Below, in pieces: positions 1-64,000 of a stretch of 64,000 nt of DNA. Position numbers and translations under genes: made by a program. How positions within the stretch are numbered: position 1 is the first letter of the stretch; the number at the start of each line of letters is the position of its first letter. The stretch comes from Saksenaea vasiformis B4078. Lineage: Eukaryota > Mucoromycota > Mucoromycetes > Mucorales > Saksenaeaceae. The DNA lies in contig JNDT01002331.1 of assembly GCA_000697055.1 (NCBI GenBank), forward strand, positions 1 through 64,000, in the 5' to 3' direction. Under the pieces are notes generated by a model. The model saw only the letters and a list, made by a program, of their open reading frames with translations. It was not told the DNA's origin and made no database searches.

Positions 1-2799
1 GGAGTTTCTTTTTTTTTTTTTTTTTTTGCCCATTCGGAAAGTCTTTTTTAAGGCCCAGCTTTTATTTTATTTTATTTTGTTCCGTCAGCGCCATCCAGCA
101 TAAAATGTCTCAAATGCACCGGTTAGTAAATCCGAAGCATGGGTTTTGGGAACACAATATCTACATGGATTCAAATGCACGCCAACGTTGCACATAAAGC
201 GAGCATTTCAGGGATTTTTTTGGTTACTGTAGCGCAAAACGTGTGACATAGGAGGGCCTGCGAATCTGGCTTTCAGATGCACTTGCTTGTTGTTTCCAGA
301 TATGATAGGTAGACACATAAGAACAAAAGGCTAGGCAAGTTTGCTTAGCAAAGAGAGGGGGACCCGATGACAGTTTAGATCAAGGGACAAGCTGACAGAT
401 CCTCTCAGCCCGCCTACTTGTTTAGGAAAAAGGATGGCATCCATCTTCTGGTTGTTCCTGGATTTCGTTGAATGGAGATCTGATGTGAGGTCACGCCCCT
501 CAGATTGTCACACGACGCAATGATAAGATAGTTGACTTCTATGTAGATTGATCCTCGGCTTACAAGAACAGCAAACAAAAAAAACGTCGATAATAAGAGT
601 CGATATACAATGACGTGGAAATGAATGCACGTTCAACTCCCAGGGTGTTGCCGTGGGAACGGGCCCTACGCCACGTCCTTTGCTGGTATAGAGGAACCTA
701 ATCTAGACTTTCTTGCATGGTCTGTCTTTTTCTGACGCTGCTATAAACAATTTATGTCATGAAGTCGGACGTTTACTAATAACAAAAATAAAAGAATGAT
801 GTAAGGCAGACAGACGATCATTGGTTGTCAAGGGTAAGTAGGAACTATTGGCAGAACATAACAATATGAATAAGGTTTAAGAATATCTGCCATCCTTTTT
901 CTTTCTTTCTTTCTTTATTTCTCTCTTGCTTTCTTTTTTCCTTTTTCTTTATTGGAAGGAAGTCTCAGAACGGCCTACTGGGACTGTAATTGGATAAAGG
1001 TTTATTTGGCATCATTACGAGACAAGGTGGAATTGGTTTTAAGCGGCGCGAAAGTCATGTGTCTGAGGTAAGTATTGGATTATGGCTAATGAGTGGTTAG
1101 GTGGCGTAACCCGATGACGAAAGTTTCAGTATGGCCGCTGGGCACTATAAGCCTGAGAAATTCAAGGGAGAACCAATTGCAGCGTGAATGAGTTCTGAAT
1201 ATACCGACACAGAAGTATAAATTTGTCTCCGGCTATATCCTGAGCGATGGTCCTGGCGGAAGACTTTGAACACCGATAGTCCTTAAAAGAGAAAAAAGTG
1301 CAAAAACAGGACGACACAAAGAGGATACAAGAAAAAAAAAGCTTAAACGCTTAACCTATAAACAGAAAGATGTGGGTTTGTGGTTCCTATAACGCGTAGA
1401 CGGATGATGGGATTTTTAAGCCAACGTAACACAGTCTGAGCGGCCACCAAAAAAGAAAAAAAGGGATTTTTTAGGGTCTTTACCGACGGACGGTACAATT
1501 GTTAGAGCGGGGACGGTAGATGAAATAGTGCGCCAGAACAAATGTTTGTCGGGAAAAAGAAAAGAGTCAATTGAGAGAACTGAAAAAGGGCGCGTCATTT
1601 TCCTTTTTTTTTTCTTACTGCCTTGGGAAACGATAGAAAAGTTAAAAGTAAAAAAATGATGATCTTGTATGACTCTTCCAAAATAGGTTACAAGAGATTG
1701 GGTTCAATTACATGCCGTTATTTATCAAAGAAGGTAAACATCTATGGCTGGTCTCGAGTAAGAAAAAGAGAGAGAGAGAAAAAGAAAAAGACATGAGCTA
1801 AGTCATGCGCTACGACACCAACCGTTTTATCCTTCAAACCTTAGTTCCACGTGGATACAGTAGATAATTCTCTGTGACAGGGTAAAAGGTCAAAAAAAAA
1901 GGAACGCTTCAGTTGAAAGAAAGAAGACGAGATTGGTTTAGCGAACGCTAATAACTGACGAATGGAAAAACGTCGTACTAAAAACAATACATAGAAAGTG
2001 TGGCATGTGATGTCCTTTGTTTCCAAAGTGGCCCTTGATGATGCTGTTGTGACACGTCAATCAAGAAACCCACATCTCGTAACAAAAGCCTCCCATTACC
2101 CCGCCAGATAAGAATCCCAGGTCAAAAAAATTAGGTGTTTCAAATTTCAGCTCTTCTTTCTTCCACATTTTCTCCTTCCCTCTCCCCTGAGATCATGCAA
2201 ATTGGTCTCTATCCCATCTTATTATCATCGTTGTAGTTACAGACACACACACACACACATACACACACTCATCTATATATAACTTTTTTTTTGTCCTTTT
2301 TACAACATAGTCAACTCTCACACTCTATCTCACACACACACACACACACTGTCTCTCTGTCTTTAGCTCTCTATACATATATATTCACTCCATACTCCCT
2401 TTTTTTTCTTCTTTTTGTAATCTCGCCCCGCCATTTCTCACCATTGCGAACGTGATTTATTTGACATTCCATTTTATTTTCGTTGTTTGCCAACCCACAT
2501 AGAAATTTTGTTTTTCCCTGATGCCATTATCCACTTCACCAAGGTAAATAGCAAAGGTTCATCGGGACGGCCGATGCATCGGGGGAAAGAGTTACCAAGA
2601 GCTTTGTTCGCCGACAAAAAGGGTTTTGCGTTCATCCGTTACCCTGGAGAGCGCATTGACATTGGTTCTTTGTCAAAGAGCGGCTTTAAAATTTCGGTTG
2701 TTGGTACGACTTTGTTACTTAACCCTTTTTTTTCTCTTTTCTTTTCTAAATCTCAGCGACCACACTTCGGATCGTCTTGTATTGCCTCCTATTTCGGCG
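1..2799. other. Intergenic region left of the GATA gene
   Basis: I see no convincing coding region here. The sequence is AT-rich with poly-T and poly-A runs. Short open frames on both strands are low-complexity and lack recognisable motifs. The right third holds CA and CT microsatellites and T-rich tracts that probably belong to the promoter and leader of the GATA-factor gene. A T-rich tract ending in CAG near 2757 could be the acceptor of a leader intron. Confidence 0.6.
2242..2349. repeat. (CA)n microsatellites
   Basis: Two CA-dinucleotide tracts lie at about 2242-2269 and 2331-2349, separated by T-rich sequence. They are simple repeats upstream of the GATA-factor gene. Confidence 0.9.
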
Positions 2800-3952
2800 A
2801 TGGACGATTTCCTACCCAGCCGATCGTGGCAACTCCCGACCACATCGACGCCATCCTCCACCTCTTCCTCCTCCTTCTCTTCGATCTCCGCCCATAGTCC
2901 TCCTCTCAGAACACCGCCATTACCTACATTGCAACCCGATCAATGGAAACATCACCCAATCGACCCGCTTGACTATCGACATAGCCCAGCAAATACAAAC
3001 CCGCATTTTAATCATCATTCACCATCACCTACGGCGCAGCAATTCCCACCCACGTCACCCACTTCTTCCGCGGGATTGAGTTCTCCCAGTGAACGGAATT
3101 ATCCGCCAACGTATTCCGTCAATCCATCTACCCAGACCATCGAAAATGATATCGATGAGGTAACCTTACTCGTGGTCACACACATTGGTACACTTTCTTT
3201 TCTTTTTTTTTCTCATTCGGATCTTAGATTATTCGACATTGCAATGGTTTGTGTGAAAGCATGACTCAACATCGAGGCTATATCGTCGATTATGGACATG
3301 ACAATTCGTTTCACGATCCGACAGCCACACGACCATGGCTAGACCATATGATCCGACAAGCAAATGAAGTCCTGAATGCATTATTACGATTAAGAAAACA
3401 CCAAATAACTGCTGATTTTGTTCGTATGCATGGTGCAAATAATGACAGGCATGACGTTAACCGACGGGTAGGTTTTTCTTTTTCAATGCATGCAATGGAA
3501 GTAACCATAACAATAGACTGAACCGTCGAGTACAAACGATACTTGGCGCACGGGAACAATGTCATTTAATGGAACAAGACAACGCAAACGAGGGGTATAT
3601 ATAAAAAAAAAACGAATTCATGGAAGGATGCATGACTGATTTACTTCACTTTTTTTTAAAACAGAAACGTACAGTATTTCAAGGTCGCTGTCATTCATGC
3701 AATATCTCAGAGACTCCCGAATGGCGGCGCGGACCCGACGGAGCACGTACCCTTTGTAACGCTTGTGGTCTACGTAAAGTCTATTACTCCGTTGCATAGA
3801 AAAAGAAAACTTATACTTTTTTTTTTTCTCCATTAGATTATGCTAAACTCACAAGAAAAAAAGCTGCAGCAGATAAGTTGGCGGGCAAATCTGACAGTAG
3901 TGTTTCCCCTCCTCCTCATGATATTGTCATGGATACATCACCCACAGGATGA
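2800..3952 (+). CDS. GATA-type zinc-finger transcription factor
   Basis: My five-exon model is 2800-3159, 3228-3467, 3517-3594, 3665-3773 and 3837-3952 (300 aa). The first 120 residues are Ser/Thr/Pro/His-rich and look disordered. A central part of about 80 residues has no motif I recognise. A single GATA finger spans about C235-C260 and splits across exons 4 and 5. It has the C-X2-C-X18-C-X2-C spacing typical of fungal WC-2-like and ASH1-like GATA fingers, with [10 protein letters not shown] and LCNACGL. A basic stretch (RQRKRGKRT) precedes it. The protein should bind GATA sites in the nucleus. I see no PAS domain, so a light-sensing role is not supported. The start ATG and the frame of exon 3 are the least certain parts; the finger itself is certain. 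Confidence 0.82.
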
Positions 3953-6900
3953 CACTGATAAAGAAAAAAAAATTTTTTTTTCATGGCCCCAATGTACAAA
4001 GAAAATAATGTTATGCTTTATCTGGTAGTTTGTGCCTGATTGGTAAAACGATCTGAATCTCAGACAAGGCAGAAATCGCGATATGAGATATATATAAAAA
4101 AAAAGAGCAACTTCGGCGGTCCTAGAATGCTCCCCGCTCTCTCTCACTGCATTTCCTCCAATCGTATTATTTAGGATGTATTTTTTGTTAGTCCATCTCA
4201 CTCCGTTAGCAAAAGATTGATTCGTTCCGTTTTAGAAGCTTTGCTACCTCATGTCAACCTTGTTTTACCTCAATCCGGGGAAAAAAGGAAAAAGGGAGGA
4301 TCGGTTCCCATCAAGTTATAGTATCAGATTAGATCAGATTTAGACAGGAAAGGCTTATCATTGCTCCAACTTTAAAATAACGTACTCGAGAAATTCCAGC
4401 CGTTTGCACGGAGTTGATAATTATTGGTTCAGCTTTCATTTTAGCTTGATTCATTATTACTCTTGCGTTTCAGATCAATTTTTACAGGCTGTCCCCTCTC
4501 TCTCTGTCTCTGGAATAAAGGAAAAATCGACCCAGGATCCGGAAGGAAAAAAAAAAAAAAGAAAAAAGAAAAAGAAAATTGAGGCCGACGTTACGGGATG
4601 CCATAAATAACAAAGCAAAAAAGCTAATGTGTTGCGTTTTGTTTCCTTCATCTCGGCTTCAAGGAGATAAGAGGTTCGTTCTCCGATGTTGGTAAAGGCA
4701 AGATGTGTATGAGGTCTGCTAAGTTAGGAATATCACATGCAAGTCAAAGGACGGATCGGGAAACATGAAGGGTCACTCTTGATGAATCTCTCTTTCCAAT
4801 TTGTTCACTTGAACTAGTACTTTTTAGAACAAATGGGTTGTCATAGCCACGTTTGATCTATCTATCTATTTATTTTATTTTACCAGGTATGCTCAATGCT
4901 TCTAGTAGATAGCGAATCGTTTTGTTTCATCTTCATATCACGCGCTTCGTCATTTGCAACTAGCAAGGAAGTGTTTCGTCCCCTCCGTAGTATCATTACA
5001 AGAAGATCGTACGATGATTCCTGTTCTTCTAAAGGATGTTCATTCTAGACCAATTCAAACCAGTATGATTTCGGTAAAGCAGCACGCTACATTAGTTTGT
5101 GTTGACCTATCTGCTGCGGAAAAACTGCACCTTTTTTTCTTATTGGCCGTCTAAACGGTGCATCTTTCTAGTGTCCACTTTTCCCATCCAACGCAACCTT
5201 GCTGATGGGAAATAACTCTTTTTTTTTTTTCTGTCAGACCCCCATGGTGCTTTTTTTTTCTTTCTTTCATACCATTTGGAGCGTTCAAGTCATACTGATA
5301 TTTTACAAGTAGTAATAACTCATATGCTAAGATTAAAGATGTTACACCGGCTATTAGGGCTTTCTACATTAGCCAAACCAACAACGTTAATTAAATAATG
5401 CGCAGCATAAACACGAGACTGGAACATGCTTACAAAGTAGAGTTGCTTCCTTCTTCTTTCTTCGTTATAGACTGATCTGATCTTTTTTTTTTTTTTCATA
5501 CAACTCTTCTTTGTTTTTTCCTATGTAAGCAAAAACAAGATATATATCTCTAGGAGAGATGTTTGCTGTTACCGTGGGAAAAAGCACAACCCTGTATCGG
5601 GAAAAGAAAAAAGGACAAAATAGCCTATGATGGATATATTTGCCAAAGAAAGAGAGAACTGGCTAATGGGCCCTCGAACAGCGGGGACACAATGTATTCA
5701 TTTTGGGCGAAACTGCCAAAAGTTACACATGTATGTATCTCGCTTCTTTTCCCTTGTAAAAAGTTTGACCACTTCCTTTTCTGTCTCTCTCTCTCTTTCT
5801 CTTAAGTAGTGTGCCGAAGTTAGCACACGGACAATTAAAGGAGTTGTCATAGAGAATTTTCGCGTACGCAGATCTCGGTCATTGTTTGTTTATCAACATT
5901 TCTTAACTGAAAACTAATGCATTGGTCCGGTAATCTACTTGTTCAAAGATCCACACTGTAATTAACATTATGTTGATACCGAAGATACAAAGAAGTTGCC
6001 CAATATTCCGTGACCTGTCAATGTGTCCAGTTGGCTATTTTAAAAACAGCTAAACTTGAGATCCACATGCAGCTTATGCAATATGACGATAAATATTTTC
6101 GGTATCTCAAGGACTTGATGGCATTGCCAATAGTTTCGACCATCAGGAGGATCGGCTAGAGGTTGAAGTAATTGAAGACTGAAAGCAAAGAAGGGTGCCA
6201 ATAATGACGCTCTGATTATCTACCGTTTATATCTCAACTCAGTAGTCCCCCCCCAGGGTTGAGCATTAGAAAAAGTGGATATTTTCTTTTTTGTTCATCG
6301 ACTATGTTTTCGAGTTAACGCGTGAATGGGTTGATGGTTTATGCGTCCTCACACTTTTTCTATTGGTCACATAACGTGGTCCATCCAAATTTATGCTGCG
6401 ATTACTTACTTTCACAGGCAGCTTTGAGTGATGGCACCAGGATGAGTCTAGCTAACACATTTTTGCTAGGGTTGCTACTTCCATCTAAAGTACTCTAAGG
6501 ACGTCAAGGTGTCTATGCTGAAACCATCAGACAAAAGAGATTTGGTCGGACTTCACATGACGCTGGACTTTTCGCGAAAACGAGAAATGCAAAGGGTCAC
6601 AAACAAATGATGAAGGAGAGCAGTCAATGAACACGTTTTGACGTAAAAGAAGAACGTGGGTTTTAGTACAAGCATGTAGCAGGTTCCAAACAACCACAAT
6701 TAAACCAAACAAAATAACCAAAAAGAAAGGATGAAACATAGCAGAGCAGCAAAGGTCATCATTGATCATCGTTAATGAATGCGGCTACCTTTTTTTTTCT
6801 TTTTCCGCTGTGGTCAGATTACATGAAAAAACACGTCCCCCCCGATTATTGTTGTTTTCTTTTTTTCTTTTTTGTTTGCATGAGTGTGTGGTGTTTCATC

Positions 6901-7023
6901 GGATTTTTTGTCCGCTGATTTGAAACAACGCTGAATTTTGATTGGCTTTTTTATAGTCGAGTGAGCATAAAGCCATGCATTTGTTTGACATGCGTATTAT
7001 TTTTTTCCTTTTCTCACACCAAC
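3953..7023. other. Long intergenic region
   Basis: About 3 kb without a recognisable gene. It contains many poly-T/poly-A runs (for example near 4550-4580, 5220 and 5485) and only short open frames without known motifs. I see no tRNA or repeat structure. The right end is probably the promoter of the SERBP1/Stm1-like gene. Confidence 0.5.
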
Positions 7024-8138
7024 ATGGCAGCATTTACCCAGAATCGATTTGGGGCTCTTTTGGGTGATGAAGAGACCGAAGTGGATAAACTTGGCAATTT
7101 CAAACCGATAGAAAAGAAAGACGAAGAACCAAAGTCCCGACGAGACCAAGTCTCTCGTCGTCTGCAGAATTCTGCTGCAGGTATTTAAAAAAGAAAAAAA
7201 AAAAGAAGAACAACAGTTAATGATTTCTTTCTTTTATATAATAAAAAGTATCACCACCTTCTCGTCGAGACCGTTCTGGACGTGGTAGTGAAGTCAATGC
7301 AAGAACAGCAGAAGGAGAAGGTCATCGAAGAAGAAGCACCGGAGGAGAAGGTGGAGGAGTAGGAGGAGGAGGTGGTGGTGGCGGCCGGCTTGGAGCACCA
7401 CGTGGACGTCAATTTGATCGACGTAGTGCTACCGGCATCCTGTAAGTTGGGAAAGAGTGAAAAGGGTTATCTAATATCTATATTTTTTTTTCGCTAATTG
7501 ATTTATTATTAAGCGACAATGAGAAAAAGATTAATCAAGGGTGGGGCCATTGGGGCCAGGCTGAGCGTGAAGCGTAAGTTTAAAAATGGGAAAGAAAGAA
7601 AACGGAGATGACCTCATAACTTAAAATTAGCGCCAATGATGTCCTTCAACCACAAGACCCCGCAGCTGAGGGAGAGGCTCAACCCAGCGTTAGCACAGAA
7701 AAGGAAGAAAATGTCAAGACGTTGGATGAATACCGAGCAAGTCAAAAAAGTGTATCGGAAAAGTTCCGACTACCTCAAGCAAGAGCAGCAAATGAAGGAG
7801 CGGATGATTCCAAGTGGAAAGATGCAGTACCACTTCAACGTTCAGAAGAAGAAGATAATCTCTATAGCGGCAAGGTTTTTATTTGCTGACAATGAAATGA
7901 AATTCTTACTTAAAATTTAATTTAGGAAACTAATTTGAAGTCGAAAACCAAGAATAAGAAAGAAAAGGTTTTCCTTGAAATTGATCAACCTTCCCATCGT
8001 AGTAGAGGACAATATGAAAGAGGAACAGGAACAGGAAGAGGAAGAGGAAGAGGAGGAGGAGGACGTGGACGAGACAAAGGGCGTACCAGCAATATCAATT
8101 TGTTTGATGCCAATATGTTTCCAACCTTAGGTGCCTAA
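7024..8138 (+). CDS. SERBP1/Stm1-type RNA- and ribosome-binding protein
   Basis: Five exons keep phase throughout: 7024-7180, 7249-7441, 7514-7573, 7631-7874 and 7926-8138 (288 aa). The N-terminus (NRFGALLGDEE) matches the Stm1-like start of the family. A Gly/Arg-rich RGG-like block follows, then the hyaluronan/mRNA-binding signature around GWGHWG preceded by an RRSATG segment. The C-terminus has a second RG-rich tract and ends in FPTLGA. Known relatives (yeast Stm1, animal SERBP1) bind ribosomes and mRNA and stabilise inactive 80S particles. That role here is inference from family membership. Low-complexity Gly and Arg tracts make the middle poorly alignable. Confidence 0.85.
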
Positions 8139-8374
8139 AAAAAAAAAAAGAAAAAAAGAAAGGTCTGGAACAATGAACTGATTTATCCAATTTATGGTAA
8201 AGCTATCTGATTGGTCAAGTAATTATTGTCCATGGCAACCCGACAAAAACAAAAAAAATGTCAGCTGCACCTAAATAAAATAAAAATAAGAAAAAAAATA
8301 AAAAATAAAATCATTTCTTCTCTCACTCTCACTCTCTCTCTTTTTTTCTTTTTCTTTTTCTTCTTTTCAGTTTC

Positions 8375-8399
<25 letters not shown>
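8375..8399. repeat. (TA)n tract at the phosphatase start codon
   Basis: A TA-dinucleotide run ends directly in the first ATG of the downstream phosphatase (8398), with a second in-frame ATG at 8401. Length changes in the run would move the start-codon context. Confidence 0.9.
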
Positions 8400-8406
<7 letters not shown>

Positions 8407-9576
8407 AGTCCATTAACAACGAACAGTACACCTGTTCTTTCTCCATTATTATCATCTTCTTCTTCTGGACTTGCCAACCGACGACGTAACAATAAAAACC
8501 TTTCTCTTTGTTTATCAGCAGAAGCAACAAGTCGATTACTGGAAACAACAACAACAACAGCAGCAGCAGCTCCACTTACAGCCCCACTTCAACCGACTAC
8601 TTCGTGTTATCGTGATGGTCCTGCTCAAATCATGCCGTTTCTCTATTTAGGGGCTGAACAGAATGCCGCTGATTTGAATCAACTTCGCCGACTATCTATT
8701 CAATGTTTATTAAATGTTGCTACTGAAGTCATTCATCCACAAGCTCATTTATTTCAACCTTTGGATGATTTCCTTTTGGATGATGTGATTCCCTCACCTA
8801 CATTATCAAAGACTTCTACAGCAAGCAGCATCGCATCCAGTCTACATACCCTTGCCGATAACCACCATCATCATCCTCCTCAACAGCCTACTCCCATCCG
8901 TTCCGCCATGAAAAAACAACGTCAAACTTCCGTGTCTTCTATCTCTTCTTTTTCCTCTCCTTCTCTTCTTGCATACCCTATCGGCTACAAAAAACTACAT
9001 TGGAAACATAATCAAGATGATCTCGTAACCCAGCTGGATCTTGCGGTGACGTTGATCGATCGTGCACGTGCTGCGAGCCGACCTATTCTGGTACATTGTC
9101 AATGTGGCGTCGCCAGATCCGCCACTGTGGTGATAGCCTACGTCATGAAAACCTTAGGTATGTCCATGCAGGCTGCCTATGACTATGTCAAGAAGAATGC
9201 ACCCGCTATCAGTCCCAACTTGAACCTTCTCTATCAATTACGTGAATACGAACAAAAACTCTTTATACCACCACCACCACCTTCTCCTCCCGCCATACCA
9301 AAAGAAGCAGAACAACAACCTGTAATCCGTCGGCCAAGCAGCTGTGTTGTTCAGCCAATGGAACACAAGAAAGAACCAAGATCGAAATTACTGCTACGTA
9401 CATCTTCTTTAAGATTAGCCAATTCATGGAAACGTATGGTTCGAAGTGGCTCAAAGCATTCCCAGGAGGAACCTCAAAAGAAAATTCATCTATCTGAGCA
9501 TGGTGACAGTTGGTGGCGTATTGGTGTACGAAGAAGTCATAGTTGCAATAGCAGACGTGACGGTACAAAAACATAG
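8398..9576 (+). CDS. Dual-specificity protein phosphatase (Msg5/MKP-like)
   Basis: A single uninterrupted exon encodes 392 aa. The fold begins near MPFLYLGAEQNA, typical of the dual-specificity family. The catalytic loop VHCQCGVARSA carries the H-C-X5-R motif with nucleophile Cys234 and Arg240. AAYDYVKKNAPAISPN follows, which is characteristic of MAP-kinase phosphatases such as yeast Msg5 and fission yeast Pmp1. The general-acid region is separated from the N-terminal fold by a long Ser/Thr/His/Pro-rich insert (about residues 125-195), which the yeast enzymes also have. The C-terminal tail is basic and Ser-rich. It probably dephosphorylates a MAP kinase in cytosol or nucleus. Either of two adjacent ATGs could be the start. 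It runs tail-to-tail with the four-pass membrane protein. Confidence 0.9.
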
Positions 9577-9764
9577 CAATCTTTCTTTCTTTTTTCTCTA
9601 TCTTTTTTTCTCAATGTACATTTTTTTTTTTTGGTTTCTGTAAAACTTGAAAAAAAAAGTTTGTTTTTATTTTAATGGGGGAAACGTGATGGACAAAAAG
9701 GAAAAAAAATAAAATAAAATAAAAGTAAAGAAGCCTAGTGCTGTTTGCTCCTTTTTTTATTTTT

Positions 9765-10513
9765 TTATTTCTTGTGATCTGGAATATAACCTTGTTCAGC
9801 AACATAAATGACTTCTTCACCTTTCGATTCTGGTGGTGGAATGGTACTATAGACAGCTGGATAGGGTACGGCGTAAATGCGGTGGTAACCGTTCTCTTCT
9901 TGTTCTTTCTGGTGCTTGACACGCATCACATAGGATCGAATAGCCAGTGCGTAGTGAACTTTGAACAACAGAATGACAATCGATACGAATGTAATTATCG
10001 CAAGGGTACGGGTGAGTAGCGTCTCGCAAGTTTCTACGTCAAGGTCCTTCCTTTGCTTCATTGTCTCCTTGCATATGGGTGTACGGAAGCTGAATGCGAA
10101 ATACGTAGTGCCAATGAAGAACATGGTGTGCACAACGAGATCAATCCAGTAAAAAATGGAGAATAATCGAAGTTTGCTGAGATCGTTCTAAACACCAATG
10201 AACACAGTAAGTAACATAATAATACTTATTATTATTTCGTCCTTATACCCTAATCACACCGATAGCACCTGCAAGGCAGGCACCTGCAGAAAGTGCCAAG
10301 TAAACAGCCATACCAAAGAGCGATCCATCATCGTCAATTTCATTTGGAGTATCAGACGACAGCGACACCAGCAATGCCACACCATAGAAATGTGTAATGG
10401 CACCAAGAGTGGCAAGTATCAGCGTACCAGTCCTAAGGAAAACAGTTAAGTCAATGGAGATGACAAGAAACAAACACTCACTTTAAACTTATGCAGCAAC
10501 AACAATTTTTCAT
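9765..10513 (-). CDS. Four-pass membrane protein, LAPTM/tetraspan-like
   Basis: Three exons on the minus strand: 10513-10482, 10432-10249 and 10187-9765 (212 aa). The N-terminus has a run of four Cys (MKNCCCCISLKTGT), followed by four hydrophobic segments: TLILATLGAIT, GMAVYLALSAGACLAG, FSIFYWIDLVVHTMFF and AIITFVSIVILLF. The last leads into a basic, Tyr/Pro-containing cytoplasmic tail (VPYPAVYSTIPPP) with possible Tyr-based sorting or PPxY-like elements. The Cys cluster plus RTGT/KTGT just before helix 1 resembles animal LAPTM endolysosomal proteins. I consider that likeness suggestive, not proof. The loop between helices 3 and 4 contains two further Cys. Location is probably vacuolar or endosomal, by inference. 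Confidence 0.7.
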
Positions 10514-12984
10514 GGTTAATTTAAAAGAACGTAGATTTTCTTGGCGAAAAAAAAGAAGCTGCTATATATTTCAATTCACAATGACGAAATAGGTCACGTG
10601 TATTTATATTGGACGACTGCTGAGCAAAAAAAAAGAAAACCGGATAAAAGGTGTGTGCTCGCCTGATCATATGTTCTTTTTGTCCCGGACAATGTTGGGT
10701 TACGAATGGCTTTAAGTATCGTGGAAAAGAAAGTACTTGTCTACAAAGCCTTGACTGATAAGGGTGATGAGTAATAAATATATGGTTTATTGCTTATTAA
10801 ATGCAATTACACTACTCTCTATAACTATTGTGCCTGTGAAGAGTGAATTCTGCGCTAATGAAAGGATAGAATATGTGGTTATTTAGTCTATAAATTAGAG
10901 ACAAGTTCGTACTCTCTACTTACATCAACTTGAACCTCAATGGACAAACAAAAATTCATATGCAATAGCATAAACGTTTACATTCATGGCTAGTTCATTT
11001 TTTTACTTGCCCCCCCGCTGACGAAAGGAAGCCGGATTCGCACCATGTGCGGTGGGGCAGCCGAGTAAGGAACACCTGACCATGTTGAAGTGATAAACAG
11101 CGTCCGGCGGCATTCTATTGTAGAAAATGACGGATACTGAGTGTGCAATAATGTCAGCTTACTTTTCTTTTTTGATGAGCAAAGAGCAACCATCCCAATC
11201 GAGAACTGTTTGGGACAGAGGTCTTGCATGCTAAATGAGGCAAAAACGTGAGTAATCCTGGATAGTATGATACAATGTTTGTCTCTCGTTAGAAAGAACA
11301 GAACGTGAAGTGCAGTCTGTCAATTAATCGTATCAGTCGCTAAAAGCGCGGACCAGGACTGGTATGCCTATTTTAGCCTAAACTTTTACAGCTGCTGCGG
11401 TATTTCGTGCTACACCCCATTAGCCATGACGAGAAGAAATACGCCTTGTGTTCAATTAATGGGTCATTGCATTCGGGCAGACTTGGAACTTTGGTATGGA
11501 GCAATGAAAACTTGCAAGAAATCCCGGAGGAAGTACATAGACATTTCACTTCAAATGGCACCATGAAGGAACGTCTCAGATTAAAAACAAGGTGGCGGAT
11601 GTAATCATTCTAGAGGACCAAACCTATGTTTGTGGTACTAGTGATCAATGCTGAGTTTTTTCACAGGTTATTATTATGATGAAGAAGTGGAGACACACAA
11701 CATCAAATGATATCCCATGAGCAGGACCACTTCAATGGGTTCGAAATGACCACGAGAGCAACGAAAATTTCCAATCTAAAATGTGTAGCAAGAAGAAGGA
11801 ACTGTTAAACGTAGGAAAGCAGGTGTCTTGCTGAGAGACACTCGCTGCGCACGGACGCTCCTATTCAAAGACGGAATCCTAAAATTTCACCACAGCTTGC
11901 TCTTGGGACCATCTGAGAACAAAAAAAGAACCATTATGACGGCGTGTACACAGTAAAATTGAGAATAGCTTGATCCCATCCCAGTTCTCGAACGAGTACT
12001 GTTTTATTTACTTTTGCATGAATAACAACAATACATCCAGATATCTTTAGGAAGGCATCCCCAGCAATCAATCTCGAAACAAATGGCAAGAAAAGTGAGA
12101 TGTCCACGTTGAGCATTCTGCTACCTGAGTGATCCAAGACAAACTACGGGATAAACATCAAGTTTACATCCTGCAGAATACTATCCTCGGATATAAATCG
12201 CCTCTCTGACTGGCATCGTCCCTCGTCTCGATGTCATGGTTTGACAACCAAGCTACTCTGCATCAAGGTTTTTTTTTTAATACTCATGTTATGCGACTCT
12301 AATGCACAGCCAAGTTCATAACCCAATGACTCTGCCAATTGGTGGTGCTTTTTCGTTTATAGTTCATTCCTTCATATCAGGAACTTGTCCTGTTTCGCAT
12401 ACATTTGGTTGCGTTTCAATGGCAACAGAGGTCGCAGTCAGGAGTGGTCAGTCAACTGGGTGAAGAAAGCTCGGTCTTTGAAAATCCTGTGATACCAACA
12501 ACAACCACCCATTGTCTTTGCTGCGGGCAAGGTGAAACACCGATCACTTTTAAAACGTTTGGGGGGAAAAAAGGCGAGACAAATGAATCAGAGACGAAAT
12601 AAACGAAGTGTTGATGAGAACAACTGAGAGGGTTACTGTATACCAAAAGAAAGGAAATAACAAAGTATTCAGATTTACTCTTTTCTAGGGATGATCCTGG
12701 AGGAGTCGCACCGGAAGTCTCAACCCGCTTATTCACTCGTCTCAAACAAACGTGAGACAAAAAGATTGATAACCTTTTCAACGTCTCTTTGTAACTTCAA
12801 AAGAAAGTGCGGTTAAACAATTTACCTTACAAGTTTTGTTTTTTTTTTCTCTCTCTCTCTTTTCCTTTTCCTTTTTTTTTTTACTTCCCTTCCTTTGAGT
12901 GGAGTGAGCTAAAAACAAAAAAGAAAAAAAAAGAACGACCCATTTTATTTATTTATTTATTTCTTCTTTCTTCAGAATCACTTG
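10514..12984. other. Intergenic region with a dispersed repeat
   Basis: No recognisable gene. The segment 10841-11240 resembles 54041-54480 (see the repeat entries). The remainder has short unrelated open frames only. The last 150 bases are pyrimidine-rich and end in TTCTTCAG at 12975, which looks like the acceptor of a leader intron of the EH-domain gene. Confidence 0.5.
10841..11240 (+). repeat. Dispersed repeat, copy 1
   Basis: This segment is colinear and clearly similar to 54041-54480. Shared parts include GCGCTAA followed by a diverged purine-rich stretch and GGTTAT, then a CTACTTRCATCAACTT block, AAAAATTCAT, and at the right end a CAGAGGTCTTG word followed by GCTAAA. Neither copy holds a convincing open frame, so a decayed mobile element or non-autonomous repeat is likely. 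Confidence 0.6.
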
Positions 12985-13926
12985 ATGTTGGAAACAAGGT
13001 CCATGTCCGACCAGATCGTCATGAAAAGATGTGACATAACATTGGGCGAGGGTGACTTGGCGGAAGATGACTGGGCTTATGAGAATCTCCTGAAGTCCAG
13101 GCCCATCCCTAACCGCAATCCCTCCGAACGAACGACATGCAGTTCGAATGGTTCTCCTCCCAATTCCGTCATCTCTTCGTCATGGTCTATTGTGTCGGCA
13201 CACCTTTGTATGGATGAGGATCTTATTCGAACTCGATCTGCCACTGATCCCGTTGAGTTGGTTCTTACTTCGGTCTATCCAACAAGGACAAAGGAACGAC
13301 GGCTTCGAGAGGATTATATCAGAACAACCGATACACATCCGAAACGACCCATCCCAGCCGTAGAGAATCAAGAAAAAGCAGAAGAAGAGGAGGATGACGA
13401 GGATGATGAAGAAGAAGAAGACATAGAGGAAGATGGATTTGAGGTTGTTCAGTTATCAAAAAGATGTCAACAAATGAAACCCTTTTTGAAAACACTTTCT
13501 GACCATCGACGAGCACCATTACCACTATTACGACGACCAAAAAGTACATTAGCAAAACCAATCTCATCCGAAAATCCACCACTTGTCACGATCACACCAC
13601 ATCCATCCTCTTCCGCACCCTCTCTTTCAACAATAACAACCTCATCATCATTATCATCCTCATCGTCATCGTCTTTACCACATGTTAAAAGTCTGGCCAA
13701 CAAGCGGTATGAACAACTATTTGACAAAATACATGATGGTGGAATGGTAGATGGAGAGACTGTCAAGATCATTTGGCGAAGGAGTTGCTTACCGAACGAA
13801 ACGCTAGGACATGTCTGGCAACATTGTGATCCCTACGGTATCGGCTTGTTGGACAAGCAGGGGTTTGTGAAAGGCATGAGTGAAATCGACGCATTACTCA
13901 TGTTTCATCAAAGTACCTCTGCGTAA
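12985..13926 (+). CDS. EH-domain protein, Irs4/Tax4-like
   Basis: A single open exon from the first in-frame ATG at 12985 (313 aa); an upstream non-coding exon is likely, because a clean pyrimidine tract and CAG precede it. The middle has a strongly acidic run of Glu/Asp (about residues 130-150) and Ser-rich stretches. The C-terminal 80 residues fit an EH domain: paired helices with IIWRRSCLPNETLGHVWQHCD, then a second EF-hand-like loop (GIGLLDKQGFVKGM) and an IDALL end. A C-terminal EH domain in an otherwise disordered protein is the layout of yeast Irs4 and Tax4, which act in phosphoinositide regulation, autophagy and the cell-wall pathway. That function is inferred. EH domains bind NPF peptides. 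Confidence 0.78.
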   Translation: MLETRSMSDQIVMKRCDITLGEGDLAEDDWAYENLLKSRPIPNRNPSERTTCSSNGSPPNSVISSSWSIVSAHLCMDEDLIRTRSATDPVELVLTSVYPTRTKERRLREDYIRTTDTHPKRPIPAVENQEKAEEEEDDEDDEEEEDIEEDGFEVVQLSKRCQQMKPFLKTLSDHRRAPLPLLRRPKSTLAKPISSENPPLVTITPHPSSSAPSLSTITTSSSLSSSSSSSLPHVKSLANKRYEQLFDKIHDGGMVDGETVKIIWRRSCLPNETLGHVWQHCDPYGIGLLDKQGFVKGMSEIDALLMFHQSTSA

Positions 13927-14046
13927 AAAAAAAAAAGGAATTGTGGATTATAGTTATGATACCCAAAAAAACCCTCCAAAAGTTTTTTCTTTCTTTCTTT
14001 CTTTCTTTCTTAGTATACAACGTCGCACACACACACACACACACAC

Positions 14047-14077
<31 letters not shown>

Positions 14078-14346
14078 TCTTTCTTTAACGCTTATGTTAT
14101 TATTACGCGTTTTTGACCCTGGAGAAAGCAAAAAAGAGGAGAAGAACAAAAAGGGGTTTCCCTACATATCCAATTTTTTTTCTCTTTTTCTTTATCAAAA
14201 ACACAAAAAACGCAGGGAGCATCAACCCTTTCCGCGCACGGTTTCCAAGTGGCATGTTGTTCCCTTAATTATCCCTATCAATTAAAAAAAAAAAAAGAAA
14301 AAAAAAGCTCGGATCGTCTCTGTCTTTTTTACTATGGATGTTGGTG
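13927..14346. other. Microsatellite-rich spacer
   Basis: It holds (TTTC)n at about 13988-14011, (CA)n at 14026-14050 running into (CT)n up to about 14076, then A-rich sequence. Open frames across it are produced by the simple repeats. Confidence 0.85.
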
Positions 14347-14354
14347 TATAAAAA
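14347..14354 (+). promoter_or_regulatory. TATA-box-like element
   Basis: TATAAAAA lies 57 nt upstream of the ATG of the small secreted protein. This is a plausible distance for a TATA box with a short leader. Confidence 0.45.
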
Positions 14355-14403
14355 GATGGTGTCAAGAGAAACTCATTCTTAACGTACATCTCTTTTTCTC
14401 ATT

Positions 14404-14646
14404 ATGTTCTGGTTTTTCTTGCTTGTTATTAGCCTTGTCTTCTCTCAACCTCAGCTTTTCGTACAGGCAACTGCTTGCAAATGCGATCTTCCCGAAAGGA
14501 TGGAACAGAATCTATGCACATACATCGCTGGTACTTATGATTCAGTCAAGAATACATGTACTGTCACAGACGATCAACTCGATACGATGGTAAAGACCTG
14601 TCTCTATCATTTTGGCAAACCTCCTACATGCGAAGATGATGCGTAA
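14404..14646 (+). CDS. Small secreted cysteine-rich protein
   Basis: Encodes 80 aa from the ATG at 14404. The first 23 or so residues form a signal peptide (hydrophobic MFWFFLLVISLVF, then AT). The mature part of about 57 residues has six cysteines (ACKC, LC, TC, TC, TC), enough for three disulfides. It is acidic and has no further membrane segment. This looks like a small secreted protein of the kind fungi release in large numbers. I do not recognise the family. A TATA-like element sits 57 nt upstream and no intron is needed. Confidence 0.65.
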   Translation: MFWFFLLVISLVFSQPQLFVQATACKCDLPERMEQNLCTYIAGTYDSVKNTCTVTDDQLDTMVKTCLYHFGKPPTCEDDA

Positions 14647-15114
14647 AAATACGAAAACAGAAAAGGTCTGTGCGTCCTGCTTCGGCTTTGTTACCCTGTC
14701 CCCTTACTCCCTTCTTCTTTTGTTATTCCCGCACTTGCTATGTAGTTGTGATAACATTCTCATTCTTGTCTTCTCTTCTTTTTTTTTTCTTTGCATACCA
14801 AACAAGTTAACTCTCTATTACACTTTTATCATGATAAATGCTCAGCTGATGACCTGAACTAAAAAAAATCACACACACATTGGGTCAATCTATTTTTACC
14901 GCTCTTCCTTTTTATATGTAAAAATATCAAAAAAAGAAGAACAAGAAGAAGGAGAGAAAGAAAAAGGGCTTAGGCACTATACATGAATTTGGAATGGATA
15001 AACGTATATAATATAATATATATGTATATGTATAAACACAGCAACAAAAGAAAAGAAAAAAAACTTTGGATTTACAAAGAAAGCATACAACTTTTTTTTT
15101 TGGATTACACGTTT
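14647..15114. other. Convergent intergenic region
   Basis: AT-rich sequence between the 3' ends of the secreted-protein gene (+) and the zinc-cluster gene (-). I see only poly-A/poly-T tracts that probably serve as 3' ends. Confidence 0.6.
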
Positions 15115-18100
15115 TCAGTTCCATGAAAATACGTCATCTGCTATTTTGGTTGTTTGTGATATGTGTGCCCAATGATCATCTTGCGGAAACATGACTTTGC
15201 CAGCCTCTTCATCTGCCATGCGGGGTGCAAGTGAGGATGTACTGGGATAGACGGGTGGTGGTGTGCTTGTGTTTATCCATGTTTCTGATGGCGTCCGGGG
15301 TCGTTTTTTGTCCTGTTTAGGGGATATCCATGTGGATGCTGTAAGACAAGGTGTGTCCTGTGCCGTCCGGTTGTCAGAATCACATATCAGATACATGATG
15401 TTGTTCTCGGTATCTGTCATCGTGGACGGCGTTTGTGTGACCAGTACCGTGGCTGGATCCACATTCATGCCTGCATACGATGGTTCGAGGTGCATCGAAG
15501 ATGTACTTTGATGTAACGTCTCCACCATGGATTCCGTAAAACATTGATTCCAGTCCCTGGAATGACTTGTGGACCAACATTTCTTTGTCGGGATGGTGCT
15601 CTGTTTTGGTGGCGGCAGTGGCAACTTGGTCGGTATACCGTTGCTACTACTACCGCTGCTGCTGCTATTGTTGCTACTACTACCGTTGCTACTACTGCAG
15701 GTACTGTGGTTGCTATGACTATGGATGCTGCTTGTGCTGGTACTTGCAGTGGTAGGCCCAACGCCTCCCATCGTGGTGCCGACCAAATGCGGGTGGTGGT
15801 GGTGGGCACTGGAAGGCTCAGCTGGTAAGGGTCGTTCTTTGTAAAGTGGCTGTGAAGGGTCGGCGGCAGTATGCATTTGATCAGGCATGCGAATCATCAA
15901 CAGATAGTTTGCGGAGTACATGTCCATTGGATCCGTAGGAATGTCAGGTACGCCAAGATAGCCCATGCTCCGAGCGCGTTCTGGCGATCGGAAAAAGTCC
16001 ACTTGCGGTGGGAAGGGTCTGGCTGTCTCATGGCCCTCGGACAATGAACTATCTGTCCGGAGCCGTTTGCTATTATTCATCATGGGGTTCACTGTTGTTG
16101 TTGTTGTTAACGGCGTTGTTGTTACGAGGGGTTGGTGTAGGTCCGAGGGAAACGAATGTTGCCGTTTCTGTGTCGTCGTGTTGGTTGGATGGGTCCTTGG
16201 CATGGTATTCCGCCGCCGCATCGAAGAGGAACAAGAGGAAGCGGAAGCGGAGGGGGAGCTGGAGGCGGCGGTCAGTTTAGGACGATAAGGTTTTCTGATC
16301 GTCTCGTTGTTACGCAAGTCTTTGCTATTGGCTGATAGTTTGTTCAGTTGTTCGCGGTCAATGTCTCTCCTTGACATGACATTGGGGACAGAAAACGGAG
16401 CCAGTTGGTTCAAAACCCTGTTTTGATGGTCATCCACTCCATCGGAAATGGAATCAGGTGCTTCTTCCACCTCGTGCGTCATCAAGAGGGTCGATGGCAA
16501 TCCATGCGAGTCCACAACGGAAGAAGACACTTTCTGTAAGTGGGCTAATAGCATTTTTGCCGCATCCATCGAGGGCAGGATACCTCGGAGAAGTTTGTGT
16601 AGATGGAATACAGATTTTAGCTCGTCCATGACGGATGTCTTGGTATGCTTCAGATCCATTTCCTGATGGGGTTGCAACCGAAATAAGAAAACCGAAGCTG
16701 CCAAACATAGGGGATAGAGAATGGTGGATGGCATGGCATTTTCTGGACCTCGTGTGCCTGTCATGCATTCACCATCGTCATGAACAAGAATGTTGGCGAT
16801 CCGAAGGATATATTTGGCAGTTGCGGTGCAGGTATCGATTGTCTTGTCTAGACCCAAACACTCGCCTTCGAATGTTTGTTTATCGGGTGTCTTTGTAATA
16901 ATAAAGAGTTCAAGCTGACGATCGCAGTGCGTTCCAAAAAGCTGTAAACTGAGTATACTGTGGTATAATGCAAGTACAGCTGCAGGCAGATTGATCGGTG
17001 GGGGTAATTCGTCATTGACGGAACAGTGCAACCCTGCCAATAGTTCCAGTCGGCGCTGTAATAAAAAAAAAGAAAAAAAAAAGGGTTAAACTTTCTCTTT
17101 GTTTAGCATCACAAAACGGACCATGTACCTTGATGTTGGTTGCAGACACATGATCACTGTACCGTTTTCTCAGTAGATCTTTGAAAAGATGCATGTAGTG
17201 ATCCAGCACACAAACTGCCCATTTGCGATTTTTTTCGCAACTGGCCTGAGCATCTGGACTGAGGGGCGGCATGGCTGGGACTTCCGGGCTCTCGTCCTCC
17301 TCCTCCTCGTTGTTGTTGTTGTTGTTGGGACTATCGGCATAATAATCCGTCCAAAGATAAAGTGCAAACCATGTGTTCCAGCCATGGAGAACCTTGTTCA
17401 ATAAAACGGAAGAAGAGGTCGTAGGCGAGCGTTCGGCGAGAGCCATACCCATTCGTAACGTTACAAAGGCTTGGCTGGGACAAATAGCGATACACTGAAA
17501 ATGGGTAAGGAGGACCGAGGCCTGAGTCAATAGTATAACGTCGTCTTTTTCTTCCAGAGATTGGTCAGGAAAGACAGATTGGAGGAAATGACGGTGGGCT
17601 TCGCGATAAAACTGGTTTGCATAGCGTTGCAGATCCTGGAGAAAGTCAGTCTTTGATGAGGAAACGGAGAGACGCTGATAAGCAGTGTGGAGAACCAGAG
17701 CAAAAATGCTTAGTAATAGGACGTAGGCTGGTTTGGGAAGTTTTTCTTCTTCTTCTTCTTCTTGTTGTTGTTGTTGTGATGAGGTTGAGAAAATGGGAAA
17801 ATGATCAAGGAAGTTATTTAGATTTTGTATGTCGATAAAGGTGCTGTACAAGAGGTTGTGTGTGGCAAAAAGCGATAATACTTCGTTAGCGAGCTGAGAA
17901 GCATAAGTGGATGAAGATGGATGAAGGAAAAGTTGGAACAGTTTGCTAAAGGTTGACCATACAGAGAGTGGTTGAGAGGAAATATTAAAAAAATCGAATA
18001 GGAGAGGTGGCAATGACGTGCTTTGTAAGTAACCTCGCAACGGCGTTTTATGATGTTGTATTCGCAATGATTCATACAACGGATTGATAAACGTTAACTG

Positions 18101-18437
18101 TCTCCGATGGCCAATCGTACATTTCTTTTCGTGAACTGTTTTCTCTTCATCCGTCGTCTCGTTGAAAGGTATAGATTTTTTTTTGAATGGTGGTCTAGGA
18201 CGTTTGACTTTATCGTCATACTTGCAGACAATTTTGTTTTGGGCACATCTATTGCAGGGTAATTCTGCAGAAAACGGAAATTTTGAGTTTTTCTTCTTCC
18301 TTCTCGAACATTACTCGCTTACTGCCATCGCAACGCATCTTCTTTCCTCGACATGCATTGCATGCCTTGGTTACTTTGTGACGCTTAAGTGGGAAATCAT
18401 CAGTTGAACATGAATGCCACCTGTACGTGCCAGTCAT
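15115..18437 (-). CDS. Zn(2)-Cys(6) fungal transcription factor
   Basis: Three exons on the minus strand, 18437-18323, 18264-17129 and 17055-15115, give 1063 aa with intact phase. The binuclear zinc cluster spans Cys26-Cys52 with perfect C-X2-C-X6-C-X5-C-X2-C-X6-C spacing and is itself split by intron 1. The cluster is followed by a basic linker and a helical middle region (about residues 85-500) typical of the fungal-specific transcription-factor domain. That region contains acidic EEEDE and poly-Asn or poly-Gln/Glu tracts from trinucleotide repeats. The C-terminal third is Ser/Thr/Asn-rich with Ser-Asn homopolymers (near 15620-15720) and a few His repeats, probably an activation region. The target pathway cannot be told from sequence. 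The start is the first ATG in frame with the cluster. Confidence 0.9.
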
Positions 18438-20575
18438 GAGTTACAATGAAGAAGAAAAGAAAAAAAGAGGAAAAGAAGAAAGAGAAGAAAGAAAGAAGGG
18501 AACAGAAAAGTAAGAGAGAAAGAGAGAAAAAAAAGAGAATAATAATAATAATAATAATAATAGGTATACATGATGGATAGGAAAGGCTATTTGTTTGTGT
18601 GGCTCACAAGAGGTCCCCTTCTGACGCCTCATGGTTTCCCAGCTTCTGGATTATGTTTCTTATTCTCTTTGTTATGTTCTTCCCTATCGTCGTTCAACGT
18701 CATGATATGAACTTGACGTTCTTTGTTTTGATTTTTTCCTTTTTTCGTCTATTGCCTGTCCTATTTAGATACATAGAAACCACTAACCCAACGAATAGAA
18801 CCAACTCGATCTACATGATTAGACTACTCGTTTTTTGAATGATGGAACTGTATCACAGGATAGGTTACAAAAGCGATTTTTTTCCGGTAGGCTGTAAGCC
18901 GTCCATGTCTCCCAATTTTTTTTTTCACCCCTTAGCTTCTCCTTCTCCGAACGGAAAGACGTCCGATTTTTTTAAACGTTTCATCCGATTCAACAAAATT
19001 TAGGCTTAGAGTAGTCGTACTGACTATCTAAGCCATGGGACCTAAATGATAGCTACCATGGACAAAACGGAACGAGCAGAAGTGCAACCCGAGCCGACAG
19101 GCTAAATCATATGGTCGTACGCCTGTGCCACCTGACAATTCCCTTTGCTGTACGGAAAGCTTACGCCGGAGACGCCGTTTGTGGACTGACCATCTCTTTT
19201 TAAGTAAAAAAAAAAAAAGCCTAACTATCCCTTCACTTAGAATAAGAGGAACAAATGTTGCTAGGGTTGTCATGGAATGCAATCGAACACATGTATTTTC
19301 TTTTAAAGAAATGAATTTATCTTTCTGAAAACGCCCAACCCTGTCGTTCCCACGCTGCCCAATTTGAAAATGACATAACTAAGATAACATCATTTTCGCA
19401 CCCACGCAAAGAAGAACATTACCCTGTCCACATTTATGGTACATTTCTTTATTCTACGTAAGAGAAGGAAAGAAAGAAAACGGGAAAAGGAGCAAAGTCT
19501 TGGGGTTCTGACATCATTTTCGTGCTAAAATATCAAGAATAGTGGCTGTACTACTTTGTTCATCATTTGGATAGCAAACATGAAAAATGACAATAAAATA
19601 CCTGTCAAGAAAGATTGCATTAATTCAAAACAGCACAAAGCCGCTGCAGCAGTAGACAGATCAAATACCATATTTAGAAAGAAAAGGGCTTTTTTAATGC
19701 AAGAACAAACCTGTCCGTTTGTCGTTCATCCCTCTCCTCTCTCTCTCTCTGTCTTTTTTTTTCTTTATTTTCTGTTACGTTATCCGTACGCGTAAACTTC
19801 ATTCGATCATGTCTCCTTATTAGGGGTGAAAAAATATGAGGGGAAATGTTGAGCATATGTTGCATGCATGTAATATTTATAGATTTGGAAAGAAATGAAA
19901 ATAAAAAGATTGTCATGAATGAAAAGGCAAAAAAGAAATGAAAAATTGTTTGTGCGTTCTCATGTGTCTATGTGTTACATAGCAATCCTTTTTTTTTTTT
20001 TGCTTCCATCTTTTTTAATCGCCGCTAGCTCCATAGCAACCCAGGAGATGCGCCGCTCTAACGTTATTTTTATGTGGGGAATAGTTGGAAGGTTGGGTTT
20101 GTAGGTTATCTCAGTAAATAATATGATGAATTGGGGAGCACTTAACAAATAAAAAAGGAGTGAATAGAATTCGGTGGGGGAGGATAGGAGAATAACAATG
20201 GAAAACCTGCGATCGGCTTCGAAAAAGGTAAAAGCAAAGATGATCAAGTTACTCCGTTTTAAACAATGTCAGATGGGTAATAGAATGCATGAAAGAGGAT
20301 GATTCTATTACTATTTGGAAAATAGTACCAGTCGATTTGAATTGGCGGGCACAAGGCAGACAGACAGGATCGTGTGCCTGGAATGGTCCAAATTAGGCAT
20401 ACAATAGGGCGTTAAGAAAGCCATATGAAATTAACCCTTGGGAAAAATAAAAAGTGCAAAACAAACTTTGTTGTTGTCTTTTCATTCCTTTTTTTTTTCT
20501 TTTTTTTTTCTTCTTTTTCCCCTTGTATTGCGTGCGATACTTTGAAGCTATTTCTTGAGAAAAAAAAAATAATTT
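18438..20575. other. Intergenic region
   Basis: About 2.1 kb between divergently transcribed genes. It includes a GA-rich stretch (18450-18540), an (AAT)n run, and several poly-T tracts. No gene or RNA structure recognised. Promoters of both neighbours must lie here. Confidence 0.5.
18538..18562. repeat. (AAT)n microsatellite
   Basis: About eight AAT units upstream of the zinc-cluster gene. Confidence 0.9.
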
Positions 20576-22562
20576 ATGCCACCTTCCTTTCCCCCTTCCC
20601 AATCATTACACATGGATGAACTCAGCCGCAGTTACAACCGCATGAATCTTCACGAAATACTCAAAGAAGATCGCCCGTTGAGCTCACGAGAATGTCTGAT
20701 GGAGTTGATTCACCAAGTAGAAGATACTAATTTACGTCAAGCCATGACGATCGAAATGAAACGTGTTATCGCTGATCATGAACGACTGGTAATTATGTTA
20801 CAACAGCGGAGTGAATCAGTAGAACAGGAAAATCAGCAACTCAAGTCTGTCGTTGGAGAACATCAAAGACGTTATGAAAAGGCAGTACGAGAGATGCAGT
20901 TTTTCAAAAAGAAATACGATCGATTGTTGGAAAACAAACCTTCAGAACGGCCAACAGAGTATGTGGATATGTCTAGATCCACAACAGCAAGCACCACTAC
21001 CACAATGACCACTGCTGCCAATTATCTCCCACCTGACAGTCCTCAAATTTCATCTATTTCTGTTGTTGAAAACGGCTACCCTTATGAAACGTACGAATTT
21101 GTTAAGCAAAAGTCATTGCCACCGCCAGCAAGATCCTCCTACTGGCCAGGTTCAGAACCCCTTCATCATCGACAAAGCTCAGGATCTCCAAGTGTTTATA
21201 GTGCCTCTACGGACTCTCAAAGTGTGTGCTCCCAACGGATCGACGGTTCATTTGAGAAGAAATCGTGGCACTTTTTGCGGCGTGACCCCTCTCTGGCATC
21301 CTCTTACTCCACACCCTCCACTTCCTCTACACCTTCTATTGTTTCTTCTGGCAGCTCTGTTCATTCTGTACCCATGACCCCTGTACGATCGACAACAGCC
21401 ACCAATGGGTATACTGGCTCATCACTCATTCAACAACGCCGCTCGGATCCTTTGATATTCGGTGGCTCCGATGGTTTATGGGAAACCATCGCTAAAAGCA
21501 AAGGGAGCGACGTTACGGTAGAAAAGATCATAAGGTAAAAAAAAAAAAAAACTTCCACTCCTATTTTCTTCTTTCCCCTTCATAAACGCCCCTTTTGACA
21601 TGTTTACCTGTTATCTAACCCACTTTGTTGCTTTTTAGCAACTTCCTCCGACGAGGCGGATCACCAAATACTGCCAAACAATCATCTTCTGCCCAATTAG
21701 TGAAATATGGTTATGGTATGGTCCATGCTTTGATTGTAACAAAAGCACCTGGATCACTTGATCTACTCCTTCAGCAAGGAGCCAATCCGAATGCGATGAC
21801 ATTAAGTCAACTGGACGAAGACAAAGTAAGTTGATTAAACTAATATAGTCAATTTTCCTTAAATTAAAAACGATACGATAGGTTTCGCCTTGTTATTTAG
21901 CCGCTAGTGTTGGTTGGCTTCCCGGACTTCAAAAATTAGTACAAGCGGGCGGAGATCTGGTATCAGCTCGTGGGGAAGGTCCTAAAAACAAAACTGCGCT
22001 TCATGCGGCAGCCGAACACTGTCATGCGGCCGTCGTTGAATACATTGTAGGCGTGACACAAGGTGCTATTAATCTGGCGCTGGATAGCCAAGGTAAAATA
22101 ACAATAATAATAATAATAATAATAGTAATGTATATCATTTCTGACTTTTTTTTCTTTTCCGTCTCTTTAGGAGCCACTGTATTGCATTACGCTTGTGCGT
22201 CTGGTCATACCGATCTTGTTTCCTTTTTAATTCGCACCTGCCAAATTCCAGTGAGTCAATGTGACAGCCGACAAGAACTGCCGCTGCATTGGGCAGCACG
22301 GCACGGAAGACTCGAGGTTGTGACGTTGTTAATTGAACGCTTTGGATGTGACGCCAATGCCTATGTGCCTCGTAAAGTAGGCACGCCACTGGACTTTGCA
22401 AAATCTGGCTCTCATAAACGACTTGTGGATTACCTCAAGGGAGTGGGTGCTCTTACAGCCAAGAAGATGGATAAGCGACGAGAAGAAGATTTAGCCAAAC
22501 AAGTTCCTACTCATTTGGAATCTACGCTTTGCCGAAACGGGTTTTTCTTTGATGACTTTTGA
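20576..22562 (+). CDS. Coiled-coil and ankyrin-repeat protein
   Basis: Four exons, 20576-21534, 21639-21825, 21882-22092 and 22171-22562, give 582 aa. The N-terminal part (about residues 25-125) has a long heptad-rich helix (LQQRSESVEQENQQLKSVV) that should form a coiled coil. A Ser/Thr/Pro-rich linker follows. The C-terminal half carries ankyrin repeats: LLLQQGANPNAM, GPKNKTALHAAAEHCHAAV, ATVLHYACASGHTDLV, LPLHWAARHGRLEVV, and a last GTPLDFAKSGSHKRLV. These are scaffold features for protein binding. I do not recognise a named family. Methionine 13 (20612) is a possible alternative start. Confidence 0.8.
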
Positions 22563-24467
22563 CGATCTTTCTAACACTTGTTCTTCTGCTTCTTCTTTCT
22601 TTTCACATACTACATCTGGGGTAACGACCCATCCCCAAAGGGGTTAAAAAACAATTCTAAAAAAAAAAGCCAGTTTAACAGATCATATTCGTTACTTGTT
22701 TTTTTCTTTTCCTTCTTTAAGCATCTGTAAATAAAGCGGTTCTGTATCATGCATTGACATGCACGTGAAGGGGAGAGAAGGAGAAACTTGGGGAATTGAC
22801 ACAAGGGTGGCGATGGCTAGACGATCACTAAGGGATGAGTAACTACTACTGCTACTACTACTGCTGCTAGTAGTAGCAGTAGCACGGTGATATACACCCC
22901 CAAATTCTCGAGGTCTATGTATGAATGCTATGCAGCTTAACTTTCTATTGATCTATTTGCTTATTGAAGCAGGTTTTGCGGTAAGTAAGGGATTAGTTAT
23001 GCCGTTACGGACACATCGACTGGCAACAAACAATACATATCACCTTGCTTTCCTGATTGACATAAAATAAAGTAGTAGTTCATGATTAGTCAATGGCATA
23101 GTGTCTTTATTTACGCCTTGAGAAGGCGCTCCGATGCATAGCTGAGCGCCAACCCCGCATTTTAACCTGTCCAGTTGCAAGCACCAGAGAAACTTCCACG
23201 CTTTGGCCCATTTCATTACTACAACCATGATGGGTCTAAACGATTACATCGAAATTCTAGGGTCATGCCCTACGTATAGTCTATTCCAGCAACGTTTTCC
23301 GAGATAGAGATAGGAATTGACTGATGCGTCCCTTTAACCATCCATCACATCCCGTTATTTTAGGCTTTCCAATCGTGACTATAGTATACTTCATTGATCT
23401 ACGTTACTTTTTCTGTGTAAAAATGGGTACTGGGTCATACATTTATCGATGCAAGCTGACGCAAAGATTTCTTCAGAATTCAGTACTAGTGCTTGGTGCC
23501 AGATGATGCACTGCAAGGTCATTCCAGATCCGAAATTTTACCTCATTTCCTCTTCAAGCATGGTCATCCCTTTTGTACCAATGATCTTAATTTCCTAATG
23601 CTTGTTACATAAACATCAACGGAGTAACGTTTTGTCGGTCTTTTTTTGGTATTGTTTCAAAAATCCTGAAACTCCACATCCAAAAAGCAGAGTGTTGGGA
23701 TGGTCGATGCGGAGATAAGCGATCGGACTCATATAGGGTTTTGTGTACCTCTTGGCCAAGTTCGCACGCGGCACGAGTTTCTCCTATTCAAGTGGTCAAA
23801 CAGCAATTGACAGTAAAGGTTGGTAATTCAATTAAAAAAGATGGAACCAAGTTATTTGTTTACAATAATAATCAATGCATAAGAAAAGAACAAGGATTCT
23901 TTCTGATCTGTTATAAGAAATGTGCTACTCCGCCACTTGAAGCATTTTATAGTTAAAACAAGGGAGATATATAAAGATGACCCTTCGTTTTGTACACATA
24001 GGAAAAGAGAGAAGAAGAGAAAAAGAGAAAGCGCTAGTAAAAGGGGAGAGGAGAGCGGAATGGCAAAACCACGGGTTCTGCAGCACCTTTTTTAGCAGAC
24101 CGTAAGCAGAATGTTGTCAAAGGGCCCAATAAGAAGTGTTTGTGGGAGGAAGATCTCCTCTTTTCTTTTCTTTTTTTTTTTTTCCTCTTCTTCTTTCACC
24201 TTCTTTTTCTCCCTTTTCCTCTTCGTCTTGGCTCGTCGGGGTAGAAAAAAAACAAGTGACATCTCGTTCTTCCCCTCATTGACCCATCTGCCACAACCCG
24301 CAAAACCCACACCATTCCCACACTCAATACACGCTCTTTGTCTTCTACTTTTTCTCTCCTTCTCTAGCGATCTTACCGAACTGAATTCCCCTTCCCCACT
24401 CCCCTCAGGCTCTCTTTTTAACCCTTTATCTTTCGACTAAACCTACCCTTTCACCTTGATACAACAA
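22563..24467. other. Intergenic region
   Basis: No gene recognised. It contains an inverted repeat at 22846-22882 and a C/T-rich promoter-like tract (24160-24420) in front of the kinase gene. Confidence 0.5.
22846..22882. repeat. Perfect inverted repeat of CTA/CTG triplets
   Basis: Left arm 22846-22860 (CTACTGCTACTACTA) pairs perfectly with right arm 22868-22882, leaving a 7-nt loop. It lies about 280 nt downstream of the ankyrin gene stop and could fold in RNA or extrude as a cruciform. There is no T-tract typical of a pol III terminator. Confidence 0.7.
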
Positions 24468-27163
24468 ATGCCTCTCCGCGGGGTTGCCGATCATTTTCGA
24501 ACGAAATGGCGACGACATTCATCAAGCAAGTTGTCTACTTCTGGAACAACAACAAAACCCGACGATACAACGAGACGATCATACCAACGTACAAAAAGTA
24601 AAACTTCGACGGAAGCAGAGTCAGGGGCAAAAAATGCCAAAGATCGCAAATCATCTTCATCGCCACCCAAAGATTATCCACCGAGTCCAGATACATTGCT
24701 CAATGGTATTGGTGATTATATGTTCCTGAACCAGCTCGGTCATGGTAAATTCAGCAAGGTGATGTTGGCCCAGCATTATCTGACAGGTGAAAAATTCGCC
24801 ATAAAGGTTAGGGTTTGCAGAATCATAATTTCCCTTGATATTCATTTCGTTTCTCTTATCTAGATCATTGATAAACGTATCCACGATTATCGAGTGATGT
24901 CTAGATTAGTTCGAGAAATTACGCTAATGGAAGTCATTGATCATCCAAACATCGCACATCTTTATGAAACATATGAGACAGCTGACTCGCTTTACCTCGT
25001 GATGGAATACGTGCCAGGTGTGAACCTCGAAGAACATTTGCAGCGATGTGGTGGGGCTTTGCAGGAAGAAGAAGCAAGATCGATTTTTCGGCAGATGGTG
25101 GCGGCTGTAGATTATTGCCACAGTCGATGGGTGGTACATCGTGACCTCAAGGTAAACCAAAAAAAAATTACTTTGACCATTCTTGTTTGGACTCACGCGT
25201 GATGTGCCCTCTTGGTTAGGCTCCCAACGTTCTGCTCACACCAGATGGAAATGTGAAGTTAATCGATCTCGGGTTAGGCAATCGTTTTGGGTTGCAACGT
25301 TTGAAAACGATTTGTGGTACGTAAATCCCTCCCCCCTCCCCCTTAGTTTCTCTCCCAAAAGTAAAAATGGTTCACGTTCTTGTCTGGTCTGTGCTCACCT
25401 AATCTGTAAAGGTTCCATGCTGTATTACAGCCCCGAAATTATTAGTGGCCAGAAATATATCGGTCCAGAAGTCGATTGCTGGTGTCTTGGTGTCTCGCTT
25501 TTCCGCATGACCTCTGGGTTTGAGCCATTTGCACATGCACACAGTATGTTTTACTTCCTCTGCAGGGAAAAAAGAAAAAAAATGACTAAAAAAAACGCTT
25601 TTATTTTTTTTTTATCTTTTTTCGTCAACAGCGGTGGGTGAACTGAGGAAAGACGTTGTGAGTGGCAATTATCCAATGCCTGCTCATCTTAGCGAAGGGT
25701 TACAGCGTACGATCCGAAAATGCCTCGCTGTGGATCGGAGAAGACGTATGGCACTCCAAATCGCATTACGAGATGATCCATGGCTGAATGACGACGGCCG
25801 ATTGGAGGATTTGTTTGCATCAAAACGTGGCTTTGAGGAAATTGCATCAACCGAAGTGGATGAAGTTGTGCGTTTCAAAGCGGAACGTGAGCGGGCCAAG
25901 AGACAACACTTGAAGGATTTAGAGGAGGAAAAACGAACAGGTTATCATGTGAAAAGGACGATCATCTACCATCCTATCAATCAGTCGATCTATTTTACCA
26001 GCAGCACACCACATACATCCAAAATGGAAGTGAACTTTCGCTCGCGTGAAGCCTTGCGAGCATCGTTGTTTCAAGAAATCCAAACTATCTTACACCAGGT
26101 ACGACTAGAACCTATCCACCACACACGACTTGCCGATATGAAATCCCCCCTCCATTACATCTTGCGCAAATTCAGACGACCCGATCACCTCTCACACCTG
26201 AAGAAAACGAACTCAGCTCTCAGTTTGTCCCAGTTATACCAACGTGTTACCCATGACCAGATCAATTACTATACCATACAGGCAAATGTCCGGAGTGTAT
26301 CATCTACCACAGCTGTGGATTCCGGTCGATCCTCCTTTTCCTCATTTTCGATGAACAACAGTTACCCCTATTCCCCTCAACATGGTTCCTTTGACCACCA
26401 AACCATGCAAAAAGACGAGTACGAATTGATTTTGCTGGTGCGTTCCGCGTGTGAATTACTTGGCGTCACCTACCAGCATGACACCAAGATGCGACTGACC
26501 TGTATGATGACGCTTCGTCACGGAACAATCGATAAGAACCGGGGCTCGTGGTTCTATTCGCTTATGCCGCGCGATGGTAATCACGATGGAGCAGCGTCCA
26601 CACCGACATTGCTGCAGAAGGCCCCGCGATCATCGTCCCATGATCTTGCGCAGGAAAATGGACGACGCAGCAGCAGTTTTATGGATAAACTGAGCAACAG
26701 CAGTCAGACAAAGCCCAGCCGCTGGAGTCGTCAGTTCAAACGACTTTCCATGCCACTCCATCAGTGGTCCAATTCCATCCACTTCAACTCGTCTGCAGCG
26801 ATCAGCAATCCTGGTAGCAACACCATTGGCCAGGGTAGCTTCGCTCGTACGGGTAGCCAGCAACAACTTGCACAACGTTCATCCCCTCCACCCCCACCAG
26901 AAGAACCATCCCTTGACGACAAACTGGCACAAGGCAAAGACGGGACAGCCATCTTTGTCATTGAAGCTTTCTCTGTACCAGGCAAAAACAAAGATGAACA
27001 TGGCATGCCACAAAGAATGGTGGGCATCCGTTTCTCGAAACTGAAGGGCTCTTCCAAAGTCTTCAAGTTAGCGAGTGGATGGATCAATGGCGTACTTGCC
27101 ACCAGTGTTCATGCACCAATGTACAATGAATGTTTGAGCACGGATATGGATACCTCTGCATAA
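24468..27163 (+). CDS. KA1-type Ser/Thr protein kinase (Kin1/MARK/SNF1-related) with DLG motif
   Basis: Five exons, 24468-24806, 24864-25151, 25220-25316, 25412-25543 and 25632-27163, give 795 aa. A basic Ser/Thr-rich head is followed by a kinase domain at about residues 79-350. It has the Gly loop GHGKFSKV, catalytic Lys113 (FAIK), HRD at 205-207 (VVHRDLKAPNVLL), and the magnesium motif as Asp225-Leu-Gly instead of DFG. SPE replaces APE, and GPEVDCWCLGVSLF follows. A long regulatory region ends in a KA1-like fold (AIFVIEAFSVPG and GIRFSKLKGSSKVFK), which binds acidic membranes and autoinhibits Kin1/MARK kinases. All catalytic residues are present, so it is probably active and linked to polarity or cell-surface signalling. 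The family link is firm; the exact orthologue is not. Confidence 0.87.
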
Positions 27164-27326
27164 TTCCTTCTCTTCCTATCATCATCACCATGTAATTATT
27201 TCTCATGTATACCTCTCTTTCTCTCCTCACTTGTTTTTGTTATCCCAAAGTGACAAAAAAGTGTATTTAACCATTGAAAAAGTAAAAAAAAGAAGAAAAA
27301 AAAACAACCAGCAACATTTTGCAACC

Positions 27327-27853
27327 TCATTGACCTTGGTTTTCGTCTATTGTCCATTTTGCTTCAGCCTTTAAACGATCTTGTTCTTGAATAATAGCTA
27401 GGAGATGCGAATCAGCAGGTAGGTTTTCCCGCAGTTTTCGCATTCCCCTATCCATGCCAAGCGCTCCGCCTAACGTCAATCCTGCAAACGTGCCCACTAA
27501 CCAACAGCAAAAATAAAGAATAGTTCAACAGAGAGAAAGAAGGGCAACCTAACTTACGTATTGTCATGACACCATTATACTTGTAGCCTGGTCTTCGTGC
27601 ATTACCTAGTCACCCCGTAAACGCCTGACGATTCCCCCCTTTTTTTTTTCTTTGCCACTTACTCCAGAGTTTGGCTGACATGCCTAGCGCGCCAGCACCG
27701 ATCGCAGCCTACATCGCCATGAAGCATGCAAACACGGATAGACTAACGTACCATTGTGATAAAGTTGTACATGGCGGATTTCACTGCAGGTCCCTCATTC
27801 TCTGCAGGTTTATAATTCTCTAATTCTTTCCTAAGTTGTTCGTGTGGAGTCAT
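27327..27853 (-). CDS. Small two-pass membrane protein, probably organellar
   Basis: Four short exons on the minus strand, 27853-27752, 27708-27663, 27605-27558 and 27496-27327, give 121 aa with consistent phases. The protein starts MTPHEQLRKELENY and has two small-residue-rich hydrophobic segments (MAAIGAGALGMSAKLW and LGTFAGLTLGGALGM). These are followed by a charged helical tail ending KWTIDENQGQ. Gly/Ala-rich helices with short basic loops (NARRPGYKY) resemble small mitochondrial inner-membrane proteins. I do not recognise the family and assign no function. It is head-to-head with the TMEM198-like gene, about 160 bp apart, so the two may share a promoter. Confidence 0.65.
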
Positions 27854-28013
27854 GGCAAGAAGAGCAGTGACTGTATTTCGACCAAGCAAGATCGGCTTTT
27901 CCCCACTTTGAGTTTGTTGTTTTTCGTCTCATAAACGCGAACAATGAAGTCCACAACGTGTAGGATAGACGATTATTTAAGAGGATGAATTCTTGTTTTA
28001 CTCTTGTCCCCTT

Positions 28014-29048
28014 ATGGCTTACATTCGATGGTATTTTCTTCTTTTTTGTCTTTCCATTTGGCTGAATCGCGTCTCGTCGTTGACAAGTGACACAACGCGA
28101 GAGCCACGTCCATTGGTGGATCTTTGGCACACTTCGCACAACAACACCAGTGATCCAGGAACCATAGTGCCAGCCCCTTCACCAAAAAGCACTCCTTCCC
28201 CTCCTCAGTGTAGGTGCTAACCGGTCAAGAATACCCTGCTTACAAACGCTGATTGATAGATGACCCTTACGGCCCTGGTATCCAGCCGCATTTTGCTATC
28301 GTAGCCAGCGTTTTATTTGCGTTGGGTCTGTTTCTGATGTTACTGGGATTCGCCTACTTTATCTATACGATGGCAGCCGTAGGATTTATTATCGGAGGTA
28401 AAGCGGCCCAATGCTTCGATGTTTGTCTAATCTCTACAACGATTAGCCATCATTACCTGGATTCTTCTGAGGGCTGCAGAACCTCTTGCCGGTTATCCAT
28501 CGTCTACGATTGTTTACACGGCCTCTTGCTTTGGTGGGGGCGCTTTACTGGCTGGTGTGGCTATGTACTGCTGGAAGCGTGCGATGTACGCGTTAGGGTG
28601 TAAGTTTTTCTTCTGCTTACAGTGCGATGCTAAATTAGGAAAAGTTTTGGCAGGATTCATACTCGGTATTTATATTTATTGTTGGCGAGACGATTATATT
28701 CTGCACAATGTCTATGCGCGAATGTTTACCGGTCTTGGGTTCGCTGTGTCCGGTGTTGTGGCCATGATGCTATTTGAGTTTGCTACAGCCATACTGTCAA
28801 CTTCATTAGTAGGTGCCTACGCATTTATGTTGGCTTTGGATCTCTTGGTGCACACAGGCATGGTGATTGGGCCTGCTTCTATGCTGGACGCCAACCCTCA
28901 CTTTCATCCGGTCAAGTATGAACTGAGCCATAAGATCTATGCGATGCTTAGCGGCGTTCTTGTCATGTGGATCGTTGCAAGCACTGTGCAGGCAGTCTAT
29001 AATAGAGGTCATCGCTTTGGTTTTGAACTTGTAAAGACAGGACTATAA
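28014..29048 (+). CDS. TMEM198/TM7S3-like (DUF4203) membrane protein
   Basis: Three exons, 28014-28209, 28260-28397 and 28447-29048, give 311 aa. A signal peptide (MAYIRWYFLLFCLSIWL) and a Ser/Thr/Pro-rich lumenal part with possible N-glycosylation sites (NNTS) precede about seven hydrophobic segments. The Gly-rich helices (FALGLFLMLLGFAYFIYTMAAVGFIIGG; CFGGGALLAGVAMYCW; VLAGFILGIYIYCW) match the TMEM198/DUF4203 pattern. The last segments are LVGAYAFMLALDLLVHTGMV and YAMLSGVLVMWIVASTV. Function in fungi is unknown. A 23-nt intron-like string at 28601-28623 cannot be spliced in frame, so I read through it. It is tail-to-tail with GTPase A. Confidence 0.75.
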
Positions 29049-29688
29049 ATAAACGAACCGATTTACCTGACAGTTTTCACTCATGTCCATATACAATGCA
29101 CCTAAATGGGAGACGTTTTACAGTGGCAGTGCAACATAATGAAACTATTTCTAACATGCGGCACTTTGGGATGTCATGTGGAGATAATGGTAAGCTAGCT
29201 TACCTTGAGAGATACCGCTGCAAACATGTCGTAAGCGATCCGGGGCACAGATTATTCGTATCACTTCTGCTACTGCAGAGGCCATTAAAGCAGTAGTTAA
29301 TCGGCCAACGATAAGCGGAAAAATAGAAAAGAAAAAGAAAAGCTAAATAGGCTTCTATGCAGAAACATTACTCCAAACATACGGAAGTCTATGTGTTGTG
29401 TTACAAAAGTCGCGCAACGAGATATACTCACGAAATCACATGGTGGAGTTGGCACGATCCTTACATGTCTTGGTCAGAAGGCGCCCCAACCACCTCCAAT
29501 TCTGCGGCTGCTATGTTTCTTGCGTTTTAGATTGTGATCGTCAAGATCTATAGGCACTAGGAAAACTGGTATGGTCTGATTTCACTGCACATTTAATGCT
29601 CTGAGCAAGGCCTTTATATAACAAACAAGGGACATGTTAACCTTATGGACTCAATGTACGGCAAATAGAGGAGATCACTAGACCTAAA
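29049..29688. other. 3' flank of GTPase A
   Basis: Non-coding. From about 29340 it matches the 3' flank of GTPase C at 37160-37505, including an 18-nt identical string at 29613-29630 and 37430-37447. It is therefore part of the duplicated cassette. Confidence 0.65.
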
Positions 29689-31732
29689 TCATTGACTCCA
29701 TCTTCCAAAGCAAATCCGGACCAAACGACAAAACCATCGCAAGCCGCGCCTAATCCAGCAAGGTATAAAGCAAAACCACCTCGACTTCCTTTCTCCATGC
29801 GTTTGCATATTTCTTTCCATCCCTTGCAGCGCAAGCGCCTTGCCAGTGACTTGTTCATTTTCCTTACTTAACTCGTCTAGGAATAGCTCATATTCCGACT
29901 GATATAACCAGCCAGAGCCAGGTAAGATGCTGGCTATTTGTGGATCTTAGCTTCCTTTTCATCTTACGTTTAACTTACCTTCTGCGATGCTTAGAAAGTA
30001 CCGCTTGGTAGTCTCCATGCAATGTCGACCAGCTTCTTTAATATCGGATGACGGATTCACTTCTTCCTAGTTACGATGTTACGACATCATTAAGATCACC
30101 AGCTCGTTACCTGCATAACTTCATTGTATCGTATAATTGCTGCTTTGTGCAAGTTCCTTAAGTGGGAAGCAAAACATATGTGCAATTCATCTCCAAACAT
30201 TGCAAGTAGCGTCCTTTTATTCTCTTGGTAAACGGCTTGCGGATGTCGAGGTGTCTCCTGGTCGAACAATCTAATCCCTTCATCTTGTATCTCTTTCAAT
30301 TTCGCGCCAAGGTTCGAATCAATCTCCTCTTTTTCGACAATTGATGCCTTAACATGTGCAAGTCGTCCAGTAAACTCTCTGTGTACTAACTAAGAGGTGA
30401 AAATACAGAATAAGCTGTAATAATGCTTCACAAGAGAATCTTACTTTGACTGCTTCGCTGAATTTATGTTGATCTACCAGCTCCTGTCGCGTTGGTATTT
30501 CAAGTTCCCTGTTCGCTCTGATGTCTTCCCACGTTCTGGTGATATAACGGTGATATTCGTTGGCAGGAACACCCTTATGATACTGAGATTGGAATACATA
30601 GTTCGGCTCTTTAGGTTCACTAAACCTTTGCGTATATTAGGACACTTCTCTCTTTAGAGCACTAAGTTTACCAGCGACGGAGTTCTGCCACCTTCATGTC
30701 AAATTCCTGCGGAACATAGACTCTGTCAGGTAAGGCAGTGTACTTGAAGTCAAAATAGTCATCGATACTGCTATCTCTAAGGTCTTCTGGCTAAGACGAC
30801 TTATAAGTAAAGTGACACAATAAGAAATAAAGAATACCTTGTGCATCTTCCTCCAAATTGTGGAAAACGTCTCTTGAAGCGTCTTTGACAAGCTATCGAA
30901 GGGAGTCTCACCGGTAAAATCGCGAATAGCAATCAGCAGTAGGATCTTCACTTTGGCCTTTCCTTTGCTAAATTCCGAAAACAAACCAGTTACTGTATCT
31001 CCTTTTTGACTCCCTGACTAAGCAATATAAATCTATTATTTGGCAATCCTCACTTACACTTCTAGATTTCGGGAAAGTTTGAGGTTGACTTCAAAAACCA
31101 TTTTCAGCATTTCCTCGTTAGCACCGTCATGGAGGCCGATTTGGTACTCATAAATATTCACAATTATAACTTCGCTTGTGGTAATGCAAAACAGTGCCGA
31201 TTTACGTTCGAAGTCTTTATCCTCTCCACGCTCTTGACCATCAGTTCCCTCAACATCCATCACAAGTATAGGTATTCCTCTAGCAAGTGATATCCAGATT
31301 CCCTTTGTTGTTTGACCTCGCTGTTGTCCATCCATCATTTGAAAGGACGTCCCGAAAATTTGGTTTAGAAGAGTACCTAAGATAAGACTTGCCAAATGAA
31401 CAGATTTCCATCTTCTAATGTCTGTGGTATCGACCTACTTTTACCGCTACTCTGGGAGCCCAAGATAGAGACAATGTTGTACTGACGTTCGACGTTGCCA
31501 AATCCCAGCTGCAGCATGTATGGGTGTAGTTGTTTGCTAGGACAACAAATACGTTATATCGCCGCTCCTCATTTGTTTCCCATTGCAACTGTGCATACCT
31601 CAAGTTTTGATGTTCATCCACAAGCTGCAGAGGAGTGCCAGAGTTGGGAAACTCATCCTGACTACTCATCCTTGGACTATTTTTGGCGACAGTTGATATT
31701 GAATCCATGTAGAGGAGTGGTGCGTTTTCCAT
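29689..31732 (-). CDS. Sey1/RHD3-like large GTPase A, no TM hairpin, Trp/Cys-rich tail
   Basis: Nine exons: 31732-31599, 31536-31439, 31376-31058, 30967-30838, 30790-30672, 30625-30445, 30389-30111, 30066-29979 and 29933-29689 (530 aa, all phases consistent). GTPase motifs: P-loop GSQSSGKS near residue 71, switch I QTTKGIW, switch [15 protein letters not shown], and the RD motif in AIRDFTG. The following part matches the Sey1 linker ([19 protein letters not shown]) and the first helices of the bundle ([17 protein letters not shown]). Canonical Sey1 has about 780-850 residues and a C-terminal membrane hairpin. Here the protein stops after a short helix and a Trp/Cys/Arg-rich tail ([13 protein letters not shown] then [17 protein letters not shown]). 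That tail could insert as an amphipathic helix or be palmitoylated. Upstream in-frame ATGs exist. Confidence 0.85.
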
Positions 31733-32103
31733 GGGTACCTGAAAGCACAAAAGTATCATATGAATCATATAGTGCATTACATATTGGTCACCTTACTTTA
31801 ATTTAGGGATTAGCTGACAAGAGTAAGACGAGGTAGGAAACCGATCAATCACTATTTGTCGAGTAAGAAATAAATTTAGGGCGAAAGAAGCGACGAAAAA
31901 AACATCAGTGCCAAAATGTAACAGGGCCCTGATGCTTTGTCAACAGGAATGGTATCGTGACACCTAAACGCAAACACATTTGAAAAGTTGAACTGTGTTA
32001 CAATCGTTAATCCTATAAAGCAAACATGTCTGAAACAGTATGTGATAAGGTTTTCCTTCAAAATTAATATGTATTGGTTATCCGGTGCCATGCGTGGGAG
32101 AGG

Positions 32104-32152
32104 AAGACGGACCCGGACCAAACTTTGAGAGTAAACATTACGCTAAGCCGAA
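32104..32152 (-). promoter_or_regulatory. Shared upstream block of GTPase A
   Basis: About 370 bp upstream of the A start. It shares a core around GACCAAACTTTGA then AAACATTACGCTAAGCCGA with the other five genes. Confidence 0.45.
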
Positions 32153-32159
32153 TATTTTA

Positions 32160-33060
32160 TCTTTTTCTTTTCGATGAAATTTTGGTTTTTGTTATGGCCG
32201 TGGACACACTACGTCATTTGACATATCCGCTTTAGCCCAATCTCGGGAGAAGGAGAGAAAAAAAAAAACCTGGAGGCAAAGGAAAAAAAGAGGGAAGGCA
32301 ATGAGGTGAAGCGATATGTGGAAGCGGACATGATGGGAGACGGGTGAGATTTGACACTGTGTAGCATGTCCATGGTCGTTAACCAGCCGTAGGAGACAAA
32401 AGGGTGGACCAGGCACGCTTCATGCTATCCTGTAAGGACGCGAGTGCGCGCACGCAGCGGTCCCGTTGGTAGTGGAGGACGAACTTTTGGTGCTCTTCAA
32501 GAGGGGGCGAGGAGTAGGCGGATCTCGGATAAGTGTAGGATCCGCGGGGTCAAAGTCGTGGAGACTAGAGATGTTAGCTTTAAGTGAGCAGTGAGTCCTG
32601 GTAGATATTGATTGTGGATGGCGAGGCCAATAAGTTGGCAGGCAGGGAAGGCAAGATCGAGTACACGAGCGATGATACCGATTGTTTGTAGATATTGGCG
32701 AACTTGCGGGTGTGGCAAACGCCTTCTACAGGGGATGTACAGGAGCTCGGAAAAATCGGCTGGGAGCGAGTGTAGACTTGTTGGTGGCGAAGTTTGGAGC
32801 ACCGATAGCAGTTTTGCGCAGTGGTGGAACAATGACAGTTGCAAATTCTCGCAGGACGACGGGGCAGAGGTGTCTTTAATGAGGGCACTGCTTGGTGTTT
32901 TGGCTAATGTTGTAGGCTTTGCTCGAATTTTCTGCGCTTCAGATGGCCGTGGAGCTCTGAAAATTTAACCTGGATCGCTGGGGTCTTCGCCAGGCATGAG
33001 GTTGTACTTACGGATGTGATTCTTATGGATCATGACTAGTATGCTTGTGAAACAGCACAG
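32160..33060. mobile_element. Possible inserted element in the A-B spacer
   Basis: The paralogous C-D spacer runs directly from the shared upstream block into sequence matching 33062 onward. This segment of about 900 bp is therefore extra in copy 1. It is less AT-rich than its surroundings and has overlapping long open frames on both strands. I see no terminal repeats or known transposon protein, so element type is unknown. Deletion in the other copy is the alternative. Confidence 0.35.
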
Positions 33061-33455
33061 GATGTTACTTTTTCTTCTGAAGACAGTACCGTCCATGGAT
33101 AATCTTGAAAGTTGGACGTCGTAATAATCCAGCACGTGAAGGAACGGCCGCATGGTACTTTATTTTTCTTCACTTTGCCAGAGTTGTCAACAACAGGATG
33201 TTTGGATATATATTCTCGAGAGCTTTCTCGTTTAGCAGAAGTCGCCAAGAAGAATATGAATTCGTCATATTTGACAACAATAAAGAATACACATTTTATT
33301 GGCAGGCGATACAGTGGGAAAAGAGAACAGAGCATAGGGCTACAGGTTGGCACAACATAATAGGAACAGATTCATTGAACGGATAGTTTAATAATGGAAA
33401 AGGATCGAACAGGCAAATGATATACGTTTACAGCCTACGTGATTATCGAGTGAAA

Positions 33456-35643
33456 CTAACTGATGATACACTTGCTTTGGGACTGAAGAATTTCTTCTAT
33501 ATCGGCTTTATGCTGTTCTTGCATTACTCTAACGGTTTCTTCGCGTTGTCGTTCAAGTTCGGCTTTATGCTGTTGTTGCATCATTTGGAAAGTTTCTTCA
33601 CGTTGTCGTTCAAGTTCGGCTTTATGGTCTTGTAGCATTTTTTTGATGGTTTCTTTGTGTTGTTCTTCAAGCTTTTGCATGAACATTAAAAAATAATCCT
33701 TTAAATCTGAATTAGCTTCTGGACGGTGTCTCAGACGTGTGCCTATGTCCCGCAATCTCCGTTCCTCTCCTTCATATCCTTCCTGTTTTCTGGATAACTC
33801 CTTCTGGAGTAAGTCATAAGAATCCCTGTAGGACCAATTAAATTCAGGTAGAACGCTGCCTGTATACAAATCTTAGTCTTCGTTACGTATATTTTTGATA
33901 TACCTTTTGCACCGTCCGTAAAGTAATCTTCTGCAGTTTTCAGACAAATTTGCACAGATTTAGAAGGCTCCGTTGCTTGCTGCTGCTGCATATCACCAAT
34001 GAAATGGGCTAGTCGTGCCCTCATCATCCCATCAAACATTTCAACCGCTTCTTTCCGCAGATTTTTCAGCTGATAAAGGAAGCACTCATGCAATCTTCTG
34101 TCAACACTTCCTAGCAGGTCTTCCCTCATCTCTTGGTATACGGCCTGATCGTATCGAGATGCTGCCTCATCAAATGATGCAATTGCTTCGCTGAATAGTG
34201 TTTCAAATTCCATGCCGAGAGTAGGGACAACATTCTCTTGCTCAAATAGTAATGTCTTGATCCTTTCAACTCCACTGATAAAACGCCGATAAACTCCCTG
34301 CGAAACGAAGCACAAACAAGCTATAGAGGTGCACCATCGTCAAGGCCTTACATCAAAAATTTCCTTGCATTTATGTCGAGCTAAGAGCTCCTGCTGCGTT
34401 GGTAGGTCAAGACCCCTGTCTTTGCAAATCTCGTTCCAAATTGCAGACACGTAATTGTGATATCCGTCAGCAGGAATACCCTTATGGTACCACGGACGAA
34501 ATACATAGTGAACATCGTCGGAGTAGTCGAAACTTCGCTCATATTAGCAATTTCTTTTCACAATCTCAGACGTACATGTTACGGAGAGCTCTCACTTCTT
34601 GTTCAAATGTTTCAGGAGCACGGGTCTTGTGAGCTAGGGTGGTGTACATGAAATCAAAATATTCATTGATATCGCAATTTCCGAGGCCTTCTGGCTAAAA
34701 CACGTTATGGTCTTTCATAATCAAATGAGATCAGGAATACCTTGGGAATCTTAGCCCAAATCTTCTCAAAATTACTTTGAAGTGTGTCTCGAAGGTTAGC
34801 CAGAGGAGTGCGACCAGTATAATCACGAATAATTATCATTAACAGCGTCTTTTTCTCACTAAATGGATTATTGAAGCAAGATTAATTACAATATTTCTTC
34901 TCCCCCGTTACTGAATCACGCAAACTTATTATGTCGGTAATGCTACCTACCCTCTCTGATGTTGAAAGAGCTGAACGTTTACTTCGAAAACCCTTCTTAA
35001 AGTTGACATGTTGGCACCATCGTGGAGGCCAACCTGGTGCTCCCGAAGGTTTAGGATCACGACGTCACTTGTAGCCATGGAAAACAGTGCAGATTTATGT
35101 TCAAAACCTTTATCCTCTCCGCGTTCCCGGCCATCTGTGCCCTCGACGTCCATCACAAGTATAGGCGTCCCTTTAGCACGTGATATCCAGATGCCTTTCG
35201 TTGTTTGACAGCGTTTATTTGGGTCCATCATTGCGAAGGACGTCCCAAAGAGTTCATTCAGCAGGGTGCCTAAAAGAGAGGACAGTCAAATGGATAGTTG
35301 TGCTTCTTGCGAAGCTCATGTTATTGACCTACTTTTACCACTACTCTGGGAACCCACGATGGAGACAACGTTGTATTCGAGTCCGACGTGAGCCAAGCCC
35401 CACCGAGCCATGTAGATGCCTAGCTGTTCGCTATGATGGTATAATCAATATCATTATAGGCAAGCAGTATTTGTCTTCCTATAAGAGACAGACATACGTA
35501 AAGTTCTGATGCTCATCCACAAGCTGTAGGGGAGAAATAGGCTTGATAAGCTCTTGCCAACTACTTGTCACCGACAGGGTCTCGATATCTGATAGCGAAG
35601 TCATAGTGCCGCTTACGCTTAACGGTGGTCTATTAACCTCCAT
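33456..35643 (-). CDS. Sey1/RHD3-like large GTPase B with coiled coil and CaaX box CIIS
   Basis: Eight exons: 35643-35498, 35430-35333, 35269-34951, 34858-34741, 34694-34576, 34538-34352, 34297-33904 and 33859-33456 (594 aa). Exons 7 and 8 of the A/C/E/F genes are fused here. G motifs are intact: [35 protein letters not shown]. The C-terminal part is a coiled coil with a 19-residue repeat ([12 protein letters not shown], seen twice plus partial copies) and ends in Cys-Ile-Ile-Ser. That is a farnesylation-type CaaX box in place of the Sey1 membrane hairpin. Exon 6 has one extra T near 34501 relative to its paralogues. The frame survives only if the acceptor TATGAG at 34539 is used instead of the usual GAAG, so decay or an assembly error is possible. 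An in-frame ATG at 35664 is an alternative start. Confidence 0.75.
33501..33650 (-). repeat. 57-bp tandem repeat inside GTPase B
   Basis: Two near-identical units start at 33544 and 33601, with a partial third to the left. The period is 57 bp, or 19 residues. They extend the coiled coil of GTPase B and are absent from its sister D. Confidence 0.8.
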
Positions 35644-37505
35644 AGTTGTTGAATATACAATCATCTAATACTAATTAATATCCTTTAGCGCACTTTGATA
35701 GCTTTGTTTTGATCTAGGAAGTAGTAGACAAGACGAAGACAAGGTAGGGCTGTGACTAATCAGCGCTTGTGGCAAGTACAAAAGAAGACGAAAGAGAGAT
35801 GACAAATATATTCTCCACCGAAAATTGTTGACAGGATGTCATCCTGAGGCGTAGCAACATGACATCTACAAATATGAAAATATCGCAGTGTCTGTGTACA
35901 TTCAGTACATGCGTTTCCTCCATATGAAACATCACCAATGCATAATCACTAATAAAATTAATTAAAATGTACTGGTGATTGGTTATAACGAGCAGGAGAA
36001 GGACCGGGCCCAGACTAAGCCTTGAAAAACAAACATCGCCTCAGCCCAATCTCTATCTTATAGAAAGCACTTCCCAGACAGAACCCTCTGGCACCTTGAG
36101 AGGAAAGATAGTCATGGATGGTTTTTCTCCCCTCTACTGTTGTAGAGAAATCTTTAATTGGTGTCGTGTAGATGGATTGATTTTATACTGGAAGACTTAT
36201 CGATGGCGATCGTGACGAATTAAACTCAGAGAATCACTTGCAATTAGTATGGGTCATGTTACCAATGCCTCAGTTTGGTTTAATGGCAAGACGCAACTTC
36301 AATCCCGTCAGGCTCAACGTTATAGATGATTACCGAAGACAACAGAGAGTGGAAGACGCCCGAAAAGACACGGTTTATCCGCTATTGCTCTTCTATTGCC
36401 TTTGCTCTGGCTTTTTCTGTACAGATTCTTTATTCTCCTGTTTTCTATTACTTTGTTTCGTACATATCGGTTATTGCAATGACCGAGAATCGGCATTGCC
36501 ACTCTTTTAGGTAAGGAAAGCGTACACCATATCATTTGTTTGGTGGCTATGGCTTCCGTTTGAATTTGTATTACAAATTTAAGGTTCCCATAAGCAAACG
36601 CTAACTTGGAAGACAGGATACTTTGGTCAAAAGGTGAGATATATGCTATTGCTGTGTCAGTGCTATGTATTCGATCTACAACGGTATAAATACAGTCATA
36701 CATGGTAATTAGCAAGTCATATAATTTTACCAGGGTCAACGGCACCGTTCAGCCCCACTGTACCCATCAATTATCAGTCAAGACACAGCGCATAGAAAAG
36801 ATGCTCTGCAAAGTCACGCCGAAAGTCCAGAGATATACTCATGTGCTTTGTTTAGGAAAATAGTCACCAAGTTCTTGGTAGCCGTACTTTCCTACATTAC
36901 TCTGGTTTCAACGAGATACTTGCTCCTTAGCTCTTTACCTTGCGATTGTTCTGATTGAATAAAGGAGATTTAGAATCAATGTGCTTTAACTTGCACTTGT
37001 CGTGCCAAAGCTTCTTCACCATACCATGCTATGAAGAATCGAGACAAAGCGATCTCGACTATTTACTGAAAATGATAAAACATGATGAATCCTCGGTAAC
37101 GACTTTTCCGCGGTGCTACAGAGATGGCCTATACAGTCCGGCACATCGATCACTAAAGCAGGAAATAGTATCTCTATGCAGAAAAGTTACTTTCAGCACG
37201 CTCGACTGCTATGGGGTTATGTCACAAAAGACGCGTAAGAAAGATATCCACAGGGAAACATTAGTGATTCTTGTCTTATTCAGAACGACCTTCTTCCACC
37301 ACCAAAATCTCGGTAACTAGCGCGTCGTCTATGTCTCTTGCATTTTAGCTTGTGATAATCAAGATCTGTACACACTAGGAAATTACTATGGTCTGCGCTC
37401 ACAGCACATTGAATCATCTGAGTTAGGTGTTTATATAACAAACAAGGAGCACATTGATCCTATGGCGTTAACGTATGGCAAATAGTGGAGACTACTAGAC
37501 CTAAA
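35644..37505. other. Spacer between GTPases B and C
   Basis: Non-coding. The left half (up to about 36910) matches the 5' flank of D at 42621-43890. The right part (37150-37505) matches the 3' flank of A. Open frames at 36238-36745 lie on both strands without motifs. Confidence 0.6.
35998..36050 (-). promoter_or_regulatory. Shared upstream block of GTPase B
   Basis: About 355 bp upstream of the B start. The core CAGACTAAGCCTTGA then AAACATCGCCTCAGCC matches the blocks of the other five genes. Confidence 0.45.
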
Positions 37506-39551
37506 TCATCGACTATATCTTCCAAAGCAGACGGAAATAAATTGCCAAACCCATTTAAAGGGCCAAATAATACAGGCGGATATAAGATAAATCCACGACT
37601 TCGTCCCTTCATGCGTCCGTGCACTCATTTCCAGCGCCTCCAACTGAAGCGTTTCGCCGGTGAATCTCTGGTTCTCCGTGGATAACTCCTTTTGGAATTG
37701 CTCGTATTCAGACTGATATGACCACTCGGAACTGGGTAACACGCTCGCTGTTTGTAAATATTAGTTTCCGTTCCACCTTAGCTTTTATATTACCTTGTGC
37801 AATATCTTGAAAGAAGTCCTTAGCAGCCTCCATACAAGTCTGTCCAGCGTCTTTAATGTCACGTGAAGCTTTCAGCTCCTCATCCTGGTTATCATGTTAC
37901 TATCTCATTAATACTAATCATCCATTACCTTCATATCGCTTTTATACTTCGTAATTCCTTCTTTACGCAAGTTTCTTAGCTGGAAAACAAAGCATGTATA
38001 TGCTTCATCTTCAAGCATTGCAAATAGATACTCTTTATTCTCTTGGTAAATGTCTTGGGGGTGTCGAGGCGCGTTCTGGTCAAACATATAGAAAACTTCG
38101 TCTTGTAGTTTTTTCAGCTTCTTGCCAAGACAAGGGACAATCTCCCCTTTTTCGGCACCTGAAGATTTAACGGGCGTAAATTCCTTAATAAAGTGCTCGT
38201 ATGCTATCTGGAAGATAAGATCCTGGATTATTACTGTGATGCTTCAGAAAAGGATCTTTACTTTGACCGCTTCGTTGAACTTGTGCCGATCTACAAGCTC
38301 CTGTTGTGTTGGTATTTCAAGTTGCTTATTTGCTTGGATGGCTGCCCAAGTGCTGGTGACATAGTGATAATACTGGTCGGCAGGAATACCCTCACGGCGA
38401 TGAGGCCGGAATAGATAGTTTCGATTGTTGGAGTCATTGAACCTTTACCACATATCAGAATATTTTTTTTGAGCAACAAATTTACCAGCAGCGGAGTTCT
38501 GCCACTGTCGTGTCAAATTCCTCCGGAAAGTCGAACTTATTAGGTAAACTAGTATACCTGAAACCAAAACAGTCATCGATACTGCTATCTTCGAGGTCTT
38601 TAGGCTAAAGCAGTAGATAAATAATGAGGCAAGGATCATTCAATCAGAAATGAAGAATACCTTGTGCATTTCGCTCCAAATTCTCGAAAACGTTGCTTGG
38701 AGCGTATCTGTCAGGTTCGCTAAGGGAGTCCGACCGGTAAAATCGCGAATAACAATCAGCAAAATTGTCCTCGACTTGTTCTTTTCTTTGCTATATTAGA
38801 AAACAAATTGAAGTCAATTGTTGTATTTCTCAACTCCCAAGATACGTGCGTATAAAGTCACCGCTTTGACAATCATTACTTACACTTTCGGATTTTGGAA
38901 GTTGACCTCAAAAATCGTTTTGAGCATACCAAAATTAGCACTTTCATACAGGCCAACTTGGTGTTCCCAAATATTCACGATCATAACATCACTTAAGGTG
39001 ATGCAAAGTAGTGCAGATTTACGTTCAAAATCTTTATCCTGTCCACGTTCTCGGCCATCTGTACCCTCAACGTCCATCACAAGCAAAGGCATTCCTCTAG
39101 AACGGGAAATCCAAATGCCCTTTGTCGTTTGACGGCGCTGATGTCCATCCATCATTTCAAAGGATGTCCCGAATGTTTCGTTCAGAAGAGTACCTAAGAC
39201 AGAGGTTGTCAAATGAACGCTCTCGCTTCTTCCAAGGTCAGTGATATCGACGTACTTTTGCCGCTACTCTGGGAACCCACGATAGAGACAACGTTGTACT
39301 CGAATCCGAGGTTGGCAAATCCAGACCGTAGCATATCCGTCCGTAGCTTTTTACTGTGACAGTGTGATAAATATAATTACAGTTGATTCATCTGTTTTCC
39401 CACTACAAAAGACATACTTAAGGATCTGATGCTCATCCACAAGCTGCAGAGGGGCAACAGGTGCGCTAACCTCATCCTGGCCATTCGCTATTGAACCATT
39501 GTCGGTGACGTTTGATACTGGGGTCTCGCTGAGGAGTGGTTTCTTATCCGT
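37506..39551 (-). CDS. Sey1/RHD3-like large GTPase C, apparent ACG in place of start ATG
   Basis: Nine exons: 39551-39418, 39353-39256, 39193-38884, 38790-38661, 38604-38486, 38442-38262, 38207-37929, 37884-37794 and 37747-37506 (527 aa if translation starts at the ACG). Exon lengths match A except for a 9-nt deletion in exon 3. G motifs are intact: [35 protein letters not shown]. The tail after [12 protein letters not shown] carries a hydrophobic Trp-rich segment ([18 protein letters not shown]) that could be one membrane or re-entrant helix. The first exon aligns with A but has ACG at 39551-39549 where A has ATG. No in-frame ATG follows in that exon, and an in-frame stop lies upstream. The rest is open, so a non-AUG start, an unseen upstream exon or a young pseudogene are all possible. 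Confidence 0.7.
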
Positions 39552-40515
39552 AGGTTCTAATAGGCACAAAAGCGGAGGTCAGCTCATATGCTGCGTCAGT
39601 TTTTAATCATCTTGCTTTAATATAATGGGATAGCCGATAAGCGTAAAACAAAGTAGGATACCAACCAAACGACATTTATCAAGTAAGGAGGGAAGTCTAA
39701 AACGAAAGGGACAAAGAAAAAACACCAGAGTCAAAATAGAACAAAGCCCGACGTCAATCTAAGAAGTAGTTGTTGCACACGTAAAAGCAAGCATATGTGG
39801 AAAAGTTGAATTGCGTTACAATCATTGACTTCGCAGATCAAATAGTTCTGAAACATTTTGAATGGATGTATGCAATACGGTGTTTCTGTTCAATGCTCTT
39901 AATACATCATATTTGTTTGGTATGTAAGTGTGAGAGGAGGAAACCGACCCAGACTAAACCTTGAGAGACAAACGTTACACTAAGCCGAGCACCTTTACCC
40001 ACAACAAGACGGTACCTTCCATGCATAATTTTGATAACTGAACATCGTAACGATATAGTGTGAGATAACAACTGCATGATACGCTTGTCATCTTCGCGTT
40101 GCTACGAACCCTTTTACCGTTATAAAAATCATTGATTTTCGGCTTAAATAAAAGTTAAGCTAGCTGTATGGCATAGGTAGGGTCTGATTAGCATACTCAA
40201 ACAAACTATAGACAGGTTCTATCAACAACGATATCAACCTGGGAGAAGAGTGTAGAGGAAGGTTTCTTCTAGAAAAGGTAAGAAGATTCTGCATTCATGT
40301 CTTCGATAGTCATAAATGATAGTCGTTTGAACCAAATTTATTGACTTGTGACGTAGTAGACACCGAAAATAGTGAACACAGTTGCAAATTGGTTCAAAGT
40401 GGTGAAATAGGGTACAGAGCAATGGGTGTAGGATCTTCGAATGCTATCCATGAGACTCAAAAAGAGGAAGTGGTTGATAATAACCTATTGCAAACCACAT
40501 GATTTTCAAGTATAA
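39552..40515. other. Spacer between GTPases C and D
   Basis: Non-coding. Holds the upstream region of C and the 3' flank of D; similar to both ends of the A-B spacer but without its 900-bp extra segment. Confidence 0.6.
39936..39990 (-). promoter_or_regulatory. Shared upstream block of GTPase C
   Basis: About 385 bp upstream of the presumed C start. Core CAGACTAAACCTTGA then ACAAACGTTACACTAAGCCGA. Confidence 0.45.
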
Positions 40516-42620
40516 CTAGCTGATGATACATTTGTTTTGGGCCCGCATCATCTTTTCCATCTCTTCCCTATGTTCTTGTAGGATATCTTTGAGAACCTTT
40601 GCATGTTGTTCTCCAAGAGAACGAGCGAGATCTTTTTGGCTTTGCATGAATGTTTCAATGAGCGCCGTTAGGAATGGAGCGTTATTGGCGGCCCCTTGAC
40701 TATGTCTCAAACGTGTGCATATGTCTCGCAATCGCTGTTCGTCTTCTTCGTGTTCTTCCTGTCTTCTGTTTAATTCCTCCTGGAGTGACCCATAAGCATG
40801 ACTATAAGACCAGTTGGATCCGGGTAAAATGCTTTCTAGATGTAAAGCTTAGTCTTTGTTGCGACTACTCTTAATATACCTTCTGCAGCTTTCGTGAAAT
40901 ATTCTTCTACAGCATCGCGGCAGCTTTGGACAGATTCAGCAGGCTCTGCTGCCTGGTGCTGCAGCACATCGCTTATGATATGCGCTCTTCGTGCCCTCAT
41001 CATTCCACTGAATTTTATAATTGCTTCTCGCAGCAAGTTTTTCAGCAACCAGAGAAAGTATTCGTACAGTTTCCTGAGGATCTTTTCTAGCAGGCTCTTC
41101 TTTTTCTCCAAATATACTCCCTGGTGATATCGAGACGCTTTCCGCTCAAACATTGCGTTTGCTTCGTCGTGTGACACCTTAAATTTCGCGCCGAGATTAG
41201 GGACGACTTGCTCTTGTTCGAACAATAATGTCTCGGTGTTTTTAAGGCTCCGGATAAAATGTTCGTATACTACCTGCGAAACAAGACACAGAAGAAGCTA
41301 TAGTGAAGCGGCATGGTCAAAGTCTTACATCAGAAATTTGCCCGCATCTATGTCGAGCTAGTAACTTCTGTTGTTCTGGTATATTAAGATCTCGGTGTTC
41401 GCAGATTTGATTCCAAATTTCAGACACATAATTTTGATAACCGTCAGCAGGAATGCCCTTGTGATATCGCTCATGGAATATATAGTTTGTGTCGTTATGG
41501 TTGTCGAACCTTCGCTAATATTAGTAATTCGTCTTCACGAGATCAAACTTGCATGTTACGTAGATTTCTCACTCCTTTATTAAATGCCTCGGGCTTACTG
41601 AATTTGTTAGGTAAGGTGACGTAGGTAAAATCGAAGTATCCACTTATATCGCAACCTTCGAGACCTTCTGGCTAAAATACATTATGAAAGACTTCTGTAA
41701 GCAGACGGAATAAAACATCACACGATACCTTTGGGATCTTAGCCCAAATATCCTCAAAGCTTCTCTGAAGTGTTCCTTCCAGATTAGCCAGAGGAGTGCG
41801 ACCAGAATAATCGCGAATAACAACCATCAACAATGTCTTGCTTTTACTACATGAAGAATTAAGCGGGATCAATAAGAATCTTTTCTTCTTCGTTATCGAA
41901 TCACATAATAGTGCTATAGCAGTAACTGATACACACCCGTTCTGATTTTGGAAAAGCTGCAGGTTTACTTCGAACACTTTCATCAGCATTGACAGATTCG
42001 CACCTTCATGAAGGCCAACTTGTTGCTCCCAAAGGTTTAAAATCACAATGTCACTTGTAGCCGTGGAAAACAGCGCAGATTTACGTTCAAAGCCTCTATT
42101 CTCTCCACGTTCCCGGCCATCCGTACCCTCAACGTCCATCACAAGTATAGGCATTCCTCTAGCACGGGATATCCAGATTCCTTTTGTTGTTTGGCGGCGG
42201 TTGTTTTCGTCCATCATAGCGAAAGACGTACCGAAAAGTTCATTCAGAAGAGTACCTAATATGATAGCGTCAAATGAATAGGCTTTTTATTTCCCAAATA
42301 TTCTGTTATTGGCTTACTTTTACCACTGCTCTGGACGCCCACGATGGAGAGAACATTGTATTCAAGTCCGACGTCATCTAAGTCCCACTGTACCATGTGG
42401 GTGCCTAGTTCTTCGCTATGATAACAAGTAATTATAAGTGATCGATCTTTGTTTCCCGCTACTGATGTACTTACCTGAATTTCATATGTTCATCCACAAG
42501 CTGCAGGCAAGAAATAGTCTCAGTGCTCTCGTTCCAACTGTCCGTCAATGAGGCAGTTTCTGTGTCTGAAGCTGAAGTGACACCATCACTTTCACTTGAC
42601 CGTGATGTCCTAATCTCCAT
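40516..42620 (-). CDS. Sey1/RHD3-like large GTPase D with coiled coil and CaaX box CIIS
   Basis: Eight exons: 42620-42475, 42415-42318, 42255-41937, 41846-41729, 41671-41553, 41509-41329, 41273-40880 and 40835-40516 (564 aa). As in B, the intron between bundle exons 7 and 8 is absent. P-loop GVQSSGKS, switch I QTTKGIW, switch [15 protein letters not shown], and VVIRDYSG are present. The linker ([14 protein letters not shown]) and the first bundle helices ([10 protein letters not shown]) follow Sey1. The C-terminus is a charged coiled coil ([20 protein letters not shown]) ending Cys-Ile-Ile-Ser, a CaaX box predicted to be farnesylated. No hydrophobic membrane segment is present. Intron 5 has a GC donor (AT then GCAAGT). 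I expect a prenyl-anchored, membrane-associated dynamin-like GTPase. Confidence 0.87.
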
Positions 42621-44396
42621 AGATGGAAGCTATAACATTGATTAATGTACTAGCGCACGTTAACTCTCTCGTTTTGATTTAGACAATTGGCAGACGAGAG
42701 CAAGGCAAGGTAGGGCACTGACCAGTCAATTTTTGAGTAGCGTAAGGAAAAAGTAAACGAAAGAAACGATGAAAAATATAGCTGTACTGAAAGTTGTTGA
42801 CAGGGTATCATTCTGAGAAGCAGCAATATGAATCCAAAAGTATGGGATCTGGGAAGATTTGGATTGCGGCACTCTCGTATTTAGTCCATGCATTTCCTCC
42901 TACTGAAACGTTACTAATGCATAACTTTATATGGTAAGTCATTAAGATTGGGAGAAGAAAAGCGCCTAATACTAAGCCTTGAAAAACAAATATCGACTTG
43001 GCCGAGTGTTTATTTCATAAGTACTTCTAGAGCAGAATCCTGTGGTACCGTGAGAGGAAGAGCATCTACTACTGATTTCTTCCTTGTGGCTCTTGTGGAG
43101 AAGCTCTTATAAGTGGTATGTAAGGATATTCATTCTATACTGGAAGTCTTACCGACGACCATATTGAAGAACTAAGCGCAAAGAATCACTTATAATTAGT
43201 GTGGGAACTTCATTAGTATCTCAACCTGATTTAAAGACAAGATACTAGCGCAATCCTGCCTGACTCGAAGTTATCATATAAAAGATGTGCGCTAAGGCAA
43301 GGCAAGAGTAGAAGGCACCCGAAGAACAAGTTTTATCCATCTATTGCCTTCACTCCGTTTTTTTGTGTATAGACACTTACTTTTGACTTGAGAATCCCAA
43401 AGGTATTTCTTTTTTTTTCTAGCTCTCAATCATAACAAAACATTTAAGATAACATACATTGCTTCTTGTTTTGGTAAGGAAAATGCATAGCTTGTCATTT
43501 GTTTGATTGTCATGGCTTTTGCTGAAATTTGTATTACAGAGTCTAGGTCTTCATAAGTAGGCATTGATTTGGAAGACAAGGTGCACTAAACAAAGATCTT
43601 ACCGTATTTGAGCCATATTCTACCGCTGCGTCAACGCAGCAGTTTCAAACTACAACAACATAAAAACACAGTCGTAGCTAGTAGTCGGTTCTTGGTATGA
43701 CTTCTACTGGAACAAGCGAGATGTATAAATCTCGCTGTGCTTATCGGCTGTCAGTCATGAGCAACTCAGCATAGAAAAGATATGCTTCAAATCAATACCG
43801 GAAGTCCAATTATATCCTCGCGTACTTTGTTTAGGAAAGAAGTTGCCAAATCTTTGGTAGCCGTGTTTCCCTATATCTACTCTGGCCCCTACTTGTCTTT
43901 TTCTTTTCAGCTTTTGATCATACTGATCCGACAGAAGATCCTGGCCCACGTGTCTTAAACTTGCAGCTGTCGTGCCCGAGCTTCTTTGTCATATTACAGG
44001 ATTAAAATCTCCTCATCAGCTGGCTATGACCCTGGAACCTACATATTTGCTTCTCTGCTTAGAAATACCATCCAAAAAGAACATTCTCATGAGGACGACC
44101 ATTTTTTCCTCCGTTTCTCTGTTCACGCTTCCCCGGAGCCTTCAAGCCACTCTCCTCCGTTCTTCTTCGCTTTGTTCCTCGTTTTCTCCCTCCATCTTTT
44201 CCTTCTCTTTCCGGCTCCTGTTCGTCATTCTACCGTTTCAGTTTTCAGTTAACCAGCCGCTTAGCAGCGTTTCCTGTTATCGCAACATGCCAACAACGAA
44301 CAAAGTGAATACATCGAAAGCAGGAGCGATATATCTCCGTATTACATACTGGGTAAGGAGCTAATAGTGACATTGAAGCTGTGAGTATTGCAATGC
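42621..44396. other. Spacer between GTPases D and E
   Basis: Non-coding; the left 1.2 kb is the duplicated 5' flank shared with B. The short open frames near 43972-44364 have no motif and overlap between frames. Confidence 0.6.
42953..43010 (-). promoter_or_regulatory. Shared upstream block of GTPase D
   Basis: About 335 bp upstream of the D start. Core ACTAAGCCTTGAAAAACAAA then TATCGACTTGGCCGA. Confidence 0.45.
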
Positions 44397-46861
44397 TTAA
44401 AACGGTGACTTTAGTCCAAAATTTTTGGGGATTGCTTTAAGTGAATTCATTGCTGCGTTTGCTGCGTTTTTTGCCCTTTTCCCCCAGTTCCCCAACCCTG
44501 AGGGTCCAGTTGCTAGATTTTCTTGTTTCTCTTCTTGTGCTTTCGCCTTCGATGGTATTGGCACAGTTACGGCATTGATTTGCAGTGCAATTCTGGGAAT
44601 AGTCGTGGACTCAGCTGTTGATCCAACTGTCGGTTCAGTCATCGCTTCATCTGTGCATACAACCACAGATTCGGCCGTGAATTCGGCTGTACTTTCAACC
44701 ATGTGTCCCAGCATGGGTTCAGCCGTTGGCGCAATTACAGCGTCGGTTGCCGGTGCAACTCTGGGATAGGCCATGGCTTCCGCCGTAGGTTCAGCTGTTT
44801 GTCCAACTGTCTGTTTAGCCATCGCTTTAGCCATGTACTCCATCGCGGTTCCAGCTGGTATCCCTGTGGATTCTATCTTCCCATCTTCCTGCTTTTTCCC
44901 TAGTTCCGTCAGTAGAAGTACTGCCTTCTCCTCTAGACGCTTTCTTTCTTGCTCATTCAACCTCTGCTTCTCCTTGGACAAGTCCTCATGGAGTAGACTA
45001 TACTCGCAATCTTGTGGCCAGTCAGCTCCAGGTATAATGCTAGCTGTATATGAACCTTAAGTTTTGTTGAAACGTTGCTCTTGACTTACCTCCTACGCTG
45101 CTTTCGAAGAAGTACTTTGCAGCTCCCTCGCATTTTTCAATAGCCTCAGAAAATTTGTATGAGGATCTCGTTTGTTCGTCCTAGATATGTTTCAGGAATT
45201 CGCGGTATGCAATAAACCATCCGTTACATTCATGTCTCGATTAAACTTTCTTATCGCCTCTTTGCGTAAATTTTTCGACTGAGAGATGAAGCATCCACGT
45301 AACTCTTCGTCAATCTGTGTAATCATGCTATCCTTTTTCTTTTGATATACGCTATGTTGATTTCGAGCTGCTAGCTTTTCAAAGGATGCAACTGATTCGT
45401 TCCTTATCTCACTCAGCCTCTCGCCAAGGTTAGGGAGAATATCTTCGTGCACGACTATCAGGTTTTTGATATCCGCAATTCTCTTGATTAGATCCCTGTA
45501 AGTCTCCTACAAAATGGACCATGATACATGACGGGATACATCGGAAAAGTCTTACATCGAATACTGCCACGCATTTATGCAGAGCTAAGAGCTCCTGTTG
45601 CGTTGGTAGATCAAGCTCATTGTTTTCCCGAATTTGCTTCCATACGTTGGATGTATAGTTGTGATATTCGTTGGCGGGAATTCCCTTGTGATACAAGCGA
45701 CGGAATACATAGTTTGCATCATTAGGGTCTTGGAACCTGTGACACGTTAGCAACTTTAACTCCAAAGTGGCAAACTTACCTCTGACGCAACGCTGCTACT
45801 TCTTGATCGAATTTATCTGGAACGAATACTTTATGAGGCAGAGCGGTGTACTTAAAGTCAAAATATTCATGTATACTGCTGTTTTCGAGGCCTAGCGGCT
45901 GGAATAGATTTAGGAATCGCTCTTAGCAGATGAAAGATAGAAGCAAATAATACCTTGGAAATAGTGATCCAAATATTCTCAAAATCTAGTTGAAGTACTC
46001 TTTTCAGGTTATCAATGGGGGTGATACCGGTGTAATCACGAATGATGATCATCAAGAGGGTCTTCGATTTAGAATGACCTTCGCTACATCAAATAAGTCA
46101 GTCGATCGTGCGTTTACTATTTATCTCTGACTGAATTGCGATAGATCATTTCTTAATCGTTGCTTACCTTTTTAATGCTTGAAAGAGCTGGAGGCTGACC
46201 TCGAAGATGGTTTTGAACAATCCCAAGTTCGCACCTTCATATAGACCAACGTGATTTTCCCAAATATTTAACATCAGAACCTCGCATGTGATGAGGGAGA
46301 ACAGCGCAGATTTGCGTTCAAAGTCTTTCATCTCCCATTGTTCTTGACCATCTGCACCCTCGACATCCAGCACAAGTACGCGCATTCCTCTACCACCGGA
46401 TATCCAGATACCTCTCGTAGTCCGGACGCGGTTGTTCCCATCCATCACATCAAAGGACGTCCCAAAGAGGTGATTCAGAAGGGTACCTGGATTTTAATAA
46501 CCAATGAATATCAGCTCTTCTCTTCAAACGCGGGTTATTAACGCACTTTTACCACTACTTTGGGAACCTACGATTGCGACAACATTGTAATCGAGTCCCA
46601 CATCAGCCAATCCCCATTGAAACATATGCGAACTTAGTTCATTGCTGTGAAAACACGATAAGCAAACTTATAGATACGACAGCCCTGGGACTTCCGCTAC
46701 GGATGCACATACGTAAAGTTCTGATCTTCATCCACAAGTTGTAAACGAGGTGTAGCCTCTGTATCTTCCTTCTCGGTAGGCACAATTGGATTATTCTCTG
46801 CACCATCCAACAAGAGAGGTGTGGTGCTATTCCGAATCAAACTTGTACTGCCGTCATTCAT
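44397..46861 (-). CDS. Sey1/RHD3-like large GTPase E with degenerate switch II and long low-complexity tail
   Basis: Nine exons: 46861-46713, 46644-46547, 46486-46168, 46083-45954, 45898-45780, 45736-45556, 45506-45228, 45180-45090 and 45043-44397 (670 aa). P-loop GSQSSGKS is intact. Switch I reads VRTTRGIW and switch II reads [13 protein letters not shown], against the family [15 protein letters not shown] is kept in IIRDYTG. The bundle helices ([19 protein letters not shown]) follow. The last exon adds about 190 residues: a basic helix, then a Thr/Ala/Glu/Pro-rich region with recurring TAEPT, TAEF and STAES words. It ends in a short amphipathic-looking stretch ([19 protein letters not shown]) without CaaX box. 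The Sey1 hairpin is absent but the terminal helix recalls the amphipathic C-terminus of Sey1/atlastin. GTP hydrolysis may be altered. Confidence 0.82.
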
Positions 46862-48069
46862 ATTATGCTAGCTATAAAGTGGAGATGTGCTAATCGATAC
46901 ATTAGATACAATATGTGCATCCCGTTTTAATATATGGAAGGATTATAGAGGTGCGGTGACAGAGTGAAATACTGACCAGGTTGTGGGTGTGCCAAGTGCG
47001 AAAAAGTGCAATGCAACACCGTTAGCGTTAATAAGCAAATTTGGAACACAGGTAGAAGACTTGTCATTCTGAGAATCAGCAAGTTACATCTAGAAGCACA
47101 AGTCAAAACAAAAGTTACATACGACATCGTGACTAAACCTAGAAGTCAAGTTGAGCCGACCATCCATGCAGTGGCACCATCTGAAACGTTATGACATGGA
47201 AAAAACTTTCTTTGATCATATTCACTGTTTACAAGTAATAGATACATAGTTTGTTTGTATAGAAGAGTAGATGAAGAGATGTACCCGGATTGAACTTTGA
47301 AGACAAGCATTACGTCAATCGAGCATCTTTTACCACCCAAATGAGTTTTATGTGGTACCTTGCAGAATTGCGCAAGTCAACGTTGGAGTGATCATAAAAG
47401 AATACTGATACTTGACGTTTCCCCGTATTTCTCTGTGCCCATGTACAAGAATACAAACAATTATGGTGAATTGTCAGAACAGGCATTACACAGTCATTGT
47501 TTCCCACAATGTTTTCCATTTCACAAAGTAAAGCTACTCCAATTATTGATTATCGCTCTGTTATATTTTATTTCAAACGGGAAAGTAAAAATTACTCCAT
47601 TGGATCTATTGGCGTGTTGCATAGTCCCAGCGTCCACGCAATCTCAACGGATGCATTGGCCTAAAGACTATTATCTGCTGTAAAAGAAAAAAAAGTGTCT
47701 CCAATTGCTTTACGCCTCGGATCAGTTTGTGGAAAGGATTGTGGCAGTGATGAGCTGACACGGTTTGAAACTTCGCGTCTGACTAACGGTATATGCGGCT
47801 TAACACAAAAAAAAAAAAAGATAGGAAGTCCTCCATATTGCTGCTCCGAATTTTAATAAAAATAGTTGCATGAGCACAGCGTATTTGGATAAAAAAAAGC
47901 TACCATAAAAGATTCTGGTGTGTGTCAGGGTAAACGGATAAGTAAAAAGGCACAAACGAGGCAACAGAATAAGTTGAGCGAAAAAAGTAAAAAAAAAAAA
48001 AAAGAAAGAAGAAGAAAAAGAATATACGGCTGGTAGTTGGTGTTTCCACATATGTCGCTTCCAGGTAAA
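46862..48069. other. Spacer between GTPases E and F
   Basis: Non-coding. The part 46880-47160 is highly similar to the 5' flank of F (50270-50550), for example GTTAGCGTTAATAAG at 47021 and 50417. A purine-rich A/G run lies at 47990-48020. Confidence 0.6.
47274..47330 (-). promoter_or_regulatory. Shared upstream block of GTPase E
   Basis: About 415 bp upstream of the E start. Core GATTGAACTTTGAAGACAAG then CATTACGTCAATCGAGCATC. Confidence 0.45.
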
Positions 48070-50242
48070 TTACTGGATGACACAGAGGTGAAATGAGGGA
48101 CCGGATACGGGCCTGGAGATTTTTGCTAGCGCTTCTCGATGACTTTCTGATAGATTTTCAAGCGTTTTTTGATAGGTATCCTGAAGAGACTTCATTTCGT
48201 GTGCATGTCTCTCGTCAGCTTTTGCGAGAAGATCTTTGTAGTCATCCGCAATTTTGTTTATCATCTTTATCATCTCATCATGGTTCGCCTTTTGCAGTTC
48301 TTCTTTCACACGCTCGAACATGGTTTTCCACCTCTGTCCCTCTTCTTGTTGTATCTGCTTGGCCTCAGCTAAGTCGTTCTTGAATAGCTGATACTCGGAA
48401 TCGTATGACCAATTGGCTCCAGGTAGGACACTGGCTGTATTTGATCTTAGCTTTTGTACATCTATCGTCAACTTACCTCTTGCACCACTAAAGAAGAACT
48501 CATTTGTCGCCTCCTGGCATTTCCCCACAGCCTGAGCAAATGTGTATGAAGGGTTCATTTGCTCATCCTAAATAAAGTTTAGAAAACCGTTATGAAATAA
48601 GTCGTCATTACATTCATGCTTTCATTAAATTTTTTTATCGCCTCTTTTCGGAGAGCTTTCAACTGAGAAATGAAGCATTCGTGTAATTCTTCGTCAATAT
48701 GTGCGATAAGGTTGTCCTTCTTCATTTGGTATACGCCCTGTTGATATCGGGACGCTAATTTTTCAAAGGATACGACTGACTCGTCCCTTATCTGTTTTAG
48801 TTTCTCGCCAAGATTAGGGAAAGATTTCTCTTGTATAATGACCGATGTTTTGACTTCCGTCACTCTATCGCTGAAATCCCTGCACACGACCTACAAATTA
48901 ATTATAGCGTAACACGTAAAGGAACAACAAGAGAGACTTACTTCGAAGATTTCGTTGCATCTATGTTGAGCTAACAGTTCCTGCTGCGTTGGTATATCAA
49001 GGTCATTGTTTTCTCGGATTTGTTTCCAAACGTTGGATGTATAGCTGTGATATCCGTCGGCGGGAATTCCCTTGTGATACAGTGGACGGAATACATAGTT
49101 TGCATCATTAGGGTCTTGGAACCTGTGACACGTTAACACATTTAACTCCAAAGTGGAAAACTTGCCTCTGACGCAACGCTGCTACTTCTTGATCGAATTG
49201 CTCTGGAACGAACACTTTATGAGGTAGGGTGGTGTACTCAAAATCAAAATATTCATGGATGCTTCTGTTTTCGAGACCTTGAGGCTAAACAACAGCGTTA
49301 GAGAAAGAAAACTCTGGACACCTAGTACCTCAGTGATTTCTCTCCAAATGTCATTAAAGTTATTTTGAAGTGTTGCTTGTAAGTTTTCCAGCGGAGTTGT
49401 ACCAGTGTAATCGCGGATGATAACGAGCAAGAGAGTCTTGTTCAGTCTACTGAATTGGGTAAGCTCACTATGCAGATCACCAGCCACTACCTATCCTGGT
49501 TTTCGAAGAGCTCGAGATTGACTCCAAAAACAGTTCTAAACATGGCCAAATTGGCCCCTCCATAGAGGCCAACTTGGTTCTCCCAAAGATTTATAATCAC
49601 AGCTGCACTTATAGACATCGAAAACAAGGCAGATTTACGTTCAAAATCTCTATCTTCCCCGTGTTCATGGCCATCTGCTCCCTCGACATCCATCACAAGT
49701 ACACGCATCCCTCTACCGCGGGATATCCAGATACCTCTCGTCGTCTGGCGGCGGTTGTTTCCATCCATCACATCAAAGGACGTCCCGAAGAGGTGATTCA
49801 GAAGGGTACCTGTATTTAAATAATCAACGAATATCAGCTCTTCTCTTCAAACGCGGGTTATTAACGTACTTTTACCGCTACTTTGGGAACCTAGGATTGC
49901 AACAACGTTGTAATCAAGTCCCGCATCATCCAATCCCCATTGAAACATATACGAACGTAGCTCATTGCTGCACAGCACGATAAGTGATCTTATAGCTAAT
50001 TTTTTGTTCTTCTGCTGTAAGTACACATACGTAAAATTCTGATCTTCATCCACCAGCTGTAGACGAGCTATGATTTCTGTATCTTCTTCCTCGACGTGCG
50101 CGACTGGACTATTTTCTATACCATCTTCTGTATCTTCTTCCTCGACGCGCGCAACTTGACTCTTTTCTGTATCATCTTCTGTATCGTCTGGTAGCGAGGA
50201 TATGGCGCTGTTCCCAATCAAAATTGTGCTGTCGTCGTCCAT
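48070..50242 (-). CDS. Sey1/RHD3-like large GTPase F with coiled coil and CaaX box CVIQ
   Basis: Nine exons: 50242-50031, 49967-49870, 49809-49491, 49449-49329, 49284-49166, 49122-48942, 48890-48612, 48567-48477 and 48434-48070 (594 aa). The N-terminus has a duplicated acidic motif ([21 protein letters not shown]). P-loop GSQSSGKS at 97-104, switch I RQTTRGIW, switch [15 protein letters not shown], and VIIRDYTG are present. The post-G-domain part is the closest to canonical Sey1 in the array ([50 protein letters not shown]). The C-terminal coiled coil ([20 protein letters not shown]) ends Cys-Val-Ile-Gln, a CaaX box with Gln, predicted to be farnesylated. Intron 5 uses a GC donor (CAGAG then GCAAGT). 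No membrane hairpin is present. F is the first gene of the array in the direction of transcription. Confidence 0.87.
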
Positions 50243-50631
50243 ATCCTGTTACCAATAAGAATATAGATGTTAATCGATGCATTGGATACACAGTGTTTGT
50301 CCTATTATAATCCATGGAATGATTATAAAGGTACTACACGATGACAGAATGAAACACTGACCAGGTGGTAAGCGTATCAAGTGCGAAGTTGATTTGAAAA
50401 GATGCAATGAAACATCGTTAGCGTTAATAAGGAAATTTGGAACGCAGGCAGAAGGCTTGTCATTCTGAGAACCAGAACGTTACATCTAGAAGCGCAAATC
50501 AAAACGACAGCTGCATGTGGCATTGTGACCAAACCTAGAAGTCAAGCACCCGCTTGAAACATTATGATACATTATACATATCCACTGTTTACAAGTGTTA
50601 TACATTTTGTTTGTATAGAAACAGAAATAAA

Positions 50632-50690
50632 GAGTGGTACCCAGACCAAACTTTGATGAACAAGACTTATATCAGCCAACTATTCTTTCC
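50632..50690 (-). promoter_or_regulatory. Shared upstream block of GTPase F
   Basis: About 390 bp upstream of the F start. Core CAGACCAAACTTTGATGAAC then AAGACTTATATCAGCCAA. Confidence 0.45.
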
Positions 50691-50919
50691 TCCAAAGGGC
50701 GACTTTGTTGTGAGCGTGTTTCCTGAAAAATTTGGTTGTCAAAGGTAATAACAACTTAGCACCTGGTAAGATAGTCATGACGTACTCTTTACTGAGTGAC
50801 ATTTTCTGCTACTCTAAATGACTTCTGCGTCCATCCCAGTAAGTACCAGGGATGTAATGAAGAAAATAAAGCCAAGAAAAAAAAGGAATTCATGCGTCTC
50901 TCTAAGTACTGATACTTTG

Positions 50920-51120
50920 TGAGGTTCCGTTTGGTGCGTCGGGTGCGTCGGGTGACCTTTACAATGGACCAGCGCAGTACATCTCTGATTTTATTTGGAG
51001 GTATCTGCTTCTCTGCATAAGGGTATACTGCTCCTCAGCGCATGAATGAGGTGGTGTCGACGGGTTTCTCTACAAGTACCCCATCGGCGCACCCAACAAA
51101 TGACGCGAATAAAATCAGCC
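50920..51120. mobile_element. Possible small foldback (MITE-like) element
   Basis: The left side has a tandem GTGCGTCGG word followed by CTGATTTTATT. The right side has GGCGCACCCAACAAATGACGCG followed by AATAAAATCAG. The two sides are imperfectly inverted. Size (about 200 bp) and the lack of any open frame fit a non-autonomous DNA element. No target-site duplication was identified. Confidence 0.3.
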
Positions 51121-52150
51121 GATCAAGTAATTTTCTTACCTGACGTGTGCAAGTAGCACCGCCCCTATTCCACTAGGAGGTCGCAAAACCCGGGCCTAAC
51201 TAAAGGCTAAGATGACGGGTCACTAGCCGCCGTACCACTCTAGGAGTGATTATGAAATAGTCCTAACCAGAGCTTTGCGCCTGATTACCTAAGGGTTGGT
51301 TGGCTGCCTGCGGTGCAAAGTAAAAAGAGTCTCTGCTGAGGTCTTTGGAGGCTGTGTCATAAGGTTAATCATTTGTGTGTATGGAATAATGCATATTTAC
51401 CAACAAGGCGCTGGTTAGGTCTGACCGCTACAGAGACTCACATCAATTATGTGTTCGCAACTTAGCAGAATAACCTCCGCAGCGGTGTAAAAGGGATCTA
51501 AACAAATAGATGTAGTTAAATTGTTTCTTCAGATAAGAAAAATACGTTCCTTTCAATCTGTCATTGGATGCACGATCCTTGTGTAATCGCTGCATGAAAC
51601 AGACAATCCTGAGTCACTTGAAAAGAAGAAGTACATGATCTTGCGCCACATGGAAGGGTGTAAAGTAGGCTATTTTTTGAAGTTAATTGTTGTCGATTAT
51701 GAACATCAGCAGCTTACCAAGCTTGGCAGCCATCAGAAGATATACCTTCTTTTTATGTCTTTGAATACTTTGTATCAGAAAATAATGCAGAAACTGCTGC
51801 ACACTTACCGACAACGCATAAAATTAAAAACGTGAAAGGCAGGAAGAAAAAGAGAAGTGACGAGTGGAATAAAAAGAAGTTCTTTTTAACACGTCACTTC
51901 CCGATCTTTCATATCATACCTTTACTGCTACCATACACAGTACGTACACAAATTGCAGATCCGCGTTCCTTGTCAGATAAGCTACATCACTAAAGCCTTA
52001 GATCTGGGTCATTTCTGGTAGGATTGGGGTGCGCCAGTGGGGTGCGCGTAGCCAAGCATTCAAACTTATGAACTTTGAACTCTACCAATCAAATTTCACA
52101 CACTTTCCTTTTAACGTTTGAGGTCATCGGAAAAGTTTGAATCGTTGCCA

Positions 52151-52780
52151 ATGACAGATCAAACACATGTACCGCATTTTTCACAGCCCATACAATTTGT
52201 CGCTAGTCGATCTAAGTTAAAGACCGTATCCGAGCCTAAATCAAATGGAAATGCCGTTGCCGAATTCTATAAAACAGTCGTAACATCCAATACTGCGGGA
52301 TCGCACGAGAACAAAAAACAGACGACAACAGCGACCACAGATACCAGTATGCGATGGTGCCAAACTTGTGACATGGCTGTACCATCAGCATCGTATGATC
52401 GACATATGCGAGGTACTGCACATCTTGTCAGTGCCAATACGCTACCACCGCCCGACGTTCTTGTATTAAACGCAAGCAATGTGGGCTTTAAAATGCTCAG
52501 GGCTAATGGGTGGGAATACGAACAAGGTTTAGGCGTATCTGGGCAGGGAAGGAGACATCCTGTTGCGACTGTGTTAAAGCAAGATCGACGAGGTATTGGA
52601 TGCCCAGGAGCTGATAGAAGGAAACGAGTAACACACCGCTACAACGAGATCGAGCAGAAAGCCCGAGCACGACAGCTGGCTGAACGTGCAAGGCAGCCAC
52701 TGTCCGGAAAAGAACTTGCTCGACGAGATAGAGAAGAATCTAAAAGACGGACAGCGCTACTTCATTACATGAATGGATAA
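52151..52780 (+). CDS. G-patch and zinc-finger protein (GPANK1-like)
   Basis: A single open exon from the first ATG at 52151 gives 209 aa. A Cys2-His2 finger of the U1/matrin-like type lies at about residues 70-92 (CQTCDMAVPSASYDRHMRGTAH). It is followed by a G-patch at about 111-155 (NVGFKMLRANGWEYEQGLG, then GRRHPVATVLKQDRRGIG). The tail is basic and helical. The order finger, LGWxxxxGLG patch, then PVxTVLKxDRxGIG is that of metazoan GPANK1-type proteins, although I see no ankyrin repeats. G-patch proteins usually activate DEAH helicases in splicing or ribosome biogenesis. It converges with the His-rich gene (37 bp apart). Confidence 0.82.
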   Translation: MTDQTHVPHFSQPIQFVASRSKLKTVSEPKSNGNAVAEFYKTVVTSNTAGSHENKKQTTTATTDTSMRWCQTCDMAVPSASYDRHMRGTAHLVSANTLPPPDVLVLNASNVGFKMLRANGWEYEQGLGVSGQGRRHPVATVLKQDRRGIGCPGADRRKRVTHRYNEIEQKARARQLAERARQPLSGKELARRDREESKRRTALLHYMNG

Positions 52781-52816
52781 AACAAATAGTTCATTATCAG
52801 CAACGTCAATTTTTTT

Positions 52817-53434
52817 TTATTGCAAGGAAGTATCATGATGATGATGATGGTGGTGGTGGTGATGGTTGTGACGATGTGGATGACGATGGGGGTGAATGGG
52901 CAAGGATCGAAGCTCTTCAACATCTCCGTCATATCCAGAAGACGGTGTTGGTACATCGTTCTTGGGCTCTTCGTTGATTGGAAGAGAAGTTGACACTCGT
53001 AATTTCCTGGCTTCATTCTCGCTGCGTCCAAATTCAGCCGCACGGATCGCTCCCTGTGCAACCATCATTTGCTCTTTTTCCGACAAATCTGTCATGGCAG
53101 CAGCAGGTGCTTTTTCCGCTCGATCGCCCAAGAACTCTCCAGCCGAGGACGACTCGTGCCGATCGTGTGATACTTGTCTAGTTGCATCACTGATCTCCGC
53201 TGTTGAGCTGTGGTTAGCAGACGCTGCAGATGTTCTCTTGGCGCTACGCACAGCTTGCTGCATCAAGCCTGGATCTTGATCAGTGTCATCGTCCATTGTG
53301 TCTAGATCATTGACACTCGATGCTGATGCTTCCACACCCGATTCTGACTCATTGACCTGAAAGCCTTTCCCGCGGTCAGTCACGGTGGACTCGGTGGATG
53401 GTGTTGTGGGTGTTTTTGACGGGTACCTTTCCAT
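52817..53434 (-). CDS. Hypothetical His-rich protein
   Basis: One uninterrupted exon of 205 aa. The N-terminus is Ser/Thr/Pro-rich and the centre is acidic (DTMDDDTDQDPG), followed by a helical stretch (MTDLSEKEQMMVAQGAIRAAEFGR). The last 25 residues are a histidine cluster (HPHRHPHRHN and then ten consecutive His) before DTSLQ. The His tract comes from a GTG/ATG triplet repeat on the plus strand and could bind metals or be neutral expansion. No signal peptide or membrane segment. I do not recognise the family. Confidence 0.6.
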   Translation of the reverse strand: MERYPSKTPTTPSTESTVTDRGKGFQVNESESGVEASASSVNDLDTMDDDTDQDPGLMQQAVRSAKRTSAASANHSSTAEISDATRQVSHDRHESSSAGEFLGDRAEKAPAAAMTDLSEKEQMMVAQGAIRAAEFGRSENEARKLRVSTSLPINEEPKNDVPTPSSGYDGDVEELRSLPIHPHRHPHRHNHHHHHHHHHHDTSLQ

Positions 53435-54040
53435 GGCGCAACACTAATAAATTGACCGATTGACCGATTGGAAAAGTAAAGCCCTCTTTTTCTTCTGGTT
53501 ACATCACAAACTTTAAAAAGCATTGCCTTGATCAGAATTTTTGGGATATGAGTGGAGGGGATTTTCTGCTGAGCTTCAAATACCCACTCGTGAGGGTTCC
53601 ATTATGCGGCAGTGGCAAAAGATTTTGGATGCATCATCGTAGTGCATCGGTAGCGGTGTTTATACGCGCTTTGCTATGGAATTTGGGGCCAAAATCTAAT
53701 GTCCACCACACTAGCAAATCAGACGTTGGGTAAGTCTTGGCATCATGAGGAATATATAATACAAGCACCAGCATCATCGCTGCCAAATTCCTTTCTTAAT
53801 TACAACTTCACAGGAACGTCACTTCTCACCATGAGCATTTGTTTATTACATGAAGATTATAAGAGCACTGTCGGCGATGACTGTGGCAGCTTTGAGCCGA
53901 TGAAGTATAGTGTTCATGATAGCAATTTATCCTTCAAACGGTAACTGCTTGTGCAATGTATAGATAGAATTGCAAGGAATCAAAATACTGGCTGTTGAAT
54001 GGATCTTTACGCTACTGTCTGTAAATTTTACGTCCATCGA

Positions 54041-54480
54041 GAGCCAGATTCGCGCTAAAGAAGGGATGAAATATGCGGTTATCAGTATATAAGTTGGCGA
54101 TAAAATAATACTCTACTTGCATCAACTTTGTCCCCAGGTGGACGCAATTTATTCGAGCAGCACAAAAATTCATTCACCGTTAGTAAATGGAAGACACTTT
54201 GGTGCCAATTCACTTACCCCCGAACGATATTCCCATATCATTATGAGAGCCGGCGCCGCACCTTGGACCGGTGAACCCGGTGAAGATTGCAAATGGCCAT
54301 ACGGCCAAGTTTGGAAGCACTACAGAGGACGTGGACGATGCAGCACCTGGCGAGGACTTGGAGGATGTAAGAATAAGTGACAACTGCGCATAGAAATGGA
54401 TATCATTTCATTTACCGAATGTAACAAGAGGGAGCTCATTCAGCCAAGGTGGTTCGAACAGAGGTCTTGTAGGCTAAAAT
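54041..54480 (+). repeat. Dispersed repeat, copy 2
   Basis: Colinear with 10841-11240; see that entry. An open frame at 54117-54380 crosses it but is not conserved in copy 1. Confidence 0.6.
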
Positions 54481-56301
54481 ATAAACATGGAGAATGAATG
54501 AACCTGTATACGTGATAAATAATTGACATCCTTACCGGGATGTGTTTTTGGAAAGAACAGAACCAAAGATAAAAATAAAAGAAAAAAGAAATTCATGCGT
54601 CCCTTTAAATACGGATCACTTTGGGTGGAACGCCCTCCTTATCATGGGACATTTTTACTGCTTCCGATGCGATCCTGGGAATCCATTACTGGGAGTACCC
54701 ACAACCCAAGACTCTGGTTATCCAGGCGCGAAATATTCCTCGCATTAACTCAAAATAAACCACTTCTCACCGCAAGGACGTATCACCTTCCGGCGCAAAA
54801 TTTATTCAACTTGAACGTAATGTGATATTCATTTGAGGCAGATGCTCAGTCAAAGTCCACATAAATACTTGGATTGACGTTTATCATATTACCTTCGCTA
54901 TATCAACCTATAACCAATAAGTGTCAACAATAATAATCAGGATATACTCGGGTACTATCCCACGATGCAATGGTGCATATTATTACACCAACACTTTGGC
55001 AAGTTGTTCCGTATCCTGGACTGAAGTCAGCAATCAATGCATCGTCATATTGAACGAACCCAAGCAAGGGGACAATGTCAATGATTTTATCGCAGCAAAT
55101 TGTATGTTCCAATTGGTCTTGACGAAACGAAAGACGGACCTTTTCAATCTTCCTCTTATTCTTACTTAAAAAAAAGTCACAAAAAATCATCTTGATTCCT
55201 TTTATCTCCTGATGATCTTCATTCGTCACCATATCCAGGTGTAAATTGCCATTCAATAGATAGCATTCATTCTTTTCCTAAAAAGCAAAAGTTTTCGGCG
55301 TAAGAGTAGCCATTTCGGCCATGCAGATGCACGAATACTAATCGACATCATCGTGTCTGTCATTTACCCAGTGAAGCCTTTCTTTTCCTTTTTTTTTTGG
55401 GAGTCATGAATGTCGGAAGAGCCTTTTTTATGTGTTACTGCTGCACAAATTCCCCTCGATTGCACTTGGGTTTAAATAACAGTTGCACTTATCTCGTCTG
55501 AATGACATTTCTCTCAGACTAAAGATCGGTCTTTTTAGTTTAAGTCGTCTGGATTTCAAGCAATGCTAACTTTAGTTCTATCCCAGAATAGCGGACTCTA
55601 ATCGTGCAAACCTGTTCATCAGCACTGTCAACTACCATTTTATGTTGTGCAGTTTCGTTTTAAAAGCATCTTCTGCATACATCGTCTAACTCTATCACCC
55701 CTCAGTGTAAACGAAAGAAATACATGCATTGTTTCAGGATGCAGCGCTGCGGATCGCTACATACGTCATTATAGATACCAATGACTTTACATCCAGAAGT
55801 GCGCAAGACACAAGATAAATGGAGACGACTATTCGAGTCCCATCGTCCTGCTTCCATCACGGATGCACTGTTACTGAGACGGATATATAAGAGAAAGCAT
55901 CATACTCTGTCCTGCGTCAGATACTTTTTAAACCGTGTATCATCCTCCTTCAAGGACGTACAGAGTAGACAGATATAACCAATGACATGGTGAGTCTTTA
56001 ATAACAATATGGTATAAGAATCAATACTTAACTGAGCGTTTGGTAGCAGGTGGTATATATTTCCTGTAATCTCATAAGGTGCTACCAGGTGTCGCAACGT
56101 CAATGACATATCTATCAAGCGATGAGCAGTCCTATCACATGGGTCTTTTGCCTAAATGAAAAAAATTCGTTTCCAGTTCAAGTCTACCCGTGCTGTTACA
56201 GAGGAGATCACCTACCGATTATGACAGGCTACCATCACGTCTGAGATGGAAAGGGTCCACTGGGAAACTCTACCTACGACAAGATACATTGCTACGACGT
56301 G

Positions 56302-56339
56302 CTCTGTAACACTCCACTGTAGAGCGCTCTACTACAGAG
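56302..56339. repeat. Nested inverted repeat
   Basis: The 14-bp palindrome GTAGAGCGCTCTAC (56319-56332) is framed by CTCTGTA (56302-56308) and its complement TACAGAG (56333-56339). It could form a hairpin. Meaning unknown. Confidence 0.5.
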
Positions 56340-57043
56340 AAATTTACCCAAAATACTTCACCGTAGGTTATCATGATACACTTTATTTCAGAACCGTGTC
56401 TGATAGTCTCGACCATTGACATCCATTTAATCGTGGTTTGCTCCAGCCATAAAAAAAATCCATCTAATCGTAGGTGGCACACAACCGTCAGTAAAAGCTG
56501 CACTAGCGCTAAGTATGCGTTGTCAAACTGACTGTAGTAGTGAGCTCTTGTGTTGCTCATAGGCTAAGCTAGCTGGTAACCATAACTCGGTGGTATCATA
56601 TAGCAGATTCTGGAAAACATTTTCTGAATCCTATACCAATGTAAGTTACATACGTGTTATACCCCGTAGATCCAACACAGTTGTGAGACACATCTTCGTA
56701 GCGCACGTTGCACGTTATCTGGTTTCCGTTACACGTTCACGTTTTTCCCCGACATCTCTATTCGCGTGTCCGACAGATTATCCCCCGACATTTTTCATTT
56801 TCCCTTTACGATCGACACAAACCAAACCAAAACAAAAGCCGCACATTCTTCCTCCATAATATAAATAATGAAATTAACCAGCTTTTTTTCTTCTTCTTTT
56901 TGATAAAAAGGCTATTTACAAGGGAAAATACAATAGTTTTGAACTTCAGGGAAGGAAGAAAAAAAAAGTGTGGGAATGTTTGGACCGTTCCACGTCACGA
57001 TAATATACGCAATTTGAGAGAGATAGGTTTCACTTGACATTTT

Positions 57044-57653
57044 TTATGCCGTTGCTTGCTGAGGTGCCGATGAAGCTTTTGAAGGAACGGCAGTACGCTT
57101 GGTCTTGTAATCCTTGATAGCTGATTTGATGGCATCTTCAGCAAGCACTATAAAGTAATAATTATCAGCACTGATTTTTTTTTTTCTCAATGGTCGAAAC
57201 ACTTACTGGAGCAATGCAGTTTGACGGGAGGCAAGCAAAGTTCCTTTGCAATTTCGGTATTCTTAATGGCACCTGCTTGTTCCAAAGTCATGCCACGAAC
57301 ACGTTCAGTCATAAAGCTGCTGGAAGCGATAGCAGAACCACATCCAAACGTTTTAAATTTGACATCAACAATTTTTCCAGTGGCGTCGTCCACCTTGATC
57401 TGTAACTTCATGACATCACCGCAAGCTGGAGCACCAACCAAACCGGTACCGACATTGGGGTCATTTTTCGGGAAAGAACCGACATTACGAGGCCGTTCGT
57501 AATGATCAATGACCTAAATGATTATGAGTACAGAGGAAGACCATGTTTCCATTTATTTACCTTTTCATGGTAGTAACGAGCACCTGTGGAAGCCAAAGGT
57601 CTTTGAATCAAACGAGTAGAACGGTTGAGTGTAGTCAAAGTGTTACGCAACAT
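57044..57653 (-). CDS. ISU1: Mitochondrial iron-sulfur cluster assembly scaffold ISU1/ISCU
   Basis: Three exons, 57653-57561, 57513-57207 and 57147-57044, give 167 aa. Exon 1 encodes a basic, Ser/Thr/Arg-rich mitochondrial targeting peptide (RNTLTTLNRSTRLIQRPL). The mature domain begins YHEKVIDHYERPRNVGSF. The three cluster-ligand cysteines are present: Cys62 (APACGD), Cys89 (FGCGSA) and Cys132 (LHCS). The conserved LPPVK motif at about 125-129 is recognised by the mitochondrial Hsp70 during cluster release. The protein assembles [2Fe-2S] clusters in the matrix with the cysteine desulfurase Nfs1, Isd11, frataxin and ferredoxin. Length and motifs are fully canonical; the C-terminus has a short extra Ala/Ser/Gln tail. 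Confidence 0.97.
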
Positions 57654-58206
57654 ATTCGTTTGGAAAAGAAGGATACAGGTAAAACAAGAAACACTGGGGT
57701 GGAATTTATACACTTTTTGTTTTTTTTTTAAATCTGATATCACAAATTGACTCGGGACTACTAAAAGTTATCTGATTGGACATGGTCATGCTTTCCCCAT
57801 CCCGAATGTCCCCCTCTTCTTCCTTTCATCCGGTACAGCGCACGTTCCGTCTCTCCATCTCAGACTTTTTAAACAGCTACAGATCATCGACCTTGTGGCA
57901 TATAAAGTCATTGGTAAACAATGATAAGACTCCCATATCGGCTTCCTCTAACATGACCAATAATAATGCTTGATTCTGTCTCGACTTCTCTGTAACGCTG
58001 ACTCATCACCATGCAGAAAATATCCCAAAAGAAGATACGTGGTGACAATTGTCTAACCAGCTGATGCATCTGATAAGTTGCCATCTCCTCCCCCTTTTAA
58101 GGAATACTTGCGGTATTCACCACGACCTTAAACCTTTTAAACTATCCTTAAATTCGGTTGGAAATGCTACCTTTTTATTTTTTAACAAAAGAAAAAAATA
58201 GCACCT
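57654..58206. other. Spacer between ISU1 and eL33 genes
   Basis: Holds the ISU1 promoter and the 3' end of the ribosomal protein gene. No other feature recognised. Confidence 0.6.
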
Positions 58207-58712
58207 TTAGATGTTAGAGGGGTAAAGCATCTAGGAAAGGAAATCGTTTAATCAAAATTCCGTCCCCACCCAAAAATAAAACATATAGGACACAAAGACT
58301 TACCACACGAACGCTGGCGCCAAAGGTCTTGGGAGGCAAGTTCTTGCGGAAACGAGCCTTGACAACACCATTGGTACCGTGAGTGCGGGCAATGCGGCCC
58401 CAAATGACACGAATCTTGGAACCATTGACCTCACGCTGAGCACGGTAGACATAGGCAATACGCTTGCCAAGGTAGAATTGAGCATCCTTGGTGGTCTGAA
58501 CACCTTCAACCTGGATAAGAGAGACATTGGGATTCTGGTTGCGCTTGGCACGCTCGTAGCCCAAAACACGGCCCTTGCTGTAAAGACTACACAACGGCCC
58601 CAATTAATTTCTGCTGTCGTATCGTATCGTCAATCATCTATCGTCGCTCATCTATCATCCGACACGCCCTTCCTCCATCTCTTCTTCGGATGACATACCG
58701 TTGCTGGCTCAT
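58207..58712 (-). CDS. RPL33: Large-subunit ribosomal protein eL33 (L35A)
   Basis: Three exons, 58712-58699 (14 nt), 58586-58304 and 58230-58207 (24 nt), give 106 aa. The very short first exon (MSQQR) is typical of fungal ribosomal protein genes. The body reads as eL33 throughout: [74 protein letters not shown], then MLYPSNI from the last exon. Yeast Rpl33 has 107 residues, so the model is complete. It is a component of the 60S subunit near the tRNA exit side. Introns near both ends of the frame fit the ancestral structure. Confidence 0.97.
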
Positions 58713-59039
58713 GACGGCGTATGCAAAAGAGGAAGAACGGGATGTCTGCCTCTCCTCTCTCCAGATGACGGTCCGGGAGACGGGGTACGAAAAAGCCGGA
58801 GTGAAACGTCATGATTTTGCGGTGCGTGTAAGCACCACCGCATCTGTGCACACACCCTCACTCTCCTCCAAAGAAAAGATATTGGCAAGAGAACCGCCTC
58901 GGACGGAAACATTCCCAAGTGGGAGGTGATCAATTCACCACAATATCCTAGGAGAAAAAAGCGTCTACTTATGTACATGTCTTCTTTCTTATGTACATAA
59001 CCTTTTATATGTTTATTCCGATTATTTGCAGCAGAGCAT

Positions 59040-59280
59040 TTTTTCTCTATTCGAATGTATCTGAACATACCAGCTTATTGCAATATTATTTAACGTTGTG
59101 CTATTCTATTCAAACATCATTGAACATGATTTTTTCTGTTTGAACGTCGCTGAGCATAGTGTTTCTCCATCCACGTGCTGCTTAATATCTGGCTTCTTCA
59201 TCCAAATACTATCCGATCTATTGGTGAGGTATTCGAACGTAATTGAATACATTGTTCCTCTATTCGAATGACTTCACGCG
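59040..59280. repeat. Degenerate repeats with TATTCGAAYG-like words
   Basis: Related words (TATTCGAATGTATCTGAACA, TATTCAAACATCATTGAACA, GTTTGAACGTCGCTGAGCA, TATTCGAACGTAATTGAATA, TATTCGAATGACTTCA) recur at spacings of about 30-85 bp, which suggests a diverged tandem array. Confidence 0.5.
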
Positions 59281-60344
59281 TCGTCCAGCTAGATTGACCT
59301 CCTCTGAAACACAGAACCTGGAGTCACTTTTCTTACTGTGTTTGCCACTGGACTCAATATTCGCTCTCTTATTACTGCGCATCAAGACCGAGCGCAGGAG
59401 GATATGTACGAGCATTGAGAGTGCAATAAATGTTGGGTATTCTAGGAAAACTATCGCGCAAGAGCAGCAAAATCGTCCTTAGCCACACCCAGTCCAAATA
59501 AGAAATATACCATGCACCTGCAGCGGGTCAATGCAACTCTGAGGGACTTTACCGCCGATAATAAGCTATCCACTCATTCCCGCTACTCGGAGTCGGTAAT
59601 GGCGAAAGCATTCCTAAACGAAATCTGCCTCAAACAAGATATACTAAAGACTGATATACGCTGCAGAGAGGCAATGCAATTCTGAGGATCTCAATCATTG
59701 ATGGCAAGCGGAATGACTTATCATCGCCCCTTTGCAAAGAGAAACCCAGAAATATACTTAGCTTTCATGGAGCGAACTTGTCCAGCTGACTGATGCGAAT
59801 GGTTGATTCCACAGGCGCAAACTACGCAAAATTACTGGATTTATCCGCCACACTGACGCTTTCTCATATCTTTTTGACGTGTTTTAAAAGAGTGGATTTG
59901 CGTGGACTCAACTTGTGCTTGTCGTTCTCAACGCTGACGGAAGTGCGCATCTGATTGGAGGCCGTGCCTTCATAAAAAACCTATTTGCGCTTACTTCGTG
60001 TCATGTTCTCTTAACTATTATTACCCTTTAATCATGCGTGCATTTAAGGATACACTTACAATTCTATACTTGAATGTCACAGTCTTGGATAGGCGGTATG
60101 TGAAGGATTCAGTGAGGTTGGGGAACATGTTTCACACGGCTCCTTTATAAGTCCAGCAAATGTTGCCCTTCTCTCTTCTTTACGTTTTGCTTATTTGTTT
60201 TTCCTTTATTTCTTCGGTATGTAATGCTGTAGTAATCCATTTATATGAATTAGCTCCGTGATTGATAGTCCGAGTTAGTTGAGGTGTGCTTTCGCTCCCG
60301 TAACCCTCCCACTCTGCTTTTTCTTTTTCTTATTCTACTTCATG

Positions 60345-60540
60345 TTGTAAGTGCAGCAGCACTTTCAATGGTCATCACATACTAATTTCATCCTGCACAG
60401 ACTTCTCAAGTCCGTCTTCTTCTTCGCTTTCCCTCTTTGCCGTGTCCCCCTATTTCCCTGCTTTTTGTAAATACTATAGTTCTTTCAATCATCGTCATAG
60501 CTAACTTTCTTCTGCACAGGCTTTTCTTCTTCTTTCTTTT
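60345..60540. repeat. Imperfect tandem duplication, period about 120 bp
   Basis: Segments 60345-60420 and 60465-60540 align: TTGTAA, then CTTTCAAT, then CTGCACAG followed by a C/T-rich run. Both contain splice-site-like strings (GTAAGT/GTAAAT and CTGCACAG). Confidence 0.5.
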
Positions 60541-63500
60541 TTTGCCCCAGGAGAGCACCAGCCCCTCCCCACGGAGTGGGTATGCCCTGGATGGGGATGC
60601 GGCATCTGTAAGTGCTTATCTTTGTATTGATTGAGCAATTTCATACCGACAACTTCCTTTTTTTTTCATTTGTAGCTCCTGGCGGCTTCATTTTTTACCA
60701 GCTTTTTAGCTGTCTTTTTTAAAATATTTGTAATCATACCGTGTGCCACCCGGGATAGGACGCGCCGCGGTCCCTCATCTACCCATCGGGATTACACCAA
60801 TGGTAGGTGAGATAACAGAGTATCGTCGAACGTGTGCTTATCGTGAATGGTTTTTATGCTATCCTGATAAATTTTGTGCCTATGGGAAATCGAGTTTTAC
60901 GTAAGTGAACTTTTACTTCTTATTCATAAATGATGTACTAACTACGCATGTCTTATTTTCTCTCAGTGCAATCTTGATATCTTTATGGACGCGTAATTCA
61001 TTTAGAGTAGCGTAAAAAAGTCGGTAAATAAGAAGCATCTAGATTATCATCTCAACTATACGTTTGTTCTAACAACGCATTTCAACCTTCCTATGTAAAT
61101 CAAGCATGCGATCAGTTTTCTACTTTCTCGCAACGATAGCTCGCACGATGCAGATTCATGGAAGTACATTAGGTCCGCAAATGGTTTACCGATCACTCAA
61201 CATTTAAGCATTACAGACGCCTCGAGAACAAGGCATATCGCAACATGACATTGAACATCAGCGTCCTTCCGACTCCTGTTTTTATTGTCTTTTTCAAACA
61301 AATAAACGCCTTTTGTACCGAGAAACAACGATTGACCTTGAGAGAAATACTATTTTTTCCTGTTATGGAAATCCGACGGTAGTACTGATCAAGCTGTTTA
61401 TGTGATTAACATTAAGACCAACGGTAAAATAAATATTGCACAACAATCAAGCTACTTACCATAGCAAAAACATACTGCGAATGAATACCTGGAAAGTGCA
61501 ATGTAATTACCGGTTACATTTGGCTGTTTTTATATTCGAGATTCGGTTGCATTCAACTGAATGGCCGGACTGTATGACATTCGAATAAGCTAATGCCCTT
61601 TGCAATAAGCATTCGAAATGAGAGATCACTTCAATACACTCACCTTTTTTCCTGCTTCCTTGGTAGACAGTGCATTATCTTGGGAAGTGACATAACGCGC
61701 TGAGGTTGATTTCTCAAGAGGCCCTTAAAAAGGCCGTTTTTTTTTCCTTTTCGTTTTCTTTTCTCTTTCGTTTATATCTTTCTTTTGGTAAGTCTTTGTT
61801 CTCTTCTTTATACTTCTTGTTATACTCAGTGTCAGAGGCCAACATCATCATTATGCGTTCTTGTTGTCCTGGCCAGACATACAAGACGTTGCAAAGAGCT
61901 GGCCACTCTTTGCTGATGATGCCGACAAAAGAGTTTTTTTTTATATATTTTTTTCTTTCTTCTCTTTTCTTTTTTTTTTCCTTATTCTTTTTTTTTTCTG
62001 TTACTGCTTTCACCCCTTCGTTTATTCTCTTCTTGCAACAAAACTTTCCGGTAAGCTATATTTCAAACAAAATCGTTTTTTTTTACGTTACTTCAGTTTC
62101 CGGAATCACGCGTATCTCGCGTTTTCGACGCGTTTCTATTCATTTCAATAAGGTATGCTTTAGGAATCGTTCGATCATTTATTCTTTTCTAATTAAATCA
62201 CATTTCAGATCTCGAAATGCTCTTTCAAGAGTACAGTCTCTATTTACCTGTCGGTCTCTGAACCTTCCACCTTTGATCGAGGGAAGTACCATTCACTTGA
62301 TCCTTCCCATTCATTCACATGTCAACTACAGATCGTCACCGACATGACACCATTCGCCTCTGCGTCAGTGTTATGCAAGAACACAAATGCCGATCAATCA
62401 GGTACGCTTTTAGTAGTGTTTGTTTCACAAAGTGTAACCCAGTTATTATAGTTTCCCACTCCGGGGCAGGGACCATAAACGGACCTCATGTACGTTGGAG
62501 TTACGGCGCAGATCGACCTTCCTTTCGCTTCCGGAATGATCCCCACAGAGATTGGTGCCATAATCCCGCATAGTCTACTGAGTATTCCACGGTCGGCCTT
62601 CCTTTTCAAGGGTAAGTTTATCACGTTTATTTTTTTTCTTATTTACTAATTATTTTGAATAGACCTTGCGCTACGGGCTACGGTATGGTGGGTAGATAAC
62701 AACCCGCCATACGTGTCCATCCTTTTTTTTTTAGAGACTCAGGGAAGTTAGACTATGCAAATCAAGACCGAGGCTTGACACCATATGCATCGCTGGTCCT
62801 TCGATTGGTCGCCGTCCAGTAACTAGTACGCTAGTTGCCGTGCCAAACCTCAAAGTCGTCCCTAAGGATTTCGGTCCTTTTGGCTGATGGGTTTCTGAAG
62901 GAGGAGGAAACTTATTAGTAGGTAACTTCTGTTATCTGGCGCATCGTCTTAGGATTTGATGATTCCCGTCCCGGGATGACTCTACATGGTCTTAAGGTGA
63001 TCTTTTTTTTGGGATTTCGCGTGTCCATTGGATCATCGTGCTCCTTTGGGTTGGGTAACGGCTTCCCGGGTTTATTTCTGGATTGGAGCTTCAGCTGACT
63101 GGTTCTCACCTTTATGGAGTTTGCCAACACGCGCGGGCAGGTCATGTTCCCAAGGAGCTATCCTTAAACTACGTGGCAGCGTGCGTTCTTAGGGCAGTTG
63201 GTCTTCGGATTGATTGTTCTTTGGGTTAAGCATCTTGCTTGGCTGGTTATCCCTTTATTGGGCTAGCCTGCGCACGTCTCAAGACTTCGGTCTTGTGGGG
63301 ATGGTAGGTTCCCAGAGATGATTCTTTAAAATACCTCCGTTTTAGCTGGCTTTGCCTTGAAAGTCGGTTAACGTATGTTCCTGTGGGTCCGGTCTACAGG
63401 GTCAGACTGGTTCTAGGCGCTGAATCATCTGGATAGCTTTCACTCCGGTGTGTTGGCCGACATGCGCTTTAGAGCTTGACGTATGATTAGTTGGGTGTAT

Positions 63501-63799
63501 GCTCTTCTGGTTGTGCGCTCCTGGTTCAAACTGGTTTGCATGATGTCAGAGATTCATTTCTAAAGTTCGTGCACAACCGCTAGCTCTTGAGGTAAGAGTT
63601 GGCAAACCCCGGCACGGTCCTGATGGCATTTGCCTGTTGGGCTGGACGACGTCCATCTTGGTTCAGTTGGTGTACGGTTCTGGCTCTGTGGGGAGCCATT
63701 CCGGAGGTGGGTTGAATCCCGCCAACGATCAACCCATGTGTTCCCGATGCATCCCATGTCACGGCGATAGGATGATGCCGCCAGATCGAATGAATCGTT

Positions 63800-63972
63800 T
63801 GGCGAACGAGTTCGGCAAGACGAACAACAAGAAGAACAACAAAACGAGCAATGAGACGAAGAAGCGCGGCGAGCAAGCGTGGCGAATACCGAGGCCAACA
63901 GGTGAGGCGAATAGGGGAGCCAATCAGCGAGACAATCAGTGAGGCCAACAACAAGGCGAGCAAAGAAGCGTA
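63800..63972. repeat. Degenerate 12-13 bp tandem repeat
   Basis: Successive units such as GTGAGGCGAATA, GGGGAGCCAATCA, GCGAGACAATCA, GTGAGGCCAACAA and CAAGGCGAGCAAA form a low-complexity purine-rich tract up to near the window edge. Confidence 0.6.
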
Positions 63973-64000
63973 ACGGGAAACATGAGTAGCACACCTACCT

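Follow-up and report, generated by a model that had tools for sequence, protein, structure and literature searches.

Three Sey1-type large GTPase genes in an array of Saksenaea vasiformis B4078, designated B, D and F, end in CaaX prenylation boxes (CIIS, CIIS and CVIQ), which are located directly before the stop codon in intact spliced models on the minus strand. This confirms the observation made in the initial annotation, and the pattern is wider than first noted, with eight of the 18 short Sey1 paralogues in the genome (B, D, F and five more) carrying a CaaX box at the C-terminus. The proposed combination of a Sey1-type G domain with a prenyl box instead of a hairpin was likewise borne out at the sequence level, and B, D and F are probably functional Sey1-derived large GTPases with a lipid anchor in place of the hairpin, GBP-like by design without belonging to the GBP family. 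Among the matches listed, no description of Sey1-type GTPases with CaaX ends was found in the open-licence literature.

The array is encoded on the minus strand of a 64-kb window (the whole stretch of DNA that was analysed). Gene B (33456..35643) codes for 592 aa in eight exons in a hand-built model (35643-35498, 35430-35333, 35269-34951, 34858-34741, 34694-34576, 34532-34352, 34297-33904 and 33859-33456); an alternative in-frame ATG occurs at 35664, and this start, 21 bases further upstream, is offered by spliced alignment. The Cys-Ile-Ile-Ser box of B (33459..33470; TGT ATC ATC AGT) is followed by a TAG stop at 33458-33456. Gene D (40516..42620; eight exons, 564 aa) ends in Cys-Ile-Ile-Ser at 40519..40530 (TGT ATC ATC AGC, then TAG, with the gene end at 40516), while gene F (48070..50242; nine exons, 593 aa) ends in Cys-Val-Ile-Gln at 48073..48084 (TGT GTC ATC CAG, then TAA, with the gene end at 48070). 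The hand models of all three genes are free of internal stops and their introns are of the GT-AG type, plus GC-AG at one site in D and in F. Identical exons were obtained for D from two spliced alignments, with B and the database SEY1 P0001 as queries; in the case of B and F each hand model was its own best-scoring query, and the alignment is therefore no independent check of these two. The frame of the last exon is fixed in B, D and F by homology upstream of the tail. Three further short paralogues in the array lack a CaaX box, namely A (29689..31777), with a tail rich in Cys, Trp and Arg, C (37506..39476), with an aromatic/Cys tail, and E (44397..46861), the sister of F, which has a different tail of ~190 aa with a basic amphipathic stretch at its end.

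The ends CIIS, CIIS and CVIQ all combine a cysteine at position -4 with an aliphatic a2 residue and a permitted X. CaaX-like ends preceded by at least 20 open codons occur ten times on the two strands of the window combined, and only those of B, D and F follow more than 71 open codons. Cysteine is found at -4 in eight of the 18 short paralogues and, by comparison, five times in total at the remaining 23 of the last 24 positions (binomial P ~8e-17 on the assumption that the genes are independent, which they are not). Signs of decay do occur in the family, in the form of in-frame stops in the models of two short paralogues (C441_c and C548), exons of irregular length and one weak splice site in C546, which ends in CVIS and may be partly decayed, and the absence of an obvious start in gene C, where no in-frame ATG was found at the 5' end. 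That the boxes represent chance ends of decaying duplicates is nevertheless extremely improbable in light of the cysteine excess at -4, the intact models of B, D and F, and core dN/dS values well below one (~0.24-0.34 in five pairs, and 0.13 in a sixth pair with dS near saturation). Between B and D, CIIS has been kept with a silent difference in the serine codon, while the last exon shows a pN of 0.257 and a pS of 0.605. The spliced aligner penalises stops and could conceal one inside an intron, and the lack of internal stops thus carries less weight for irregular models such as C546.

The RHD3-type GTPase domain (PF05879) is matched by B at 310 bits (cut-off 42.4) and, at the DNA level, by D and F over the cut-off. 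Residues of the P-loop, switch and RD motifs are invariant across six aligned paralogues, and the nearest solved structure by sequence is that of SEY1 (5ca8; E 9e-84). Protein B also matches positions 2-223 of the 419 positions of the Sey1_3HB profile (PF20428) at 60 bits; the full-length Sey1 stalk was not found. The short paralogues share with Sey1/RHD3 the whole-length G domain, the start of the three-helix bundle and the exon lengths, but their stalk is approximately half as long, the hairpin is absent, the last exon is variable and a CaaX box is present in eight of 18. Atlastin likewise consists of a G domain and one short helical bundle, but carries a membrane hairpin and an amphipathic tail, where the short paralogues have a lipid box or other tails. 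The GBP N-terminal domain (PF02263) is matched by B at 21.6 bits, just over the cut-off of 21.1, with PF05879 remaining the best match, and the GBP C-terminal helical domain is not among the six families reported for B (E up to 0.001). The layout is otherwise familiar chiefly from the vertebrate GBPs, which are immune GTPases. GBP1, GBP2 and GBP5 resemble the Saksenaea proteins in combining a large GTPase and a helical region with a CaaX end in part of the members, and in the clustering of their genes, but differ from them in ancestry, in their C-terminal domain and in their G domain, which in B is of the Sey1 type. A GBP-like plan, as suggested in the initial annotation, is also consistent with the ends CTIS, CNIL and CVLL given for human GBP1, GBP2 and GBP5 in PMC2998424, and a GBP-like tail plan combined with a Sey1-type motor is supported for B, D and F by their sequences.

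No paired transmembrane hairpin was found by hydropathy near the C-termini of B, D and F, the maxima of the tails being -0.44, 0.45 and 0.86, respectively, as opposed to 2.39 (P0001) and 2.26 in canonical proteins. Of the ~106 residues that precede the box in B, D and F, 32-42% are charged and four to six are Pro/Gly, a composition that fits a coiled coil, and an 11-residue Pro/Gly-containing stretch directly precedes the box in F. Beyond the stop codons of all three genes, hydrophobic peptides can be read in two or three frames per gene, in sequence that is partly T-rich (mostly so for F); they were given no weight as signs of a hidden hairpin. With such intron-rich genes and such hydrophobic stretches downstream, the boxes could be an annotation artefact, with transcripts splicing beyond the stops into a hairpin-encoding exon. 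This is very unlikely, as the C-terminal half of canonical SEY1 was matched at the canonical locus only, and neither in the window nor in eight of nine other stretches (E up to 1), and the same false box would be needed in eight genes.

At least 19 RHD3/Sey1-type loci are present on five contigs of the genome, comprising one canonical SEY1 and the 18 short paralogues. The exon lengths of canonical SEY1 (98-319-118-119-181-279-91) recur, fully or nearly, in most of the short paralogues, with the last exon constituting the replaced part. In a tree of 43 rows, where those from other genomes were hand-picked and the placement of the long rows P0221 and C548 is uncertain, the Mucorales short paralogues group beside canonical SEY1 with support of 100/99. 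The CaaX label is weakly clustered on this tree (8/500 shuffles as low). A single ancestral clade of CaaX members was rejected (AU p 1.45e-5), and gain and loss of the box are not distinguishable. The box is absent from ten of the 18 short paralogues, E among them, which suggests that the anchor is dispensable for some members; tails of the other types are hydrophobic, aromatic/Cys or basic amphipathic.

Prenyltransferase and ICMT families are encoded in the same genome, with PF01239 at three loci, PF00432 at three loci and ICMT at two loci, along with CaaX ends of Ras/Rho proteins, those of the Ras family being CVLM, CVLM, CLIL and CFIL. One paralogue outside the window ends in CVIL, for which the usual rule favours geranylgeranylation. 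Whether farnesyl or geranylgeranyl would be favoured in B, D and F does not follow from the final Ser or Gln alone; CIIS belongs, in PMC1175975, to a set with many motifs that are cross-reactive between FT and GGT1. The fraction of hydrophilic or small residues in the linker is 0.73-0.91 in all nine linkers. Under the linker rule from the same source, the buried-helix pattern is absent from six of the nine linkers, including those of B and D, while the hydrophobic-helix pattern penalised by the published predictor occurs in those of F, C546 and P0093. In F, Leu and Phe occupy positions -1 and -3 before the box cysteine.

The probable route begins with duplication of SEY1, giving paralogues that retain the G domain together with the initial portion of the stalk, followed by replacement of the last exon and with it the loss of the remaining stalk and the transmembrane hairpin. 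The CaaX ends of B, D, F and the five other paralogues would then enter the standard pathway, in which cytosolic prenylation by farnesyltransferase or geranylgeranyltransferase I is followed by trimming and carboxymethylation, placing a lipid anchor at the tip of the helical stalk. GTP-driven G-domain dimers could tether or coat membranes, rather than perform constitutive ER fusion, and the hydrophobic, aromatic/Cys and basic amphipathic tails may direct the same motor to other membranes. Expression of B, D and F, as well as their lipid attachment, localisation and tethering or coating activity, is inferred.

The paralogues may alternatively be regulators of ordinary ER shape, soluble or lipid-anchored, which use the G domain to pair with canonical SEY1 and so adjust or inhibit ER fusion, without any role in defence. 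Their G domain is near that of canonical SEY1 (78% identity between the P-loop exons of C270_3 and the SEY1 of the same genome), one canonical SEY1 is retained and the hairpin lies within the half that was lost. The presence of 18 copies whose tails are divergent and mixed, two of them with in-frame stops, looks however more like turnover under conflict than like a single regulatory partner, and this role is conceivable but falls short of being likely. A Sey1-derived lipid-anchored GTPase could also serve as a fungal counterpart of the vertebrate GBPs in cell-autonomous defence, with coats of prenylated GTPases that act against intracellular bacteria or viruses or keep them in check. The arrays, the signs of birth and death, the mixture of CaaX and non-CaaX members and CaaX types like those of GBP1, GBP2 and GBP5 are consistent with this, as are the Mycetohabitans endosymbionts reported from Rhizopus and Apophysomyces in PMC13367373; fast turnover could, however, have other causes, and such a function is rather unlikely. 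More speculative still is the proposal that Mucorales of this lineage built a GBP-like arsenal from SEY1, consisting of arrayed, fast-turnover GTPases that coat or tether compartments of intracellular bacteria or viruses and in which prenyl boxes and other membrane anchors are swapped at the last exon. If true, it would constitute convergence with the vertebrate GBPs from another branch of the dynamin superfamily.

The usual view casts atlastin, Sey1 and RHD3 as ER fusogens anchored by a hairpin, with the GBPs forming the prenylated arm of their superfamily. A fungal family with a Sey1 motor and CaaX ends would mean that evolution can arrive at the GBP layout a second time, via one exon change. 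Related motors that naturally differ in their anchors would make the part of the anchor in fusion, tethering or coating testable in yeast, and the family is a possible component of cell-autonomous defence in fungi.

Relatives in other fungi were taken from the best 120 of 2209, of 667 and of 2396 matches, amounting to 238 distinct proteins, of which the C-terminal ends were read for 234 (P0235-P0238 were left out). The canonical SEY1 of the genome shares, over its first 500 aa, 88% and 86% identity with two Apophysomyces proteins and 80-84% with the next six. Cysteine occurs at -4 in four of the 234 ends of listed matches (P0093, P0121, P0179 and P0200), and beyond this genome P0093 of Apophysomyces ossiformis (CVIS) is the one convincing CaaX relative among them, with a gene model in which the segment linking the P-loop lysine to the DVEG motif is missing. 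Conservation of the terminal cysteine in relatives was covered in part, with proteins that may not be strict orthologues of B, D or F: P0093 has a box, but the other three of the four short A. ossiformis proteins listed (P0037, P0159 and P0162) and paralogue E have none. P0121 of Mycena venus (CLCL) departs from canonical Sey1 at KA-S-FN, which was judged by eye to be a gene-model end, and was rejected, as were the partial proteins P0179 and P0200, which lack the aliphatic box. Short Sey1-like proteins of Circinella, Phascolomyces, Lactifluus and Flammula (P0136, P0143, P0149, P0221, P0135, P0148, P0150 and P0146) are likewise cut down, to 487-552 aa, and the RHD3 G domain was confirmed in the four scanned (P0221, P0135, P0136 and P0146). 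Unlike B, D and F, these eight proteins have mostly hydrophobic tails and none carries a CaaX box, and those of Lactifluus and Flammula form a separate branch of the tree.

The initial annotation had placed CaaX boxes at the C-termini of three window paralogues, and reading of the minus strand locates these boxes directly before the stop codons, with gene B ending in TGT ATC ATC AGT TAG (CIIS) at 33456, gene D in TGT ATC ATC AGC TAG (CIIS) at 40516 and gene F in TGT GTC ATC CAG TAA (CVIQ) at 48070. The interval 33456-50242 extends from the stop of B to the start codon of F. Models built by hand around conserved introns predict proteins of 592 (B), 564 (D) and 593 (F) amino acids, free of internal stops. 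The exons of D are recovered with either B or the database SEY1 protein P0001 as query; for B and F the aligned models provide no independent check, because the top-scoring query is the hand model itself. Translation of B may instead begin at another ATG in the same frame, 21 bases farther upstream. GC-AG introns (GCAAG donors) recur among the short paralogues, occurring on the minus strand in D (41552-41510) and F (49165-49123), in C270_2 on another contig, and as the last intron of C270_1, C270_3, C270_5, C270_6, C441_d and C548.

The proposed Sey1-type G domain is borne out by a Pfam match of 310 bits to the RHD3 GTPase domain in B, whereas the GBP domain scores 21.6 bits, barely above the cut-off of 21.1. 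In B the match to the Sey1 three-helix bundle (60 bits) is confined to its first half. By sequence, B is closest among solved structures to SEY1 5ca8 (E 9e-84), while GBP2 matches far more weakly (E 1.7e-4), and the best 120 of 2209 database relatives are SEY1-type, by name mostly from Mucoromycota or related early-diverging fungi. The predicted absence of a transmembrane hairpin also holds, with tail hydropathy maxima of -0.44, 0.45 and 0.86 in B, D and F versus 2.39 and 2.26 in two canonical proteins. The canonical SEY1 of this genome is encoded on another contig, where its C-terminal half was located by tblastn, and its residues 1-500 share 88% and 86% identity with two Apophysomyces proteins, which probably places the source among the Mucorales, close to Apophysomyces. 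A search with the canonical C-terminal half hit its own locus strongly, and neither the window nor the remaining eight stretches produced a match at E values up to 1.

Whole-genome searches using either the Pfam family or a paralogue as query returned an identical set of at least 19 RHD3/Sey1-type loci, namely the canonical SEY1 and 18 short paralogues, distributed over the window (six) and contigs C270 (six), C441 (four), C546 (one) and C548 (one). Sixteen of the 18 models lack internal stops. Those of C441_c (C441:393803-395700) and C548 (C548:141817-144057) each contain one in-frame stop, a sign of birth-and-death turnover. Gene C and C441_c have no obvious in-frame ATG. Most exon lengths equal those of the canonical locus (98-319-118-119-181-279-91), aside from a single 394 exon in B and D where other paralogues have two, and irregular lengths in C546; the part that varies between paralogues is the last exon.

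CaaX ends occur in eight of the 18 short paralogues, those beyond the window being C270_2 (CIIS), C270_3 (CIVS), C270_4 (CVIL), C270_6 (CNIS) and C546 (CVIS), while the tails of the other ten are hydrophobic, aromatic/cysteine, basic or undistinguished. Cysteine occupies position -4 in 8/18 proteins and occurs five times in total over the remaining 23 of the last 24 positions; the binomial probability of ~8e-17 presumes independent genes and thus overstates the enrichment. The close sisters C270_4 (C270:94574-96579) and C546 (C546:24181-26241) differ by one base in the last codon (TTG vs TCG), exchanging Leu for Ser, a difference which by the usual rule would switch the preferred prenyl type. 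The tails of A (29689-30066) and C (37506-37884) share a Trp/Phe- and Cys-rich motif ending CFGR[WY]S[QR], which is possibly a palmitoylated amphipathic membrane anchor. By eye, gene E carries a low-complexity, Ala/Thr/Glu/Pro-rich tail of ~190 amino acids (44397-45043), unlike its sister F.

In a tree of 43 rows and 424 columns, from which the tails were left out, the Mucorales short paralogues form a single group (support 100/99) adjoining the canonical Mucorales SEY1, with 12 of 40 inner branches open. Six or more changes are needed to explain the CaaX ends, and well-supported branches force four of these; the hypothesis that all CaaX rows make up one clade is rejected (p 1.45e-5). Tail type differs between the sisters E and F and between the Apophysomyces proteins P0037 and P0093; these differences may reflect gains, losses or exon exchange. 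The dN/dS of the cores, a quotient of separately computed dN and dS, is 0.24-0.34 in five sister pairs and 0.13 in a sixth pair that is near saturation, and the cores are therefore under purifying selection. Between B and D all four box residues are kept, with one silent difference, and the whole last exon shows pN 0.257 and pS 0.605.

Among four short Apophysomyces proteins the box is present in one, P0093, and absent from P0037, P0159 and P0162, which have hydrophobic tails. C-terminal ends were read for 234 database proteins, and a single one of these, P0093 of Apophysomyces ossiformis (565 aa, ending CVIS), carries a convincing CaaX box. In its gene model the segment that should separate the P-loop lysine from the DVEG motif is missing. 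Among the matches listed, P0093 ranks first with a CaaX-member profile that contains P0093 itself (886 bits vs 806 for the next). No strict orthologue of B, D or F was identified among proteins of other genomes, P0093 included. P0121 (CLCL) was discarded as a likely gene-model end, and the partial proteins P0179 and P0200 have Cys at -4 and no aliphatic box. Among the matches listed, Circinella, Phascolomyces, Lactifluus and Flammula also have short Sey1-like proteins, with tails of other kinds. The basidiomycete Lactifluus volemus has several such short proteins (P0135, P0148, P0150, P0211 and P0225), some with hydrophobic tails; the three included in the tree lie apart on another branch and may represent a second expansion.

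The genome contains matches to prenyltransferase alpha repeats (three loci), the Prenyltrans family (three loci) and ICMT (two loci). As a positive control, Ras-family frames were read to the stop at the 17 of 30 loci fetched whose matches reach profile position 153 or beyond; four have clear CaaX ends (CVLM, CVLM, CLIL and CFIL), four Rab-type cysteines and eight neither, many of the latter probably running into introns. The remaining CAFR end, a loose-pattern match, was rejected as apparent intron read-through. Linkers preceding the boxes are mostly hydrophilic, with a hydrophobic helical pattern in F, C546 and P0093, a feature penalised by a published predictor, in excerpts of which CIIS is among the CaaX motifs set against measured affinities (PMC1175975).

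We consider it likely that B, D and F are SEY1-derived GTPases with a predicted lipid anchor in place of the hairpin. Such proteins would be synthesised in the cytosol and prenylated, the lipid would insert into a membrane, and GTP-dependent pairing of G domains could then tether or coat membranes. Efficient fusion is less likely because the hairpin is absent, an expectation based on the atlastins. Mixed anchors within one family also characterise human GBPs, and the suggested likeness to the GBP1 terminus is confirmed in excerpts of PMC2998424, where GBP1, GBP2 and GBP5 end in CTIS, CNIL and CVLL, reportedly required for membrane association. A defence role may be hypothesised; Mycetohabitans endosymbionts are reported for Rhizopus and Apophysomyces (PMC13367373). 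No description of such a Sey1-type/CaaX family was found among the open-licence papers listed, judged by titles and abstract beginnings; the motor and the kind of anchor are each known, and it is their combination and turnover pattern that was not found described.

Elsewhere in the window, two overlapping minus-strand open frames (15115-17085 and 17012-18310; 656 and 432 aa) have no Pfam match at E values up to 0.001. Plus-strand frames at 8302-9576, 12913-13926, 21882-22562 and 52115-52780 encode domains of the dual-specificity phosphatase, EH, ankyrin and G-patch types and are ordinary flanking genes.
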